A DNA stretch of 64,000 nucleotides from Desulfurococcales archaeon. Its GTDB lineage: Archaea > Thermoproteota > Thermoprotei_A > Sulfolobales > Acidilobaceae. The position numbers and the translations under genes were made by a program. The notes below the pieces were generated by a model, which was given only the letters and a program-made list of their open reading frames with translations, ran no database searches and had not been told where the DNA came from. The stretch spans positions 1-64,000 of the forward strand of contig WAOT01000058.1 of the NCBI GenBank assembly GCA_015521115.1, in the 5' to 3' direction. Below are positions 1 to 64,000 of this stretch, piece by piece (position 1 is the first letter of the stretch; the number at the start of each line of letters is the position of its first letter).

Positions 1-471
1 AATAGAAGCTTAGAAGCAAAAGAGAACAGTATCAGAAGAAGTAGTTTTTCAAAAATATATGTAGAAAAAAGAATAAAAGATTTATATAAAATTTTCCAGA
101 GAATAAATTTATCAACAAAATTCTTACTATTCTTTAATAGGTTTGACAGTTTTGAGCAGTCCATCGTTACATTAATGCTGTCCTCAAACAGACAGACGGT
201 TCACTATAGGTCGCAGGAGAAGCACAGTAGAATACATGTGCGGCCGAGTGTATACCTGTTCGTAGAGAAGTGGAATCCAACCCTCCTGGTAAATGTGTAT
301 GAATGGCTGTCTGGAAATAAGCTGGATGAGGAGTGTGATAATGGGTGTGTTGAACGTGTTGTTGAATATTTGAACAACTATGATAGAGACGTCTTCAAAG
401 TATTTATATATGATGATATTAATAGTTTAAAGAATATTTTAAAATATATATTTAAAAATATTTCATGCTAA
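1..471 (+). CDS. C-terminal part of an unknown protein (starts before the window)
   Basis: Frame 1 is open from the first base to the TAA at 469-471, about 156 codons, so the gene begins left of the window; the ATG at 175 is only an internal methionine. The first half is basic and lysine-rich, the end is rich in Ile, Asn and Lys. The DNA is much more AT-rich than the following 40 kb, hinting at an accessory or recently acquired gene. No family motif is recognised and no function is proposed. It converges with the minus-strand gene ending at 482, only 10 bases away. Confidence 0.6.
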   Translation, partial: NRSLEAKENSIRRSSFSKIYVEKRIKDLYKIFQRINLSTKFLLFFNRFDSFEQSIVTLMLSSNRQTVHYRSQEKHSRIHVRPSVYLFVEKWNPTLLVNVYEWLSGNKLDEECDNGCVERVVEYLNNYDRDVFKVFIYDDINSLKNILKYIFKNISC

Positions 472-481
472 TTTTTCCTTT

Positions 482-907
482 TCATGCCGCATGCGTTAGG
501 CACTTGAATAGGGGGTGGCTGCATATCTTAGACGTCTCGGCCCATGTTGGTACAGCTAGTTCTGGGTGTTGGTCTATTATGTCGTAGTAGGGTACCCCGG
601 GTATTAGGTTCTCGGCCGCCCATGCTGCTAGGTTGAGGCTCGGTGCTGCCGCTCTTAGTATAGTTATTGTTGATATCTCCTCAGCTTCTACAGTGGATAT
701 TATGTCCCTCGTTTTTATTTTTAGCTTGTTCCCAGATACTATTAGTGTGGCCCTCTTGCCCAACGCACTAAATAGGGCCGCTTCGGGGGTGACTTTCTTA
801 GCTGATATCTTTGCCTCCCTGGGCCTTTCTATTTCCAAGAGCATTCTTGTTGTTACTATGTAGAGGCTCCTCCGCCTCTCCGCGAGCCCCCTTATTAGAG
901 TGGACAT
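482..907 (-). CDS. Hypothetical protein, 141 aa
   Basis: Unrecognised protein of 141 residues with an ATG start at 907. It begins with a basic segment (LAERRRSLYIVTTRMLLEIE) and has an alternating hydrophobic/charged pattern to about residue 85, suggesting a small alpha/beta domain. The C-terminal third contains two cysteines (KICSH, KCL) and histidines. No signal peptide or membrane helix is seen. A palindrome and a TATA-like box lie directly upstream (927-954), supporting a real transcription unit. An opposite-strand ORF inside it (633-863) is a shadow. Function unknown. Confidence 0.55.
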   Translation of the reverse strand: MSTLIRGLAERRRSLYIVTTRMLLEIERPREAKISAKKVTPEAALFSALGKRATLIVSGNKLKIKTRDIISTVEAEEISTITILRAAAPSLNLAAWAAENLIPGVPYYDIIDQHPELAVPTWAETSKICSHPLFKCLTHAA

Positions 908-926
908 GGCTATCAGTCTATACTTA

Positions 927-954
927 TCCCACTAGAGTGGGAAGGGTTATAAGC
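927..954. promoter_or_regulatory. Palindrome next to a TATA-like box
   Basis: TCCCACT-AG-AGTGGGA at 927-942 is a perfect 7-bp inverted repeat with a 2-base spacer. It is followed at 945-954 by GGTTATAAGC, a TATA-like box readable on the minus strand, about 40 bases before the ATG at 907. A palindrome between TATA box and start is the usual place for an archaeal repressor operator. The core CCCACT..AGTGGG recurs in the larger inverted repeat at 28165-28188. Operator function is inference. Confidence 0.4.
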
Positions 955-1404
955 GTGTAAGCCCGGTTCCACAGGGTAGTACCCCTTTTTGGTATCCATT
1001 ACCTGTCCGCTCTCGGCAAGTACGCTCTCCCCATATGTGTTGTATTGGGACATGCTCATGCCAGTACTACCGCCGCCCCCTATGTGACGAACTGCATTAA
1101 TAGGGGGTTATCGCCCGGCTAGCTAACGATATGTCGTAGAGATCCTCTCCAGCTACTAACTCTATCTCCAGGTCTCTCCAGTCTTCATCTTCTAACCCTA
1201 TCCAGCTCCTCCAGGAACTAAGGGATACCCTGTTCTTCCACCGTCTATCGCCGATCTTGTTAGGGGCAGACTAGGAGGTCTCCGACCATGCCATTTATTA
1301 AAAATACTAGACCTTGTTGCATGAAGGCACCTCCCTGGGACAGTGCTTGCCTGTAGGTTTATTTTGTTAAGGCTGATTTCCAGTTGGTTGGGGGTGTTAT
1401 AGGG
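955..1404. other. Intergenic stretch with no recognisable gene
   Basis: About 450 bases between the divergent genes at 907 and 1405. The only ORF crossing it, a minus-strand frame from 1198, runs deep into MetRS and is a shadow. I see no tRNA cloverleaf and no clear C/D boxes. The MetRS ribosome site (GGGGGTG, 1388-1394) lies at its right end. Confidence 0.5.
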
Positions 1405-2910
1405 TTGGGCAGGTTCTATGTTACAACACCAATTTACTATCCGAATGCTGACCCTCACATAGGGCATGCGTATACTACTGTTTACGCTGATAGCTTGGCC
1501 CGCTTCCATAGGCTGCTTGGGGATGAGACGTTCTTCCTCACTGGTACTGACGAGCATGGGTTGAAGCTTCAGAGGGCTGCTGAGGAGAGGGGTCTGCACC
1601 CTAAGGAGTTTGTTGACCAGATGGCTGAGAAGTTTAAACGCTACTGGGCCATGCTCGACATTAGCTATGACAGGTTCATCCGCACGACTGACCCCGACCA
1701 TGAGAGGCTCGTTAAGCATGTGGCCTTGGAGATGTACAGGAGGGGCTTCATCTACAGGGAGAAGTATAGTGGGTGGTACTGTGTTAGCTGTGAGAAGTTC
1801 TACAGCCCTGGAGAGTATATAGTGGTTGAGGGGAAGCCCTACTGCCCTATCCACAGGAAGCCTCTTGAGTGGGTGGAGGAGGACACCTACTATTTCAGGA
1901 TGAGCGAGTTCCAGGACTACATACTGAAAGTCCTCGAGGAGGAGAAGAGGGTCTACCCGGAGCAGTATGCGAGGGAGGTTGCCAGCAAGATTAGGAAGGA
2001 GGGCCTCCGGGACGTGAGTATTGCTAGGCCTAAGAGTAGGGTGTGGTGGGGTGTTGAGGCCCCCTTCGACCCCGACTACACGATATACGTCTGGTTCGAT
2101 GCCCTCCTAAACTACATAACGGGGGCGGGCTACCTAGAGGACAGGGGGAGGTTCAACCGGCTATGGCCTGAGGCACACCACGTTATAGGTAAGGACATCC
2201 TATGGTTCCACACCGCCGTCTGGTTCAGCATGCTCAAGGCCATAGATGTCGAGCCGCCTAAGAAGGTCATAGTGCACGCCTTCCTCATCAGGAGGGGCCT
2301 AAAGATGGGGAAGAGCGCAGGGAACGTTGTGAGGATAGAAGACCTCCTCGAGAGGTATAACGGGAGCGACGGCGCCAGGTACGTTCTAATGAGGATCTTC
2401 AACCCACACAAAGACGTAGAGTACACGGCAGAGCTACTCGACAGCATATATAACAGTGAGCTTGCAGACAACTACGGGAACCTCGTGAGGAGGGTCGGAG
2501 TCTTAGCGAGGAAGAAGCTGGGCGGAACGGTCGAGTCAGAGACTGTGGACGAGGGGCTAGCGACCGCCATTGAGAAGGCTGCCAGAAAGTATGTGGAGGA
2601 GATGGACAACTACAGGATCCAGGAGGCCCTCGCAGCTGTAATGGATCTCCTCAGGGAGGCCAACGCATACATAAACAGGGAGAAGCCATGGGAGAAAGGG
2701 GAGCCCAGGAGGGAGCTCTACAGCCTCCTAGAGGTCATACGGGCATCAACCACAATGCTCCACCCAGTCATACCCAAAGCTACAGTTAGGCTGGCGGAAG
2801 CCTTCGGATTCAAGATCGAGGAGGGATCCCTAAGGGATCAGGTGACGCCTGGAGGGGGCAGGACGTATAGGGTGTCCGAGGCTCCTATACTGTTTAGAAA
2901 GGTAAAGTGA
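1405..2910 (+). CDS. metG: Methionyl-tRNA synthetase, bacterial-type short form
   Basis: Charges tRNA-Met with methionine in the cytoplasm. The class I signature HIGH is at 1456-1467, and the KMSKS loop appears as KMGKS near 2302-2316. One zinc knuckle is visible (CVSC...CPIH, about residues 130-155). The opening motif YVTTPIYYPN and the length of about 500 residues match bacterial MetG; the usual archaeal enzyme opens with a motif of the A-x-PYxNG/A type. There is no C-terminal tRNA-binding extension. The first in-frame start is TTG 1384, but TTG 1405 gives the family-typical N-terminus and follows GGGGGTG at 1388-1394, so I chose it. T-ending codons fall sharply along the gene (see findings). 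Enzyme identity is firm; bacterial origin is inference. Confidence 0.93.
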   Translation: MGRFYVTTPIYYPNADPHIGHAYTTVYADSLARFHRLLGDETFFLTGTDEHGLKLQRAAEERGLHPKEFVDQMAEKFKRYWAMLDISYDRFIRTTDPDHERLVKHVALEMYRRGFIYREKYSGWYCVSCEKFYSPGEYIVVEGKPYCPIHRKPLEWVEEDTYYFRMSEFQDYILKVLEEEKRVYPEQYAREVASKIRKEGLRDVSIARPKSRVWWGVEAPFDPDYTIYVWFDALLNYITGAGYLEDRGRFNRLWPEAHHVIGKDILWFHTAVWFSMLKAIDVEPPKKVIVHAFLIRRGLKMGKSAGNVVRIEDLLERYNGSDGARYVLMRIFNPHKDVEYTAELLDSIYNSELADNYGNLVRRVGVLARKKLGGTVESETVDEGLATAIEKAARKYVEEMDNYRIQEALAAVMDLLREANAYINREKPWEKGEPRRELYSLLEVIRASTTMLHPVIPKATVRLAEAFGFKIEEGSLRDQVTPGGGRTYRVSEAPILFRKVK

Positions 2911-3223
2911 GTGTCGCGAGCGGCCTGCTCTCGGCCTTCTTGCCCTTCTCATGATCCTCTTCCTCGGCATATATTGCTATGATGTAGCCCTCCCCCTCCT
3001 CACCCGGGCAATTGACCTTTAAGCCTACATAGTCTCCCTCCTGGAAGTCCCTCTTCCTAGTCCCCTCTGCGCACTGTATAATGGTTACTCGCTTCACCTT
3101 CCTCTGCAGCCTCTTCTGCATCTCCTCTATCTGCTTGGCCTGCCTCGCCATCAGGTATATCGCGGCGCCGGCCGCTAGGAGTATGCCGAGAACCTGTATG
3201 ATCTGTTCCGCCTCCCCAGCCAA
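2894..3223 (-). CDS. Small membrane protein downstream of DUF1512
   Basis: 109 residues: one N-terminal membrane helix (about residues 7-26), a short charged coiled segment (residues 27-45, EEMQKRLQRK), then a beta-rich domain with two cysteines and an acidic/basic tail. It lies 23 bases downstream of the DUF1512 gene on the same strand, so the two are probably co-transcribed and may share a membrane location. Its last 17 bases overlap the 3' end of metG on the opposite strand. No domain family is recognised and function is unknown. Confidence 0.65.
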   Translation of the reverse strand: MAGEAEQIIQVLGILLAAGAAIYLMARQAKQIEEMQKRLQRKVKRVTIIQCAEGTRKRDFQEGDYVGLKVNCPGEEGEGYIIAIYAEEEDHEKGKKAESRPLATLTLPF

Positions 3224-3246
3224 GCCCAGTCACCCCCCCCTTCCTG

Positions 3247-4380
3247 CTAGGAAGCTGCTAGCTGTTGTCCGACACCTATGCTGTTGCCTACACCCACTAC
3301 CACAACTGTGTCGCCGGGCTGGGTGTCTTTGAGTATGATCTCCTTGACCTTCTCTACTGCCTTGTCGATAGCGTCTGCTATTGGCTTCCTCATAGTGAGG
3401 ATCGCCTCTTCAAGGCCCATCTTTATGATCACGGCCTTCAAGGGGATCCCCTTATGTGCGGCGCTCCTCTCGAACTTGATCTTCTCCGGGCCTATATCGC
3501 CTATGGCAGCGCCTATGCCCTCAGCAACAATCCCAGTCTCCTCCCCCTCGAGTTTTAGTGCCGCGTCGACCGTGATTATCATAGAGGGCTTGACACCCTT
3601 CTCAATGAGCTCCTCAACTATGAGCTTGGTAGCGTATCCGGGCCTCCCAACGTTAGACTCCGGCCCCTTCGCCTTCACGAGTATGAGCCTCCTCCCCTCC
3701 AGGTCTACTTCGGCAGCAACTGTATCCTTGTCCTCGCCGACGATCTTCCATGGCGTATCGTAGCCTGCGAGTCTCAGGGCCACCATGGGGCCCGCGCTGT
3801 CGCCTATCGGTGCGCCTGTGAGGAAGTCGTTCAAGGCTTTCAGGTAGGTCTCGGTTATCTGCATTATCTGGGGCATAACTAGCTGGAGCTGCATTATTAG
3901 TATCCAGTTCTTGGTCTTCAACCCCGTTAGGAGGAGGTGCCTGACATAGCGGTGTATGAAGTCTATTACAGCCGTGATCTCGGCGGCGGTCTCAGCCTTG
4001 CTCCTCGTTACCTCATCCGCCTCGGGCATGTGCCTTTTGAACTCCTCCCTGAACTCCCTAGTCCTCTCGAGGATAAGGTGCTCCAACCTCCTTATAATAT
4101 CGGTGGGCTCGAGCTCTACTGGGCTGATGACGAAGAAGTTCTTGATCTTCTCGAGGAGCTTCTTGGCGTCCTGAGCCTTGTTCTTGAGCATGAAGTCGAG
4201 CGTCTTCTTCTCAGCCTCACGCCTCATATTATCAATGATCCCGAGCTTCGCCTTAATATCGTTAGTCCAGAGGTATATCTGAACCCTCTGGTTCCCGCCG
4301 AGGAAGAGGAAGACGAACAGGAGCAGGAACAGGAGCTGGCTAATAGCACTAATCCACTGGGCCCAGTCAGTACCTGGCAT
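3247..4380 (-). CDS. DUF1512 family membrane-anchored protein
   Basis: 377 residues matching the archaeal DUF1512 family. An N-terminal membrane helix (about residues 12-30, LLFLLLFVFLFLGG) is followed by a helical region with basic heptads (residues 35-190) and an alpha/beta domain (about 200-377). The latter has beta strands such as MIITVDAALKL and a glycine-rich end (GDTVVVVGVGNSIGVGQ). The family is archaeal and its biochemical role is not established. It sits between the methionine aminopeptidase gene (174 bases upstream) and the small membrane protein at 2894. ATG start at 4380. Confidence 0.75.
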   Translation of the reverse strand: MPGTDWAQWISAISQLLFLLLFVFLFLGGNQRVQIYLWTNDIKAKLGIIDNMRREAEKKTLDFMLKNKAQDAKKLLEKIKNFFVISPVELEPTDIIRRLEHLILERTREFREEFKRHMPEADEVTRSKAETAAEITAVIDFIHRYVRHLLLTGLKTKNWILIMQLQLVMPQIMQITETYLKALNDFLTGAPIGDSAGPMVALRLAGYDTPWKIVGEDKDTVAAEVDLEGRRLILVKAKGPESNVGRPGYATKLIVEELIEKGVKPSMIITVDAALKLEGEETGIVAEGIGAAIGDIGPEKIKFERSAAHKGIPLKAVIIKMGLEEAILTMRKPIADAIDKAVEKVKEIILKDTQPGDTVVVVGVGNSIGVGQQLAAS

Positions 4381-4553
4381 TCTACTTCAGTCCCCCACCT
4401 CGTCACACACCGGACGACCCGTACTCTGGTAGGGCCGGCTCGAGACCCCACCCTGGGGGTACTGGCTAATCCAGGACTTAAAAGTTGAGCATTCCAACCT
4501 GTAAAGGATGGTCTCAGAACCGGGTGATACTCTATTACCAATACAACAATTGT

Positions 4554-5462
4554 CTAAGAGCCCTCCACGAGGGTAGTGGCTATCACTCTATCACTCATTA
4601 CGAGGAATGTGTGCTCGAACTGTGCAACAACCGCACCAGAGACCTCCACCAGTATCGGGTAACCGTGGAGTGCCCCCTTCCTCCATAGTGCGCGTACGAG
4701 GTCTTCAGCCTTCTCCCCCCACTCTGTGGTTAGCCAGCGGGGGGTGAAGGGTAGGGTCTTGTAGCGCCCCACTATATATTCTAGGAGGTGTCTCTCCTCA
4801 TCGCTTAGGGGCCTCTTCGGCTTGAGGGTGTGGAGGCTATAAATGTTCACTACGCTCCCCTCCCTCACCATGCCCCTCCCGGGTGTACCGAAGGGTTCTA
4901 TTGCTACGAGGGTTCCAGGCTGGATTCTCCGGTAGAATAGCCTCCTGTCTGCAACGTTGGGGATGCTCTCTCCAGCGTGTATGAGGTACCTCCCTATTGT
5001 GTGGCCGGTGAGGTTCCTGATGGGCTTGTACCCCTTCTTCCTAATGGTCTGCTCTATAGTCTTTCCAATCGTGTACAGGCTTATCCCGGGCCTCATAATT
5101 TTGACCACCGCCTCTAGTGCACCCCTAACAGCCTCCAGTAGACTCTCCCAGCGCCCGCTAAGGTCTACTGTTGTTGCTGTATCAGCGATGTAACCGTCAA
5201 CATGTACTCCGACATCGACCTTCACAACCTCCCCTCCCCTAAGCCTAATATCATCATTCACTCCCGGGGTGTAGTGTGCGGCGACATCGTCAACGCTGAA
5301 ATTACAGGGGAAAGCGGGCTCTCCCCCCTGCCTCCTGATATAGGCTTCTACCTCCTCACATATCTCCCTAGCACTAGCCCCCTCCTTGACGAGGCTAGCA
5401 CCGTACTCCCTAGCCGAGGCCGCTATGCGGCCCGCCTTGAGTAGTGCTTCCACCGCCTCCAC
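4554..5462 (-). CDS. map: Methionine aminopeptidase, type II (archaeal)
   Basis: Removes the initiator methionine from nascent proteins. The 302-residue pita-bread fold is complete. Metal and substrate residues are visible: H in CNFSVDDVAAHYTPG, two Asp in VDVGVHVDGYIADTATTVD, H in NLTGHTIGRYLIH, E in VAIEPFGTPG and E in AQFEHTFLV near the C-terminus. The inserted helical segment before the last strand is typical of type II enzymes. The gene is followed on the same strand by the DUF1512 and small membrane protein genes. Product call is firm. Confidence 0.93.
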   Translation of the reverse strand: MEAVEALLKAGRIAASAREYGASLVKEGASAREICEEVEAYIRRQGGEPAFPCNFSVDDVAAHYTPGVNDDIRLRGGEVVKVDVGVHVDGYIADTATTVDLSGRWESLLEAVRGALEAVVKIMRPGISLYTIGKTIEQTIRKKGYKPIRNLTGHTIGRYLIHAGESIPNVADRRLFYRRIQPGTLVAIEPFGTPGRGMVREGSVVNIYSLHTLKPKRPLSDEERHLLEYIVGRYKTLPFTPRWLTTEWGEKAEDLVRALWRKGALHGYPILVEVSGAVVAQFEHTFLVMSDRVIATTLVEGS

Positions 5463-5514
5463 CGCTCATAGCCCCTCCACAGTATCCGGGAGTGCATAGT
5501 GGTTAAGGGCCGGG

Positions 5515-6012
5515 CTAATGTGCTGTTAGTCCATATACTATGAGCGCCACGCCCAGGAGTTGGAATAAGAGGTTTAGGACTGGACTGTCATACCTCGCCA
5601 CCCTAAGGCTGACCCTTCTCCCGAGGAAATAGACTCCTGAGGGGTTGAACGCGTCAAGGAGTAGGTGGCTCCACGCTGATAATAGGAGGGGTACAGCGCT
5701 GACATAGCCACCAAAGGGCTCCCATTCTCCAGCACTCAAAACAGCCCTTGCAGGGACGAGGAACGTTAGGGCCACCAGCGTTGACCCTAGGAGGCTGTGG
5801 GTAGCCATATGCCTCCTCACACCGCCCCGGAACCAGTCCTTCTCATGCCCTAACGTATCGATTAGGGGGTGCATTAAGATGTTGGCACCGGCAGCATAGA
5901 CTATGCAGGAGAGCGGGCAGCCAAGCCACCTGCCCACTACGACTGCCACGCCTATCCCGAAGATCACGTGAGTATCCCTTCTCAGGCCCGAACCCCTCCC
6001 CTCCCAGTCCAA
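5515..6012 (-). CDS. DUF1286 family integral membrane protein
   Basis: 165 residues, mostly hydrophobic, with three to four membrane helices. Conserved polar motifs are typical of DUF1286, a relative of the YdjM-like membrane-bound metal-dependent hydrolases: an early DTH (residues 13-15), PLIDTLGHEKDW (about 49-60), RRHMATHS (about 66-73) and HLLLDAFNPSG (about 116-126). The His/Asp clusters could bind metal; substrate is unknown. It lies 52 bases upstream of map on the same strand but has its own start. Family call is fairly confident, enzymatic role is not. Confidence 0.7.
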   Translation of the reverse strand: MDWEGRGSGLRRDTHVIFGIGVAVVVGRWLGCPLSCIVYAAGANILMHPLIDTLGHEKDWFRGGVRRHMATHSLLGSTLVALTFLVPARAVLSAGEWEPFGGYVSAVPLLLSAWSHLLLDAFNPSGVYFLGRRVSLRVARYDSPVLNLLFQLLGVALIVYGLTAH

Positions 6013-6068
6013 GGAGGCAATGCGGAGTTAAAGCATTACCAGCCAAGAGTTAACGAGATGGTGGGAGA

Positions 6069-7172
6069 TTGGAGTGTAGACCCCATAGGATACACATTGC
6101 CCGAACAAGCCCTCCGCCACGGCTAATTGAAGAACTTGAAGAAATGGGCTTCAACGTGACTTGGTCGGATGAGGAGGACTGCAGCCCCGATACACTCAAC
6201 TTTGTTAAGCCCGGGAGGCCGGTGAGGTGTAGGAACACGGTCGACTTCATACCACACATAACCGTAATCCCAGACTTCTTAAGGGCCCTCGAGGTCGCAG
6301 GTGAGTGGTGTAGTCCCAGCATAGCCCACTATTTCAGGGCTGTAATGGGAAGGCTTGACGCACTGAAAACGGGCTACAGGCCCGCCTGGTCGTCGGGGCC
6401 CCTCAGACCACCTGAGAGGCCCCCACCCCTATACATTGTGGCCGAGGTCTACTACAGGGGTAGCGCTGATGAGACCCTAGAACACGTTAATAGGGCCTTC
6501 TCGGAGGGTGCCGACGCAGTGAGCATAGGCCTCGAAGACCCCAGACTAGAGCGTGGGTACTTAGATACCATACGCAAGGTCATTGAACACTACCCCAACA
6601 AACCAGTACTCGCCGACCCCGGTTCTATCGAGGTCATGATAGAAGCACTTAAGCTGGGGGCCCATGGGGGTCTAAGCCTAACACGAGAACAGTTACACCT
6701 GGTACCAGAGGGTCTTAGAGCGTCTAAGGCGTTTGTCCTCATAGACTTTGGAGGCGTAGAGGATCTACTGGCGGCGGCAAGACGGGCCACGGCCCTAGGC
6801 TATAGGAAGATAATCCTAGACCCGATAATCTACCCCCCAATAAACCCGGGAACACTCGGAGGCCTGGAAGCCGCCGGTCAGTTATCCAGGACATGGAGGG
6901 GCCCGATAATGCTCGGCCTGGGGAACGTGTATGAGCTCATAGACGCAGACACTACGGGCACAATACCGCTCCTAACATCGTTAGCGGCTGAGGCGGGGGT
7001 TAGCGTCTTGCTAGTGACGGAGGAGTCACCCAAAGCCTATGGGGCCGTGCTGGAGGCCCGGGTGAGCGCTGACCTCATAAGCCTCGCCCTCTACTACAAG
7101 ACACCGCCAAAAGACTACCCCCTCCGCCTCCTAGTAGCTAAGGTGAAAACCCTAGACGGTAACAGACTATAA
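6069..7172 (+). CDS. Dihydropteroate synthase-like protein (pterin-binding TIM barrel)
   Basis: 367 residues resembling the archaeal DHPS-like family. A divergent N-terminal domain (residues 1-115) is followed by a TIM-barrel domain with strands such as LYIVAEVYY, AVSIGLED, PVLADPG, AFVLIDFGG, KIILDPII and PIMLGLGNVYELIDAD. The Gly-Asn and Asp clusters correspond to pterin/phosphate-binding loops. Related archaeal proteins are discussed in connection with modified folate (methanopterin-type) synthesis; the exact reaction is uncertain. The only possible start after the TAA at 6051-6053 is TTG 6069. A beta-RFAP synthase of the same cofactor pathway is at 25479. Confidence 0.72.
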   Translation: MECRPHRIHIARTSPPPRLIEELEEMGFNVTWSDEEDCSPDTLNFVKPGRPVRCRNTVDFIPHITVIPDFLRALEVAGEWCSPSIAHYFRAVMGRLDALKTGYRPAWSSGPLRPPERPPPLYIVAEVYYRGSADETLEHVNRAFSEGADAVSIGLEDPRLERGYLDTIRKVIEHYPNKPVLADPGSIEVMIEALKLGAHGGLSLTREQLHLVPEGLRASKAFVLIDFGGVEDLLAAARRATALGYRKIILDPIIYPPINPGTLGGLEAAGQLSRTWRGPIMLGLGNVYELIDADTTGTIPLLTSLAAEAGVSVLLVTEESPKAYGAVLEARVSADLISLALYYKTPPKDYPLRLLVAKVKTLDGNRL

Positions 7173-7310
7173 CAAGGCGGCCCCCTCGGGGTTAGGGGGA
7201 TGAGCAAAGTCGTGCCCGGGAAGGAGCCCAATACATAAGGGCGGTGACTGTCTCTGGGGTAGCGCACCCATCCCCGATCCGGGGGCCGCCCCTTGCAAGG
7301 GTGGTGAGAG

Positions 7311-8126
7311 GTGAGCACTATACTCGAAGCACTCCCCTATGCGCCGCTAATCATACGATATCCAACATTGACGCCTGCAAGCCACGAGGAAATAGCCCTC
7401 CACTCGAGGCGCTCTCGCCTATTAGCCTTCGGAGAGGTACACGTCAACCCGCACTCAGTAAGCCTCTCAAGAGCAATACTACTTGAAGCCTGCCAAGGCC
7501 CTAAACCCCTCGCACTGGCTTTGGAGTATTTCAACGTTGAACAGCAGCACCTCCTCAACGACTGGCTCAACGGGCGTATAGGGTGGAGTGAGCTCCTACA
7601 GGAATACTCCAAAGGCCCGGAAGGCTTCCCCCTCGAAGCGTACAAACCCCTACTGGAGGCTGCCAGGGACTGCGGGATCCCCATAGTCGGGGTGATGCCC
7701 CCAAGGACAAAAGCAAACCAAATAGCAAGGACAGGCAGACCCCCAACCCTCCCTCAGGAGGCTCCTCCCGTCGACCCTGACTTCTGGCACCACTACACCG
7801 AGGCCCTAACACCATTATTCCCAAGGAGAGGCCCAATGGCCCGGATACCCCTAGAAAACCTCCTACTAGCCCAGAGCTACAAGGACACGATTGCAGCCCA
7901 CACAGTCTCCCAGCTAATAATGAGCGGGTACAGAGTGCTCCTAGTAATGGGGTGGGCCCACATAGAAACGCCGGGAGCAGTACCTCACAGAATAATGTGG
8001 AAGACAGGCATAACCGGGGAAGACGTTATGGTGCTTGGTGTTAGAACATGCCCATACAGACCCTTAGAAGAAGATAGTATGGGGGCAATCAGCCATCACT
8101 ATAGACTAATTGTCCAGAAGGAATGA
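7311..8126 (+). CDS. ChaN-like (Cofac_haem_bdg, PF04187) protein
   Basis: 271 residues matching the ChaN/Tiki-like fold. The opening strand LLAFGEVHVNPHSVSLSRAI (about residues 37-56) carries the conserved G-E-x-H motif. ALALEYFNVEQQHLLNDWL and a late VLLVMGWAHIETPGAVPHR (about 216-234) carry the other conserved Glu and His residues that bind metal or haem in this family. Bacterial members are usually lipoproteins; here no signal peptide is seen, so the protein is probably cytoplasmic. GTG start at 7311 with GTGGTGAG just upstream. Family call is good, function not settled. Confidence 0.72.
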   Translation: MSTILEALPYAPLIIRYPTLTPASHEEIALHSRRSRLLAFGEVHVNPHSVSLSRAILLEACQGPKPLALALEYFNVEQQHLLNDWLNGRIGWSELLQEYSKGPEGFPLEAYKPLLEAARDCGIPIVGVMPPRTKANQIARTGRPPTLPQEAPPVDPDFWHHYTEALTPLFPRRGPMARIPLENLLLAQSYKDTIAAHTVSQLIMSGYRVLLVMGWAHIETPGAVPHRIMWKTGITGEDVMVLGVRTCPYRPLEEDSMGAISHHYRLIVQKE

Positions 8127-8159
8127 GACCGTTATTATATGTGTAGGTTTCAAACTAGG

Positions 8160-8172
8160 AAAAATATAAGTG
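8160..8172 (+). promoter_or_regulatory. TATA-type promoter for the secreted protein at 8206
   Basis: AAAATATAAG, preceded by purines that could act as BRE, lies about 40 bases upstream of the ATG at 8206. GGGGGC near 8195-8200 could serve as ribosome site. The stretch is AT-rich inside a GC-rich context. Confidence 0.5.
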
Positions 8173-8205
8173 TCGCTCAATACTTACTTTTAATGGGGGC
8201 TCGGC

Positions 8206-9039
8206 ATGAAGAAGAGCCTCGTCACAATCTTATTATCAATCATAATAGGATTATCACTTATATCGATATTATATTATAATTTAGCACATCAACATACACC
8301 CACCCAAAACAATACTCAGCCCCCACTCTCAAGGGGAGATCATAGCGTCCAGTTAGAAAATTATAGTGGTTGGAAAGGTGTAGAAAGCATGGTTACACCA
8401 CTGTATGATTATGTCAACACAGTTTTGGGTAGCTACGAGTTCTATGGTGACTTCTATTGGCCGTTTACCGGATCCCAGAACCCCTATCAGGATCTCATAG
8501 CACGAGGATCAGGTGTTATTATTGTGCAAGTCTTATCTGTTGAAAAGGTCTACCGTCATAACTTCTACGCCTACGTGGTCTACGAGTCGAGGGTAGATAA
8601 AGTACTCACACCCCCTGGAAATGCCCAGAACTCCTCAATGATAGAGGAGAATAAGACGATAGAGATTATCGTCCCAGCGTTCTTAACTAAGGAGGCAGTA
8701 AATAAGACAAACCTTACGATAGAGGATGTAGCAACCCCCTTCCCATTACTTGAGCCAGGGTACGAGTATATAGTCTTCGTAGACGTTAGAGTTGACGGAG
8801 TACACGTCCACTACGACTATGTCTGGGGGCCATGGGCCTACCTAGTAGTCGAAGGGAAAGTTTACAGCCTCGACAATATGGAGCCACCCGACAATGTCAA
8901 TCTAGACCCGACAATACTCTTCACAAGCCCCAATGTAAAATGGGAGCCATACCCGTACCCCCAGCTGAGGAGTATAGCTGTTCAAAAGCTTAGTGTCAAC
9001 GGAGAACCGCTAGACGCCTTCGTCTCTAGAATGACTTAG
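8206..9039 (+). CDS. Secreted or membrane-anchored protein of unknown function
   Basis: 277 residues. A signal or anchor sequence is clear (residues 3-26: positive start, then LVTILLSIIIGLSLISILYYN), followed by a Pro/Gln/Thr-rich linker and an exported domain with several N-glycosylation sequons (NSS, NKT, NLT). The domain is beta-rich, with Tyr/Trp-rich motifs (GYEYIVFVDVRVDG, DYVWGPWAYLVVEGK). Soluble part is probably outside the cell. No family recognised. It stands alone with its own promoter; a hairpin-containing spacer follows. Confidence 0.65.
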   Translation: MKKSLVTILLSIIIGLSLISILYYNLAHQHTPTQNNTQPPLSRGDHSVQLENYSGWKGVESMVTPLYDYVNTVLGSYEFYGDFYWPFTGSQNPYQDLIARGSGVIIVQVLSVEKVYRHNFYAYVVYESRVDKVLTPPGNAQNSSMIEENKTIEIIVPAFLTKEAVNKTNLTIEDVATPFPLLEPGYEYIVFVDVRVDGVHVHYDYVWGPWAYLVVEGKVYSLDNMEPPDNVNLDPTILFTSPNVKWEPYPYPQLRSIAVQKLSVNGEPLDAFVSRMT

Positions 9040-9130
9040 ACGACACAAAATATAAATCAACGTCCCCGAAACTTTCGGTCGAGAGAGCTACACACATAAC
9101 CCTCTAGCTCCAAGTGGAATAATATGCGGC

Positions 9131-9163
9131 CGATGACAGACCGTTGGGTGTCTGCCCGCATCG
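9131..9163. other. Interrupted stem-loop in the 9040-9306 spacer
   Basis: CGATG-a-CAGAC, an 8-base loop, then GTCTG-cccg-CATCG: two 5-bp helices separated by an internal loop. It lies between converging genes (secreted protein ending 9039, ATPase ending 9307). It might be a terminator or a small RNA; no coding frame supports a gene here. Confidence 0.3.
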
Positions 9164-9306
9164 TCGGACACGGTGAAGAGTCCCCTGGCTAGGAGGCCGC
9201 CCGTGACAGGACATCATGATATCACGGCTTGTCCACCAGCTAATGTCAACGCATCCCGTATGGTGGTCAATCTGTGCACTATATGTTGAGGTAATGAGGT
9301 GAAAGT

Positions 9307-10677
9307 TCAAGTGCACCCAGTGTTCCAGGAGAGATCTCCTGGGGTTATGATTTCCAGGTCTCCCCCTATCTTGGTTCCTTCATAGTCTCGTGTGTAGATG
9401 GCTATGGATATAGTGTATCCTGGGAGGATACTATTGACCCGGGCTCTTACCCTCTTAGCGATCTCAATGGCATGTGTTTGCGAGATCTTTGACCATTTCG
9501 CTTCGACTGCTAGAACTCTCTTTGACATATCATCCACGATTACATAGTCAACCCCAACCCCCTTATGGAGTAGGCGGCCGGCCCTCGAGATCTCGAGCTT
9601 AAGGGTATTTGACAACACGCTTAGGGCGTGCTGGGCAGCAAGCTGTTCCCACCCATCTGCTACTACCTCTCTAAACCTTCTCTCAATAATCCTCCGGCCT
9701 CTACCAACTGTTAGGAGGTAGCGGGTTGGCTCTATAATGTGATAATATGAGTATAGGAGTCTGTCCCTCAGTCTTAGGAGTCTCCTCTTCCTCCTCTCCG
9801 GGACTAAAGGCTCATACTCAACGAGGCCGAGGAGCATGAGGGTGGAGAGATACCTGCTTACATGGCCTACAGGTAGGCCTGTAAAACCCGATATTTCTCC
9901 CAGTGTCCGCTTCCCCTCAGCTAACGCCCTCAGTATCGAGGTATAAGGTGCAGGGTTCCTCACCTCGTCTCTCAGAAGCATGAGAGGCTCATCCTCTAGC
10001 ACACCATCAGGGGCGAAGAGATTGAGGTAGGCCTCCAAGGGGCTAAGGTGGGAGCGCCACTCCACTAGATACCTCGGGATCCCCCCAACTAACGAGAACA
10101 CCTCTACGAGCTCATTAGGCGAGTAGCCCGGAAGAAAGCTTGCTATACACCAGGGCGGAAGCTCATGGAGTTTCATCCTAACCCTCGCTCTACCGTAGAG
10201 TGGGGCCCCGCCCCCCGCTATTTCCCGCAATACTACGCCCACTATGCTACCCGAGAGTACCAGTACCATACCGGATCCTTGCAGCACATGGTCAACAAAT
10301 CTCTGTATCTCGGATATGACCCCTGGATACGAGCGGGCCCAATAGGTAATCTCGTCTATTATTATGGCAAGCCTATCCCGCCATAACTTTGAGGCATACT
10401 CTAAGAGCACATCTACACCGGGATACCTAGCTTTAGAAAACCCTTGGAGGCCCAACTGCTCCTCGAACGCTCTCGCTAGCCCGGCTAGGTTGATCTCGTG
10501 AGAGTACATCCCGGCCTGGTAATAGACATGTGGTTTATCACGGGCCCACTCTAGAAGTAGCCTTGTCTTACCTATTCTTCTCCTCCCATATACAAGTACG
10601 AGTCCCCTACCTCTATTCCAGGCCTCCTCAAGGATATTCAGTTCCTTTCGCCTGTTAACGAAAACTCCAGGATCCAT
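9307..10677 (-). CDS. Archaeal AAA ATPase with C-terminal DUF234 nuclease-like domain
   Basis: About 456 residues. N-terminal ATPase (PF01637 type): Walker A YGRRRIGKTRLL (about residues 31-42) and Walker B LAIIIDEITYW (about 103-113), then a winged-helix segment (about 225-280). The C-terminal DUF234 region carries GVDYVIVDD...VLAVEAKWSK, resembling the D...ExK core of restriction-type nucleases. Such ATPases are abundant, fast-evolving and of unclear role, often linked to mobile DNA or stress. Start chosen at ATG 10677 because AGGTGA lies 6 bases upstream; GTG 10686 is the alternative. A TATA-like stretch sits near 10705-10720. Family firm, function unknown. Confidence 0.85.
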   Translation of the reverse strand: MDPGVFVNRRKELNILEEAWNRGRGLVLVYGRRRIGKTRLLLEWARDKPHVYYQAGMYSHEINLAGLARAFEEQLGLQGFSKARYPGVDVLLEYASKLWRDRLAIIIDEITYWARSYPGVISEIQRFVDHVLQGSGMVLVLSGSIVGVVLREIAGGGAPLYGRARVRMKLHELPPWCIASFLPGYSPNELVEVFSLVGGIPRYLVEWRSHLSPLEAYLNLFAPDGVLEDEPLMLLRDEVRNPAPYTSILRALAEGKRTLGEISGFTGLPVGHVSRYLSTLMLLGLVEYEPLVPERRKRRLLRLRDRLLYSYYHIIEPTRYLLTVGRGRRIIERRFREVVADGWEQLAAQHALSVLSNTLKLEISRAGRLLHKGVGVDYVIVDDMSKRVLAVEAKWSKISQTHAIEIAKRVRARVNSILPGYTISIAIYTRDYEGTKIGGDLEIITPGDLSWNTGCT

Positions 10678-10802
10678 GGATGTCACCTGTAGTCTAGGCT
10701 TTTCCTATTATACTATTATTGTGATACCGTTGGAGTATAATACTCTAGCTGTAACAATCGGACTGTAGAGGCCGGTAGGCTTGATGGAGGCATGAACTAG
10801 GG

Positions 10803-11384
10803 TTAAAGGTGTAGGTGGAGTGTTATCCAAGCTAGATCTTCTATGGCTTCGAGGAGGTCTAGGGCGTGGTAGATTGTGTGGGGACTCCATACTAGGGCCC
10901 CGTGTCTTTCGAGGACTATAACGTTGCAGCCCCTCGCCGCCTCCCGGGCTACTGCTAAGGCCAGCTCCTCTGTCCCAGGTCTTATGTAGGGCACGTGGCC
11001 TATGCAGGTGACCTGTATTCCCGCCTCGCTTAGGAGTGAGGGGTCTAAGCTCTGCCCTCTATAGGTCAGGGTCAGGAGAGCTTTGGGGTGTGCGTGAACC
11101 GCTGCTAAGGCGTGGGGCTGGTGCCTGTAGAGGTAGAGGTGCATCCTCCACTCGCTCGTGGGCCTCCCCTTAATAACTGCTCCTTGGAGGTCTAGGACTG
11201 CTATGTGCTCCGCCTTTAGGAGGGGCCGGGGTAGCCCGGTGGGGCTCATATAGACTATGCCGTTCTCCCGGTCGACTATGCTGGCGTTTCCCCCTCGAAC
11301 CTGGACTATACCCCTCTGGTACATCCACTTCATAACATCGGATATGGCCTCCTCCGGGCTGCGGCCGTATGCGTGCTCCCTCAT
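10803..11384 (-). CDS. Class II aldolase/adducin family protein
   Basis: About 193 residues of the L-fuculose-phosphate-aldolase fold. Visible motifs are VRGGNASIVD (phosphate loop), YMSPTGLPRP, the zinc pair in AVHAHPKALLTLTY and a third zinc histidine in LERHGALVWS. Members cleave or dehydrate phosphorylated sugars; archaeal relatives supply lactaldehyde or act in methylthioribose metabolism, so the substrate is open. Start chosen at ATG 11384, preceded by AAGGTG and 15 bases after the methyltransferase stop; the longer reading from 11453 overlaps that gene. Probably co-transcribed with it. Confidence 0.82.
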   Translation of the reverse strand: MREHAYGRSPEEAISDVMKWMYQRGIVQVRGGNASIVDRENGIVYMSPTGLPRPLLKAEHIAVLDLQGAVIKGRPTSEWRMHLYLYRHQPHALAAVHAHPKALLTLTYRGQSLDPSLLSEAGIQVTCIGHVPYIRPGTEELALAVAREAARGCNVIVLERHGALVWSPHTIYHALDLLEAIEDLAWITLHLHL

Positions 11385-11398
11385 CGTGGGTGCACCTT

Positions 11399-11983
11399 CT
11401 AGGGTGCCTGCTTGTGGCGTCCTATGACGTATATGTAGACGGTCTTCTGCCACCCGCTCTTCCCGATGACCTTGACAGGTATCCAGTTTGGTATGGGGAA
11501 GTCGAGTGTAGCCACCCTCGAACCCGGGCTCAGCTCGACCTCAAGCTTTGGGGCTAGGGCCTCGTTTATGCTTGAGAGGAGGTACATATATACGGCTGTC
11601 GCGTCGCTCACATCTATCTCCATAAAGTCTGCGTTTAGGACTACGACCCGGTCAGCAACACCTTCCCGAGCGGCCCTCTCGAGGGCCTCCATAGCGAGAT
11701 CCCTGTTGATCTCCACGCAGACGCTCCTCCTGACCCCATAGTATTTTGCTGCGTATACGACAACCCTCCCGTCCCCGCATCCGAGGTCGTAGAAGACGTC
11801 GTCAGGCCCGAGCTCGAGGGAGTCGAGGATCGTGGGTATAACCTCATACCTCACCGGCACGAAGGGGACTATCTGCCTACTACCCAGCACTAGGGCGAGC
11901 CTCAGGATCCACTCCTGGGCTTTTTGGAGCAGCCTCTCAGTGTCATCACCGCCTCTACTGCTGGTGAGCTGTTGCCCGCTCAT
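11399..11983 (-). CDS. aKMT-like protein lysine methyltransferase (class I SAM fold)
   Basis: 194 residues. SAM-binding motif I is VFYDLGCGDGRVVVYAAKYYG (about residues 62-82, split by strands), followed by the acidic SVCVEIN and LNADFMEIDVSDATAVYMYLLSS. PFVPVRYEV before motif I, the LLSSINEALAPKLE stretch and the ending TVYIYVIGRHK closely resemble crenarchaeal aKMT4, a DOT1-like enzyme that methylates lysines of chromatin and other proteins. The N-terminal 35 residues are extra and helical. It precedes the aldolase gene in an apparent two-gene unit. Confidence 0.8.
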   Translation of the reverse strand: MSGQQLTSSRGGDDTERLLQKAQEWILRLALVLGSRQIVPFVPVRYEVIPTILDSLELGPDDVFYDLGCGDGRVVVYAAKYYGVRRSVCVEINRDLAMEALERAAREGVADRVVVLNADFMEIDVSDATAVYMYLLSSINEALAPKLEVELSPGSRVATLDFPIPNWIPVKVIGKSGWQKTVYIYVIGRHKQAP

Positions 11984-12079
11984 GGGTCATCATATACTTT
12001 ACAATTAGGCAACCACACAAATTAAACGTGTAACACCCCAGTAATACTAAAACCACAAGCCAACGGTGAGTGATGAGGC

Positions 12080-13018
12080 TTGAACCCCCCATGCATAATA
12101 GGTTGCGGTGCAATGGGGGGCCTACTAGCCCTCCAACTCTACAAGGCCACCGCCACCCCACCCATATGTATAACGAGGAGAGGGGAGCAGGCGGGTTACC
12201 TCCAAGCCAACGGGCTTACAGTCAGCCTCCCACAAGGGAGAGTATTCCATGTGCCAGTCAGAGCCTACCCGGCGGAGGAGGTCGCCGGAACGCTATGCAG
12301 ACGGGCGGTTGTCTCCGTTAAGGCCTACGACCTCCCCAAGGCGCTGGATGTAGCTAAAGAGACGGGCGTGGACGATGCCTGGGTACTGGTTAACGGGCTC
12401 GTCGGCGAAGACCTCATGAGGGATCTCGGCTTCAAGCCACGCTTCATAGTCTCCACCTACGGGGCGACCCGTGTTAGCGACACGGAGGTGGAGGTCAGGG
12501 GCTCGGGTGTCCACCTAATAGGATCCCCGGAGGGGCTAGACGGTGAGAGCTGCCGTCTCTCCCTCACGCTATCACGGGGAGGGGCGGACGCCTATTGTGT
12601 AGGCAATATAACACCCTGGAGGATCGAGAAGGCGGCCGTGAACGCTGCGATAAACGGGATCACCTCCATACTCGACTCCGAGAACGGTATCATCACCTCT
12701 AACCCCTACGCCCGCAGCCTAGCGGAGAGGGTGGGCTCCGAGGCCGAGAGGATAATCCAGGCCCTTAAACTGGGGAACGTGGCGAGGAGCATTGTAGAGG
12801 AGATCCTAAGGGTTGCTGAGGAGACAGCAGGCAACGTCTCCAGCATGCTCCAGGATCTCCGCAGCTGCAGGGGGACGGAGGCAGACTCAATCTATAAGCC
12901 GCTCATAGAGCTAGCAAGGCAGTCGGGCTTAAAGGCCGGAACTATTGAAACCCTATATATTACTGTGAAGGCGATAGAATGGGGTGGCCACAGGTGCAGG
13001 AGAAGCGCAAGAAGATGA
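12080..13018 (+). CDS. panE: Ketopantoate reductase (2-dehydropantoate 2-reductase)
   Basis: Reduces ketopantoate to pantoate with NAD(P)H, in the coenzyme A pathway. The Rossmann motif GCGAMGGLLA is at residues 8-17, the conserved VVSVKAYD follows at about 78-85, the catalytic lysine lies in WRIEKAAVNAAINGITS (about 180), and the C-terminal domain carries SSMLQDLRSCRGTEADSI. 312 residues is normal. Start is TTG 12080, after GTGATGAGG. The gene ends in an ATGA-type overlap with panB, so the two are translated as one operon catalysing consecutive steps. Confidence 0.88.
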   Translation: MNPPCIIGCGAMGGLLALQLYKATATPPICITRRGEQAGYLQANGLTVSLPQGRVFHVPVRAYPAEEVAGTLCRRAVVSVKAYDLPKALDVAKETGVDDAWVLVNGLVGEDLMRDLGFKPRFIVSTYGATRVSDTEVEVRGSGVHLIGSPEGLDGESCRLSLTLSRGGADAYCVGNITPWRIEKAAVNAAINGITSILDSENGIITSNPYARSLAERVGSEAERIIQALKLGNVARSIVEEILRVAEETAGNVSSMLQDLRSCRGTEADSIYKPLIELARQSGLKAGTIETLYITVKAIEWGGHRCRRSARR

Positions 13019-13770
13019 CGGCAAGACGAATAATGAAGATGAAAGGCCGAGAGAAGATCGCAATGGTCACAGCATACACATACCACCAAGCAAGACTAGC
13101 GGACGAAGCAGGCATAGACGCGATCCTAGTGGGGGACAGCCTAGGGATGGTCATATACGGATACCCCACAACACTCCAAGTAACACTCCAAGACATGATC
13201 AGGCACACCCAGGCGGTGGCGAACGCCAAGCCAAGAGCCCTAATCGTGACAGACATGCCCATAGGGACATACGAGCCCAGCACCAGGGACGCAGTAATCA
13301 GCGCAATACAACTAGCAAGGGCAGGAGCAGAGGCGGTGAAACTAGAAGGAGGAACCGAGTACACAGACAGGGTGAAAGCAATAGTACAAGCAGGGATCCC
13401 AGTAATGGGCCACATAGGCCTAACCCCACAGAGGCACCTAAGAATAGGGGGGTACAAACAACAAGGGAAAACACCCCAGCAGGAGAGACAGCTCATTCAA
13501 GACGCCCTAGCCCTCCAAGAGGCGGGGGCGTTCGCAATAGTAATAGAATACACAAACCCCGACGTAGCCAAGAAGATAACCGGGAAACTAGAGATCCCCA
13601 CAATATGCATAGGAGCAGGCCCCCACTGCGACGGCCAGGTATTAGTGTTACACGACCTCCTAGGAATAACACCAAACCCACCACCATTCACAAAACAATA
13701 CGCAAACCTACAAGAAACAATCAAAAGTGCAATAAAACAATATATTAATGATATAAAAAGAATCTTATAA
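13015..13770 (+). CDS. panB: Ketopantoate hydroxymethyltransferase
   Basis: Transfers a one-carbon unit from a methylene-pterin to alpha-ketoisovalerate, making ketopantoate, the substrate of the neighbouring PanE. The TIM barrel is complete: VGDSLGMVIYGY and DMPIGTYEPS (metal-binding Asp), AVKLEGG, VMGHIGLTPQ, AIVIEYTNPDV (catalytic Glu) and GAGPHCDGQVLVLHDLLG. Start placed at ATG 13015, overlapping the panE stop TGA as ATGA, with AGGAG about 12 bases upstream; ATG 12979 and GTG 12994 are longer alternatives. Wobble positions are strikingly free of T over the first 160 codons (see findings). Confidence 0.93.
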   Translation: MTARRIMKMKGREKIAMVTAYTYHQARLADEAGIDAILVGDSLGMVIYGYPTTLQVTLQDMIRHTQAVANAKPRALIVTDMPIGTYEPSTRDAVISAIQLARAGAEAVKLEGGTEYTDRVKAIVQAGIPVMGHIGLTPQRHLRIGGYKQQGKTPQQERQLIQDALALQEAGAFAIVIEYTNPDVAKKITGKLEIPTICIGAGPHCDGQVLVLHDLLGITPNPPPFTKQYANLQETIKSAIKQYINDIKRIL

Positions 13771-13788
13771 AAATTATGTTTCAGACGT

Positions 13789-13847
13789 CTAAGAATTTAT
13801 ATCGAAAGCGAGTTAGAATGTGATAAATTGGGTTGAGAGGGGGAAGG
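13789..13847 (+). promoter_or_regulatory. Promoter and ribosome site of the receptor kinase
   Basis: GAATTTATATCG near 13790-13801 is a TATA-type element about 50 bases before the ATG at 13849. The purine run GAGAGGGGGAAGGG at 13834-13847 forms a strong ribosome-binding region directly before the start. Confidence 0.45.
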
Positions 13848-13848
13848 G

Positions 13849-16800
13849 ATGGACAGATTTGTTCCTTCCAAGTTAATATATATTAAAAATATAATGTTAC
13901 AATTAGTTATATTGATTATATTAATATCAATTATATTAAATATTATGACACATTCTATCTATGTGCGACAGCCTCCCCAGACACTGGTTATTGCATGGTT
14001 ATCTCCGGATCTGGGAGGAGAGGTGCTAAGTGTTGCGTGGAGTCCCGATGGTAGCAAGGTTGCGGCAGGTACATGGGAAAGTCACAAAGTTTTCGTGATT
14101 GATGCAAATAATGGTATGGTAATTTGGGAAAGCTCAGACCTAGGTGGAGGAGTTCAGGACAGGAAAGGTCTGGCATGGAGTCCTGACGGCAGTAAGGTTG
14201 CGGTAGGAACAATGAGTGATAGATTAATTATATTGAATGCTTCGAATGGCCAGGAGCTATGGAGAAGCGACTCACTGGGAGGGGACGTTGAGTGCGTTTC
14301 CTGGAGCCCAGATGGCGGGAGAGTAGCAATAGGTACAGGCTATCCTAGTGGTAAAAGAGTAATAGTATTTGATGGTGATAATGGCGAAATTCTCTGGCAA
14401 TCCGATAACTTAGGGGGCTACGTGTATAGTGTTGTATGGAGTCCAGACGGTAGCAAGATTGCAACAGGGACTACCTCCAATAAAGTTTATGTTTTTAATG
14501 CAACTTCAGGAGCATTAAAATGGGTGAGCGATGATCTGGGCGGTATAATAGATGTGGAAAGCTTGGCTTGGAGTCCTAACGGAAGCATGCTAGCCGCTGG
14601 AACGGGAAATGGTAAGGTGGTGGTTTTTGACGCAGAATATGGAATTGTAGTATGGGAGAACGATATTTTCGGAGCAATTATAAGGAGTATAGCCTGGACT
14701 CCTGACGGAAGTAAAATAGTTGCGGGAGGAGATGCCAATAAAATTGTTCTTCTGGATGCATATACTGGCCGGATAATTTGGTTAAGCGAAGACCTAGGTG
14801 GAGACATTTATAGCATCTCACTTAGTTCTGACGGCTCACTAGTAGTTGCGGGAACACGGAATAATAGAGTTTATGTCTTAGATATGAGTGGCGGCAATAT
14901 TTTATGGGCGAGCGATGATTTAGGAGATCGCGTTTGGAGCGTTTCATGGAACCCGATGAATAATCAAATTGCAGTTGGAACCGGTAGTAATAAGGTATAC
15001 GAGTTTGGCGGTGCGGCAGGTACAGGTGTTTTTCGTATTCCCTCATTGAGTGCGATACAGTTATCTCCTAATATAAATATAACTCTGACGTTTCATGATC
15101 CTCGAGATAATAGTACTCTACTAGTAACATTGAATAATTCTATACAATATGTATATGCTTCTCCGGGCATGCATAACATAACGATAACAATAATCCCTAC
15201 AATAGGGTCGAGCCATTCAACCACCTTAACAATAGGTGTGGTAAGCCTTCAACTAATTAACCTCACAGACTCAATAAAACAGGTAGTCAGAAATATTTCA
15301 AGCCAGCTAGCCTCACTAAATATAAAAGCCTCCAGCCAAGCAGGAGCGAATATAACAATAACGTGGAGCAATGGTAGCTGGTCGATAAGCCTCAATCAGG
15401 GAGAGAACATTAGTCTCTTAGCTACTCCAGGGAGATATAATGTTACAGTAGAGCTTGTTGAGCCCCAGGACTATATCGGTTCCTTGAGTGGCCTGGTGGG
15501 CACGTTTAGCCTAGACCTCGACCCTGGAGAGAATAGAACTTTTGAGCTCCCAGGCTACAATGAGCTCCTTGGAAGACTAATAATACAGACAGCCGACACG
15601 CCTGCAAATCTATCTGTTCAGTGGATTAACGGTAGCACGAGCCTATACCTTGAAGCTAGCGAAGAGATGGTGCTTTGGGCGGCTCCTGGGAGTTATACTG
15701 TGGAGGTGGTTCTGCCTAGGCCTTCGAACTATGTGGGCCCTGAGAGCGGGCTCCGCGGGGAGTATCAGGTTAGCGTGGAGCCTGGGAGGGTTGAGATCCT
15801 CACTCTACCATGCTATCGGGATCTCCTGGGGAGCCTTACCCTCCAAGCTAACGACGTAGTTGGGGCTAATGTCACACTATCGTGGAGCGGTGGAAGTTGG
15901 AGGGCCACGCTCAGCCCCGGCAATAATATGACCCTGTGGGCTGCCCCCGGGAGTTACAGCTTCACTATTAGCCTACCTAAGCCTCCAAGCTATCTTGGCC
16001 CTGAAACGGCCCTACGATGGGCTTTGAACGTTAGCGTTAAGGCGGGTGGGAACGAGACCGTTGTGCTCCCTGGCTATGATGATTTACTGGCTAGGCTAAC
16101 CCTGAAGGCTGGTGGAGCGGGGGTTAGCCTCACTCTATCGTGGCCTGGTAGGTGGAGCGGGGAAGTGTCCCTTTCACCGGGCGAGGCTCGGAGCTTCTAC
16201 GCGGCCCCCGGAGACGTGGCCGTCAGGGCTAGGCTCCAGCGGCCTCGGCACTACGTGGGGGGCCTTGGAGCGCTGGAGTGGAGCGGTAGCATCTCCCTCT
16301 CCCCCGGCGGCCAGGAAACCGTATCTATTCCAGGGTATGATGAAGTGCTAGGCAGGCTAGACTTTAACCTAGGAGGTGTTAAGGGTGTTCTAGTGATCAG
16401 TTGGGAGGGTGGCCGGGAGGAGGTTAGAGTAGATAATGGTAGCCTAACTGTTTGGGCTGCCCCAGGCGAGTATAACGTTACCCCCGTGCCCCTGAACCTG
16501 CCGGGCAATGTTGTAGGCGGCATGGAGGCCTATTTCCGCGGCGGAGCCCTCTCTAGGAGTATTAGCTTGGAAGCGGGCGGGAGCTACGAGCTAACCTTCA
16601 CGGAGGAGGACTTCCTCTCTAGGCTTGCCACGCTCGTCATCAGGCAGCCAGTCGATGGCTGGGTCGTGGTGGAGTGGCCCGGTGGGTCGAGGGGATTCAA
16701 CGTGAGCGGCGGGGAGCCCCTAACAGTATACGCTCCCCCGGGACAATACACAGTTAAAGCATACGACTCCAACGGTAACCTACTGAACACTACAATCGTA

Positions 16801-17955
16801 ACCCTAAGCCTAGAGGCCCCGAGGGCGATAGCCATACCGCTTCCACAGCAACAAGAGACTGGCGAACAACAGCCCGGCACAGGGGAAAATGCCAGCCCGG
16901 CCAGGAGAGGAGCGGTTGGCTCCGAGACCGGTGTGGGCCTCCCTCTAACCCAGCTCATACCCTTAGCGGCTCTAGGAGGTTTAGCCTTAGCCATGATAGT
17001 TGCGGTGAGGAGAAAGAAGGCTGTGGGGACGAAGGGAGAGGAGCCCTCGAAAGCCCGGACACCGCTAGAACTTGGTTTAGAGCCTAAGCCGGAGGAGAGG
17101 CCGAAGCCGCACCCTGAGGTGCGAGGACAAGGTGAGGCGGCCCCCAACATTAGTGGATACAGGATTATAAAGCGGATCGGGGCTGGAGGCCACAGTAGGG
17201 TGTACTTGGCGGTAAAGGAGGATACTGGGGAGAAGGTGGCCCTGAAAATACCGTCAGTTGAGCCTGGAGCCACCCTGAGTAGGAGGCTGCTTAAGGAGTT
17301 TAAAGGGGAGGCTGAGACCTGGAGCCGGCTGGTTCATCCTAATATTGTTAGAGTTCTGGACTACGGGGTTAAGCCGTTCCCCTATATCGCTATGGAGTAT
17401 ATGGAGGGAGGGAGCCTCAGGGAGCTTCTGGCTAGGAGGGGGAGGCTGAGCCTCCAAGAGGCCTTGAAGGTGGCTAAGGACGTGGGGGAGGCGTTGAGCT
17501 ACGCCCACCACATGGGAGTCGTGCACCGCGACATTAAACCGGAGAACATACTGTTCGACGGGGAGGGCAACGCTAAGCTCACGGACTTCGGCCTCGCAAA
17601 AGTACTAATCAAAGCCACAGTGAGCGGCCCAGGCTTCAAAGGCACCCCATTATACGCTGCTCCGGAGCAGGTGGATCACTCCAAATTTGGGGAGCCGGAC
17701 TGGAGGACTGACATATGGCAGTACGGAGCCCTACTCTACGAGATGCTCACCGGGCGGCCGCCATTCCAGGCCGATAACCTGGCGGGGATACTCTATAAGA
17801 TTATCACTGAGGAGCCCCCGCCTCCTAGCAGGCTCAACCCTGAGGTTCCAGGGTGGCTGGATGATATAGTTATGCGGTGCCTGAGGAAGAGGAAGGAGGA
17901 GAGGTGGAGGAGCATAGACGTTATATTGGAGAAGCTGTCTGAGCACTCCCCCTAG
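13849..17955 (+). CDS. Membrane receptor kinase: WD40 propeller, PEGA-like repeats, TM helix, Ser/Thr kinase
   Basis: 1368 residues. Residues about 8-33 are a signal anchor. Residues about 45-395 hold eight tandem WD40/PQQ-like blades with the recurring signature S-D-x-L-G-G followed by W-S-P-D-G-S-K. Residues about 430-1010 hold some six PEGA-like repeats, each ending in a variant of PGYDELLGRL and containing LWAAPGSY. A second membrane helix lies at about 1032-1052. The C-terminus (about 1104-1368) is a complete Hanks-type kinase: glycine loop IGAGGHSRVY, VALK lysine (about 1130), HRDIKPEN (about 1225), DFG, APEQ and DIW. Propeller and repeats should face outside and the kinase inside, so it is probably a sensor of a surface ligand or envelope state. 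Sequons are frequent in the repeat region. Confidence 0.88.
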   Translation: MDRFVPSKLIYIKNIMLQLVILIILISIILNIMTHSIYVRQPPQTLVIAWLSPDLGGEVLSVAWSPDGSKVAAGTWESHKVFVIDANNGMVIWESSDLGGGVQDRKGLAWSPDGSKVAVGTMSDRLIILNASNGQELWRSDSLGGDVECVSWSPDGGRVAIGTGYPSGKRVIVFDGDNGEILWQSDNLGGYVYSVVWSPDGSKIATGTTSNKVYVFNATSGALKWVSDDLGGIIDVESLAWSPNGSMLAAGTGNGKVVVFDAEYGIVVWENDIFGAIIRSIAWTPDGSKIVAGGDANKIVLLDAYTGRIIWLSEDLGGDIYSISLSSDGSLVVAGTRNNRVYVLDMSGGNILWASDDLGDRVWSVSWNPMNNQIAVGTGSNKVYEFGGAAGTGVFRIPSLSAIQLSPNINITLTFHDPRDNSTLLVTLNNSIQYVYASPGMHNITITIIPTIGSSHSTTLTIGVVSLQLINLTDSIKQVVRNISSQLASLNIKASSQAGANITITWSNGSWSISLNQGENISLLATPGRYNVTVELVEPQDYIGSLSGLVGTFSLDLDPGENRTFELPGYNELLGRLIIQTADTPANLSVQWINGSTSLYLEASEEMVLWAAPGSYTVEVVLPRPSNYVGPESGLRGEYQVSVEPGRVEILTLPCYRDLLGSLTLQANDVVGANVTLSWSGGSWRATLSPGNNMTLWAAPGSYSFTISLPKPPSYLGPETALRWALNVSVKAGGNETVVLPGYDDLLARLTLKAGGAGVSLTLSWPGRWSGEVSLSPGEARSFYAAPGDVAVRARLQRPRHYVGGLGALEWSGSISLSPGGQETVSIPGYDEVLGRLDFNLGGVKGVLVISWEGGREEVRVDNGSLTVWAAPGEYNVTPVPLNLPGNVVGGMEAYFRGGALSRSISLEAGGSYELTFTEEDFLSRLATLVIRQPVDGWVVVEWPGGSRGFNVSGGEPLTVYAPPGQYTVKAYDSNGNLLNTTIVTLSLEAPRAIAIPLPQQQETGEQQPGTGENASPARRGAVGSETGVGLPLTQLIPLAALGGLALAMIVAVRRKKAVGTKGEEPSKARTPLELGLEPKPEERPKPHPEVRGQGEAAPNISGYRIIKRIGAGGHSRVYLAVKEDTGEKVALKIPSVEPGATLSRRLLKEFKGEAETWSRLVHPNIVRVLDYGVKPFPYIAMEYMEGGSLRELLARRGRLSLQEALKVAKDVGEALSYAHHMGVVHRDIKPENILFDGEGNAKLTDFGLAKVLIKATVSGPGFKGTPLYAAPEQVDHSKFGEPDWRTDIWQYGALLYEMLTGRPPFQADNLAGILYKIITEEPPPPSRLNPEVPGWLDDIVMRCLRKRKEERWRSIDVILEKLSEHSP

Positions 17956-18012
17956 ACCGGCCTTCGCCGTTTCCCTTTTCCCCCTTTGTCGCCGTTCTTA
18001 GGTGGTGGCCGT

Positions 18013-18046
18013 GCGTTTCCCCGGGTGTTAACCGGGGGGTTAACGC
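18013..18046 (+). terminator. Strong hairpin after the receptor kinase gene
   Basis: GCGTT (18013-18017) pairs with AACGC (18042-18046) and CCCCGG (18019-18024) pairs with CCGGGG (18032-18037), enclosing GTGTTAA. An alternative fold uses GTTAACC/GGTTAAC (18027-18044). It begins 58 bases after the kinase stop and is followed by a T-containing stretch. Archaeal termination relies more on T-runs than on hairpins, so a terminator role is tentative; the pyrimidine-rich run just after the stop (17970-17990) could contribute. Confidence 0.35.
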
Positions 18047-18309
18047 TTTACTGTTTGGGCCCCCTGGGAAAGGTCGGAGTCAAGGCCGTTCTCCTTATCA
18101 ATTATATTAATAAGATTATGTAGAGAGCGATCCAACGCTCCCACAAAACATAATAACGAGGATCTTCCAGCCCCGGCTCCCCCTCATCTACTCGGTGAAC
18201 CCCCGAGCTACGTTTCCACGGTATCAGGTCGTATAGGTGTTTCCTGCCTGCCGCGGTAGCGATTCTTTTTAGCGGTGGAGTTAATGCTTTAATCTCAGGG
18301 GTTCTAGGG
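18047..18309. other. Gene-free spacer before the PaREP1 gene
   Basis: With the hairpin and the short stretch after the kinase stop at 17955, this makes about 350 bases without a gene. It contains an AT-rich stretch at about 18096-18118 (TATCAATTATATTAATAAG) that could be a promoter on either strand. No ORF, tRNA or repeat is convincing. Confidence 0.4.
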
Positions 18310-18801
18310 TTGTCGGAGACTCTACTTATCCGGGGCCGCCTGGCGAGGCGGGTTAGGGAGGAGGCTGAGAAATCTGGTGTTAGCGTTGAGGAGTACCTCG
18401 TGGAGCTACTGAGCCAAGGCCTCGACCCCCAGGATAAAGCCCTGGAGTACGTTGAGGCCGCCGAGGATCTCCTGGAGGAGGCCCGGAAGGAACTGGGGAA
18501 GGGTAATGTCCGGCAAGCGGCGGAGAAGCTCTGGGGTGCAGCAGCCCTAGCAATCAAAGCCTACGCCTACCTGAGGGAGGGCAAGAGATTATCTAGCCAT
18601 GGGGAGCTGTGGGAGTACAAGAGGAGGCTTGAAGAAGAGCTAGGCGAATGGGTTCATGATTCGTGGATGAGTGCTACTGGAATGCATGTTTGTTTCTATG
18701 AGGGCTGGTGTGCTGAGAAGGATGTCTTAACAGCCAAGAAGAGAATTGAGAAACTCGTAAAGGAGATATCATCTCTAGTGAGAAAGAAGAAGCCAGACTA
18801 A
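18310..18801 (+). CDS. PaREP1 family protein
   Basis: 163 residues, almost wholly helical. The N-terminus (LARRVREEAEKSGVSVEEYLVELLSQG) resembles a ribbon-helix-helix or antitoxin-like segment. The middle contains AAEKLWGAAALAIKAYA, the hallmark of the PaREP1 family first noted as multicopy genes in Pyrobaculum, and related in appearance to HEPN-type helical bundles. Function is not established. TTG start at 18310. A short inverted repeat (CGCCC/GGGCG, 18813-18830) follows the stop. Confidence 0.72.
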   Translation: MSETLLIRGRLARRVREEAEKSGVSVEEYLVELLSQGLDPQDKALEYVEAAEDLLEEARKELGKGNVRQAAEKLWGAAALAIKAYAYLREGKRLSSHGELWEYKRRLEEELGEWVHDSWMSATGMHVCFYEGWCAEKDVLTAKKRIEKLVKEISSLVRKKKPD

Positions 18802-19018
18802 TCCCGTCTAACCGCCCAACATATCGGGCGTTGGAGAACTATGTAGTTAAATTTGGGCTAGCAGCCGATTCTAAAGGCACCTCTTCACAAGTAGTGCCAA
18901 GTCTATCTCGACCCTTCCAAGATGCTTCACCACTACCTAATACTTTTCCTCGGAACTCTCTAACTCTGGAATACGGCGTCTCCAATGTCTTTTGGTGAAC
19001 TGAGGCTTAGCTTGTAGG

Positions 19019-19507
19019 CTATTTGTAGCTCTGGCGGGAAATCCTAGTCCTATATATATTGTTAACTATCACTATTATGCTATTGTTTAGGCTATATCTG
19101 TGTAATGTCGTGTGAGCGGTTTTAAGCTCTATACTTGGGACTACGAGATCACCTAGGATAAACCTTACACTATAACCGCTGGCGGGGTAATCGCGGTATG
19201 ATTTCGTTATTGCGTCATTACTCCTTATGTCACCCTGTAAAAGTTCGAACCCAGCTTCCCCCGCTTTCTCGCATAGTTCTTTGAAGAGCTTCAAGCTTAT
19301 CGGCTCTATTATGAAGTCGATATAGTCGCTTCTCCTAGCCCGCCCCCAGTAGGATTGCGACGTAACCGGCTACCACGACATTCCTTATCCATGACCCTTC
19401 GAGGATCCCTAAGGACTTGAGGGCTACAACGTCTTCGGGTGTGAGCCCAGGCTTCCTTAGTTCTAGGATCCGGCCTTGGGGATTATAGATTATGTATTCC
19501 GTATATT
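19019..19507 (-). pseudogene. Frameshifted nucleotidyltransferase-fold gene
   Basis: Two minus-strand reading frames join into one nucleotidyltransferase-like protein. The upstream frame (about 19507 to 19335) reads ...LTPEDVVALKSLGI...VVVAGYVAILLG, then hits TAG. The downstream frame continues ARRSDYIDFIIEPISLKLF... to the stop at 19019, ending in ELKTAHTTLHRYSLNNSI. The joint lies at a run of five G on the coding strand (near 19345-19349); deleting one G restores LLGRARRSDYIDF, a typical GG...D-x-D active-site region. The upstream frame also lacks a normal start codon after TAA. An AT-rich promoter-like stretch lies at 19500-19515. Either a decayed gene or a homopolymer sequencing error. 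Confidence 0.6.
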
Positions 19508-19609
19508 AATATTATAAGTGTTAGTGCTTTCTCGTTTTGCGACCATGCTCTTTGGGCATTGTCTTGCCTCCCGGTCTCATCTTGTTCGTGTATAGGGAAT
19601 GGGGAGGCT

Positions 19610-20395
19610 CTATTCTGTTACGGTAGTTCTCCTAAGGGTTATTATGTAGCCCGTGTGTCCTATCATCCGTGGGCTGGGTCTTAGGGCTTCGGGGTTTGGC
19701 TCCCACTCCCTTTTGATAATCTCCTCTATTGACTCAATGAGCCACCCGCTGGGGAGGTTTTGGAGGAGTTTTATTATCTGGTTTGCTGTTGGTACGAATA
19801 CTATTGCTGGTCTCCCCGGTTTGAGGTGTGGGTGGAGGTTTCCGAGCACAGTCCAGGGGTCTGGGAGGTCTAGTATTATGGCGTCTAGTGGTGGGAGGTC
19901 TCTGGCTCCCCCCACGTCTCCTATCCTCAGCTCTAGACAGTTGCTGTGGCCTGTTAGCTCTATGTTCCTCCTCGCTGCTTGGGCGTGCTCCTTTCTAGTC
20001 TCATAGGCTATGAGCCTGCCGTCAGGGCATAGTATTGCTAGGAGTACTGCGGAGAGGAACCCGCTCCCGATCCCCGCCTCCAGCACTGTGTAGCCGTGTT
20101 TGATTCCGGCCCTTAGGGCTATGTAGCCGCTGTCTTTGGGGTATATGACTTGGGTCTTCCTCCTGGCGTGGTGTTGGAGCACTTCGATCCATGTGGGTTT
20201 TACCAGGTAGACTTGGCCCCTGACAGTGTCTATTCTTGTGCCATAGGTTGAGCCGACTATTTGCCTGCCTGCTACTGGCCCGGCTATTGTGCTGTACATG
20301 CCCGCCTTCCATGCCCTTATGTGGTATTCCCTTCTCCTCTCCCCCACTATGGCTATGAGCTTTACTGGGTCTCCTTCTTCTATTCTCTCCTCCAC
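19610..20395 (-). CDS. trmI: tRNA (adenine-N1)-methyltransferase TrmI
   Basis: 261 residues. Archaeal TrmI makes m1A at positions 57/58 of tRNA, stabilising the T-loop at high temperature. A small N-terminal beta domain (residues 1-70) precedes QVIYPKDSGYIALRAGI, the SAM motif VLEAGIGSGFLSAVL (about 109-123), YETRKEHAQAARRNIE and the catalytic-site strand AIILDLPDPW (about 170-179). The protein closes with a beta strand typical of the family. ATG start at 20395. The coding strand is nearly free of T-ending codons over its first 120 codons, as in panB, although it runs on the opposite strand. Confidence 0.9.
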   Translation of the reverse strand: MEERIEEGDPVKLIAIVGERRREYHIRAWKAGMYSTIAGPVAGRQIVGSTYGTRIDTVRGQVYLVKPTWIEVLQHHARRKTQVIYPKDSGYIALRAGIKHGYTVLEAGIGSGFLSAVLLAILCPDGRLIAYETRKEHAQAARRNIELTGHSNCLELRIGDVGGARDLPPLDAIILDLPDPWTVLGNLHPHLKPGRPAIVFVPTANQIIKLLQNLPSGWLIESIEEIIKREWEPNPEALRPSPRMIGHTGYIITLRRTTVTE

Positions 20396-20530
20396 CTCGT
20401 TGTCCCCTGTGGTTGGGTGTGGAGGGGTACAATATTTTCCCCCGGGCCGCCTTCACCATTGGAGGTGTTTGGGGGGCGTAGGACTGTCAGGTGCTCCGAG
20501 GGGCCGCCGCATGCTGTTGGAGGGTGGTAG

Positions 20531-23128
20531 GTGTTGAGGTCGAGGGAGGAGATCGAGCAGGAGGCCTTGGAGGTCATAAGGAAGCTTGAGAAGGTCGCCG
20601 GCAACCCGGCGCTCAGGGCTATTAAGAGGATTGGCCGTGCCCTGAAAACAAGCATACCCGCCCGGTACAGGGTAATGTTCGTGGTCAGTGGCGGCGACCC
20701 GAGGAGGGTCGGTGCTATCACTGCGAGGGCGCTGCTCTACTATGAGAAGAGGTATAGGAAGATAGCGGAGAGGCGGCCCCTCAACCTCCTCTACATGTTC
20801 CACGACGAGTTCGACGATGCTAGGCTCAGGAAGGAGATAGTTAAGAGGGCGGTAAAGGAGAAGGCCGGCCTACTCCAGCAGACGACCGCTAGGTACGAGG
20901 AGAGCGAGAAGTACCTGGGGACAACGTTCCAGGCACTTGTCCTAGACCTGACAAACGACCTCAAGCCTAACGACGTGGGCCGGCTTGTTGGGGTTGTTGA
21001 GGGAGGGGGCCTCATAATACTCCAGACCCCACCGTGGGAGGAGTGGGACACTTGGATGACCATCTTCAAGCAGAACCTACTCGTCCCGGGCTTCGACGAG
21101 CCAAGGCACGTGTTCATAAGGTGGTTCAAGAGGAAGCTCCTAGAGCATAAGACCAACATATTCATCTTCGACTCCGACAAGAACCAGCTCCTCAGCGGCG
21201 AGCCCCTTAAGACGGCCCCGGGTAAGAAGGCGAGGAAGATAAAGATCCCCGAGAAGAGGCTTTTCCCCGAGGAGGTCTACCGCCTAGCCCTAACAAACGA
21301 CCAGGTACGCGTGATAAAGGAGATGGAGTGGTTCTACGAGAGGCCGCCTAAGGGTAAGAAGAAGGTCATGGTCGTCACCGCTGATAGGGGGAGGGGTAAG
21401 AGCTGTGCTGTGGGGATCGGGCTCATAGGCCTAGCCAAGACTCTGGGGAAGGTCAAAAACAGGGTCAGGATCCTAGTGACAGCGCCGAGCCTAAGCAACG
21501 TGCAGAGCCTAATGGAGCTCGCCTACAAGGCGGCCGAGGCCGCCGGCCTGAAGCCTAGGGCTATCAAGAGGGGGTCGCGCATACTCGAGATCCAGGGGGA
21601 GAAGTTCAGCCTCGAGTACTGGGAGCCTGTTCAGATACCTAAGTTGAGCGGCGATATAGTGGCGGTAGACGAGGCCAGCGGGATACACGTCCCACTCCTC
21701 CATAAGATCTGGAAGGCCCATAGGAGGATCGTATTCGCTGCAACAATACACGGCTACGAGGGCGCCGGTAGGGGGTTTAACATAAGGTTCCTCCAGGCAG
21801 TTAAGGCTGACCCGAACACAAGCCTTCGCCATGTTACCATGGACGAGCCCATAAGATACTCTAAGGGTGACCCCGTAGAGGAGTGGCTGTTCGACGCCCT
21901 CCTCCTAGACGCTGAGCCCGCCCAGCTCGACGACGAGGACTACGAGGACATAAGGAGGGGGAGGGTCGAATACCTAGTACTCGACCCAGAATGGCTCTTC
22001 AGCCCCGAGGGGGAGGAGACGCTTAGACAGCTGTTCGGGATATACGTCCTAGCCCACTATAGGAACGAGCCAGACGACCTCGGCATGCTCGCAGACGCCC
22101 CACACCACAAGATAAGGGCCCTCAGAACACTCACGAAGGGCAAGATAGTCAGCGCTGCACAGATCGCAGAGGAGGGGGGTCTGGGGGACGAGCTCATCGA
22201 CAGGCTCCTCCGGGGAGAGAAGATAGCGGGCAACATAATCCCCGACAGGCTCCTAAAGCACCTGAGGATAATAGAGTATGGCTACATGAGGGGGTGGAGG
22301 GTCGTAAGAATAGCGACACACCCAGAGGCCCAGAGCAGGGGGCTCGGGAGCAGGCTCCTACAGGAGCTATACAAGGAGGTTCAGGAGAGGGGCCTGGACT
22401 GGCTCGGGAGCGGTTTCGGGGTTAACGAGAAGCTACTCCGCTTCTGGAGGAGGAACGGGTTCGTGGTACTCCACATAAGCCCTGACCGGAACCCGGTGAG
22501 CGGGGAATACACGATACTCGTACTGAAGCCTAATAGCGAGACCGCCGAGAAGGCGGTAAAGGTTAGCAGTGTGGAGTTTAAGTGGAAGCTCCTCAACAGC
22601 CTCTACGACACCTACAGGGATCTCGAGACGGACATAGCAATGCAAATGCTAGACCAGCCCCCTCCCGGGATCGACTCTGACTACAAGCCCAGATCCACCC
22701 CCATACTCAGGGATAGGGCATGGATCTATAACTGGGGGCCAATGACGTATGAGAGCGCTAACGACCTCATAGTTGAGATGGCCAGAACTTATTGGATGCA
22801 CCCTCCCGAGAAGAGGCCCAGCCTCACACGAATAGAGAGGCACATCCTAGTCGCGAAAGTCCTCCAGGGCAAGAGCTGGACTGAGGTGGCCCAGGAGCTA
22901 GGGGTGAGGGAGTACAAGGTCATGACAACGTTGAAGGAGACTGTGAAGAAGCTCACCCAACACTACCTGGGAGTAGAGGAGAAGGGCAGAGTAGGCGTGA
23001 GACTGGCGGAGCTCCTAGGCGAGGAGGCTCAGCACACATTTAAGCCGGGCGGAGGCGCAACCGTTGAGGAGGGTGAAGATGGTGCCGGGAGAGAGCCCTC
23101 TGGACAGGCTGACAAAGGCAGTCCTTAA
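20531..23128 (+). CDS. tmcA: tRNA(Met) cytidine acetyltransferase TmcA
   Basis: 865 residues. Acetylates cytidines of tRNA (and rRNA in thermophilic archaea) to N4-acetylcytidine using acetyl-CoA and ATP. Domains in order: N-terminal DUF1726-type region (1-190), RecD-like helicase/ATPase with Walker A DRGRGKSC (about 287-294) and a Walker B-like DIVAVDEASGI (about 375), GNAT acetyltransferase with RIATHPEAQSRGLGSRLL (about 594-611), and a C-terminal tRNA-binding tail. GTG start at 20531 with GGGTGG upstream. The last 50 bases overlap the next gene, so the two are translationally linked. Confidence 0.93.
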   Translation: MLRSREEIEQEALEVIRKLEKVAGNPALRAIKRIGRALKTSIPARYRVMFVVSGGDPRRVGAITARALLYYEKRYRKIAERRPLNLLYMFHDEFDDARLRKEIVKRAVKEKAGLLQQTTARYEESEKYLGTTFQALVLDLTNDLKPNDVGRLVGVVEGGGLIILQTPPWEEWDTWMTIFKQNLLVPGFDEPRHVFIRWFKRKLLEHKTNIFIFDSDKNQLLSGEPLKTAPGKKARKIKIPEKRLFPEEVYRLALTNDQVRVIKEMEWFYERPPKGKKKVMVVTADRGRGKSCAVGIGLIGLAKTLGKVKNRVRILVTAPSLSNVQSLMELAYKAAEAAGLKPRAIKRGSRILEIQGEKFSLEYWEPVQIPKLSGDIVAVDEASGIHVPLLHKIWKAHRRIVFAATIHGYEGAGRGFNIRFLQAVKADPNTSLRHVTMDEPIRYSKGDPVEEWLFDALLLDAEPAQLDDEDYEDIRRGRVEYLVLDPEWLFSPEGEETLRQLFGIYVLAHYRNEPDDLGMLADAPHHKIRALRTLTKGKIVSAAQIAEEGGLGDELIDRLLRGEKIAGNIIPDRLLKHLRIIEYGYMRGWRVVRIATHPEAQSRGLGSRLLQELYKEVQERGLDWLGSGFGVNEKLLRFWRRNGFVVLHISPDRNPVSGEYTILVLKPNSETAEKAVKVSSVEFKWKLLNSLYDTYRDLETDIAMQMLDQPPPGIDSDYKPRSTPILRDRAWIYNWGPMTYESANDLIVEMARTYWMHPPEKRPSLTRIERHILVAKVLQGKSWTEVAQELGVREYKVMTTLKETVKKLTQHYLGVEEKGRVGVRLAELLGEEAQHTFKPGGGATVEEGEDGAGREPSGQADKGSP

Positions 23129-23423
23129 ACTGGACGATGACATGGTGAGACTCTCCGACGGGGCCAAGAGTAAGGCGGGGGAGCTCATTAGAAGAGCCGA
23201 CTCCCTAGCCCTAGAGCTGGAGAACGACGTCAAGATCCTCCTCAAAGAGCTCGTCGAAGACCTAGACCGTACAGTCAAGGAGAAGTCGGAGGAGCTTAAG
23301 AAGAGGTACGCGCTGGAGAAGGATGAGAGGCTTAGGGATGTAAGGGTGAACGCCGAGCTACACATGGAAGAGGCTGTCAAGACCATACTAGACGAGATAA
23401 CGAGGATCCTCTCAGAGGTGTAG
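23079..23423 (+). CDS. Coiled-coil protein, possible A-type ATP synthase subunit H-like
   Basis: About 114 residues, nearly all helical and highly charged (ENDVKILLKELVEDLDRTVKEKSEELKKRY), as in the peripheral-stalk subunits H or E of archaeal ATP synthases. ATG 23079 follows GAGGAGGGTG and is preferred over TTG 23064. It overlaps the tmcA end by 50 bases and stops 5 bases before the subunit C gene. The stalk-subunit call rests on composition and on that neighbour and is uncertain. Confidence 0.5.
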   Translation: MVPGESPLDRLTKAVLKLDDDMVRLSDGAKSKAGELIRRADSLALELENDVKILLKELVEDLDRTVKEKSEELKKRYALEKDERLRDVRVNAELHMEEAVKTILDEITRILSEV

Positions 23424-23428
23424 CCAGG

Positions 23429-24466
23429 GTGCCCGGCCCCGGAAGGTATGCTAAGACAGTCCCAAAACTCAGAACCCTGAAAGCGAGCCTCCTAACCCAC
23501 GAGCAACTCCGGGAGCTGAGCTTAAGCCCCTCCCTCGACGACGCCTCAGCCCTCCTAAGGGACACACCTTATAGTGAGGTATCTAGCGCCACTATGCCCA
23601 GCACAATCCAGACGATAGCCCTTAAGGCATATTTCGGCAGAGCCCAGAGGATCCTCAAAGTCCTCCCAGAAGGAGACCAGCAGCTTGTCCTCGCATTCCT
23701 AAGGGAGGACGAGATCAAGGATCTCCTGGCCATAATGAGGAGCATATACACGGGCACCCACCTACCGCTACTCCCCACGGCTTCAATCGAGGGGACTCTA
23801 ACGGGCAGGATCAGGAAGGATCCGGAGGCACTCGTTAGCATGCAGAGGCTCCTCGAGGCCCTGGACAGGAGCTGGTTCAAGTCCTATGCACGCCAGATCA
23901 ATAGGATAGCCCAGGAGATGAAGACTGCTGAAGTATTCACCTGGTACTCAGCCCCGGCCAGCCTGCAGGAGTACACTAACGCGATAGCAGCGCTGCCGAG
24001 GAGGAAGAGGAGGGAGGCCGAAGCCCTCCTCTGCCCAGTGCTCGAGTACAAGATAGCCTCGACAATGGTCAACGGGAAAGCCCTAAGGATACCCCTGAGG
24101 ATAATGGACAGGATCATGAGAGACCTAAACGTATGCGGGGCAACATGGGATGACCTCAGGCAGGTATACGAGAGGGAGCCGGGCCCGCAGGAGGTTCTAA
24201 GCTCTCTTAGAGAGTTACTACCACGCCTCAGGCTAGAGGCGAAGCAGGGTTTCGAGGTGGAGCTTGAGGCCGCGAGGAGAAGGGCGTGGAGGGAGGCGTA
24301 TAGGAGGGCGAATGCAGCCTACTCGGGCTACCCCTTCACGCCCACCCTCGTGTTGGCCGCCATGATACTTGCTAAGGCCGAGTATATGGACGTGACCACT
24401 ATCCTCACCGGTGTCCTGTTGAAGATGAAACCCGATGAGATACAGGAGCTCACGATTATAGTCTAG
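23429..24466 (+). CDS. atpC: A-type ATP synthase subunit C (AC39 family)
   Basis: 345 residues of the V/A-ATPase subunit C/d family, which couples the central stalk to the membrane rotor ring. Family features are the N-terminal YAKTVPKLRTLKASLLTHEQLREL, the DTPYSEV motif (about residue 46), and three similar helical bundles with FLREDEIKDLLAIMRSIYTG (about 90-109) and a corresponding C-terminal segment ending in KMKPDEIQELTIIV. GTG start with GAGGTG 8 bases upstream, inside the end of the preceding gene. Other ATP synthase genes are not in the window, so the operon is split or they lie elsewhere. Confidence 0.78.
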   Translation: MPGPGRYAKTVPKLRTLKASLLTHEQLRELSLSPSLDDASALLRDTPYSEVSSATMPSTIQTIALKAYFGRAQRILKVLPEGDQQLVLAFLREDEIKDLLAIMRSIYTGTHLPLLPTASIEGTLTGRIRKDPEALVSMQRLLEALDRSWFKSYARQINRIAQEMKTAEVFTWYSAPASLQEYTNAIAALPRRKRREAEALLCPVLEYKIASTMVNGKALRIPLRIMDRIMRDLNVCGATWDDLRQVYEREPGPQEVLSSLRELLPRLRLEAKQGFEVELEAARRRAWREAYRRANAAYSGYPFTPTLVLAAMILAKAEYMDVTTILTGVLLKMKPDEIQELTIIV

Positions 24467-24523
24467 CACTCCAATGCAATATAACCTCTACATCCTAAAA
24501 ACAAGCCGGGGTGCACTACGAGT

Positions 24524-25030
24524 ATGAGGAGGCAAGAGAGAAAAGGAGAGGAAATACCACTCCTCGAGCCAATGATGGAGCCAGTCTACCTCATGAGCAT
24601 AAGGCCCCAGTACGCTAGGGCGATCTTCGCGGGCGTTAAACGGTACGAACTGAGAAAGCTATCAGGCACTAAACCCATAGAGGAGGGCGCAATCATAGTA
24701 GTATACAGTAGTGGAAAGGTGAGGAGTATAGTCGGCGAGTTCAGGGTCGGTAGGGTTATAGTAGCGACACCGGAAAGGGTCTGGGCCACGGTTAGGAAGC
24801 CCGGAACAGGGATCGGGGACGACGCATGGGCATATCTAAGAGGTGGAAAAAGGGCTATGGCCCTAGAGGTCGTTAACCCCTTACTCTACCCCAGGCCTGT
24901 GACTCTCGATGAGATTAGGAGGATAATACCTGGGTGGATGCCCCCGTTCAGCTATAGGAGGCTCCTACCGGGGGACAGGATATACGAGCTTATAGTCAGA
25001 AAGTTGAGGGCAAGCCTTTACGGGGAGTAG
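24524..25030 (+). CDS. ASCH-domain (PUA-like) protein
   Basis: 168 residues. The ASCH fold is indicated by YLMSIRPQYARAIFAGVKRYELRK (from about residue 22), followed by beta strands GAIIVVYSSGKVRSIVGEFRVG. Such domains bind RNA or modified nucleotides and are proposed to act in translation or regulation. ATG start at 24524; ATG codons at 24572 and 24575 could also begin the conserved part. It ends 1 base before the convergent RHH gene stop. Domain call is good, role unknown. Confidence 0.7.
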   Translation: MRRQERKGEEIPLLEPMMEPVYLMSIRPQYARAIFAGVKRYELRKLSGTKPIEEGAIIVVYSSGKVRSIVGEFRVGRVIVATPERVWATVRKPGTGIGDDAWAYLRGGKRAMALEVVNPLLYPRPVTLDEIRRIIPGWMPPFSYRRLLPGDRIYELIVRKLRASLYGE

Positions 25031-25031
25031 C

Positions 25032-25322
25032 CTAGGCGACCCCCAGGTCGATCTCCTCAACACCGTCTATCTCGTCGTCCTCGACCGGCTGGCCTAACCC
25101 CACCCCCTTAAGCACGTTCGGCCTATAGGCAGGAGCGGGCGCTGCAGGCGCTTGGAGGGGCTCTGGGAATACCGTGTACTCGGTGCCCCACAGCTCCCTC
25201 TTCAGTAGTTCCCTAACGGCTATCCTGATCACCTCGCTCCTGCTACTATACCTCCGGGCCTTCACGAGCTCCTCGATCCCCTTCACATAGATCTCCGGCA
25301 TCTTCACCGTGACCAGCTTCAC
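25032..25322 (-). CDS. Ribbon-helix-helix transcriptional regulator
   Basis: 96 residues. The first 45 residues are a CopG/Arc-type ribbon-helix-helix: strand KLVTVKMPEIYV, helix KGIEELVKARRY and the SSRSEVIRIAVRELLKREL helix. A Pro/Ala-rich linker and an acidic C-terminal tail follow. Such dimers bind short palindromes as repressors or global regulators in archaea. GTG start at 25322. A TATA box ends about 25 bases upstream, so the mRNA is probably leaderless or nearly so. It is divergent from the beta-RFAP synthase gene, which it might regulate. Confidence 0.8.
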   Translation of the reverse strand: MKLVTVKMPEIYVKGIEELVKARRYSSRSEVIRIAVRELLKRELWGTEYTVFPEPLQAPAAPAPAYRPNVLKGVGLGQPVEDDEIDGVEEIDLGVA

Positions 25323-25346
25323 AGGTCACACACCCCGGGGCGAAAC

Positions 25347-25359
25347 ACTTATATAACAT
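25347..25359 (-). promoter_or_regulatory. TATA box of the ribbon-helix-helix gene
   Basis: Reads ATGTTATATAAGT on the minus strand. With transcription starting some 25 bases downstream, the transcript would begin within a few bases of the GTG at 25322. The core TTATATAA is palindromic and might also serve the plus strand. Confidence 0.55.
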
Positions 25360-25478
25360 ACCGCTTAAGAGGGATAAGCCGCACACCGATAGGGGTGTGA
25401 TGCGACGGATAAGACTATGTCCTAAACATCGGCCGAAACGTTTAACCGCCAGTAACCGGGAACGATCGGTGAACGGGA

Positions 25479-26501
25479 GTGACAGCGGTGGGATCATACC
25501 CGTGTAATACCGTGCGTGTAGAGGCTGGGGCCCGACTGCATGGCGGTTTCCATAGAGTCCCCTCCTCCTCCAGGGAGTGGGCAGGACTGGGCTTCTACAT
25601 ACAGGAGCCACGAACCATCGTTGAAGCAGGCCCTGCACGAGAAGAGTCCGTGGAGGTCGACGCCGATCCCAGGGTTGCGGGGACAGTCGAGCGGGCCATA
25701 AAGTCTCTCGGAGTCAGCGGTGTCAGGATAAGGGTGGTCGAGAGCATACCACGCCACGTAGGCCTAGGCAGCACCACCCAGACGGTGCTATCCTCAATCC
25801 TCGCAGCCATGATACTCAAACAGGGTGGAAAGCCGGGGGAGGAGACCCTTCTAAGAGCAGCGGTTCAGGCCGGCAGGGGGAGGGTGAGCGGCGTTGGCAC
25901 TCTACTCTTCCTCTACGGAGGCTTTATTGTAGAGGCGGGTAAGAAGAGCGGAATACCCGTTCCAATGTATAGGGCACCGCTGCCGGACGACTGGATGTTC
26001 ATAGTCATCCTCCCGGAGGCCGGCAGGGGGCTCCCCGAAGGCCGGATAGAGGACTCAATCCTAGACAACATGCCCCCGGCAGGAGATGATGTTCTAGGCA
26101 TTATGGAGAGGGGTACGTATCGGATGCTAAGGGCATTAGCCCTGGGGGACGTTGACATGTTCCTAGACGGTCTCAGCATGGTGCAGACGGCGACAGGCAA
26201 GTACTTCTCCAAACACCAGGGTGGAACCTACAGGAGGGACATCGCAACCCTTGCTGATGAGGCGAGGAGGGACGGCATCATATTAGCCCAGAGCAGCTGG
26301 GGCCCTACACTCTACACAATAACAACCAGGGATAGGGTGGAGAGCGACCTAAAGACGCTGAAGATGATCATGAAGTTAACCGGTGTGAGGGGGAAGATAT
26401 GGGTCACCAGGGCGAGGAAGAAACCAGCCACCGCGGAATGCGCCACCCAGACCCACCGATTGGGGACACATGCGGTGAGACGGAGACTCTCCAAAGCTTA
26501 A
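25479..26501 (+). CDS. Beta-ribofuranosylaminobenzene 5'-phosphate synthase family (GHMP kinase fold)
   Basis: 340 residues. Beta-RFAP synthase condenses an aminobenzoate-type acid with PRPP, the first committed step of methanopterin-type cofactors. Diagnostic motifs are GARLHGGFHRV (residues 17-27), ESIPRHVGLGSTTQT (about 88-102, the GHMP glycine loop), GRGRVSGVGTLLFLYGGFIVEAG (split by loops), DDWMFIVILPEAGRGLP and GKYFSKHQGGTY. The C-terminal 30 residues after GVRGKIWVTRA are basic and may be an extension. Start could be GTG 25479. Crenarchaeal members probably serve a modified folate rather than methanogenesis. A DHPS-like gene is at 6069. Confidence 0.8.
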   Translation: MTAVGSYPCNTVRVEAGARLHGGFHRVPSSSREWAGLGFYIQEPRTIVEAGPAREESVEVDADPRVAGTVERAIKSLGVSGVRIRVVESIPRHVGLGSTTQTVLSSILAAMILKQGGKPGEETLLRAAVQAGRGRVSGVGTLLFLYGGFIVEAGKKSGIPVPMYRAPLPDDWMFIVILPEAGRGLPEGRIEDSILDNMPPAGDDVLGIMERGTYRMLRALALGDVDMFLDGLSMVQTATGKYFSKHQGGTYRRDIATLADEARRDGIILAQSSWGPTLYTITTRDRVESDLKTLKMIMKLTGVRGKIWVTRARKKPATAECATQTHRLGTHAVRRRLSKA

Positions 26502-26577
26502 AAACGAGGTTGGGCATAATAGAGGAATACGGGGAATACAGGGAAACCCTTCGGCATGGGAGTAGGGTGATTCCGGG

Positions 26578-27927
26578 TTGGCCGCAGAAGGGTTATCATC
26601 TAAGATGCTTGTGGCAGCTATCGTCGTCATACTCGTCATTATAAGCTTCGGGGCCTCATACTACCTTATATCGAACTACTCGTACTCCGTCGGGGAGCAG
26701 CCAAACACCAAAGTCTATGTAGCATGTGCATACTATAACGATAAGTCGGAGCTCGCCAAGATCAGCCAGGACGTGGTGAAAGGCCTCAAACTATGGGCGA
26801 ATATTACGAATGACAGGGGAGGGCTTCCAGTAGCAACTGGCAGGGCTCAGGTAGTGCTCCTGTGCCAGCCAGTACAGAGGGATAAGGCCTCACTGTTCTC
26901 CTACATAGGAGGGCTACTGACGAATAAGAGCCTAACAGAGAGGCTCGTGGGTGTAGTACTACCCCCCGGAAACAAGGAGTCAATGTTCATGCTCTCCAAG
27001 GCCAGTGCGTTGGGCAGCGATGTCCCCCTACTGTTAACCTACATGGACAGGGACTTCACCGACGTGAAGGTTCAGGCTAACCTCACCAACTCAACCATAC
27101 AGATCGTGACACCAATGGCCAGGCTAGCGTTCGAGGTAGGCGACATGTTCGACTACTACGGTATAAGAGTGAAGACGCTGGATATTATGTACGAGCTGAG
27201 CGGCCGTGGCCACGCCTCAATGCTCGCATCAAGGCTGAGCGATGTCCTCAAACAGTACAACATAACGATTGGCATATCCGTACCGTATACGACTGATAAC
27301 TCGACGGACGCCGTTCAGAAGATACTGAAGTCGAACACCAACCCGGACGTTGTAGCTGTCGTCGCAGACACACAGGAGGCGGCAATAAAGGCTGTTGAGA
27401 GTATTAAGGCCGTCGGAATACCGAGCATGAAGTACGCTATAGTGTTTGTCCAAGACCCGGATGTCAGCACATTCAGAGAAAGGCTTGGGACAGCCCTAGA
27501 TAATGTCATGATAGTCACCTACTGGTACCATACAGTAGACTACGGACCATTCCTCGCCGCAAACCTAGGGTACGAGTGGTTCGGGAACATAACAGTGGAG
27601 GACTTCGTAAGGCTATACTACAACACATATGGTGATATGCCGAGCGAGGCGGCAGCGGTGGGCTTCCAGGCGGGCCTATTAATAGAGAGGGGCGTGAAGC
27701 AGAGTAGAGGCGCGCTAGCCGGCATAGTACTGTCAAAAGCCATAATAAACAGTAGGATAATGACGATCTACGGCCCTGTAGGCTTCGAGGGCAGCTCGTA
27801 CCACCCCGCAGGCGTCCATGGGGCCCAATACGACCACCCGCCTGTGATACTGTACTTCAACGAAGAGGGTGGTAAACTGAACGAGTACATAGTGTGGCCA
27901 GAGTATATCGCTACAGGTACACCCTAG
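26578..27927 (+). CDS. ABC-type substrate-binding protein, LivK-like (Peripla_BP_6)
   Basis: 449 residues. N-terminal membrane anchor (about residues 8-31, MLVAAIVVILVIISFGASYYLI), then a two-lobed type I periplasmic binding fold of the branched-chain amino acid/amide class. Recognisable segments are VKGLKLWANITNDRGGLPV, TPMARLAFEVGDMFDYYGIRVKTLDIMY (split) and PDVVAVVADTQEAAIKAVESIKAVGI. The protein is probably membrane-tethered with the binding domain outside. TTG start with GGTGAT upstream. No permease or ATPase genes lie next to it, so it may serve a distant transporter or a sensor. Confidence 0.75.
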   Translation: MAAEGLSSKMLVAAIVVILVIISFGASYYLISNYSYSVGEQPNTKVYVACAYYNDKSELAKISQDVVKGLKLWANITNDRGGLPVATGRAQVVLLCQPVQRDKASLFSYIGGLLTNKSLTERLVGVVLPPGNKESMFMLSKASALGSDVPLLLTYMDRDFTDVKVQANLTNSTIQIVTPMARLAFEVGDMFDYYGIRVKTLDIMYELSGRGHASMLASRLSDVLKQYNITIGISVPYTTDNSTDAVQKILKSNTNPDVVAVVADTQEAAIKAVESIKAVGIPSMKYAIVFVQDPDVSTFRERLGTALDNVMIVTYWYHTVDYGPFLAANLGYEWFGNITVEDFVRLYYNTYGDMPSEAAAVGFQAGLLIERGVKQSRGALAGIVLSKAIINSRIMTIYGPVGFEGSSYHPAGVHGAQYDHPPVILYFNEEGGKLNEYIVWPEYIATGTP

Positions 27928-28095
27928 CAGGCGGTAAAATTATGGTATGGCACCCACTAATCTTAAACCCCTTTTCTCCTAGGGAGATATAGAATGTTAA
28001 AGTTAGCCTCCACCACTCCTATAAAACCATTACCTACTATGAACTCCGCTTATAGATACAGTATACTCCTGTTTCCCGTTCATGATATTCTGAGA

Positions 28096-28166
28096 GGCGG
28101 GTCGGCGTAGCTCAGCAAGCTCATCCCCCGACTGGGGCTCGCCCCTCATGGCTCGCCATCCCCGCC
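28096..28166 (+). ncRNA. Cloverleaf-like structured element (candidate RNA)
   Basis: A 71-base segment folds as a four-way junction. GGCGGG (28096-28101) pairs with CCCGCC (28161-28166). TCGG (28102-28105) pairs with CCGA (28128-28131) around a loop that itself has AGCT/AGCT. GGGG-CTCG-CCCC lies at 28134-28145 and ATGG-CTCG-CCAT at 28148-28159. Two hairpins share the same core GGCTCGCC. It contains GTAGCTCAG, like a tRNA D-arm, but the D-stem cannot pair normally and there is no T-loop consensus, so I do not call a tRNA. TATA-like CTTATAGAT lies near 28049. Strand is a guess because the complement folds equally. Confidence 0.4.
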
Positions 28167-28188
28167 CCCACTAATAGATTAGTGGGGG
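28165..28188. repeat. Perfect 11-bp inverted repeat upstream of the SDR gene
   Basis: CCCCCACTAAT-AG-ATTAGTGGGGG. It touches the end of the cloverleaf-like element and contains the first possible GTG start (28182) of the SDR gene in its right arm. A matching half-site CCCACTAAT occurs at 27953-27961, and a smaller palindrome with the same core is at 927-942. Operator or RNA hairpin; undetermined. Confidence 0.6.
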
Positions 28189-28205
28189 TAGACTTAATCC
28201 TACAT

Positions 28206-29012
28206 TTGGGGATAGGTTTGGGGGAGGGATGTGGTCTCGAGCTTGAAGGGGTGCGCACGTTAGTAACCTCCTCGACACGTGGGATAGGATTTGGTATTGC
28301 CAGGGCCCTCTCTATTTGCGGGGCGATAGTGACTGTGAACGGTAGGGAAGAAGAGACTGTGAAAAAGGCCGTAGAGAAACTGCCCACGGGCAGGGCTTAT
28401 GGTGTTGCGGCCGACCTGTCAGCCGAGGGTGAGGCGGCCAGACTCGTACGGGAGGCTGCCAAGCATATGGGGGGCCTAGATAGCTTAGTGTACGTACCGC
28501 CTCCTCCACCGAGGGGGAGGATCGGGGAGCTCGAGTGGAGCGATTGGAGGCTGAGCTATAGGCTCCTCGTAGAGGCCCCCGTGGAGGCTGTTGACGAGGC
28601 GGTACCGTTCCTAGAAAAGAGTAGCAACCCGAGCATAGCATTCGTCACGAGCATAGCAGCCTGGGAGCCAATGGAGGATATAGCGACTAGTAGTGTCCTA
28701 AGACCGGGACTCCACAACCTGACCGTTCTACTTGCGAGACAGCTAGCTGGGAAGGGGATCAGGGTTAACGCTGTCGTCCCAGGACTCATATTAACTGACA
28801 GGCTGAGGGGGATTGCGAGGAGCAGGGCAGAGGCGCTGGGGAAGAGTGAGGAGGAAGTGCTCAGGGAAATGGCGGAGAGCGTACCTCTTGGCAGGCTGGG
28901 ACGCCCCCTAGATATAGGGTGGGTTGTGGCCTTCCTCGCCAGCCCTAAGGCCTCGTACGTGACCGGTGCAATAATCCCTGTTACCGGGGGCCTCCACAGG
29001 AGCCCCCACTAG
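28206..29012 (+). CDS. Short-chain dehydrogenase/reductase homologue lacking the YxxxK site
   Basis: About 268 residues with the SDR Rossmann fold: LVTSSTRGIGFGIARAL (nucleotide loop), VAADLSAE, LDSLVYVPPPPPRG in place of the usual NNAG, AFVTSIAAWEP (Ser strand), then SSVLRPGLHNLT where YxxxK is expected, and the standard GIRVNAVVPGLILTDRL and SYVTGAIIPVTGG. The catalytic Tyr and Lys are therefore absent, as in a divergent group of prokaryotic SDRs; the activity is open. The frame is open from GTG 28182, inside an inverted repeat; TTG 28206 or 28218 gives a more typical N-terminus. It overlaps thyX by 4 bases at the convergent ends. Confidence 0.8.
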   Translation: MGIGLGEGCGLELEGVRTLVTSSTRGIGFGIARALSICGAIVTVNGREEETVKKAVEKLPTGRAYGVAADLSAEGEAARLVREAAKHMGGLDSLVYVPPPPPRGRIGELEWSDWRLSYRLLVEAPVEAVDEAVPFLEKSSNPSIAFVTSIAAWEPMEDIATSSVLRPGLHNLTVLLARQLAGKGIRVNAVVPGLILTDRLRGIARSRAEALGKSEEEVLREMAESVPLGRLGRPLDIGWVVAFLASPKASYVTGAIIPVTGGLHRSPH

Positions 29013-29977
29013 CGTCTTTCAAGGGTACGGAAAGCACTCAATAGGCATCCACGGATCCCCCGCCTGGGGATCCTCTCGGGGCAGTAGTTTATTGTGAACT
29101 CCTCCTCCCCCTCAATGAGCTCCTTAAGCGTCGCAGGTCTCCCCCTCTGGAGGTTCTCCTGGAGAACGCACCTCGGCCCAGCATACCTGAATAGTCTTGG
29201 GTGTACACTATTTAGGACGCTGAGTAGGGCCCATGCGACCCTACGGATCTCCCACTGAGCCCTGGTGCATAGTCGTAGGGGTAGGAAGCTCTGTATGAGC
29301 TCCCGGGCGTTCATCGTCACTATAATCCTAGTCCTCACCATTAATGGTAGGACGAAGCGGGCGTCCTCCTTCGAGATGCCGTTTGAGAGAAGCTTATAGT
29401 AGAGGGCGGCTGACGCTGTCGCCTGCAGGGCGGCCGCACTAGCCTCCTCGCTCCCCCTCCGGTAGGGTATGAGGAACGCGCCCCACATGAGATCATATAG
29501 CTCCTCACCGGTAAGCTCCAACGCCCCGCGGGAGAGGGCCTCATAGTAGCACCTGAAAGCCCTCCTCATCGACACCTGAGTCTTTCCAGGCTTGAGGGGG
29601 CATTCTAAGCCCAGTATGCCAGCGGCCTTTAAGGCGGCATCTCGGAGGACACCTTCCGTATACCTCATACTCTGCTGGGTGTAGCTGGCTATACGGTGCC
29701 TAACGAGCTGATGGCTGCATACCCGGGTGCAGCCCTCAACAATCCAAGTATAACTGCTATGCTCCCAGGGGCTGAAGTGGCCCCTGACAAGGGTCTCTCT
29801 TATCCAGGTCTCAACCTCCTCGTCCGGCATTGATAGGAGGCTGTCCAACGGCTTCCTACTCAGGCTTAGCCTTGCACTAGCGGCTATCAGCCTCTCACCG
29901 TCTTCAGTGTACTTGATGAGCCTAACCTTTATCCCGTAGCCTGCTTCAGCTGTGAGCGCTTCTCCTCTTACAAGCAA
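29009..29977 (-). CDS. thyX: Flavin-dependent thymidylate synthase ThyX
   Basis: Makes dTMP from dUMP with methylene-pterin and FAD. The ThyX signature RHRIASYTQQSMRY (RHRxxSxxxxSxR, about residues 92-105) is intact, preceded by FSPWEHSSYTWIVEGCTRVCSHQLV. The later ARFVLPLMVRTRIIVTMNARELIQSFLPLRLC matches the second conserved block. 322 residues is long, because of an insert around 115-190 and a C-terminal tail. TTG start at 29977 with GGGGGC upstream. Works with the class II ribonucleotide reductase at 48837 in DNA precursor supply. Confidence 0.93.
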   Translation of the reverse strand: MLVRGEALTAEAGYGIKVRLIKYTEDGERLIAASARLSLSRKPLDSLLSMPDEEVETWIRETLVRGHFSPWEHSSYTWIVEGCTRVCSHQLVRHRIASYTQQSMRYTEGVLRDAALKAAGILGLECPLKPGKTQVSMRRAFRCYYEALSRGALELTGEELYDLMWGAFLIPYRRGSEEASAAALQATASAALYYKLLSNGISKEDARFVLPLMVRTRIIVTMNARELIQSFLPLRLCTRAQWEIRRVAWALLSVLNSVHPRLFRYAGPRCVLQENLQRGRPATLKELIEGEEEFTINYCPERIPRRGIRGCLLSAFRTLERR

Positions 29978-30147
29978 TTTGCCCCCACAGGAAATCTTAA
30001 CCGGGTCTTAGACCAGTTGGGGGATAGACAAAGTATTACCATACGTTTTATGGGTGTCCTGTAATGGTGTTAAGCCCGTCAGTATAGAGGTGTGGAGGAG
30101 TAGGATATTTCAATCCTTAAAGTCTACCACTAGATACGGTGGAGACA

Positions 30148-30420
30148 ATGAGCATGAAGCCAGAAATATTAGAGATCGAGAGGGTGGAGACGATAACATA
30201 TAGGAAAAGGCCCCCCATACTGTCGGTTCGTGCCGTTGTGAAGGGTTTTGACGAGAGCGTTATCCTCTACGTTCGAGGCCCCCTGGCACAGAGGCTCGTT
30301 GAGGGTGGAGACCCTGTAGACATGGTCACCAGGAGGCTAACAGGGAGGGCTATAGTCGGTATTAAAGAGGGAAGGAGAGCATATAGGGTAATAAGAGTGC
30401 TAGCTTCTAGGAGAAAGTAG
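30148..30420 (+). CDS. Small basic hypothetical protein
   Basis: About 90 residues, beta-rich and basic: EILEIERVETITYRKRPPILSVRAVVKGFDE, then SVILYVRGPLAQRLVEGGDPVDMVTRRLTGR, ending in a basic tail ASRRK. It could be a small nucleic-acid-binding or OB/SH3-like protein. ATG 30148 follows GGTGGA at good spacing and is preferred to GTG 30139. It stands alone, divergent from thyX. No family recognised. Confidence 0.55.
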   Translation: MSMKPEILEIERVETITYRKRPPILSVRAVVKGFDESVILYVRGPLAQRLVEGGDPVDMVTRRLTGRAIVGIKEGRRAYRVIRVLASRRK

Positions 30421-30816
30421 ACACCAGAACGTCAGCCGTTCATAACTCTCCTGTGGCAGGTAGGCTTATTGTAGGGCGTGTGCTATAATTACCAGTAACA
30501 GGTCTTCAGGAGGTGGTGTCCTCTGCGGGCTCCTCCTTACCCTCACAGGATGCAATACGTTGTGTCCTACGAGCTATACACCGCCGATGGCTGTGACATT
30601 AGCCTGTAGGTCGTGACCTCTCAAGACCTAGCTCCTTTGACCCCGGCCCTGTCATGTAGCGGCCTATAGGTGGACATGTGTGCAGCACATAGCAGGGATA
30701 TCTACGCGGATAAGAGGTGTGGGGGAGCATCTGTCTTACGACTGGCTCACAGCACGGGAAACGTCTACTGGAACCCGTCTCCCGCTAGAACCGGTTATCG
30801 GATGACGTGGAGGGGT
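30421..30816. other. Gene-free 396-base region
   Basis: Lies between the small protein and the 3' end of the acyl-CoA synthetase gene. Short frames exist but none shows family motifs, a good ribosome site or consistent codon use; a 68-codon frame from 30670 runs into the synthetase and is a shadow. No tRNA or repeat recognised. It may be decayed sequence or an unrecognised RNA. Confidence 0.4.
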
Positions 30817-32571
30817 TTAGAGTTTGCCCTCCCTCTTCAGCCTCTTGATCTCCTCTTCTCTCAATACCCGCCGTAGGATCTTCCCAACAGCACTCTTAGG
30901 CAGGTCATCCCTGAACTCTATTATCCTCGGGTACTTGACCTCGCCTATCTCCTTCTTAGCCCACTGCTTTATCTCCTCCTCTGTCACCTTACCCTTACAC
31001 TCATCCTTGAGGACTATGAAGGCCTTTGGCACTTCGAAGTACTCCGGGTGTGGGATCCCTATGACTGCCGCCTCCTTGACGCAGGGGTGCTTGTAGAGTA
31101 CTTCCTCGATCTCTCTGGGGAAGAGGCTGTAGCCCTTGTACTTGATTATGTCCTTCTTCCTGTCAACAATGTAGAAGTAGCCGTCATCGTCCATCCTAGC
31201 AATGTCCCCCGTCCTAACCCACCTTAGACCACAGCACTTGAAGAACACCTTCTCGTTCTCCTCTGGCATGTTATGGTATCCCAGCATGACCTGGGGGCCG
31301 CTAATCACCAGCTCCCCCACCTCCCCCTTAGGGAGGATTACGGGCTCATTGGGGTCGGCGACGGCTGCGATAGTGCTGGGGACTGGTAACCCTATGCTCC
31401 CCGCCCTGGCCTCGCCGAGGATTGGGTTGATATGAGTTACCGGGCTAGTCTCAGTCAGCCCGTAGCCCTCTCTCAGCTTGGCTCCCGTTATCTTCTCGAA
31501 CTGCTCCCTAACCGCTACTGGGAGTGGTGCTGCACCGCTAACACAGACTTCGAGGCTCCTCAGGTCGAACTTCTTAACGTTCGGGTGGTTAATGATAGCT
31601 ATATACATGAGTGGCACGCCGTGGAACACGTTTGCCTTGAACTTCTGTATAGCCTTCATAACCTGCTCCGTGTCCCAGCGGGCGAAGACTATTATTGTGG
31701 CCACCTTATAGACTCCGCTATTCAAGACGGCCGTCTGGCCGTAGATGTGGAACCATGGTAGGGCTCCTATGAATATGTCCTTACCCTTGACCCCCCTCTT
31801 GTACCACGCATCTATTTGCATAACGTTTGCTAGGAGGTTGTAATGGCTTAGCCTAGCCCCCTTAGGGATGCCCGTTGTACCGCCCGTGTACATCAGTGCT
31901 GCGACATCCCTCTTCGGGTCGATCGGGGGCCTATGCTTTAGGGGTCTACTCTTCTCAACGACCTTCTTAAACAGCCTGTTCTTCGAGTCCTCCGCGATCT
32001 TGGGGGGCCTCACCTTCAGCTTATAGAGGGTGGCTTTAATCCCTGGGAGGTAGTCCTGTATGCCTGTCCATAGAACCTCCTCCACGTTATCGGTTAGACC
32101 CGTCTCAACCTTCTCCTTGAACATGTCTATAGCGACCAGTATGCGTGCCTTATTGTCGGAGAGCTGGTGGCGTATGAGGCTGGGCCCGTAGAGGACGTTC
32201 ATAGGCGAGACTGTAGCACCCGCCATTAGAGTGCCGTAATAGGCTATGGCGAACTGCGGGCTGTTTGGGAGGAAGATTGCTACAACGTCTCCCGGCCCAA
32301 TACCCCTACTCTTCAAGTAGCCCGCAAACTTCTCCGCCTTCTCCAGTAGCTCGAGGTAGCTCATATTGTACCCGTAGAAGTGCAGGGCAGTCCTCCGGGG
32401 GAACCTCCTCGCCGCCTCCTCGAGTATGGTGTAGAGCGGCTGCTCCGGCACTTCGATCTCACTGGGCACTCCAGGGTCGTAGGACTTAAGCCACGGCTTA
32501 GATGCATAGTCCTTGAACGCCTCCTCCACCGTCTTAGCCTCCTCGCTCTCTTTAGCCAAGAGTATAATCAC
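30817..32571 (-). CDS. Long-chain fatty-acid/acyl-CoA synthetase (AMP-forming)
   Basis: About 584 residues of the ANL superfamily. Activates a carboxylic acid with ATP to acyl-AMP and then acyl-CoA. Motifs: P-loop YTGGTTGIPKGA, ALPWFHIYGQ, GYGLTETSPVTHINP, WVRTGDIARMDDDGYFYIVDRKKDIIKYKGYSLFPREIE (split), and the C-terminal catalytic lysine in LPKSAVGKILRRVLRE. The frame is open to 32652, but GTG 32571, or TTG 32559 preceded by GGGGTG, gives the normal N-terminus. The true substrate cannot be read from sequence; medium/long-chain acids are likely. Confidence 0.88.
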   Translation of the reverse strand: MIILLAKESEEAKTVEEAFKDYASKPWLKSYDPGVPSEIEVPEQPLYTILEEAARRFPRRTALHFYGYNMSYLELLEKAEKFAGYLKSRGIGPGDVVAIFLPNSPQFAIAYYGTLMAGATVSPMNVLYGPSLIRHQLSDNKARILVAIDMFKEKVETGLTDNVEEVLWTGIQDYLPGIKATLYKLKVRPPKIAEDSKNRLFKKVVEKSRPLKHRPPIDPKRDVAALMYTGGTTGIPKGARLSHYNLLANVMQIDAWYKRGVKGKDIFIGALPWFHIYGQTAVLNSGVYKVATIIVFARWDTEQVMKAIQKFKANVFHGVPLMYIAIINHPNVKKFDLRSLEVCVSGAAPLPVAVREQFEKITGAKLREGYGLTETSPVTHINPILGEARAGSIGLPVPSTIAAVADPNEPVILPKGEVGELVISGPQVMLGYHNMPEENEKVFFKCCGLRWVRTGDIARMDDDGYFYIVDRKKDIIKYKGYSLFPREIEEVLYKHPCVKEAAVIGIPHPEYFEVPKAFIVLKDECKGKVTEEEIKQWAKKEIGEVKYPRIIEFRDDLPKSAVGKILRRVLREEEIKRLKREGKL

Positions 32572-32752
32572 CCCACAGGCCCGGGGAACCCTAATGCACC
32601 AATAAAGAGATGCACGGAGCCCCTTAAAAGATGGCACCTTTAAGAAGAACATGCAGGCCCCAGAGGGTTGGAATTAAGCCTGAACTAGACCGTGGGAGAG
32701 CATAAAATGCGAGAAGCCCTAAGATCTTGGTTAAAAACATGGGTGAGAGGCC

Positions 32753-33040
32753 ATGGGGGAGCTCATCAGGGCCCACATAAAGGTTTGGGGCGTAGTGCAG
32801 GGGGTGTTCTTCAGGGCTAACATGAGAAGGGTGGCAGCCCAGCACGGGGTGAAGGGTTGGGTTAGAAACCTGCCCGACGGAAGGACTGTCGAGGCAGTGC
32901 TCGAGGGTGAGAGGGAGGCTGTGGAGAAGGTCATATGCTGGGCCATGAGGGGGCCGCCGCTCGCCCGTGTTGAGGGGCTACAGGTCGAGTTTGAGGAGTA
33001 TAAGGGGGAGTTTAGGGACTTCACGATCCGCTACTTCTAA
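32753..33040 (+). CDS. acyP: Acylphosphatase
   Basis: 95 residues, the full length of the family. Hydrolyses acyl phosphates. Active-site motif [18 protein letters not shown] carries the catalytic Arg (about residue 22), and [18 protein letters not shown] carries the catalytic Asn (about 40). ATG start with GGTGAGAGG upstream. Convergent with herA, 12 bases apart. Confidence 0.93.
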
Positions 33041-33052
33041 CACTATGCTCCC

Positions 33053-35134
33053 TCATAGTGCCGCGCTTATGTCATGGTGCATAACTACTGGTGGAGGGGT
33101 CACGACGAGTATGTAGCCGCCCTTTAGAGTGTGGCTCATAACCGCTAGGGTTCTGTCGGGCATTCTCGGTAGCATCTCCCGGAGATCTCCTGGGACATCA
33201 AGCCTCTCCAGCTGCCCCCGCTCAGTCCTTAGGAGGATCTTATTGTTTGCAAGCTGGATTATGATGTCGTGAAGATCCTTTGGGCTGTGAGTAGCGAACA
33301 GCAGTCCTATCCCCCTCGCCCTTCCGAGCCTAGCGACCCTGCTTATCATCCCCGCCACCTGCCTGTTCGCCTCCTGCTCCTCTTGGGGGCCCTTCTCCTG
33401 GGGGAAGAACTGGTGGGCCTCGTCCAGCACGACTAGGAGTGTGGGCGTCTTCCTCCTCTCCGCGTAGGCCCTCTGCTTCCACGCGATAAGCCTCTGGAGC
33501 ATCCTATATGCCGCCGCCCTAGGCCCCTCATAGCCTCCCATGCCAGACTCGCTGGCAGGCTTGAGATCCACAACTATAGGCCAGTCCCTCTCGGCGGCTA
33601 GGCTCACGATATCCTCCCACCTCGGCTCCCCTAAGAGCCTCGTCTCTCCCCTGCAGACCTCTATGATGTCAACTATGCCGCTCTCAACAAGGCCTGAGAC
33701 CCTCCTGTAGAGGGCCTCAACAGTCCCCCTATGGGGCATAAGCCTCTCAAGCACCCCGAGGATGGTGTCCATATGGCTCGCTATGTCGATCCCTTCGAGG
33801 CGTGTGTTGGCTAAGTCCACATCCTCTCCTCCTAGGATGTGGTATGATAGTAGCTCGAGCGCTGACATTAGGGGCTGATCCTCTCCTGAATCCTTCTCCC
33901 CCCTCCTGCCACCGCCCCTAAGTGTTACAGCATATGCCAGTAGGCCTGCTGCCACTAGGGGGAGGGGAGGGTATGATCCTATAGTCTTCCTGTACTTCTC
34001 CCTCAACCTCCTCAGCAGTTCTCGGCCGTGGAGTGTGAGGCCTGGTAGGAGCCCTGTGAGCTCCTCCGGCCTGCTGAGGGTGGTGTTTATAGCGTATGGT
34101 ATGATCTCGAACGTATCAACTCCTCCCACCCTAATGATGCCACGGGGCAAGCTCCCACTCCTCTCCTCAACCTCCAAGCCTTCACCCATAGCTAGCGGCC
34201 GGATGACTCTCCCTGCATAATCGCTAATTAAGCCCCCTAGACCCTCACAGGCCCCGCTTACTGAGCGGAGGATCTCGAGGGTTACAGGAACCACTACCAC
34301 AGCCCCTCTCGGTGGGCGGACACTCTTGTAAGCCCTAGAAGCCCACTCCGGGGGCGGGTTCCCGGGTAGGGGGAGCTGGACGTAGTCCTCGTTCAAGTCT
34401 ATGACTAGAACCACAGGCCTGCCCGGGCTCCTCTTATCGCTGTACAGAGAGGCTATGGAGTTCTTGATTAGCGTAGTCTTCCCGCTCCCAGTAGTCCCAA
34501 CTATTAGGGTGTGCTGGAGGAGCGCCTTGTACGGGAGCCTAACAGGGATCCCGCCCGCCATAGGCCCCCACGGGCCGGCTAGGACGCCGAGCAGTAAGCC
34601 CTCTCCTGGGAGTCCTAGGAGCTTCTCGAGAACCTCAGGCCTTGGCTCCGCTACGGGGCTCTGGGGCTCCAGGCTTGTCACGGCGGGGACTGGCTCGCTG
34701 TCTAGACCGTAGGGGGCCTCGACCACGGGCTCCGCCTCCAAGATGGTCACAGTCGCCGCCCCAAGCGGGTCAATGTTCCCGGTATACCTGCTAATGGGCG
34801 GCTCAACACCTATACTAGCAAGTAGGTCGGCCCTCGTCACGGACTTAACCCTTAAAAGTATGATCCTAAGGCTCTTAGGGTCTACCCCCACAAGATAGTC
34901 CCCCACCCTGTGGACAGGGCTCTCCCAGGGCCTGCCAAAGTATACTTCAGGGTCGACCTCAACCTTAACGGTCTTACCAGGCCCGACCTCAATACTCCAA
35001 TACCTCGTGACCCGGCCGACTATAACGCCTAGCTCGCCAGCGACCTGGTAGGCCTTAGAGTATAAGCCTTCAAGCTTTGACGACAGATCCTCACGGCCAC
35101 GCCCTAGCAGGCCTCCAAGGTCAGGCTCCACCAC
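33053..35134 (-). CDS. herA: HerA-like ATPase (DUF87/FtsK-HerA family)
   Basis: About 693 residues. HerA hexamers pump DNA and work with NurA nuclease in double-strand-break end resection. N-terminal beta-barrel (HAS-barrel-like) region to about residue 120, Walker A IVGTTGSGKTTLI (about 215-227), VLVIDLNEDYV (about 244-254), a Walker B-like LLVVLDEAHQFFPQEKG (about 563-579), and RVARLGRARGIGLLFATHSP with an Arg-finger region. GTG 35134 is preferred over TTG 35152 because GGAAGGTG precedes it. The nurA gene is 1.1 kb upstream on the same strand, separated by one exported-protein gene. Confidence 0.82.
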   Translation of the reverse strand: MVEPDLGGLLGRGREDLSSKLEGLYSKAYQVAGELGVIVGRVTRYWSIEVGPGKTVKVEVDPEVYFGRPWESPVHRVGDYLVGVDPKSLRIILLRVKSVTRADLLASIGVEPPISRYTGNIDPLGAATVTILEAEPVVEAPYGLDSEPVPAVTSLEPQSPVAEPRPEVLEKLLGLPGEGLLLGVLAGPWGPMAGGIPVRLPYKALLQHTLIVGTTGSGKTTLIKNSIASLYSDKRSPGRPVVLVIDLNEDYVQLPLPGNPPPEWASRAYKSVRPPRGAVVVVPVTLEILRSVSGACEGLGGLISDYAGRVIRPLAMGEGLEVEERSGSLPRGIIRVGGVDTFEIIPYAINTTLSRPEELTGLLPGLTLHGRELLRRLREKYRKTIGSYPPLPLVAAGLLAYAVTLRGGGRRGEKDSGEDQPLMSALELLSYHILGGEDVDLANTRLEGIDIASHMDTILGVLERLMPHRGTVEALYRRVSGLVESGIVDIIEVCRGETRLLGEPRWEDIVSLAAERDWPIVVDLKPASESGMGGYEGPRAAAYRMLQRLIAWKQRAYAERRKTPTLLVVLDEAHQFFPQEKGPQEEQEANRQVAGMISRVARLGRARGIGLLFATHSPKDLHDIIIQLANNKILLRTERGQLERLDVPGDLREMLPRMPDRTLAVMSHTLKGGYILVVTPPPVVMHHDISAAL

Positions 35135-35241
35135 CCCTAGTACACCTTCCAAAGGTCAAGAGGTAAGCACTGTAGCCTCCCGCCCTGTTATACTACCGTG
35201 TAGGGTAATACCAGTTAACATGATAAGACCCCTACAAACCC

Positions 35242-36126
35242 TTATCCCCCCGCAGATGTCCGTCTACGGCCGTAGAGGTAGAATACGGCTACTGTTGCTA
35301 TCATCACCATAACCACAAATACGGCCGCCAACATTGAACCGGTAAGACTACTACCGCAGTCCAAGCACTCCACAGAAACACCTCCAGGAACCGGTGGTGC
35401 TACGACAATCAGGATAGGCCCCTCAACTCTACCGCTCACTACATCCGCCACTTTATCTACTGCTTCACGTGAAGACACGACTATGGTAGGCATGAGCGAC
35501 TCGCCGCTGTAGCCCACTAAAACAACACCTTCCACCTCCCCCGAAGTGAGGAGGGCTTGGATCTTGTGTATTCTCTCCATCGAGGTCTCGGGGCTCACAG
35601 GTGTTATGAGCTGGACTAAACGGAGTCCGGGCGAGCTCAGGAGTCCCTTCTTCGCGAGATAAGATTCTGCCTCCAAAACTATGCCCCCGAGAACCGTGTC
35701 ATTTATTCTACTACCTGTTTCGATGGCTAGCGTGTTGTCGGAGTACACCTTTAGGGAGTACAGTGTTACCCTATACCTCCCCCTTATAATGTCTATGAGG
35801 GTCTCACTCTCCGGGCCGTCAGCTGCTAGTGATATGTTACTCCGCTCGACTTTAACGACACCCGAGGGCGTGGCGTACTCCGAGTATATGAGGCCAGAGC
35901 CGTTGACCAAGGAGTTAAGGGTTGAGGAGTACCCGGTCGATAGACTGCTATATTCTATGACGTAGACCCCGTCTGCGGCCTCATCGATGGCGTCATAGTC
36001 TATTGTCACGATGTAACCTCCACCTGACGATTCTACTCTAACAATACTCCCGGAGCCTCCTGCATAGGCGGAGGTCAAGGCTATTGTGACGAATAGGGCT
36101 GTCGAAAGGAGGGAGACTATCTTCAT
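35242..36126 (-). CDS. Exported protein with C-terminal membrane anchor, between herA and nurA
   Basis: 294 residues: signal peptide (residues 1-22, LLSTALFVTIALTSAYA), an extracellular beta-rich domain with sequons (NGS, NIS, NDT), an alpha/beta region (about 150-240: SMERIHKIQALLTSGEVEGVVLVGYSG), a Cys pair ECLDCG (about 255), then a membrane helix (about 263-284) and a basic tail RRRTSAGG. The soluble part should lie outside. The gene lies in the HerA-NurA interval on the same strand. No family recognised; a DNA-repair role is not implied by its topology. Confidence 0.65.
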   Translation of the reverse strand: MKIVSLLSTALFVTIALTSAYAGGSGSIVRVESSGGGYIVTIDYDAIDEAADGVYVIEYSSLSTGYSSTLNSLVNGSGLIYSEYATPSGVVKVERSNISLAADGPESETLIDIIRGRYRVTLYSLKVYSDNTLAIETGSRINDTVLGGIVLEAESYLAKKGLLSSPGLRLVQLITPVSPETSMERIHKIQALLTSGEVEGVVLVGYSGESLMPTIVVSSREAVDKVADVVSGRVEGPILIVVAPPVPGGVSVECLDCGSSLTGSMLAAVFVVMVMIATVAVFYLYGRRRTSAGG

Positions 36127-36226
36127 CAGGCGGACACCACGCTACCGGGATATAATTGAATGCTCGACTCAAATTATGGCTTCACAGCAGGCAGGACTGC
36201 TGGTTGTGTTCCCTTAGCAGCTTATG

Positions 36227-37528
36227 TCACCGGGAAGCCCATAGGCCGGCGCTCCTCCATAGGTGGAGGCCCATCTCGATCTCACTCGAGTACGTGAGGG
36301 GCAGACCTGTCATTAGAGTATGTCTTGCGATCAGGGATGTTAACGCCCTGGTTAGCCCGCTACTGACCCTGTCCGCGGCGGCCACTGAGATCGGCTGTAG
36401 AGACCCCCGGACGACACTGTCCCACACCACCGGGTAGCTGGGCCTCAGGTCATGGCCTTCGAGGGCCCTGTTCGACGATGGCGAGGTCTCTGTCCTGTAG
36501 TATTTGGCTGCGCCAGGGTAATGGTTCCATTTGCCCGGGGGGATCACGATGTATTCTACCACCTTGTCTAGCTCACCAATTGGGAGTGCGGTGAACAGCA
36601 CCTCCGCCCTTATACTAGTTAACACGCGCCCCTCCCTGAGCCTATCCTGGGAGGCTATAGCCTGGTAGTAGTGGTAGAGGGCGTGGGCGTCACCGTACTG
36701 GCCTGGTGGGAGACCTCGCATGTTTTCTCCGAGGGTCTGAGCTAGCCTTGATATTATAGTGCTCCTCTCAATCCTCTTAACAACTCCGACCACAATAGCA
36801 CCTAAACGCTCGAGGCCCTCTACAGCCCTCCTCCTAGCCTTTAGGAGGGACTCCATACTCCTCCAATAGTCCTCCCTACCCGGCTGCGGCCCCCTCTGAA
36901 ATGCCATCGTGACAGGGTACACGGGCCCGTCAACAAGCACCACGGGCTGGAAACCCCTCAAAACCGCCTCCTCGACGATAGTCCTTACAGGCCCCCCTAG
37001 AGCCCAGTTCTCAAGGTCTAGCCTGAGCTCGTCTAGAACCTGCTCAACACTGTAATCAACATAGCTGTCGCCACCAGGGCTGACAACACGGAGATACCCC
37101 TCGAGGCTGGTGGGAGGCTCTGCACCAACAAGGGCAACGAAAGGTGGGCCGCCCTCAACACTATTGGATCTGATAGGGGGCCACTCCAATATCCCGCCAG
37201 GGTGCGAGACTGCAACAGCACCGACCACTACAGCGCCGAACGCCGTCCCCACGGCCCTACTGCTACTGTCAACGCCTATTATGAAGGGTTTGAGGCGTTT
37301 AAGCCTCTTAGCTATGACGTCAGCCCTCCTAGGGCCTAGGAACCTGCGTGAGAATTCTAGGGGTGAGACCCTATAGTTGCCGCCCTCCTCGACATGCCAT
37401 TTGAAGTCTATTAGCCTGTCGAGGAGCCTAACGGGTGGGGGCCTTGGGGGTAGCGTTGCAGCTGCCCTCTTTAGGGTGTCGACGGCCTCTAACACCACGC
37501 TCGAGATCAGCTCTGACACTCCCAGCAA
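36227..37528 (-). CDS. nurA: NurA-domain nuclease
   Basis: 433 residues of the NurA family, 5'-3' exonuclease/endonuclease acting with HerA. The metal-site Asp is in KPFIIGVDSSSRAVGTAFGAVV (about residue 85), and a second in PVVLVDGPVYPV (about 198-209). A long helical middle contains LKARRRAVEGLERLGAIVVGVVKRIERS, and the C-terminal HTLMTGLPLTYSSEIEMGLHLW carries the last conserved acidic residue. TTG start at 37528 with GAGGTG upstream. Same strand as herA; the pair is a standard archaeal recombination-repair unit. Confidence 0.82.
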   Translation of the reverse strand: MLGVSELISSVVLEAVDTLKRAAATLPPRPPPVRLLDRLIDFKWHVEEGGNYRVSPLEFSRRFLGPRRADVIAKRLKRLKPFIIGVDSSSRAVGTAFGAVVVGAVAVSHPGGILEWPPIRSNSVEGGPPFVALVGAEPPTSLEGYLRVVSPGGDSYVDYSVEQVLDELRLDLENWALGGPVRTIVEEAVLRGFQPVVLVDGPVYPVTMAFQRGPQPGREDYWRSMESLLKARRRAVEGLERLGAIVVGVVKRIERSTIISRLAQTLGENMRGLPPGQYGDAHALYHYYQAIASQDRLREGRVLTSIRAEVLFTALPIGELDKVVEYIVIPPGKWNHYPGAAKYYRTETSPSSNRALEGHDLRPSYPVVWDSVVRGSLQPISVAAADRVSSGLTRALTSLIARHTLMTGLPLTYSSEIEMGLHLWRSAGLWASR

Positions 37529-37702
37529 GCCTTGTACACCTCAAACGTTACACCGGATATCCCCGGTGCCTAGCGCCATCCCTGCACCCATGGTACTACC
37601 GCCAACGTTTTACCATTCCAGCTATCCTAAGTTGCGCTCGCCAGGAGGTAGATATATAGGTAATACCATAAAAGTTGGGGGCCCGCCGAGTGAGGATGCT
37701 AG

Positions 37703-38905
37703 CTACGAGGTATGTGCCCGAGTCTTGAGCCACCTGATAATCCTGCTCAAAGGGATCTCAACGGGGCACACCACATCACACCTGCCACACCCAAGGCATA
37801 AAAGGCTCAGCTCGGCAGCCTCCCTCATGCTGTATGTTATAGCAGTCCAACCCATACCCATTGGGCCCCCATATACGGGGCCGCCCCACTTGTTAGCGGT
37901 CTGCTGCCAGACCGGGCACTCCCACTGGCACCTGCCACACCTTATACACCTCAACTGCTCCCCCAGAGGCTCAAACTTTGCGGCCTCCCTCCTCCCGTTG
38001 TCGAGGAGGATTAGGTGGAACTCCTTGGGGCCGTGTGCGCCGTATACCCTCTTATGCTGTATATCGGCAGTGTTGCTCGGGCCAGCGATTATGTTGAGAT
38101 ACGTTGGTGGGTAGAGGCCGGCCCAGGCAGCTTGTACGAGTGCCTCCGCCACAGCATCTTGGAGAGTTGGGAGGATCTTATCGACCCCGGTTATCGCTAC
38201 ATGCACCGGGGGGAGGCCTGTTGTCAGCCTGATGTTCCCCTCATTCTCTACCAGAACAATGGCCCCCGTGTCCGCAGCTACAGCGTTTGCCCCGCTAATA
38301 CCAAGGCACGCCGCTACGAACTTCTCCCTTAGGAACCCCCGGACAGCGGCAACGATATCCTCCGGGCCCGCCCCCTCAGGGATCTCGAGGCCCAGCCTCT
38401 CCCTCACCAGCCCTCTAGCCCTCTCGACCGTCATGTGGATAGCTGGGGCTGTGGTGTGCATGGGCCTGCCCCTCTCAAGCTGTATCAGTAGCTGGCCCAG
38501 GTCGGTCTCCCAGACCTCGAACCCCTCACCCTCGAGGAACTCCCTGAGACCCACCTCCTCCGCGACCATGCTCTTACTCATAACAATGGGGCCTCTGCAC
38601 TCTCCAGCTATGTCTAGTACGATCCTCCTGGCCTCCTCAGCATCTCTGGCTAGGTGGGGTACACCCTTGTTCTTCTCAACGCTCCTGATAGTCATGTCAA
38701 TGTAGTGGTCTAGGTCTGCTAAGACCTTCTCCTCAGCCTCCTTAACCTTCTTCGCGAGCTCCTTCAAGTATGGGTATGATGCTGCGACCCTCTCATGCTT
38801 CCCCTCAGCGTTCCCAACACTATCCTGGAGTGCCTTCTGGAAGGCCTTGTCTTCAAGTAGCCTGAGGATCTCCCCGAGCCTCGCCTGCACCACTTTATAG
38901 GTCAT
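37703..38905 (-). CDS. LUD-domain iron-sulfur protein, LutB-like
   Basis: 400 residues. A LUD domain (about 60-300: MVAEEVGLREFLEGEGFEVWETDLGQ, NAVAADTGAIVLVENEGNIRLTTGLPPVHV, split) is followed by two [4Fe-4S] ferredoxin motifs, CIRCGRCQWECP (about 327) and CLGCGRCDVVCP (about 377). This is the LutB architecture, part of L-lactate oxidation complexes. Its start overlaps the end of the CCG-domain gene by 4 bases (ATGA), so both are one operon. LutC is not seen. The lactate substrate is by family analogy. Confidence 0.85.
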   Translation of the reverse strand: MTYKVVQARLGEILRLLEDKAFQKALQDSVGNAEGKHERVAASYPYLKELAKKVKEAEEKVLADLDHYIDMTIRSVEKNKGVPHLARDAEEARRIVLDIAGECRGPIVMSKSMVAEEVGLREFLEGEGFEVWETDLGQLLIQLERGRPMHTTAPAIHMTVERARGLVRERLGLEIPEGAGPEDIVAAVRGFLREKFVAACLGISGANAVAADTGAIVLVENEGNIRLTTGLPPVHVAITGVDKILPTLQDAVAEALVQAAWAGLYPPTYLNIIAGPSNTADIQHKRVYGAHGPKEFHLILLDNGRREAAKFEPLGEQLRCIRCGRCQWECPVWQQTANKWGGPVYGGPMGMGWTAITYSMREAAELSLLCLGCGRCDVVCPVEIPLSRIIRWLKTRAHTS

Positions 38906-39888
38906 GCTTCCAGCCTCTCACGCAACAATATTGAGATGTCCTCAACCCTCAACTTCCCCCTCGAATGGCCCCGGAGGTTTGAGAGGCATATCGGGCACAT
39001 TACAGCAACCACAGGCGCACCAGTTGAGTGGAGCTCCTCGATCCTCTTCTCGGCTATCCTCCCGGCAAGCCCCGGGCTAATGCTCTCCACTGGCCCACCG
39101 CAGCAGTATGTCATCCTCCCCCACCTCCTCGGGTTAACAACCCTATACCCGGCCCTCTCCAACAGAGTTCGGGGCTCCCCGATGATCCCCTCAGAGCGGG
39201 CGTAGAAGCACGGGTCGTGGATTGTCACAGCACCCGCATCACCACTCTTCCACCCTAGCTTGTCAACGTTCTCAGCTAGGATCTCGAGGTAACTCCTCAC
39301 CTCCAACTCGAACCAGGGGAAGAGCTTGGGGTAGACGCTCCGGAGGGTGTGGGTAGTGTGGGGGTCGACTGTCACGATAACCCTAGCCCCACTCTCCACC
39401 AAACGCCTCGCCTCACCCTCGGCATGAGCCCTGAAGTCGTCGTCAAGGCCCATATCATAGAGGAGGACCCCGCTATACCCGTCAACACCCGGATCGTAAG
39501 CTACACTGACGCCAGCCGCCTTGAGGAGCTCGACCACGGAGCGGAGAATGCTGTGGGAGTACTCTATATCCACCTTGGAAGGCTTAAGGACTAGGCCTGC
39601 GAGACCTCCCAGGCGGCCGCCCAGCTTGCCAAAGGCCTTGAAAGCAAGCCTGCCAGCACCACTCTTCTCCATCCTTGCTAACTGCCTCGCGAAGACGCTA
39701 ATATAGGGGAGCAACTGGTATAGTGCTCCCGTGTAGAGGAGCACTTCTCCCTCCCTGGGGAGGTCTAACCCCTTACTCCACTCCCACAATACCTCCTTCC
39801 CGACTGGTACCGGGAGGCCCGTCTTCCTAATGTTATCACGTAGGAGAGCCAATACTGTGCCGATGTCGAGCACCAACTCATGCAGCAC
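38902..39888 (-). CDS. CCG-domain Fe-S oxidoreductase, LutA-like
   Basis: 328 residues with two cysteine-rich (CCG) domains of the LutA/GlpC/HdrB class. The first is degenerate (LLYTGALYQL, LLYDMGLDDDF). The second is clear: HDPCFYARSEG, MTYCCGGPVES and VAVMCPICLSNLR. Such proteins bind an unusual [4Fe-4S] cluster and pass electrons in lactate or heterodisulfide oxidation. GTG start at 39888. Overlaps the LutB-like gene by 4 bases and should form a complex with it. Confidence 0.82.
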   Translation of the reverse strand: MLHELVLDIGTVLALLRDNIRKTGLPVPVGKEVLWEWSKGLDLPREGEVLLYTGALYQLLPYISVFARQLARMEKSGAGRLAFKAFGKLGGRLGGLAGLVLKPSKVDIEYSHSILRSVVELLKAAGVSVAYDPGVDGYSGVLLYDMGLDDDFRAHAEGEARRLVESGARVIVTVDPHTTHTLRSVYPKLFPWFELEVRSYLEILAENVDKLGWKSGDAGAVTIHDPCFYARSEGIIGEPRTLLERAGYRVVNPRRWGRMTYCCGGPVESISPGLAGRIAEKRIEELHSTGAPVVAVMCPICLSNLRGHSRGKLRVEDISILLRERLEA

Positions 39889-39965
39889 CCGGTAGAACGG
39901 TGGCTTGAAAGGAAGATGAAAAACCTAGCCCATACACTCCATTATCAACTAGGAGGCCCGCACCT

Positions 39966-42900
39966 TTACAGTGTGCGGATAAGGCGGGCTAGGCGCCTGG
40001 TTGCCTCTTCGCTGCTAAGCCTCTCTACAGGGTCGACTGCCATCATACCACGCAAGACCGCCCTGACTCTATTATCCTCCACTAGACTAAGTGCCTCATC
40101 AAGGCGTTCAGAAGCTTCCTCCCCATCGACTACCTCCCCGGTGAGGAGGTAGAGGAGGAGCTCCCCCAGCTGGTAGACGTCCACCCTATTTTCCAGGGCC
40201 CTCGCTCTAGCCTTAACCCTTAACTCATTATAGACCTGTTCCGGCGCCCTCCAGCCCATAGTGTAGTGTTCTGAGAAGGCAGCATCCGTCTGAGTTTCGG
40301 ATGTGAGCAGTGTAGTCACGCTACTGAAGTCTCCTAGCTTAGGGGTTCCGTTGAGGAAGAAGATGTTGCCCGGCTTGATATCGCCGTGTACAACGCCACG
40401 GGAGTGAATGTATCTAAGTGCATCGGCCAGTATAACACCAATAGTTAAGACATCGTGCAGGTCAGGCTCCCACCCCGTACTTAGCTGCCACTGTAGAGAA
40501 CCGTTGTTAGCATACTCATAGACAAGCATGGGAGCTATCCGAGAGTAGGCTAGCAGCCTCACTATCCCGGGATGGCCCGGCTTCATTAGACCCCAAACAG
40601 TCTCCACCCTCCTCAAATACCCCTTAAGCCACCTGGGAGCCACGTCTCTTACCTCTCCTGAAGGCAGACCCGAATGTAGGGTCTCATCAGCTCCACCCTC
40701 AAACCACCCCCTATATTCACGGTAGACCTTGACAACGATGTCCTTACCACCCTTACTACACTTATAGGCACACCCCCAGCCCCCACACCCCAAGACGCAG
40801 CAATTCCATGACCCCCTAAGCCAGTCAGCACCTTCGAAGAGGCCTCCAAGATACCTTGGAAACCTGCCCGGCCCCGCACATCCGAAGCCCACACTTAACC
40901 CCCTGGTAATCCGAAGCGATTCAAAGTCGAGGTCGATACCAGCACCTACGAGCTCCTCATCACCAACTCCCATATCTCCAGGAGGCTTCTGCATCGTGAT
41001 AGGTTGTAGGCTACTGCCTACACCTGTAAGGGGGGCCGCCGGCTGAACCTCGATAAGTTTTAACATGCTAAGCTCGACAGCCTCTAGCTCGGGTATTCTA
41101 ACTTTGAAACTGAAACTGACGGGGACGTTACCCGCGATAGGAGTGCCAAGAGATATTTGCAGGCTCTCACAGCTTTTCGGTTGGAGAGTAAATGGGGCTT
41201 CTCCTATTACTCTGCAGCCCCCATCCTCGCAGTCTAAGGCCTCAATTATTAGTGGAATGTAAGAGTTGTTACATATTTTTAAGCTCCCAACTCGGTATAG
41301 TCCTGCTACGAAGTCGCCTTCAACCTCAATAGAAAGGGCCTTTTCTAGATATCCCCGAGGGTCTTTCCTCGCCTCCTCCCACTCGCTTACCACTATGGGG
41401 AACTCCTCTAATATTTTCCAATCTCTACTGATGGTTAGAACCCTCTTCAGGAACCTGCTGAGGCTTCTTAAGCCTGTAACGTCGAGCTTCATTACATGGT
41501 CAAGGGTGCTCTCGATCTTCTTGAGGGAATCTCTAACGTTATCCGGCCCCACACTAACGGCCCAGTCATAAATTAATTCCAGTACCGCATCAGGCTTGAG
41601 CCCAAGTAGCCCGCCTACTCCTGTAGCAGCTAAAAGCGATAGCCCATCAAAGTAGACCCTCCAAATTGCAGTCATTAGCCCATCAACATAGATCTTGTGG
41701 TCTACAAGGAACGTAGCCCATGCGAGGCACTCCCAAAAGCCCCCACAGGAGATCTTGAGATCACATTCCGGCCTCCTACCAGTTATCTCAATAGAGTCCT
41801 GGAACCCTCCAAACAGGGTAACCCTCCTCGAGAACCCTCCCACTGCCACCGTAGACCCTGCTGGGCTCCATGCAACACTCCAAACGAGGCCTCCGAGTTC
41901 CGGGCTCACCCAAAGGAGTGAACCCTCCCTATCTAGCACGTATAACCTCCTGCTCTCAGCAGTCCCAGCAGCTAGGAGCCTACCATCAGGGCTCCATGAG
42001 ACGGCAGTAACTGCTCCCTGCAGGTCAGGGCTCTCCCATACCTTATCCCCCCTTAAGTTGTAGACGAGAACCTCTCCGTGGCCACCCTCTGATGAGTCCT
42101 TCCAGCCGGTGCCAACCGCTATAAGATCGCCCTCCGGGCTCCATGAGACGCTATACCATACCCCCCGGAACCCCTGGAACTCTCTAACCACCCTACCACT
42201 ATCGTCCAAGAATGTTAGAAGCCCCTTCTCAGCTACAGCAGCAATCCTCGACCCATCAGGAGACCATGAGACGTCACGAACCCACCCGTTGTAAAAGGCT
42301 GTAGTCCAGCGTATACCCCCTCCTCTATCAACCATGACGACACGGCCATTCCTCTCTCCCTTAGAACCACCCCTTCCCAGCCCCACCGCGAGCCTAGACC
42401 CGTCGGGGCTCCACCGTAGTCTCATAACCCAACCTCTAAGATCCGGGCTACTCCATAGACGGTAAGCATCCTCACTATATGACGCGACAAAGCCATGATA
42501 GTCCCCCATCCTGTCCACGAATCGGTACCCGGCGGCTATCTCGTCCCCAGTAGGGCTCCAGTCTAATGAGAGGACACTCATGTATTCCTCCCGGATCTCC
42601 CCGGTTATCCTACTACTAACTTCCATGATTTGTGTGCGACCGGAATTGCCAAGTACATATGCTAGCTTATAACCGTCAGGACTCCATGATATGTCGTATA
42701 CTGTATCCCCGAGATCCTCGCTCTCCCATTCTAACCTAATCCTTGACCTATGTAAGACCGCGTACCGGGATCTAGCATCTATAGAGGAGAGGTATGCTTT
42801 TACCGGCGGTCTCCACCTCTCGATATCATCTCTAAGACTATCAACACTAATATCTTCACTATCAAGTGCCAGGAGAGCTGTTGAATAGACAGGCTCACAG

Positions 42901-43031
42901 TATAGCCTCTTAATTCTATCCAAATAGGTACGAGCAGCCTCCTCACCAATAAGTCTAGAGAGGCGGGCTAAAGCTAGGCTCTCCAAATCTCTGATATCGG
43001 GATCATTATGTTTTTGCCCATAACTCTTCAA
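39966..43031 (-). CDS. Cytoplasmic WD40 propeller-Ser/Thr kinase fusion
   Basis: 1021 residues and no signal or membrane helix. Residues about 1-95 are helical. About 98-420 hold seven WD40-type blades, each with a variant of DVSWSPDGSRIAAG. About 430-720 form a helical/beta middle region. The C-terminal kinase (about 735-1021) has a Cys-rich glycine loop VLGCGGWGCAYKC, IVVKVYR lysine, YEYANNGSL hinge, HGDIKPGN in place of HRD, GDFSS in place of DFG, and GWRAPEQ. The HGD and DFS changes make it atypical; activity is uncertain. It is a soluble counterpart of the receptor kinase at 13849 and lies just downstream of the stalk-protein genes. TTG start at 43031. Confidence 0.82.
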   Translation of the reverse strand: MKSYGQKHNDPDIRDLESLALARLSRLIGEEAARTYLDRIKRLYCEPVYSTALLALDSEDISVDSLRDDIERWRPPVKAYLSSIDARSRYAVLHRSRIRLEWESEDLGDTVYDISWSPDGYKLAYVLGNSGRTQIMEVSSRITGEIREEYMSVLSLDWSPTGDEIAAGYRFVDRMGDYHGFVASYSEDAYRLWSSPDLRGWVMRLRWSPDGSRLAVGLGRGGSKGERNGRVVMVDRGGGIRWTTAFYNGWVRDVSWSPDGSRIAAVAEKGLLTFLDDSGRVVREFQGFRGVWYSVSWSPEGDLIAVGTGWKDSSEGGHGEVLVYNLRGDKVWESPDLQGAVTAVSWSPDGRLLAAGTAESRRLYVLDREGSLLWVSPELGGLVWSVAWSPAGSTVAVGGFSRRVTLFGGFQDSIEITGRRPECDLKISCGGFWECLAWATFLVDHKIYVDGLMTAIWRVYFDGLSLLAATGVGGLLGLKPDAVLELIYDWAVSVGPDNVRDSLKKIESTLDHVMKLDVTGLRSLSRFLKRVLTISRDWKILEEFPIVVSEWEEARKDPRGYLEKALSIEVEGDFVAGLYRVGSLKICNNSYIPLIIEALDCEDGGCRVIGEAPFTLQPKSCESLQISLGTPIAGNVPVSFSFKVRIPELEAVELSMLKLIEVQPAAPLTGVGSSLQPITMQKPPGDMGVGDEELVGAGIDLDFESLRITRGLSVGFGCAGPGRFPRYLGGLFEGADWLRGSWNCCVLGCGGWGCAYKCSKGGKDIVVKVYREYRGWFEGGADETLHSGLPSGEVRDVAPRWLKGYLRRVETVWGLMKPGHPGIVRLLAYSRIAPMLVYEYANNGSLQWQLSTGWEPDLHDVLTIGVILADALRYIHSRGVVHGDIKPGNIFFLNGTPKLGDFSSVTTLLTSETQTDAAFSEHYTMGWRAPEQVYNELRVKARARALENRVDVYQLGELLLYLLTGEVVDGEEASERLDEALSLVEDNRVRAVLRGMMAVDPVERLSSEEATRRLARLIRTL

Positions 43032-43290
43032 GAGAAGCCACCATGAGGTTCAAATAGAGGCTCGCGAGGACTATTAGAAGGTGGGTCTGGTTCTAGCACT
43101 CAGAGCCGTATTAGGCTTAACTGGGAGGGGATCGTGGTTATGGATGCTCTGGGATAATCTAGGACAGTCTAGACCCGCTATACGGATACTCCCATTAATT
43201 AATCATAGTTAAACTTCAATTTAATAATTATAATGCAAAATGAAAAGGGCCGAGAACTCTCAGGAAAAACCTCTCTTCAATATAAAATAT

Positions 43291-46200
43291 TTAAATCATA
43301 TATAATTGTTTATATCTTGACAAGAGAGCATATCCGAATAAGACTGACATTATTACGACTATAGCCGCAAATATCATTAACAGCCCTCTCCGGCCAGTGC
43401 TCTCCGTTTTTTCTGTCTGGCCTGTACTAGTGCTGTTCATAGCTGGTAGTGTCTCGTTAGATGTAATGGGAGTCTTCTGGGTTTGTTGGGCTGATTTAAG
43501 ACTGTTTAGTATGCTTATTAGCTCGCTCGTCCTGTTTAGTTTTAGCCTGATCTTCCCTAGACTGGTCTGCAATATAATGGTGTTATCTGTCACCTGGTAT
43601 ATTGAGGCGTTGAGTTGTAGGAGGCTGGCCTGGATTATACCTATTCTAGTGTGCATTGATAAAACTTTATTTTTAAGATCAAGCATGGTGGCGTTTATAT
43701 GAGTTAACTCTCCAAGTATTTTGTCGATATTTATTCTTAGTTCCCCGATGTTTGTATCTAAAATTACTGTATTATTATATATGTTTATTATTTTAAGTTT
43801 AAGAAGTGATGAGTTTACGGCTATGTTGCCCACTGCAGTAGTTATTAGCATTGTGTTGTTAGTGACATTGAGGACTATACTGTTACTTTCATTGATTAAT
43901 TCTTTTATATAATTTACATTTGATGTTATGTTGCCTAGACTAGTCTGGATGATTGCTACTCTACCCCTAACGGCGGCTATTACCGGGGATAACATGCTAA
44001 TATCACTCATTATTATAGAATTATTTTCTTTTATGTATTTTAACGAATTATTAATAATATCGTGTTTGTGCTCCACTAATATCATCAGTTCACCGATACT
44101 AGTATTTAACGTTATCGTCCCATTCCCTACCCGGACAATGGACGCTTGAATATTGTCAAGCTTACAGATTATCGCCCCTAGAACAGTTGATATGTTGATT
44201 ACTGTTTTGTTTACAGACTCTATGGTGTCGGCTATTTTGTTCAGTTCTGCGATGATAGGCCCAATTTTTGAACTGTTTATTAGAAGGATGTTACCTATGA
44301 TCCTGTACTGGTTCTCTCTGATATCGAGATATGAGGTGTTAACCTGTGTCAGGCTCATGTTAGACAGGTCTAGGATTTGGGAGGTGTCCCCCTGTATTTC
44401 TAGGAGTATGTGGATGGACGTGTTTACCCTGTTTTGGAGTTGTCGTAGGACTTCTGATATACTACTCGCGGTTGCTGTAATGTTGGATGTTAGGGTGTTG
44501 ATCGCCTCGTAGAGGCCTGTGTAGTATGATAGGGCTACCGTCTTGTTGACTGGCTGGTGGGTAAACCTGATTAGGGCGTATTCCTCGGTAGTGGTGTTTT
44601 CGTATTCTGCGTGTACTCCTAGGATTACGTTTCCGGGCTCCTCTAGCTTTACGTGTGCTATGTATAGTTTTGAGCCTCCGACCTCTAGCGTTTCAACTCC
44701 TGTGAGGCTCTCGGGTGGAGTCGCGTTTATCGATAGTTGTGGCTCCACTACTGTGTTGTTGTATGTGAAGTATACTATAATATCCGCCGTCCTACCGGGC
44801 TCCCACTGGAGGTCGCCACCGATTATGTGGGCCTCGACATGTGGGGGAACCTCGATGATCGGGAAGGTGATCTGCTTGATAAGGAGTGGGTAGTCGGCCC
44901 TAAACACGGTCACATAGTATTTACCGGCCTCCGAGGGGGCTGATAGGGTTATTACTCCATCGTAACCGGTATAGCCCCTCGCCACTACGCTGCCGTTTGG
45001 CATAATTATCGAGACTAGGGTGTTCGGGACGGGCTCCCCAGAATTATTATTCACAGTGAACACTATCTCATTCCCATCGGACTCGATACCTAGTTGGAAG
45101 CTGAGCACGGACTTTGGTGGAACCCAGGGCCTGAGGACGGGATCTCCTAGGAGGTTGTGTATCAGCACGTCCTTCTTACTAGCATAGTCGATGTTAACGT
45201 CGTGCGAATTATTGTATATTAGCTGGCTGGCAAAGAACGCGTCCCCCACAGTGGGGTAGTCGCCCGATAAGAGCTCTCTCCAGAAGAAGTATTCAAACTC
45301 CTGATCCCATAGACCACCCGGCTCTGTCCAGCCGACCATGTAATAGCTTATCCTACTCGAGGCGATCACTGCTGAGGCCATCTTCCTCAGAGACTCCTCC
45401 GCATACGTCTGATAGAAGCTGTAGTCGTAGAACCCTGTGAGGCACCCGTCATTGTATTGGATCCCGCCGGCATGGGTTTCTGGGATACCGTCTCTCGATA
45501 TGAACGCGTACCAGCTCATCTCACCACTCTCTGGGACACCGTCTCCATCATCACTGCTCCACACCTTCCTAGCCTGTTCATATTGGCTGCCATGGCCGCC
45601 AGAGAGTATGTAAGATGGCGCCTCTCTGAGCATAGCGGTGGCGTTCTCCCATGTTAGGGCCATGTCGGACTCATAGGTGCTAGGGCTTAGGCCTCCCCTC
45701 TCGTAGAGCCTGTAGTAGCCCTGAACTGGGTAGGGGGAGGATGGAAGGTCGTGCTGTATTAAGTATACATGTGGTGCTGCGCCATCTGTCTTATCCCATC
45801 CCAGGTTGTTTTCGTTTTCATAGTTCAGTATAGCCGCCATGCTCAGTAGAGTGCCGTTAGTCCCTCCCTCCTCCCACGAGAGGATGTTGGACACTACTCC
45901 TCTCAGGTCTGAGGGGGTGTCTACAGGTATCCTACCTACTATGATATCGGGTACGACATCTGGTATAGGCTCAACGTTGACTTCTGGGTAGTTATTACCA
46001 TTATGATCCTCCTGTTCCAGGAGTTTCCCGTCCCCGTCTGGATCCCAGTTTCCGTCTAGCCAGGCGTAGTAGTGGTCGGTTGCCTTGTAATAATCCTCGC
46101 CGTAGGCAGACCAGTCATCCTCAGCGTAGAAGTATGCCGGTGGTATCAGGTCTGCATCCCCTACCAGGAGGAGGTAGTCCGCCCCCTGGTTGAAGGCCAT

Positions 46201-47058
46201 GTCCCGTGCGAACGCCCTGATCTTGTCCGCCAGGGAGTCACCACTGTAACTACTGTTAACATAAGATATGTTGTACACGAGCACGTTATAGCCCATCGCA
46301 GTCCTAGCAATAATATAGGGGCGAAGAGGTTCAAGGAACGAGTCGTTTCCTAGGAGCAGGACAATAGTTCTAATGTTGTCCACAACCGGCGGCCAGTCAT
46401 TGCTTATAACGTGTGTGGGGTCAACCGATAAGGCAAGCCATGCTGGTAGGAAGACCTTCTCATCGACGGGGACGTCTGCTTCAACCTGGAGGGTGACGCT
46501 GTAGATTATAGCTTGGTTAATGCCCGTGTACTTGACAGGATAGACCCTAACTCCGAGCAGTAAGCCACCTGGATAGTGGCCTAACCAGTATTCACACGGC
46601 TTTGAGGGGTAAGGAAACGTGATAGCTGGCATGTCAACCCCTATCGTCCCATTAAATTTTCCTGGGAGGAGTGGCTGTGGGGGTCTGACTCTTTCCACGC
46701 TTCCTGTTAAGTTGACCGTGATAGGCTCTCCCACCTCACAGAGGACACTCAAGTTCTCTGTGTTCTCAGGTAAGACGTAGTAGGTGACGTACTGGGGTGT
46801 GGGAGGGTATCCTGGCTGGAGTGCCAGTTTTAGGCCCTTGACTGTTATATACTGGGATCCATGGCTTCCCTCTACTATGCTATATCCTAAGCTGTTAGGG
46901 TCTACTGTTATCTGCCACTTCTTCCTTATCATTGTTGGGGATTCCGGTTGGGCCGTACTACTTGATTGCTGGGCCAGTACTGGTTGGATAATATTTAATA
47001 TTATTATGCTTAGTAGCAACATTAATTTTATTTTATCATATTCACCCATCTGCGACAC
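43291..47058 (-). CDS. Secreted gingipain-like (peptidase C25) protein on a coiled-coil stalk
   Basis: 1255 residues: signal peptide (about 8-29), propeptide-like region, then a C25 caspase-fold protease (about 225-640) with TIVLLLGNDSFLEPLRPYI, YLLLVGDADLIPPAYFY, catalytic His in SGGHGSQY (about 488) and catalytic Cys in NDGCLTGFYD (about 540). Asp-rich DPDGDGK and DDGDGVPESGE loops look calcium-binding. A beta Ig-like domain follows (about 735-840), then a stalk of about 340 residues built of heptads with T-x-hydrophobic-G motifs, and a C-terminal membrane helix (about 1227-1246) with a basic tail. Very rich in N-glycosylation sequons. It ends 3 bases after the upstream paralogue stop, so the two are co-transcribed. 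The start overlaps neither neighbour. Confidence 0.85.
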   Translation of the reverse strand: MSQMGEYDKIKLMLLLSIIILNIIQPVLAQQSSSTAQPESPTMIRKKWQITVDPNSLGYSIVEGSHGSQYITVKGLKLALQPGYPPTPQYVTYYVLPENTENLSVLCEVGEPITVNLTGSVERVRPPQPLLPGKFNGTIGVDMPAITFPYPSKPCEYWLGHYPGGLLLGVRVYPVKYTGINQAIIYSVTLQVEADVPVDEKVFLPAWLALSVDPTHVISNDWPPVVDNIRTIVLLLGNDSFLEPLRPYIIARTAMGYNVLVYNISYVNSSYSGDSLADKIRAFARDMAFNQGADYLLLVGDADLIPPAYFYAEDDWSAYGEDYYKATDHYYAWLDGNWDPDGDGKLLEQEDHNGNNYPEVNVEPIPDVVPDIIVGRIPVDTPSDLRGVVSNILSWEEGGTNGTLLSMAAILNYENENNLGWDKTDGAAPHVYLIQHDLPSSPYPVQGYYRLYERGGLSPSTYESDMALTWENATAMLREAPSYILSGGHGSQYEQARKVWSSDDGDGVPESGEMSWYAFISRDGIPETHAGGIQYNDGCLTGFYDYSFYQTYAEESLRKMASAVIASSRISYYMVGWTEPGGLWDQEFEYFFWRELLSGDYPTVGDAFFASQLIYNNSHDVNIDYASKKDVLIHNLLGDPVLRPWVPPKSVLSFQLGIESDGNEIVFTVNNNSGEPVPNTLVSIIMPNGSVVARGYTGYDGVITLSAPSEAGKYYVTVFRADYPLLIKQITFPIIEVPPHVEAHIIGGDLQWEPGRTADIIVYFTYNNTVVEPQLSINATPPESLTGVETLEVGGSKLYIAHVKLEEPGNVILGVHAEYENTTTEEYALIRFTHQPVNKTVALSYYTGLYEAINTLTSNITATASSISEVLRQLQNRVNTSIHILLEIQGDTSQILDLSNMSLTQVNTSYLDIRENQYRIIGNILLINSSKIGPIIAELNKIADTIESVNKTVINISTVLGAIICKLDNIQASIVRVGNGTITLNTSIGELMILVEHKHDIINNSLKYIKENNSIIMSDISMLSPVIAAVRGRVAIIQTSLGNITSNVNYIKELINESNSIVLNVTNNTMLITTAVGNIAVNSSLLKLKIINIYNNTVILDTNIGELRINIDKILGELTHINATMLDLKNKVLSMHTRIGIIQASLLQLNASIYQVTDNTIILQTSLGKIRLKLNRTSELISILNSLKSAQQTQKTPITSNETLPAMNSTSTGQTEKTESTGRRGLLMIFAAIVVIMSVLFGYALLSRYKQLYMI
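43555..44271 (-). repeat. Coiled-coil stalk of the C25 protease: registered T-x-h-G motifs
   Basis: Motifs SKIG, TVLG, TSIG, TSLG, TAVG, TNIG, TRIG and TSLG occur with successive spacings of 28, 28, 53, 35, 28, 35 and 28 residues. All are multiples of seven except 53 (49 plus a 4-residue stutter). The first and last motif codons are 705 bases apart. Confidence 0.8.
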
Positions 47059-47060
47059 CC

Positions 47061-48689
47061 TTAACCCTCAAAGTCATAGTAGGGACGCTTCCTCATGGCC
47101 TGGCCCACTCCCCCTATAACCACAGCTGCGAGCCCCGTCAGGAGGAGTACTCCACCTCTCCCAGGACTGTCCCTGTAGTTACTACTGGCCTGGGGCTCTA
47201 TGCCTAGAGACTGCCCAGTAATGTTATTTACGATGTTTTGAAGCAGTGAGTTCAGATTGTCGATATCGAGAGCTATTTGCCCGAGGGTCGTGTTTAGCAG
47301 TATGAGCCTATCATTGGCTTCTAGTACAGAGGCGTTCAAGGCGGTCAGGTTAGCCATAACGTATCCTAGGTTTGTCTGCAGTCTCAACACTCCACCTGAT
47401 AGGTCGTCAATTGATGCGTTTATGTCGGTAGAGCGCTTTAGGGCACTGTCTACTGTTATGGAGAGGTTTGTGACATTACTATTGATTGGTGCTAGGGTTG
47501 CCTCGATGCTTTCCGTTTCACCTAGTAGGAGTGTCAGGTTTACTTTGACCTCACCTAGGCTTGTCTTTATAAGTGCCGTGTTGTTTTCAACGGCCACTAG
47601 TGTGCCGAGGATGTCAGTCGTTTTGTTTGCTATTAGGGAGACTTCCGCTTTTATCTCTCCTATCCTAGTGAGTATGGTCACTGTAGTCTCATTGATATTT
47701 GTAATTACTGGATCCAGCTCCTCTAAAGTTGCTTTAATGCCTGTAACATTTCGGGAGATGAGTGAGAGTAAATCGACAATATCCCTGCTCGAGGTGTTTA
47801 TAGCAACCATTATCTGCCCCACACTCGTATTTATGATTGCAACGCCGTTTGCTACAGCTGTTAGTGTTGCGTTTACCTGGTCTAGAGTAGCCTGAATAGT
47901 GCCGAGATCCGTCTCTATTAGTATAGTGTTATTTAGAATACTTGATATTTTAGCGTTTAACTGTGTCAAATTGGCTAGGACGTATCCCATGCTAGTGTTT
48001 ATTGCGAGGAGCTGGCCGAGGATCTCGTACTGGTTATCCTCTAATTCTAGCGTGGAGGTATTTATAGCCTGGAGGATCTCCCTATCAACATCGTAGATGA
48101 GGGCTGTCCTACCTTGTAGGTCGAAGAGTAGGTATAAGCTCTCGTTTACTTGTGACGATAGGTTAGAGAGCCGTAGGCTTATCTCATCGAGCCTGGCCAT
48201 AATGCTACTATAATGTTCGTCGAGCGTCTGGGAGAGATCCTCAAAGTAGTTTTCCGCTAGTGTGGTGTTAAGGGGCTCAGGTACGAACCTTACCATGGTA
48301 AACCTTGTATCTGTAAACCCTGCATAGGAGGCTCTTACACTTAGGATCACATAGCCAGGGCTATCAAGTTTAACCTCTACAATATAGACGGTAGATGACC
48401 CTATACTGACACTATTCACCCCTTGAAGTGCGGAGCCCGGTACTGTTTCCACGGTAAGATTATCTGGTACGACGACTGAATTGTTGAACAAGAAGTATAG
48501 GAGTATTGATGCTGTCTCACCGACATACCAGGCGTTCGAGTCTCCTGACAAGTTTATCGCGAACAGCTGGTATGTAGCGCCCTCTGCAACTAGTGCCGGA
48601 GGACTATGTGTGTTCAGGGGCGGGGCTAGAAATAATAAGATAAATATCATTAAATATGTAATTTTTAAATTAGTCTTAACAGTATTCAA
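47061..48689 (-). CDS. Secreted coiled-coil stalk protein, protease-free paralogue
   Basis: 542 residues: signal peptide (about 8-28), an Ig-like beta domain (about 50-145) matching that of the C25 protein (W-x-x-G-x-TA, NNxVVxP, VKLxxPGxVIL), a long heptad stalk (about 150-490) and a C-terminal membrane helix (about 513-531, GGVLLLTGLAAVVIGGVG) with a basic end. Sequons are abundant. It is equivalent to the C-terminal half of its neighbour with the protease removed. It lies directly upstream in the same transcription unit, so partners are likely. By analogy with the tetrabrachion-protease complex of Staphylothermus it may be a surface scaffold; no sequence homology to tetrabrachion is claimed. 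Confidence 0.78.
   Translation of the reverse strand: MNTVKTNLKITYLMIFILLFLAPPLNTHSPPALVAEGATYQLFAINLSGDSNAWYVGETASILLYFLFNNSVVVPDNLTVETVPGSALQGVNSVSIGSSTVYIVEVKLDSPGYVILSVRASYAGFTDTRFTMVRFVPEPLNTTLAENYFEDLSQTLDEHYSSIMARLDEISLRLSNLSSQVNESLYLLFDLQGRTALIYDVDREILQAINTSTLELEDNQYEILGQLLAINTSMGYVLANLTQLNAKISSILNNTILIETDLGTIQATLDQVNATLTAVANGVAIINTSVGQIMVAINTSSRDIVDLLSLISRNVTGIKATLEELDPVITNINETTVTILTRIGEIKAEVSLIANKTTDILGTLVAVENNTALIKTSLGEVKVNLTLLLGETESIEATLAPINSNVTNLSITVDSALKRSTDINASIDDLSGGVLRLQTNLGYVMANLTALNASVLEANDRLILLNTTLGQIALDIDNLNSLLQNIVNNITGQSLGIEPQASSNYRDSPGRGGVLLLTGLAAVVIGGVGQAMRKRPYYDFEG
47280..47996 (-). repeat. Coiled-coil stalk of the paralogue: same register as the C25 stalk
   Basis: Motifs TSMG, TDLG, TSVG, TRIG, TSLG, TNLG and TTLG occur at spacings 28, 28, 53, 35, 63 and 28. 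The 63 equals 28+35 with one motif lost. First and last motif codons are 705 bases apart, as in the neighbour, and a LxPVI segment sits at the same place in both 53-residue intervals. Confidence 0.8.
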
Positions 48690-48836
48690 GGTGTTATCAC
48701 CAAAGTTGATAAAGATGTCAGTGAATCCATTTTAAAGATTACGCAGAAATGCTCTCCTAAGGGGCCCGTCCTCTCCCAGTTAAATACACCCTAATAGTGC
48801 AGTAGTATTGTTTTTGTAAAAATCTAATTATTTCTG

Positions 48837-51101
48837 TTAGATATCGCATGTTGGGCATCCGCCACTATATTCCTCGTGTACTAGCATTATGTCTTGGTCG
48901 CTTATCCTTAGCCATGTGTAGATGTGTTTGTCCCGTATTCTTGTAGGTCTGGGTATAGTTTTGAGGGCCCGCTCGAGCTCTTCTCCTCCTTGGAGTACCT
49001 GCTCCTTCCTGCTCTTGTCCCTGTATATGGTTACCCCCTTGCACCCGAGTTTCCACGCGGTTATTATTGCCTGTCTGATTTCCTGTGGTGTGGTGTTTGA
49101 TGGCATGTTTATTGTCTTGCTTACAGCGTTGTCTGTCCACCTCTGGAATGCCGCTTGGATGAGGACGTGGTATTTCCAGTTGATCTCTAGCGCTGTTGGG
49201 AGCCCCTTCTTCAGGTCATTCGGCGCCCATGGCGCCCACCTTATCCCTCCCCCGTGCCTAGCTATTTCTAGGAGTGTCTCCCTGTTGAGCATGCCGTTCT
49301 CTTCGAGCCACTGTCTTAGGTGTGGGTTTACCTCTATCCATGTCCCTATCGTTGAGCGCCTCAGGTATACTAGGGCGAAGAAGGGCTCTATACTACTGCT
49401 CACCCCGGCTATTATGCTTATTGAGCCTGTTGGGGCTATCGTAGTGACTGTCGCATTCCTAGTCCCCTCCCTCATCTCCCTCCTGAGGATGTCCCAGTCG
49501 GGCTCAGGCCTGTCATCCACTAGCCTCCTTACCTCCTGGCTGATCTCGTCTTGGGAGTAAAGGGTGTTTGCGGGTCTCTGTGGTTCGAAGTTGAACCGGC
49601 CCTGCCTGTGTATGCTCGTGGGGAATGCGGGGTACGGGCCCCTCTCTACCGATAGGAGGTTGCTAGCCCTCCTTGCGTGGTATTCTATGAACTCCATCAG
49701 CTTATCGGCGAAGAAGACAGCGTCTGGACTGTCGTAGGGTATGCCTAGGAGGGCGAGCATGTCCGCCCATCCCATGACGCCGAGGCCCACCTTCCTTGTG
49801 CGGAGGACTGCCTCCCGGATCCTCTTGTCGGGGTACCATGAGACCTCTATAACGTCGTCTAGGAACCTCACCGCCAGCTCTACGTCCCTCGCGAGCTCCT
49901 CCCACCTCACTATCCCTTTATCCGGGTCTACGTAGCGTCCGAGGTTTATGCTTCCGAGGTTGCAGGCCTCCCAGTCTAGGAGGGGAGTCTCACCGCACGG
50001 GTTTGTAGCGTGTATCCTCCCCAGGCTTGGTGTAGGGTTGTGCCTGTTGATCTCGTCTAGAAATACTACGCCCGGGTCTCCACTTGCCCAGGCGCACTCC
50101 GCGACCCTATCCAACAGTTTCCCCGTATCAATCCATCCGACCTGCCCACATTCCGCTGCAACTTTTAAGGGGTCTTCGGCCGTCACTGCGTCAGGGCATT
50201 TGTGGGGGTCTATGAGGGGCCACTTCTCCAGGGTGAAGAGCCCGTCATGCGCTCCAACACTGATATTGAAGCTCTCAAGCCTCCCCTCACCCCCGCACTT
50301 GGACTCCACAAACTCCATAATGTCTGGGTGCCAGTCCTGTAGTATACCCATCATGGCAGCCCTCCTCTTCCCTCCCTCCCTCAGCACGTCGGCAGCCGTG
50401 TCGAAGAGCCTCATGAAACTGACAGGCCCACTACTCCTACCACCCGTCCCAGAGATCGGGGCGCCCCTGGGTCGGAGTGGTGAGAAGTCATATCCAGCGC
50501 CAGCCCCGCTCTTGAACACCCAGGCCGAGACCCTGACAGCGTCAAGGATAGAGTCTATGTCATCCCTCAGGGGGACGACGAAGCACGCCGCAAGCTGGGG
50601 GTAGCGCGTGCCGGAGTTCATAAGAGTCGGGCTGTTAGGGAGAAAGCGCAGACCACTAATCAGGTGGTAGAACTCTCTCCACACCTCATCATGCCTACCA
50701 TAACGGTACTCCGGAAGGCTAACGTAGCTCACAACACGCCTCACCATCATGTCAGGCGTCTCACCGACCCTACCATCCCTAGCCTGGAGGTAGCGGGCCC
50801 GGAGGAGGCGTAGGGCCTGCCAGCTGAGTCGGCGCTCGATCCCGACTGGCTTGAAGGCCTTAGACCAGTCGCCGAGGGCCTCATAGTATATCCGGGCGAG
50901 ATCGATCCTAGCGGCAAGCCTGAGCCAAACACTCTCAACAGCCCCCCATAGGGCTAAAGTGGCCTCCAAGCGTTCCAGTAAGTCCAAGCCAGAAGCCTCC
51001 TCTGAGAGCTTATCTAGTTCTGCAAGGACAGGTGCGGGGTCGATGCGGAGGCTGCGGGAGGCCTCCTCCACTAAGGATCTGGCGGGTATCAACGTAGACA
51101 C
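48837..51101 (-). CDS. nrdJ: Adenosylcobalamin-dependent (class II) ribonucleotide reductase
   Basis: 754 residues. Reduces ribonucleotides to deoxyribonucleotides without oxygen dependence. Motifs: NSPTLMNSGTRYPQLAACFVVPL (split; first redox Cys about 173), FKSGAGAGYDFSPLRPRGAPI, NPCGETPLLDWEACNLGSINL (active-site Cys and Glu, about 367), and late TIAPTGSISIIAGVSSSIEPFFAL. The C-terminal tail GGCPTCDI supplies the reducing CxxC pair. Short for the family but with all core residues. GTG start at 51101. Pairs functionally with ThyX. Confidence 0.93.
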   Translation of the reverse strand: MSTLIPARSLVEEASRSLRIDPAPVLAELDKLSEEASGLDLLERLEATLALWGAVESVWLRLAARIDLARIYYEALGDWSKAFKPVGIERRLSWQALRLLRARYLQARDGRVGETPDMMVRRVVSYVSLPEYRYGRHDEVWREFYHLISGLRFLPNSPTLMNSGTRYPQLAACFVVPLRDDIDSILDAVRVSAWVFKSGAGAGYDFSPLRPRGAPISGTGGRSSGPVSFMRLFDTAADVLREGGKRRAAMMGILQDWHPDIMEFVESKCGGEGRLESFNISVGAHDGLFTLEKWPLIDPHKCPDAVTAEDPLKVAAECGQVGWIDTGKLLDRVAECAWASGDPGVVFLDEINRHNPTPSLGRIHATNPCGETPLLDWEACNLGSINLGRYVDPDKGIVRWEELARDVELAVRFLDDVIEVSWYPDKRIREAVLRTRKVGLGVMGWADMLALLGIPYDSPDAVFFADKLMEFIEYHARRASNLLSVERGPYPAFPTSIHRQGRFNFEPQRPANTLYSQDEISQEVRRLVDDRPEPDWDILRREMREGTRNATVTTIAPTGSISIIAGVSSSIEPFFALVYLRRSTIGTWIEVNPHLRQWLEENGMLNRETLLEIARHGGGIRWAPWAPNDLKKGLPTALEINWKYHVLIQAAFQRWTDNAVSKTINMPSNTTPQEIRQAIITAWKLGCKGVTIYRDKSRKEQVLQGGEELERALKTIPRPTRIRDKHIYTWLRISDQDIMLVHEEYSGGCPTCDI

Positions 51102-51204
51102 CCAACACTACCTTCAAGCTGCCGAATAGTTATGAGGAGAACCTGGCCTAATCCACCTTTCCATCGTGAAGAGCTTGGGGGAGTGGTTGTGGTGTGTGGA
51201 GGCC

Positions 51205-52125
51205 TTATCTCCGCCTATATAGCATACTAATGTAGAGTGCTTGATCTGCGGAGAGCTCCACCCGACCGTCGTCTAGGAGTCTGCCCTCCCCTAGCGGCTC
51301 TAGGGCTTTAGCATACCACCTTAACCAGCCTGCCCTCCCAAGGTCTCCGCCCAGTACTATCTTCGGGCCTCTCTGAGTGTTCAGAGCGCTAGTCACGAGC
51401 CGGACTGCCTCCTCCATTGAAGGGCCGCCAGGCGGTATGAGGGGTATCAGAGTGTGACGTCTATGGAGCTCGTGGATGTAGTATGCCCCCGCCCTCTCAT
51501 CACCGTAGTGGAGGCCCGCCATTACGAGGTATGCCGTCTCCGGCTTGAAGCCTCCTGTTGCGTTGAGGAGCACGACCCACTCGCTTCCAGAGTGTATGGT
51601 CGACCTTATCTCGTCTACCACAATCCCGTATAGCTCGAGGCCGCCCCTCCAAACGTTCTCATGCCAGCCCGGAACCAGCTGCATTTCAACCCTCCTGTTA
51701 CCTATCCTCTCCCTAAGATACCTCCGTAGTGTCCTCCCGGAGATCAGGCCTGGGGCAGTCTCTGTGGGTAGTAGGAGGATCTTATCGATGAAACTATGAT
51801 CCCGGGGCCAAGCCCTCAGCCATGGCAGTAATGCGTTAAGCTCCGCACTTAGCAGTGCAGGCTCCTTTGTGAGGAAGTAGAGTATGAGGTCTTCGAGGGC
51901 TGAGGGGCGCTCAACCCTAGCCATGCACTCCACATCCTCCCCAGTCCCTGGCCTGGTAAACCCGCATTCCCTAAGTAGGGAGGCAGCCTCCCGGATCTCA
52001 TCGTTGCTGAACCCCTCAGGACAGCCGTCACCCGTGGACAGACATCTCTCTATACGCGTTAGAGTGTTTCTCACAATGCTCGTCCCAACAGTCACAATAT
52101 GATAGAACCTCACCTTTACAGCCAA
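51205..52125 (-). CDS. CARF-domain protein, Cas_APE2256/ring-nuclease-like
   Basis: About 306 residues. The N-terminus begins RFYHIVTVGTSIVRN, then LLPTETAPGLISGRTLRRYL, and the clear CARF core VVLLNATGGFKPETAYLVMAGL followed by YYIHE. These match the APE2256 CARF family, which includes Sulfolobus Sso1393, a ring nuclease that destroys cyclic oligoadenylate made by type III CRISPR complexes. The C-terminal ~90 residues are a helical domain ending in a basic tail. The frame is open to 52449, but that extension overlaps the divergent gene; TTG 52125 with GGGTG 7 bases upstream is preferred, GTG 52113 is possible. No cas genes or CRISPR are nearby. Confidence 0.75.
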   Translation of the reverse strand: MAVKVRFYHIVTVGTSIVRNTLTRIERCLSTGDGCPEGFSNDEIREAASLLRECGFTRPGTGEDVECMARVERPSALEDLILYFLTKEPALLSAELNALLPWLRAWPRDHSFIDKILLLPTETAPGLISGRTLRRYLRERIGNRRVEMQLVPGWHENVWRGGLELYGIVVDEIRSTIHSGSEWVVLLNATGGFKPETAYLVMAGLHYGDERAGAYYIHELHRRHTLIPLIPPGGPSMEEAVRLVTSALNTQRGPKIVLGGDLGRAGWLRWYAKALEPLGEGRLLDDGRVELSADQALYISMLYRRR

Positions 52126-52237
52126 GTCGATGCACCCGTACACTTTCCAGTTATCATGAAGTAAAATAAGGGTTCGCCGTCTAAACGGCTTAATGCTGCC
52201 CGGCACACGTAGGAAGTACACTGGTGGGTGCTCAACC

Positions 52238-53149
52238 GTGTTTAGGGTCGTCCTCCACGACCCCGCGGTCGAGAAGATCCTTGACCCTATTGCTCTAATA
52301 GAGGATATAAGGGTCACCCTAACCTCCGACGCCGCGGAGGCCCCCAGGCACGGTGTTAGCCTCGGGGACACATGGTACGCCTCCATGACGAGCATGGGGC
52401 TAGGGCTCATAACGACGAAGATGGTCGGGGTATACCTGAGGAACCCCACTATAGGCCTCCCCCTAGTTAGGAGTATATCAGCAGTCTACCACCAGGACAC
52501 TGGAGAGCCCCTAATACTCTATGAGGCGAACAAGGCTACAGCCTACAGGACTGCCGCAGCGACAGCCCTAGCACTCCAACTCCTAGGAGCTAGAGAGGGA
52601 GGTATCTTGGGGATCATCGGAGCTGGGGTACAGGGCAGGCACCACGGCCTCCTCCTCAAGGAAGTGTTCAAGCCGCGCATAGTCCTAGTGGCTAGTAGGA
52701 CGAGGGAGAAGGCGGAATCCCTAGCAAGAGAGCTCGGTGGTAGAGCTGTAGAGAGGAGGGAACTGCTATCCGAGGCCGATATTATAGTTTCAGCGACAAC
52801 AAGCACAACCCCAGTCGTTGAGGGGGCCCTCCTCAGACCGGGTGCTATAGTTGCAAGCGTGGGAGCCCCTAGCCCTGTACGGGAGCTCGACGAGGAGACT
52901 GGGAAGAGGGGGGTTTGCCTCCTGGCGGACACGAGGGAGGGGGTTCTAAGGGAGTCCGAGGACTATCGGGGCTTCGTGAGGGTGGTTGACCTGGCGGAAG
53001 CCTTGAAGGGTGAAGAGTGTAGGGCGGGGGAGGTTAAGGTGTATAAGAGTGTTGGGAGAAGCCTTTTCGACCACGCTGTTAGCGTGCAGCTAGTAAGGAA
53101 GCTCTTCAACTACGACCCCTATAAGCACGTAAAGAGGGTTGAGGGCTAG
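52238..53149 (+). CDS. Ornithine cyclodeaminase/mu-crystallin family dehydrogenase
   Basis: About 303 residues. NAD(P)-dependent family that includes ornithine cyclodeaminase, alanine dehydrogenase of archaeal type and pyrroline reductases. Conserved ITTKMVGVYLRNP with substrate Lys, YEANKATAYRTAAATALA with substrate Arg, Rossmann loop LGIIGAGVQGRHHGLLL, IVSATTSTTPVVEG and GAPSPVRELDEE. Substrate cannot be assigned. GTG 52238 with GGTGGGTG upstream is preferred to ATG 52193. It is divergent from the CARF gene and its end overlaps the convergent gene by 4 bases. Confidence 0.85.
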   Translation: MFRVVLHDPAVEKILDPIALIEDIRVTLTSDAAEAPRHGVSLGDTWYASMTSMGLGLITTKMVGVYLRNPTIGLPLVRSISAVYHQDTGEPLILYEANKATAYRTAAATALALQLLGAREGGILGIIGAGVQGRHHGLLLKEVFKPRIVLVASRTREKAESLARELGGRAVERRELLSEADIIVSATTSTTPVVEGALLRPGAIVASVGAPSPVRELDEETGKRGVCLLADTREGVLRESEDYRGFVRVVDLAEALKGEECRAGEVKVYKSVGRSLFDHAVSVQLVRKLFNYDPYKHVKRVEG

Positions 53150-53784
53150 GCGAGGTGGACAGACGAGCCTACAGTGTTAACTGACACCCTGAACCTGTAC
53201 CTAGCCCCCACGGCATCCCTCTTAGCCTCCTCCACACTGACGGACGAGAGCCTCCCTCGCCTCTCAACCGTGTAGGAGCTGCTGGGCGGTGTCTCGACCT
53301 TCACGCTAGAGCCCCTGCCCGTGATCTCGAGCCAGTACTCACCCTCTTCGACAGGCTCTATGACGATCTTGACCGCTGAAGAGGTCGCATCAATATATGC
53401 ACCCCCACCGGGCCTTAGCAGGGCCTCGGCCTTAACAGCTGAGCTAGAGACCTTGAGAGAGATGTACTCGACCGGGATACCACGTTCCACCCTGAGGCTT
53501 GAGGCCTTCCCACTCACGGCTACCGCCCTAGCGGGCCCCCTAATCCTGGCCTCAACACCTACACCCTCAAACTCCGCTACTAACCCCTTCTCCTCGTCCT
53601 GGATAACGCGGAGAACCGCCTTACCCCTCCTCCTCTTACCCTCGGCAACGACCCTGTCCGCATCTACAGGCGTTATCGTTGTGGCTGAGCCCGTGAGCTT
53701 GGCAACGAGCAGAACCTCCCCCTCAACGGGGGCCTCCAAGTGGAACTCCCTCTCCCTGAATATGGGTATACGTGACAGCACCAC
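53146..53784 (-). CDS. Beta-repeat protein of unknown function
   Basis: 212 residues with short alternating strands and frequent SSAVK/SSVKV/SSVSV repeats (about residues 95-212), suggesting a beta-helix or stacked-strand fold of the DUF4097/adhesin type. No signal peptide, so probably cytoplasmic. ATG-type start at 53784. It is the last gene of a tight minus-strand cluster (53146-54917). Function unknown. Confidence 0.6.
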   Translation of the reverse strand: MVLSRIPIFREREFHLEAPVEGEVLLVAKLTGSATTITPVDADRVVAEGKRRRGKAVLRVIQDEEKGLVAEFEGVGVEARIRGPARAVAVSGKASSLRVERGIPVEYISLKVSSSAVKAEALLRPGGGAYIDATSSAVKIVIEPVEEGEYWLEITGRGSSVKVETPPSSSYTVERRGRLSSVSVEEAKRDAVGARYRFRVSVNTVGSSVHLA

Positions 53785-53804
53785 ACACCACCCCTAGGGC
53801 GTCT

Positions 53805-54062
53805 TTAACGCCTCCTGCGGGCTGCCTTCAACGCCTCCCTCACGGTGGGGAGGCGGAGCTCCCTGAGCTTCTCCCGGTATTCACGGGAAAGATCCTCCCT
53901 TAGATCCCTTGGGAGCCCCCGGAGGCGGGCCTGGAAGCCCTTCATAGACTTCCTCCTCCACTTCCAGAGGTATACCCTTATCCATAGGTATAGCTTGACT
54001 GCTGATGCGGTGAGGGTTACGAGCTTAATGAGGGCCAAAAGCTTCTTCTTGGTCGACGTCAA
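53805..54062 (-). CDS. Small basic protein with one membrane helix
   Basis: 85 residues: a hydrophobic helix (about 8-32, LLALIKLVTLTASAVKLYLWIRVYLW) and a highly basic, helical cytoplasmic tail rich in Arg and Lys ending in ARRRR. It overlaps the end of the winged-helix gene by 38 bases, so it is translated from the same message. Unrecognised. Confidence 0.55.
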   Translation of the reverse strand: MTSTKKKLLALIKLVTLTASAVKLYLWIRVYLWKWRRKSMKGFQARLRGLPRDLREDLSREYREKLRELRLPTVREALKAARRRR

Positions 54063-54468
54063 GGTATATCACCATCCTCCTCCCCCTCCTCTCAACCCTT
54101 ACAACACCTGCCTCCTCCAGCATCCTCAGTCTAGACCTTATCGCAGCCCTAGAGGCCGAGCCCCTTAGCTTCCTGACCTCCCGCTCAAGCCCCCTTAGGC
54201 TTAGGGGGCCGTTGGCGGCTAACGCCTCAACTATCGCCCTAGTAACCTCATCCTCCCTATCCTCAAGTCCAAGCCTTGAGAGGGCCCTTAAGGCCCTGCG
54301 CGATGCCGCCACAGCCTCCTCTATGGGCTTGGCGAAGGCTATTGCGAGGCTGACAGCGAGCCTAGCCTCTGAGCCTGCGCCTAGGGTCGCCTCCTCGAGC
54401 CTCTTGAGTATTTTTAATACGTCCTCTAGCAGTCTCTCGATTTTTTCGAGCCTCTCATCGAGACCCAT
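54025..54468 (-). CDS. Winged-helix protein with N-terminal coiled coil
   Basis: 147 residues. Residues 1-30 form a coiled coil (ERLEKIERLLEDVLKILKRLEE), about 30-75 an Ala-rich helical segment, and about 85-140 a winged helix (AIVEALAANGPLSLRGLEREV...AAIRSRLRMLEEAGVVRVERRGRRMVIYL). Likely a DNA-binding regulator of its own cluster. ATG start at 54468. Specific targets unknown. Confidence 0.7.
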   Translation of the reverse strand: MGLDERLEKIERLLEDVLKILKRLEEATLGAGSEARLAVSLAIAFAKPIEEAVAASRRALRALSRLGLEDREDEVTRAIVEALAANGPLSLRGLEREVRKLRGSASRAAIRSRLRMLEEAGVVRVERRGRRMVIYLDVDQEEAFGPH

Positions 54469-54497
54469 ACCTCAGACCCGCCTCGGGGGCTGAAAGG

Positions 54498-54917
54498 TTA
54501 CTCCTCCTTCTCCTCCTCTCCCTCCTTTTCCTCCTCGATGATCTCCTTCTTCACGAACTCCTTGATCAGCCCTGCCAGGTCTAGCATTGAGATCCTCTTC
54601 CTGAAGAACTCCCTGGTCATCTCAGCCGCAAGGTCTTGGGGCATACCGGCATCTACTAGGCTCTTGTAGAAGGCAGCGACCTCCGCACCCAGCCTCTCGC
54701 CCTCAATAGTCTTTAGGACAGTGTTCAGCAACTTCTCCAGAGGCTCGCTCAGGCTCTTAATGAAGGCTGAGACAGCGTCAAGTATCTCCTTAATATCCTC
54801 CTGCCCGCCAGCCTTAGACGCCTCAAGCTCCACAAGCACCTTCCTAGCCTCCTCCCTCTTCTCCTCCCCAGACACCATAGACCACCTCACGACCATGATA
54901 ATAGCATCGTAGACCAC
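54498..54917 (-). CDS. Helical hypothetical protein with acidic tail
   Basis: 139 residues, almost all helix: a central ILDAVSAFIKSLSEPLEKLLNTVLKTI, then AGMPQDLAAEMTREFFRKRISML, and a tail of Glu and Lys. First gene of the cluster; the real start may be ATG 54894 or 54879 rather than 54917. The upstream spacer (54918-55044) is shared with the divergent acidic-protein gene. The 113-residue plus-strand gene at 56531 is of similar helical character. Unknown function. Confidence 0.55.
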   Translation of the reverse strand: MVYDAIIMVVRWSMVSGEEKREEARKVLVELEASKAGGQEDIKEILDAVSAFIKSLSEPLEKLLNTVLKTIEGERLGAEVAAFYKSLVDAGMPQDLAAEMTREFFRKRISMLDLAGLIKEFVKKEIIEEEKEGEEEKEE

Positions 54918-55044
54918 AACTTTACACTTTTACCACGGAAATGAACCACAAGTGAACCACTTACACCTAAGAAAACCCAGCACACCACACTCAGGCGGGG
55001 AGGTAGTGATCAGAGCTTTATGATAATACCCGTCTAAACAACAC

Positions 55045-55602
55045 ATGGGGGCTACCCGGATGAGATCAGAAGATCCCGACGAGGAGGCGCCAGACGAGGA
55101 TCTCCCCGAGGAGGAATTAGAAGACGAGTGGGAGGACGACCTACCACCAGGAGTGGACGTCTTCGATCTCCTAGGCATAGACGAGATGGAGTACCTGAGT
55201 GAAGCCCTAGAAGGCATCCCACTCCCGAGGAGACCACCCTCAAGGGAGAGCTTCAAAGCTCTCGAATCAACATTCACATCCCTAGCGGCACTAGACTGCC
55301 ACCCCGTAAGCCTCTACGAGGAAGACCTTGGAGACAAGTACTTTTACAGGGCAACCCTCCGATGCGAGCTACAAGACGCAATCTGGATATCACCCAGCGG
55401 GGCAGTAGAAGTTTTCTCCAACGAGGACAACGGTGGCAACATAGAGGCCATATACTACTACCTAAACTGGGACATGATAGCACGCTACCACTACAAGCTG
55501 TCAAGAGTTAGACCTTTGATAGAAGACTTAGAAGACGAATTATCGAGTTACACCCTCGAAGTCACCATTGAGGTCTTAGAGCAGAGCGAGGAAAAGCAAT
55601 AG
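55045..55602 (+). CDS. Acidic hypothetical protein, 185 aa
   Basis: The first 55 residues are extremely acidic (DPDEEAPDEDLPEEELEDEWEDD, shown here only as composition: Asp/Glu dominate) and likely disordered. The rest is a compact alpha/beta domain with ALDCHPVSLYEEDLGDKYFYRATLRC and aromatic strands YYYLNWDMIARYHYKL. The two cysteines could pair or bind metal. ATG 55045, or ATG 55060 after GGGGGC. No family recognised. Confidence 0.55.
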   Translation: MGATRMRSEDPDEEAPDEDLPEEELEDEWEDDLPPGVDVFDLLGIDEMEYLSEALEGIPLPRRPPSRESFKALESTFTSLAALDCHPVSLYEEDLGDKYFYRATLRCELQDAIWISPSGAVEVFSNEDNGGNIEAIYYYLNWDMIARYHYKLSRVRPLIEDLEDELSSYTLEVTIEVLEQSEEKQ

Positions 55603-55685
55603 GCTTCTAAATGCTTGGAAACAGCTCCACTAAATACTACCCATATTTAGACTAACATAATACCTCATCCCGCCGGTGTGAGGTA

Positions 55686-56471
55686 TTGGCTCTATCGGGC
55701 GTTGAGCTAGTACTGCTCTCTGTAGGGTTGGGGATTGGTGCAGGGTTCTTAGCTACGCTTCTGGGGATTGGTGGGGGTGCGGTTATTGTACCCCTTCTGG
55801 TGATGGCTGGAGTAGATATTAAGGTCGCTGCTCCTGCGAGCCTCGTCGCCATTTTGGGTACCAGTAGTGGGGGTTTACGCTATCTTCACGGTAAGGGGCT
55901 AGTAGATGTGAGGGTAGCCCTTATACTGGAGACTGCGACGGCCACGGGCGCTGTGCTGGGTGTTTGGCTCTTCGGCAGGCTTAGGTCGAGCGGGCTCCTC
56001 GCCCTCTTCTCGCTAGTCCTCTTCTTAAGCGCCATCGGCCTATACTTGAGGGAGAGGAGGGCTGAGAAGGGCGATGGCAGCTACCGCTGGCCCCCGAGCC
56101 CGGTACGTCTAACAACTGCCCTACTAGCATCACTCGGTGCTGGCCTGCTCAGTGCTATGCTGGGGATCGGGGGCGGTGTTATTAAGGTTCCCATACTAGT
56201 CCTCGTCCTCGGCCTCCCGATTAAGATGGCCGTCGCGACGAGCAAGCTCATGGTCGGTATCACCGCCCTCGTGGGTGTTGTAGGGCACACTTTGAAGGGT
56301 AACGTTAACTGGATCCTAGCTATCCCGCTAGCAGTAGGAACCTATACTGGCGCCACAGTTAGTAGCAGGGTTCTCGTGAGGCTCAGGAGCAGGCACCTCT
56401 ACCTCCTCGCCATTGCCTACTATATCGTAACAGCGCTGTACCTCCTCGAGAAGAGCGGCCTCCTAGGATAA
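55686..56471 (+). CDS. TauE/SafE family membrane exporter
   Basis: 261 residues and about eight membrane helices in two inverted halves, each opening with the family repeat: GFLATLLGIGGGAVIVPLL (about 20-38) and GLLSAMLGIGGGVIKVPIL (about 155-173). The family moves sulfite, sulfoacetate or other organosulfur anions across the membrane. TTG start at 55686 following GAGG. Substrate unassigned. Confidence 0.88.
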   Translation: MALSGVELVLLSVGLGIGAGFLATLLGIGGGAVIVPLLVMAGVDIKVAAPASLVAILGTSSGGLRYLHGKGLVDVRVALILETATATGAVLGVWLFGRLRSSGLLALFSLVLFLSAIGLYLRERRAEKGDGSYRWPPSPVRLTTALLASLGAGLLSAMLGIGGGVIKVPILVLVLGLPIKMAVATSKLMVGITALVGVVGHTLKGNVNWILAIPLAVGTYTGATVSSRVLVRLRSRHLYLLAIAYYIVTALYLLEKSGLLG

Positions 56472-56530
56472 GTAACCGGTAATAACCTCGAACGCCCCAT
56501 CGATCTCCTCTCGAAGGCCTCCGGTAGGGG

Positions 56531-56872
56531 ATGCGGTTGCCGACTCCGTATGCCAGGGAGAGGTTCAGAGGCCTCATTAAGGCCATAGCGGATATGTTCA
56601 GGGCTAGTGAGGAGGTCGCTAAGACTATTGAGGATACGGCGATCAAGCCCGTCGTTGAGCCCCTAGACAGCGCGCTAAAAGAGCTTATCCTACGCGAGTA
56701 CATCTACAGGCTACAACCCCCGCCCCAGCCCACGTTGGAGCAGATGGAGGCAGAACTTGTTAAGACGCTCTGTGGGGAGAAGACGGTAAACCTCTACGAC
56801 TGCCTGAACAAGGTAGTGGCGGGTAAGGGTACGCCAAGGGATAATGAGAGGAGTAGTGAGGGCGGCGCTTAG
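56531..56872 (+). CDS. Helical hypothetical protein, 113 aa
   Basis: Helical N-terminal 55 residues (FRGLIKAIADMFRASEEVAKTIEDTAIKPVVEPL, reported in part), a Pro-rich linker RLQPPPQPTLEQ, then a short helix with two cysteines. ATG 56531, or TTG 56537 after GGTAGGGG. It follows the exporter gene by 59 bases on the same strand. No family recognised. Confidence 0.5.
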   Translation: MRLPTPYARERFRGLIKAIADMFRASEEVAKTIEDTAIKPVVEPLDSALKELILREYIYRLQPPPQPTLEQMEAELVKTLCGEKTVNLYDCLNKVVAGKGTPRDNERSSEGGA

Positions 56873-56922
56873 AACCGTGTAAACCCTCGAGCCCGTCATG
56901 CCCGCCTCTCAGAGTGCCGGCT

Positions 56923-56934
56923 ATATATCCTATG
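56923..56934 (+). promoter_or_regulatory. TATA-like element before the ClC gene
   Basis: GGCTATATATCC about 120 bases upstream of the ClC start at 57052. It implies a leader of roughly 95 bases if used. GGGGAGG near 57037-57043 is the ribosome site. Confidence 0.35.
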
Positions 56935-57051
56935 ATCCCTTATGTAATGTCGCCACGTGCTCCCAAAGGTTTTCATCCTCAATCAGATCCCAAGAGAACA
57001 CGATGACGAGGAAAGCCGAGGACATGAGCTGAGAGGGGAGGCGTCCGGCTA

Positions 57052-58797
57052 ATGGCTAACAAGCCTCCGAGCAAACCGCACACAGCTAGGAGGCATGTAA
57101 TCATTGACGCACTGGCAATTATTGTTGGGGTAGCTGGAGGCCTCGGTGCCGTTATTTTCAGGCTGTTCATAAAGTTCTTCCACAAAGTATTCTTTGAGTA
57201 CATCTACCCCTTAATTGACGGGCCGAAGATAGGTGGGGTTAGTGTAGGTCTCATGCTCCTACCCCTACTAGGAGGGCTGATAGTGGGGCCAGTTGTCTAC
57301 CTAGTAGCCCCAGAGACGAAGGGGCACGGGGTTCCAGAGGTTCTAGAGGCCATCATAATGAGGGCAGGCAGGATAAGGTCTAGGGTCGCGGCCGTGAAAA
57401 TCATAGTCTCCAGCATAACAATCGGCAGCGGCGGGAGCGCCGGCAGGGAGGGGCCTATCGCCCAGATAGGTGCGAGCATAGCCTCCATAACAGCAAGACT
57501 AGTCAAGCTCGACCTCTATGACATGAGGCTACTGGTTGCTTGCGGACTGGGGGCTGGGATAGCGGGAACCTTCAACGCACCACTAGGTGGGGCACTCTTC
57601 GCGGGTGAAGTCCTCCTCAGGGGGTTCGGCTTATACGATGCTATCCCCCTAATCCTCTCAGCAGTGATAGGGGCGGGGACGGCCTCAATATTCCTGGGGC
57701 AGAGGCCCAGCTTCCTAATACCCCGCACACCTGCATGGACACCTGCCGACCTCCCACTATACCTTCTCCATGGCGCTGTGATGGGTGTCATAGCATTCCT
57801 ATGGGTCAGACTATTCTACGCAATAGAGGATCTCTTCGACCACCTAAAAATACCCAGCCCCCTAAAGCCCGCCCTAGGGGGTCTCGGAGCGGGGTTACTT
57901 ATGGCGTTCTTCCCCACCTACGGTGTTGGTGGCGTGGGATATGAGGGCGTGGAGGCAGCCCTTCTAGGCATGATCCCCGCAATGCTAATGCTCCTCCTTG
58001 GAGTCAGTAAGATGCTGGCAACCTCCTTTACCATTGGGAGTGGTGGGAGCGGCGGAGTCTTCGCCCCCAGCCTCTATATTGGGGCGATGCTGGGCGGGGC
58101 CCTCGCTACACTGTATTACAGGATAGTGCCGCCCGGCCTCCTTGGGGATCCACTGGGGTACCAGCTCGCAGGGATGGCTGCCCTCTTCGCCGGCGCCGCC
58201 CAGGCCCCCCTGAACGTTATAATAATGATACCGGAGATGTCGGGGAGCTACACCCTAATACCACCAATAATGGCGAGTGCCGGCATGAGCTTCACTGTCG
58301 CATACCTCCTGCTAAACGGCCGGTCTATCTATACGATAAAGCTCCTCCGTAGGGGTCTGAGGATTAGGGCGTTCTCAAGCTACATCCTAGACCTTGTGAA
58401 CGTGGGGGACGTGATGACGGAGCGGGTAGTAACAATACCTTCTGACGCTCCATTCCAGTTCGTTGAGACAATATTCGAGGAGAACATTTACGGCGGCTAC
58501 CCAGTGATAGACAGGAAGACGGGCAAGGTTATAGGGATAATAACCCGGGGCGACCTCGAAAAGGCACGCCGACACCTGCCAGAGGAGACTAGGAGGCTCC
58601 TCACCGCTAGGGATATCGGCAGTAAGAACCTAGTAGTGGCTAGGCCGGATATGACTGTGAGAGAGGCCTACGAGCTCATGCTGAAATACAACATTAGTAG
58701 GTTACCGGTAGTGGACGAGGAGGGCAGGCTGATCGGCATAATAACGATGAGGGACGTGCTAAGGGCATACGAGATCGTGACGAGCCAGGAGGCATAG
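57052..58797 (+). CDS. ClC-family chloride channel/antiporter with CBS pair
   Basis: 581 residues. About ten to eleven membrane helices (residues 15-430) carry ClC motifs: GSGGSAGREGPIAQIG (about 125-140, with the gating Glu), NAPLGGALFAGE (about 180) and GSGGSGGVFAPSLYIGAMLGG (about 327-347). The C-terminal cytoplasmic part has two CBS domains (VGDVMTERVVTIP..., GSKNLVVARPDMTVREAYELM..., split), which sense nucleotides. Transports chloride or similar anions, probably coupled to protons. ATG start after GGGGAGG. Confidence 0.92.
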   Translation: MANKPPSKPHTARRHVIIDALAIIVGVAGGLGAVIFRLFIKFFHKVFFEYIYPLIDGPKIGGVSVGLMLLPLLGGLIVGPVVYLVAPETKGHGVPEVLEAIIMRAGRIRSRVAAVKIIVSSITIGSGGSAGREGPIAQIGASIASITARLVKLDLYDMRLLVACGLGAGIAGTFNAPLGGALFAGEVLLRGFGLYDAIPLILSAVIGAGTASIFLGQRPSFLIPRTPAWTPADLPLYLLHGAVMGVIAFLWVRLFYAIEDLFDHLKIPSPLKPALGGLGAGLLMAFFPTYGVGGVGYEGVEAALLGMIPAMLMLLLGVSKMLATSFTIGSGGSGGVFAPSLYIGAMLGGALATLYYRIVPPGLLGDPLGYQLAGMAALFAGAAQAPLNVIIMIPEMSGSYTLIPPIMASAGMSFTVAYLLLNGRSIYTIKLLRRGLRIRAFSSYILDLVNVGDVMTERVVTIPSDAPFQFVETIFEENIYGGYPVIDRKTGKVIGIITRGDLEKARRHLPEETRRLLTARDIGSKNLVVARPDMTVREAYELMLKYNISRLPVVDEEGRLIGIITMRDVLRAYEIVTSQEA

Positions 58798-58802
58798 ACC
58801 TT

Positions 58803-59132
58803 CTAGAGGCACTCTCCACCGATCTCCCTGTAGAGCTCTGCCCTCTCAGGCGTTGTCGGCCAGTTGATATCGAGAACCCTAGCCACGCCATAAGGTGACT
58901 TGGCCCAGTGGGCTTTTCCTGGGGGTATGTACATGTACTCGCCTGCTGATAAGATCTTCTCACCCAACCCCTCGACCCCTAAGACTATGCTACCCTCTAG
59001 GACGACGGTGACCTGGTTGGAGTTGTGGACGTGCCTTGGAACCTCGGCCCCCTCCTCTAGAGTGGTCTCTATAACTACCGCGCCAGCATCACAGTGGACG
59101 GGCCGAGAATGTACCCCCTCCATGACCCTCAA
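58803..59132 (-). CDS. Small cupin-domain protein
   Basis: 109 residues, a single cupin barrel. Metal-site motif 1 is EVPRHVHNSNQVTVVLEGS (His-x-His with Gln in place of a third His/Glu), and motif 2 is AGEYMYIPPGKAHWAKS (final His). Such proteins are sugar isomerases, dioxygenases or ligand sensors; the substrate is not evident. Same strand as and 30 bases downstream of the UbiA gene. Confidence 0.82.
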   Translation of the reverse strand: MRVMEGVHSRPVHCDAGAVVIETTLEEGAEVPRHVHNSNQVTVVLEGSIVLGVEGLGEKILSAGEYMYIPPGKAHWAKSPYGVARVLDINWPTTPERAELYREIGGECL

Positions 59133-59162
59133 AGGCCCCCAACCCCCTCACTGTCTCATAGG

Positions 59163-60071
59163 TCACATGATGTAGTTGAGTATGACGGAGACTATTAGGC
59201 CTATCAGGTAGAGTGTAGCGTACTTCTGCAACACTCCCGCAACCCTTGGGTCAGCATCGGGCGGGGCCTCCCCCTGGTCGAACATGCGTGCTACCTTGTC
59301 GGCGTCGGGCAGGGTTATTAGGGGGAGGGCTGCGGGGATGAGGAGGAACCTGTTGAAGACTGCTGCGGTGAAGGCTGAGGCATAGGCCGCATAGATCAGG
59401 GCCTTGAAGAGCTTCCTGCTCCTGTCGAAGCCTAGGACTACCTCGAGTGTCCTAATACCGGAGGCCTTGTCCACTTCAATGTCCCTTATGTTGTTGGCCG
59501 CCAGTACTGCGACTATCATTAGTGATAGTGGGAGGAGGGCGATGACGGGCAGGATCCCGAGCTCCCCGCACGCCATGTAGTAGGCGCCGAGGGGTATTAG
59601 GGTGCCCCATGCTATGTAAACCCCGACCTCGCCGAGCGCATTATACTTCAATGGTAGAGGCGGGCCCGTGTAGAGGAACGCCACAACGAACCCGATGAGG
59701 CCCAACACTATTGCTAGGGGCCTCGTCGTCAGAGCGGCAAGGCCTGCTAGGAGTAGGCCTATGAGGCCTAGTGAGAGGGCGAAACCGAATGTCGCCTGAG
59801 GGGTCATAATATTATGGACTATCGGGTGAGGCCTATACTCAACAGTCCCGGCACCGGGCCTGTCAATCCCCCTCTTATAGTCAAAGTAGTCGTTGAGGAG
59901 GTTCACCATAGCATGGAGGAGCACGGAACCGGCGGCCGCTACGACAACCATTAGCCAAGAGACCTTCAGACCCTCAAGGAGGGGTAGCAGGGATGCTATC
60001 AAGACAACCATGACCGTGAACGGGAAGCTCCAGGGCCGGGTCGCTAAGAACACCATCTTAGCCTTCCCCAA
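59163..60071 (-). CDS. UbiA-family prenyltransferase, MenA-like
   Basis: 302 residues and about nine membrane helices. The two Asp-rich prenyl-diphosphate motifs are NLLNDYFDYKRGID (about 58-71) and NNIRDIEVDKASG (about 193-205). The pattern resembles MenA (naphthoate polyprenyltransferase) more than geranylgeranylglycerol-phosphate synthases, so menaquinone or a related thermoplasma-type quinone is likely. ATG start at 60071. The cupin gene follows directly. Confidence 0.85.
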   Translation of the reverse strand: MGKAKMVFLATRPWSFPFTVMVVLIASLLPLLEGLKVSWLMVVVAAAGSVLLHAMVNLLNDYFDYKRGIDRPGAGTVEYRPHPIVHNIMTPQATFGFALSLGLIGLLLAGLAALTTRPLAIVLGLIGFVVAFLYTGPPLPLKYNALGEVGVYIAWGTLIPLGAYYMACGELGILPVIALLPLSLMIVAVLAANNIRDIEVDKASGIRTLEVVLGFDRSRKLFKALIYAAYASAFTAAVFNRFLLIPAALPLITLPDADKVARMFDQGEAPPDADPRVAGVLQKYATLYLIGLIVSVILNYIM

Positions 60072-60157
60072 CCCCCGTCACCCCATTATACCCATTCCTA
60101 CCTGAGTTGTGGTGGATCCAGCGCTTAATAGATACTCGCTAGTGCACATATGTAGTA

Positions 60158-60892
60158 GTGCGGGGTTCGAGGTTGGAGGTCTACGTCGGTACTAGCGGGT
60201 GGCTATATGATTGGAACGAGGGCCTCGACCTGGACTGGTACATTAGATATTCAGGCCTAAACGCCGTAGAGCTTAACGCATCATTCTACAGGTTCCCCTT
60301 CCCTAACCAGGTAAAGTCCTGGGCAAGGAAATCGTCTAGAACGGGGCTTAGGTGGGCTGTTAAGGTTCACAGGAGCATAACGCACTACAGGAGGCTGACA
60401 GAGAGGGCCTTAGAAATTTTTGAGAGGTTCCGCAGAGTGATGTCCCCCCTAGAGGAAGCGGGTCTTCTGGACTTCTACCTCTTCCAGATGCCCCCCAACT
60501 TTACACGTAAACAGGCTAACCTTGAGAGAGTGGAGGCCTTCCTCAAGGGCTCCGGGCTAGACCCTTGGAGGATGGCCCTCGAGCTCCGCCACAAGTCATG
60601 GTTCAATAAGGAGACTGTGGAATGGGCGTCAGGGCTGGGGATGACCCTAGTCTCGATAGATGCCCCAATAGCGACCTGGATTGTTTCTAGCAACGGGATA
60701 GTCTACCTTAGGATGCATGGTAGGAGTGACTGGTACGCCCACGACTATACGATCGAAGAGCTGGGCGAGGTAGTGGCTGAGATCAAGGGGCTAAACCCGC
60801 GGAAGGTTTACGTCTTCTTCAATAACGACCACTGGATGCTGGGCAATGCGAGGACAATGCTAAAACTGCTGCAAGAGAAGGCCAATGAGTAG
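60158..60892 (+). CDS. DUF72 (YecE-like) protein
   Basis: 244 residues of the DUF72 TIM-barrel family: VYVGTSGWLYDWNEG, the NAVELNASFYRFP strand, WAVKVHRSITH, FYLFQMPPNFTRK, ALELRHKSWF, YLRMHGRSDWYAHDY and VYVFFNNDHWMLGNARTM. All core motifs are present. Biochemical function of the family is unsettled. GTG start at 60158; TTG 60173 is an alternative. Confidence 0.88.
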   Translation: MRGSRLEVYVGTSGWLYDWNEGLDLDWYIRYSGLNAVELNASFYRFPFPNQVKSWARKSSRTGLRWAVKVHRSITHYRRLTERALEIFERFRRVMSPLEEAGLLDFYLFQMPPNFTRKQANLERVEAFLKGSGLDPWRMALELRHKSWFNKETVEWASGLGMTLVSIDAPIATWIVSSNGIVYLRMHGRSDWYAHDYTIEELGEVVAEIKGLNPRKVYVFFNNDHWMLGNARTMLKLLQEKANE

Positions 60893-61023
60893 TTAAAAAG
60901 TTAAAACATATACAACCAGCCCCTGCCTCTAAATATGGCCGAATATGTACTCCTCCATGCGAGTGGGCGAGATCCCCCTCACTACAAGTCCAGGGGACGA
61001 GCCCCTCGGAGGAATGTAAGAGT

Positions 61024-64000
61024 TTGAACAATATTGGACTATCGAGAAATTACAGGTCGATCCTATCAATAGTTGTGGTATTCCTCATGCTACTGTCGGC
61101 CACGGGCTCTATTGGAGTATCCCAAGGCCAAGACCAGGATGTAGAGTATAGGGCACACTCAATTGTCTATAGTGCTAGCGACATCACACTCTACAACGGC
61201 TTGATAGGGGCTAACATCTCATATGGAAGCGTCTATGGCCTCTACCTCCAGGCAATCGGGGGTGAATACGCCTATGAGCAGGTCATGTACGATAACGACT
61301 ACGGGATCTTCCGGGTAGGCGAGAACTACTCCACTATTAACCTTGAGGACGAGGTTGACACTGTCTCAAGCAACTCCTCAAGCAACCTGAGTGCGAGCGT
61401 AGCCCTAACCAACTCCGGGAACATAACATTAGGTAACACTACTATAATGGTGGAGAGGAACTTCACCGTCATAAGCGGCCTCCCGCTCATCATAGTTAAG
61501 ACTAGGATCGTTAACACCGGTAATGAGACAATAACCGGGTACCAGTTCTACGAGTATATTGACGTTGATCTCGAGAGCGTGGACAACGACTACATAGAAG
61601 TCCCCCTCAGGGATCAGGGGATAACCAGGTTAAACGTAGAGGCGTACATACCCGCATCAGACCTAGGAGAACCATGGCTGTGGCAGAAGGACACAGAGAC
61701 ACCGCTGAACGTGGCCTTCCTCATCGGATCCCTCCAGAGCCTAGACGGGGTCTACGTGACGTACTACCACGGTGAAGACCTCCCAGAGAGGGTCGTGGTT
61801 GATGGTGAGACTATAACGACGGGCGACATCGTAGTCGCGATAGCCTGGAATATGACACTAACTCCAGGCCAAGCAGGGGAGTATGTCTATGCATATGCAG
61901 TCCCACAAAACTATACGGACATCAGCAACCTATACACTTACGTCCTGAGCAGCTCCATCCTCACAGCGTACATAGACGCCCCAGCACACCTCTTCTGGGG
62001 CCAGACTTCTCCGGTGAGGCTACAGCTACAAGCCCTAACTAACACGTCCGTAACGGCATCAGTAAACCTAACAGTAACAAGTCCGCTCACCATAACCCCC
62101 GACAGCTTCACAGGCATACTCCTAGACCCACAGAACGGTACTAGGAGCACTAACGTGACAGCACTCCTAGGAGCACCTACAGGGTGGGTCGGAGTTGCTG
62201 AGATAAGGGCTACTATAGCATTCAACTACACAGACCCAGCATCATCCCGGGAGATGAATGGTACGATAACGTTGGTCGCCCGAGTCACCATAACACCGAG
62301 CCCATACATGTACACTAACACCAGTATCTTGGAAGTTGAGGGCACTGGCAGCGGTAGTGTTATTCACACTGTTCCGGAAAGCCTCTACCACACTTCGAAC
62401 ATAACGGTCGGCGCCGGCCCACACGTGCTGTACATTGAAGAGGTCAGATCCCTCATAGGATACCCTTACGGTTGCGCGGAGCAGAGGACGAGCAAGCTCC
62501 TAGCCGTTATAGAGGCCTACGACTACCTATATCACACTGGCCACTTAAGCAGCAATGACGCGGCAACATACAACCAGTACATCATAGGAGGAGTACTAGA
62601 CTTAATAGAGCAACAACACGGCGATGGAGGCTGGGGCTGGTACCCCGACCTCAACAGCACCCCATTCTTCACAATATACGTCCTAACAGGCCTTGCAAGG
62701 GCAGGCGTATGGGCGGACTACCACGGCATATACATCCCAAACGCTGACAACGGTGAGAGCCTCCGGGGCTCGTTAGAGAACGGGCTCTCATACTTGGAGA
62801 CAACACAGAACAGTAACGGAAGCTGGACTGGGTCGGGAGACGACTATGTTAAGCACCCTGTAATCTTGACAGCATACGCCCTCCAAGCAATCTCCCTAAT
62901 ACACCAGGCAGAACCCGACATAGCCGTCAACCAGAGCATGGTGGAAGGGGCGGTCGAATACCTCCTATCAGCCCAGACCACGGGCGGGGCCTGGCCTCTA
63001 AGCGGCGCAGGCACACCCGACCCCCTGGCGACCGCCGCCACCGTGATAGCGCTCACCTCGATAACACCACTCCTCCAATACTACGGCCTCACAGACCTGA
63101 CCACCCAGGCGGTGAACGCCTCAGTCCAGGGTGCGCACTGGCTAGAGGATCACGCTGAGCAGGACAGTGACGGCTACTATTGGACGAGTGACTCATACAT
63201 CTGGAGCAGTAGCACCTCTATAGTTACGGCCATGAGCGTCAGGGCAATCCACGCGGCCCTCGGCAACACGACTGCTGTACAGGAGGGGATGAGATGGCTT
63301 ATTGAGAACGCTGAGGACTGGCTCCACTCAACGACGAGGGCGGGCGCAGTCGTTGTGGGCACAATCAACCTCATATCACTGGAAAACATGCAGCCCGAGA
63401 TCCCCGTGTCAGTATTCTTGAACGGGGAAGAGATATGGAACGGAACCATATCGGCCGGAACATGGATAACGCTTCCGGCAGATACAGTAGAGGGTGCAAA
63501 CAACCTATCGGTAACAGTTAACGGCGCGGGTAAGGTCTACGCATCAATAACCACAGTGTACTGGCTAGAGACCCAGCAGTCCTTGAAGGTAAGCCCCCAC
63601 GGTTCCGGCGGATCCGGTAGTCAAGTGATCCTATCACCGGCCGTGGACGAGTTCACATGGACATTCGAAGAACCCCAGCCGGACGGCACCATAGCGACCC
63701 ACTTAGTCATAAACCTAGCACAGCCAGCCTACTTCCTAGTACTAGACATCCCGATACCTCCAGGATACACTATTAACTTGACGGAGCTGAAGGGCCAGGG
63801 AGTCGCTATAGACCGTTTAGAGCCGGTACTCTCAATAGCTATCCCACACATAGACACCTCAAAGACCATCGACCTCGAACTAATACCCACAACGCGAAAC
63901 CAGACACTAGCTACTGAAAACTTAATGCCTGCTAGGCTAATGGGCATGTACAACTTAGACCTACAGATGTTCTCAACACTCGAAATACCATGGGCTAACC
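61024..64000 (+). CDS. Secreted alpha-2-macroglobulin-like thioester protein (incomplete at right edge)
   Basis: Frame 1 is open from TTG 61024 to the window end (992 codons). GGAGGA lies at about 61007-61013. Signal peptide at residues about 12-33 (ILSIVVVFLMLLSATGSIG). Beta domains with many sequons fill to about 470. Then SLIGYPYGCAEQRTSKLL with Cys 484 and Gln 487 forms the canonical CxEQ thioester. An alpha/alpha toroid follows (GDGGWGWYPDLNSTPFFT, TAYALQAISLIHQA, SAQTTGGAWPL, VRAIHAAL), as in thioester domains, and then beta domains. A2M proteins trap proteases or tag surfaces covalently. Any C-terminal anchor lies outside the window. Thioester call is strong; role is inferred. Confidence 0.85.
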   Translation, partial: MNNIGLSRNYRSILSIVVVFLMLLSATGSIGVSQGQDQDVEYRAHSIVYSASDITLYNGLIGANISYGSVYGLYLQAIGGEYAYEQVMYDNDYGIFRVGENYSTINLEDEVDTVSSNSSSNLSASVALTNSGNITLGNTTIMVERNFTVISGLPLIIVKTRIVNTGNETITGYQFYEYIDVDLESVDNDYIEVPLRDQGITRLNVEAYIPASDLGEPWLWQKDTETPLNVAFLIGSLQSLDGVYVTYYHGEDLPERVVVDGETITTGDIVVAIAWNMTLTPGQAGEYVYAYAVPQNYTDISNLYTYVLSSSILTAYIDAPAHLFWGQTSPVRLQLQALTNTSVTASVNLTVTSPLTITPDSFTGILLDPQNGTRSTNVTALLGAPTGWVGVAEIRATIAFNYTDPASSREMNGTITLVARVTITPSPYMYTNTSILEVEGTGSGSVIHTVPESLYHTSNITVGAGPHVLYIEEVRSLIGYPYGCAEQRTSKLLAVIEAYDYLYHTGHLSSNDAATYNQYIIGGVLDLIEQQHGDGGWGWYPDLNSTPFFTIYVLTGLARAGVWADYHGIYIPNADNGESLRGSLENGLSYLETTQNSNGSWTGSGDDYVKHPVILTAYALQAISLIHQAEPDIAVNQSMVEGAVEYLLSAQTTGGAWPLSGAGTPDPLATAATVIALTSITPLLQYYGLTDLTTQAVNASVQGAHWLEDHAEQDSDGYYWTSDSYIWSSSTSIVTAMSVRAIHAALGNTTAVQEGMRWLIENAEDWLHSTTRAGAVVVGTINLISLENMQPEIPVSVFLNGEEIWNGTISAGTWITLPADTVEGANNLSVTVNGAGKVYASITTVYWLETQQSLKVSPHGSGGSGSQVILSPAVDEFTWTFEEPQPDGTIATHLVINLAQPAYFLVLDIPIPPGYTINLTELKGQGVAIDRLEPVLSIAIPHIDTSKTIDLELIPTTRNQTLATENLMPARLMGMYNLDLQMFSTLEIPWAN

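What the first reader, a model, noticed from the sequence alone, without database searches (positions are those of the whole stretch)
43291..48689. Stalk-borne gingipain-like protease and a protease-free twin with exactly matched coiled-coil register
Two adjacent co-oriented genes encode exported proteins with the same Ig-like domain, long heptad stalk and C-terminal membrane helix; one carries a C25 protease in front. T-x-hydrophobic-G motifs punctuate both stalks at 28-28-53-35-28-35-28 and 28-28-53-35-63-28 residues. Both totals are 235, and first-to-last motif codons are 705 bases apart in each. The sequences differ widely yet there is not one net insertion or deletion, and the single 4-residue stutter is in the same interval. 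That suggests the stalks pack side by side in register, perhaps as a hetero-oligomer holding a protease away from the membrane, as the unrelated tetrabrachion complex does.
Basis: partly seen in the sequence, partly recalled or inferred. Interest (0 to 1): 0.88.

Follow-up and report, generated by a model that had tools for sequence, protein, structure and literature searches.

The report
Archaeal surface protease with stalk twin
A heat-loving archaeon carries two neighbouring genes for surface proteins with the same long stalk, one topped by a gingipain-type protease and one not; the matched stalks are best explained by gene duplication plus the length constraint of a coiled coil, and whether the two assemble together is still open.

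Summary
The two genes are real, adjacent and co-oriented (43291-47058 and 47061-48689, minus strand). Protein 1 is signal peptide, C25 (gingipain-family) cysteine protease with His489/Cys539, Big-like domain, Ig-like domain, about 345-residue heptad stalk and C-terminal membrane helix. Protein 2 has the same Ig-stalk-membrane half without the protease. Motif spacings and the 235-residue (705-base) totals check out, with 31% identity and no gap over 260 residues. Two corrections: protein 1's first motif is S-type (SKIG), and a one-residue insertion sits at that motif, so the proximal 80 residues are one residue out of register. Related stalks occur on C25, clostripain-like, beta-propeller, Ig-only and S-layer-like proteins; the profile's best solved match is Sulfolobus SlaB. 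Other stalk orthologues do gain and lose residues: about 4.5 indels were expected where the pair shows none (p about 0.01, post hoc). The length match is somewhat unusual, but descent plus coiled-coil constraint explains most of it. No second pair was found, so co-variation could not be tested; hetero-oligomerisation stays plausible and unproven. A low-confidence monomer model drew beta-hairpins at the motifs, so a continuous coiled coil is likely but not certain.

The parts
43291..47058 (-). Protein 1: stalk-borne C25 protease, 1255 aa; likely start ATG at 47049 with a GGGTG Shine-Dalgarno-like stretch upstream
46972..47046 (-). Protein 1 signal peptide
   Evidence: hydrophobic N-terminus
45130..46347 (-). 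Peptidase C25 domain (aa 238-643), E 1.3e-33
45592..45594 (-). catalytic His489 (GGHGS)
   Evidence: invariant in four aligned homologues
45442..45444 (-). catalytic Cys539 (GCLTG), aligned with the Cys of gingipain R's DVACVNGD segment
44851..45111 (-). Big_1/bMG-like domain, below Pfam cut-off
44533..44826 (-). Protein 1 Ig-like domain, homologous to that of protein 2
44284..44523 (-). Protein 1 proximal stalk (aa 846-925), offset 697 to protein 2
43492..44283 (-). Protein 1 motif-punctuated heptad stalk (aa 926-1189), offset 698 to protein 2
43324..43395 (-). Protein 1 C-terminal membrane helix
47061..48689 (-). Protein 2: protease-free twin, 542 aa, first gene of the pair
48270..48557 (-). 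Protein 2 Ig-like domain (aa 45-140), confident beta-sandwich model
48009..48251 (-). Protein 2 proximal stalk (aa 147-227)
47214..48008 (-). Protein 2 motif-punctuated heptad stalk (aa 228-492)
47469..47480 (-). Decayed sixth motif of protein 2 (SNVT), in register with TNIG of protein 1
47097..47153 (-). Protein 2 C-terminal membrane helix

Best explanation
The locus is a two-gene operon of surface-anchored stalk proteins. Both are exported, end in a membrane helix and carry a SlaB-like module: Ig-like domain, about 345-residue heptad stalk (about 50 nm if fully helical, by inference), membrane helix. A duplication of that module and its fusion behind a C25 protease with a Big-like domain produced protein 1; protein 2 kept the plain module. 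Protein 1 holds a gingipain-type cysteine protease away from the membrane at about the height of the envelope layer, probably to digest outside proteins or trim surface proteins. Equal motif spacing is inherited from the duplication and kept by the coiled coil's low tolerance of insertions. By analogy with SlaB the stalk is probably trimeric. Protein 2 may be a plain anchor, or a partner in mixed trimers. Shown from sequence: architecture, homology of the two halves, catalytic residues, spacing. Inferred: co-transcription, fusion, oligomer state, substrate, mixed assembly.
For: C25 domain E 1.3e-33 with His/Cys invariant in homologues and profile matches to gingipains R and K at 8e-12 to 4e-10. 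Ig-stalk halves match at 6e-72, next relatives at 6e-17. The nearest C25 relatives, from five genomes only, lack this stalk: four continue into other repeats and a membrane helix, the fifth has a C-terminus without one, so the fusion looks specific to this lineage. The profile of 12 Ig-stalk proteins finds SlaB (8qox_B, E 1.4e-10, coiled coil plus membrane helix) as best solved match, followed by trimeric coiled coils of reovirus sigma-1 and, further down, a bacterial trimeric adhesin. Heptad period 3.51-3.52. The module is reused with other heads: clostripain-like, beta-propeller, Ig-only, S-layer-like. About half of the C25 proteins examined in the order (19 of 36) end in a coiled-coil stalk, nearly all followed by a detectable membrane helix.
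Against: The monomer model of protein 2, low confidence in the stalk (pLDDT about 30-57), draws beta-hairpins at the motifs rather than a continuous helix. The stalks carry recurrent Gly, NG-type turns and a few prolines. The C25 front model is too weak to use (mean pLDDT 37). SlaB and the other coiled-coil matches could owe part of their score to heptad composition. Indel conservation is somewhat above the orthologue background, which simple descent does not predict.
Confidence: 0.72

Rival explanations
1. In-register hetero-oligomer: proteins 1 and 2 form mixed coiled-coil trimers (or laterally packed stalks), so their lengths are locked together and protease copies are diluted by plain subunits.
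For: Adjacent and co-oriented; the only two proteins with a run of T-x-h-G motifs found in this genome; no indel over 260 residues where about 4.5 are expected (p about 0.01); polar core positions coincide more than chance, 5 against 1.8, p 0.015; stalk of protein 2 is acidic (net -23), of protein 1 near neutral (+2).
Against: Shared descent alone gives matched spacing and matched core polar sites. One-residue insertion at motif 1 shifts the proximal stalk. Interhelical e/g charges are too sparse to discriminate. No second pair to test co-variation.
Confidence: 0.27
2. Equal height without contact: both proteins are separate homo-oligomers that must span the same gap under one S-layer, so stalk length is set by the layer.
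For: SlaB-like anchors link the membrane to the canopy in Sulfolobus (PMC10903991). Length conservation above background.
Against: Other membrane-anchored coiled-coil proteins of the same genome have very different stalks, about 100 to about 730 residues.
Confidence: 0.2
3. The motif-punctuated region is not a continuous coiled coil but a segmented alpha/beta fibre in which each T-x-h-G forms a hairpin turn.
For: Model with strand-turn-strand at each motif; NG/GD/DN enriched at -10/-9, hydrophobics at -7 and +4 besides the heptad positions.
Against: Model confidence is low; heptad periodicity is continuous; a coiled-coil trimer in the PDB (reovirus sigma-1) aligns with the profile and has similar Leu-Gly-Glu stretches.
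Confidence: 0.22

Closest known systems
SlaB, S-layer membrane anchor of Sulfolobus (PDB 8qox, PMC10903991)
   Same: Ig-like beta-sandwich, coiled coil, C-terminal membrane helix; significant profile match
   Different: [quoted passage not shown] here one Ig domain and about 345 residues of stalk; no slaA neighbour, instead a protease-bearing paralogue
Tetrabrachion with STABLE protease of Staphylothermus marinus (PMC5744192)
   Same: Surface stalk of a hyperthermophilic archaeon that holds a protease off the membrane
   Different: Tetrabrachion is a right-handed undecad tetramer with a separate subtilisin bound to it; here heptads (period 3.51-3.52) and a C25 protease in the same polypeptide
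Gingipains (peptidase family C25) of Porphyromonas
   Same: C25 catalytic domain with His/Cys pair
   Different: Archaeal, membrane-anchored on a stalk; substrate specificity unknown
Other stalk-anchored C25 and clostripain-like proteases of the same order (L058, L062, L089, L097)
   Same: Enzyme head, Ig-like domain, T-x-h-G heptad stalk, membrane helix
   Different: Different C25 subfamily (E about 1e-4 to this domain, or no match), shorter stalks, no adjacent protease-free twin detected

Membership tests
Peptidase C25 | Domain match above curated cut-off | tested here: met
   117 bits against cut-off 23
Peptidase C25 | Catalytic His and Cys | tested here: met
   His489 and Cys539 invariant among aligned homologues; Cys aligned to gingipain R's
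Peptidase C25 | Proteolytic activity | not testable with these tools
   needs an enzyme assay
SlaB | Ig-like domain(s), coiled coil, C-terminal membrane helix | tested here: met
   protein 2 has one Ig domain, SlaB three
SlaB | Operon with slaA | tested here: not met
   neighbours are a protease paralogue, a ribonucleotide reductase and a WD40-kinase
SlaB | Trimer that anchors the S-layer lattice | not testable with these tools
   no multimer prediction offered
Tetrabrachion | Eleven-residue (3.67) right-handed coiled coil | tested here: not met
   period 3.51-3.52; power at 3.667 is 0.5-0.7 against 10.5-27 at 3.5
STABLE protease | Subtilisin-family protease bound to the stalk | tested here: not met
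   protease here is C25 and part of the same chain

The most novel reading that the evidence does not exclude
A length-locked hetero-oligomeric archaeal stalk, in which a protease-bearing and a protease-free subunit co-assemble in register so that the number of active sites per stalk is set by subunit ratio.
Probability: 0.25. Interest if true: 0.65.

Novelty: new variant of a known kind. Interest (0 to 1): 0.46.

Why it matters
It extends the single classic case of a stalk-held archaeal protease (tetrabrachion/STABLE) to a fused gingipain-type enzyme on a SlaB-like stalk, and shows that one stalk module is reused under many surface enzymes in this order. If mixed assembly were proven, it would give a direct handle on how archaea tune enzyme density at the cell surface.

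Tried and rejected
Contamination of the contig: rejected, TmcA in the window is 79% identical to a genus member. Close homologues of the pair in genus, family, order, class, an even sample of the phylum and named genomes: none. Tetrabrachion-type hendecads: rejected by periodicity. Interhelical charge complementarity: uninformative, one or two charged pairs. Structure model of the C25 front: mean pLDDT 37, not used. Fold search with the protein 2 model: only weak Ig-type matches, none at E <= 0.001. Beta-layer precedent (PMC4786415): needs insertions of 2 or 6 residues, which these spacings mostly lack. Literature on a T-x-h-G stalk: nothing found in the held library.

Full report
The finding concerns two minus-strand genes. 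Gene order in transcription is protein 2 (47061-48689, 542 aa), then protein 1 (43291-47058, 1255 aa). The stop of the first is 11 nt from the likely ATG start of the second, which has a GGGTG stretch upstream. They look like one operon; co-transcription itself was not tested.

Protein 1 has a signal peptide, a C25 peptidase domain at 238-643 (E 1.3e-33), a weak Big_1/bMG-like domain, an Ig-like domain, a stalk and a C-terminal membrane helix. His489 and Cys539 are invariant in the four aligned homologues, and the profile of that alignment matches gingipains R and K. Protein 2 is the same Ig-stalk-helix half alone.

The motif arithmetic is right: 28-28-53-35-28-35-28 and 28-28-53-35-63-28, 235 residues and 705 bases in both. 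The first motif of protein 1 is SKIG. Each stalk has seven T-x-h-G against fewer than one expected by shuffling. Hydrophobic periodicity peaks at 3.52 and 3.51 and a/d positions are 79-89% aliphatic, with T at f and G at b. The stalks share 80 of 260 residues without a gap. The missing sixth motif of protein 2 is present as a decayed SNVT in register.

The register is not perfect. The best ungapped offset is 697 for residues 846-929 and 698 for 930-1189, so protein 1 carries one extra residue exactly at the first motif. The linkers from last motif to membrane helix differ by about 11 residues.

The spacing has to be judged against descent. The two halves match each other at 6e-72 and everything else at 6e-17 or weaker. 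Seventeen comparison pairs of stalks from related genomes, orthologous or nearly so, gave 42 indels for about 2840 inferred substitutions. By that rate the whole stalk should show 5.6 indels and shows 2 (p 0.08); the motif-to-motif part should show 4.5 and shows 0 (p 0.011). The pairs are not all independent and the window was chosen after the fact, so this is suggestive only. Ig-only stalk orthologues at 33-39% identity do carry indels, while beta-propeller ones at 53% carry none.

The stalk type is shared. In the same family it sits under clostripain-like, beta-propeller, tandem-Ig and S-layer-like heads. About half of the C25 proteins examined in the order end in a coiled-coil stalk, but none has an adjacent stalk-only twin that the scan detected. 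The closest relatives of this particular C25 domain come from five genomes and lack the stalk, so its fusion to the stalk is likely a local event (inference). In the window's own genome the other profile matches that look like membrane-anchored stalk proteins (a multihaem cytochrome, a subtilisin and an Ig-headed giant coil) have no run of these motifs.

Best match in solved structures for the Ig-stalk profile is SlaB of Sulfolobus (8qox_B, E 1.4e-10, coiled coil and membrane helix; named 'conserved membrane protein' in the file, its identity as SlaB follows from its length and from knowledge of that entry), then trimeric coiled coils of reovirus sigma-1 and, further down, a bacterial trimeric adhesin. 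SlaB is a trimer with beta-sandwich domains, a coiled coil and a membrane helix (PMC10903991). A SlaB-like trimeric stalk is therefore the best working model. Against a simple coiled coil, the monomer model of protein 2 is confident only for the Ig domain and draws low-confidence hairpins at the motifs, and the profile of 59 motif instances shows turn-like NG/GD residues at -10/-9.

Mechanism: protein 1 most likely displays a gingipain-type protease at the level of the envelope layer on a SlaB-like stalk; protein 2 is its protease-free paralogue. Mixed oligomers are plausible (about 0.25) and untested. Compared with tetrabrachion, which uses a right-handed undecad tetramer and a separate subtilisin (PMC5744192), this works similarly but is not a member of that family.

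Noticed in passing
window 39966-43031 and 13849-17955: Two proteins combine WD40-type beta-propellers with a Ser/Thr protein kinase domain.
   Followed up: partly
window 48837-51101: Second adenosylcobalamin-dependent ribonucleotide reductase, about 48% identical to those of the genus; the genome holds another, longer copy on contig C13.
   Followed up: partly
window 33053-35152 and 36227-37528: HerA-like ATPase and NurA-domain protein close together, both distant from curated equivalogs.
   Followed up: no
window 51205-52449: CRISPR-associated Cas_APE2256 / TIGR02619 domain protein.
   Followed up: no
L062 1251-4685 and 4786-8529: Another pair of adjacent co-oriented surface proteins: a C25 protease with a T-x-h-G stalk and a second large protein that also ends in a short helical stretch and membrane helix; the stalks look unmatched.
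   Followed up: partly
L156 2568-4775, L157 4063-9102, L158 3286-6258 (own genome): Multihaem cytochrome, subtilisin-like protease and Ig-headed protein with a coil of about 730 residues, apparently membrane-anchored in the same way.
   Followed up: partly
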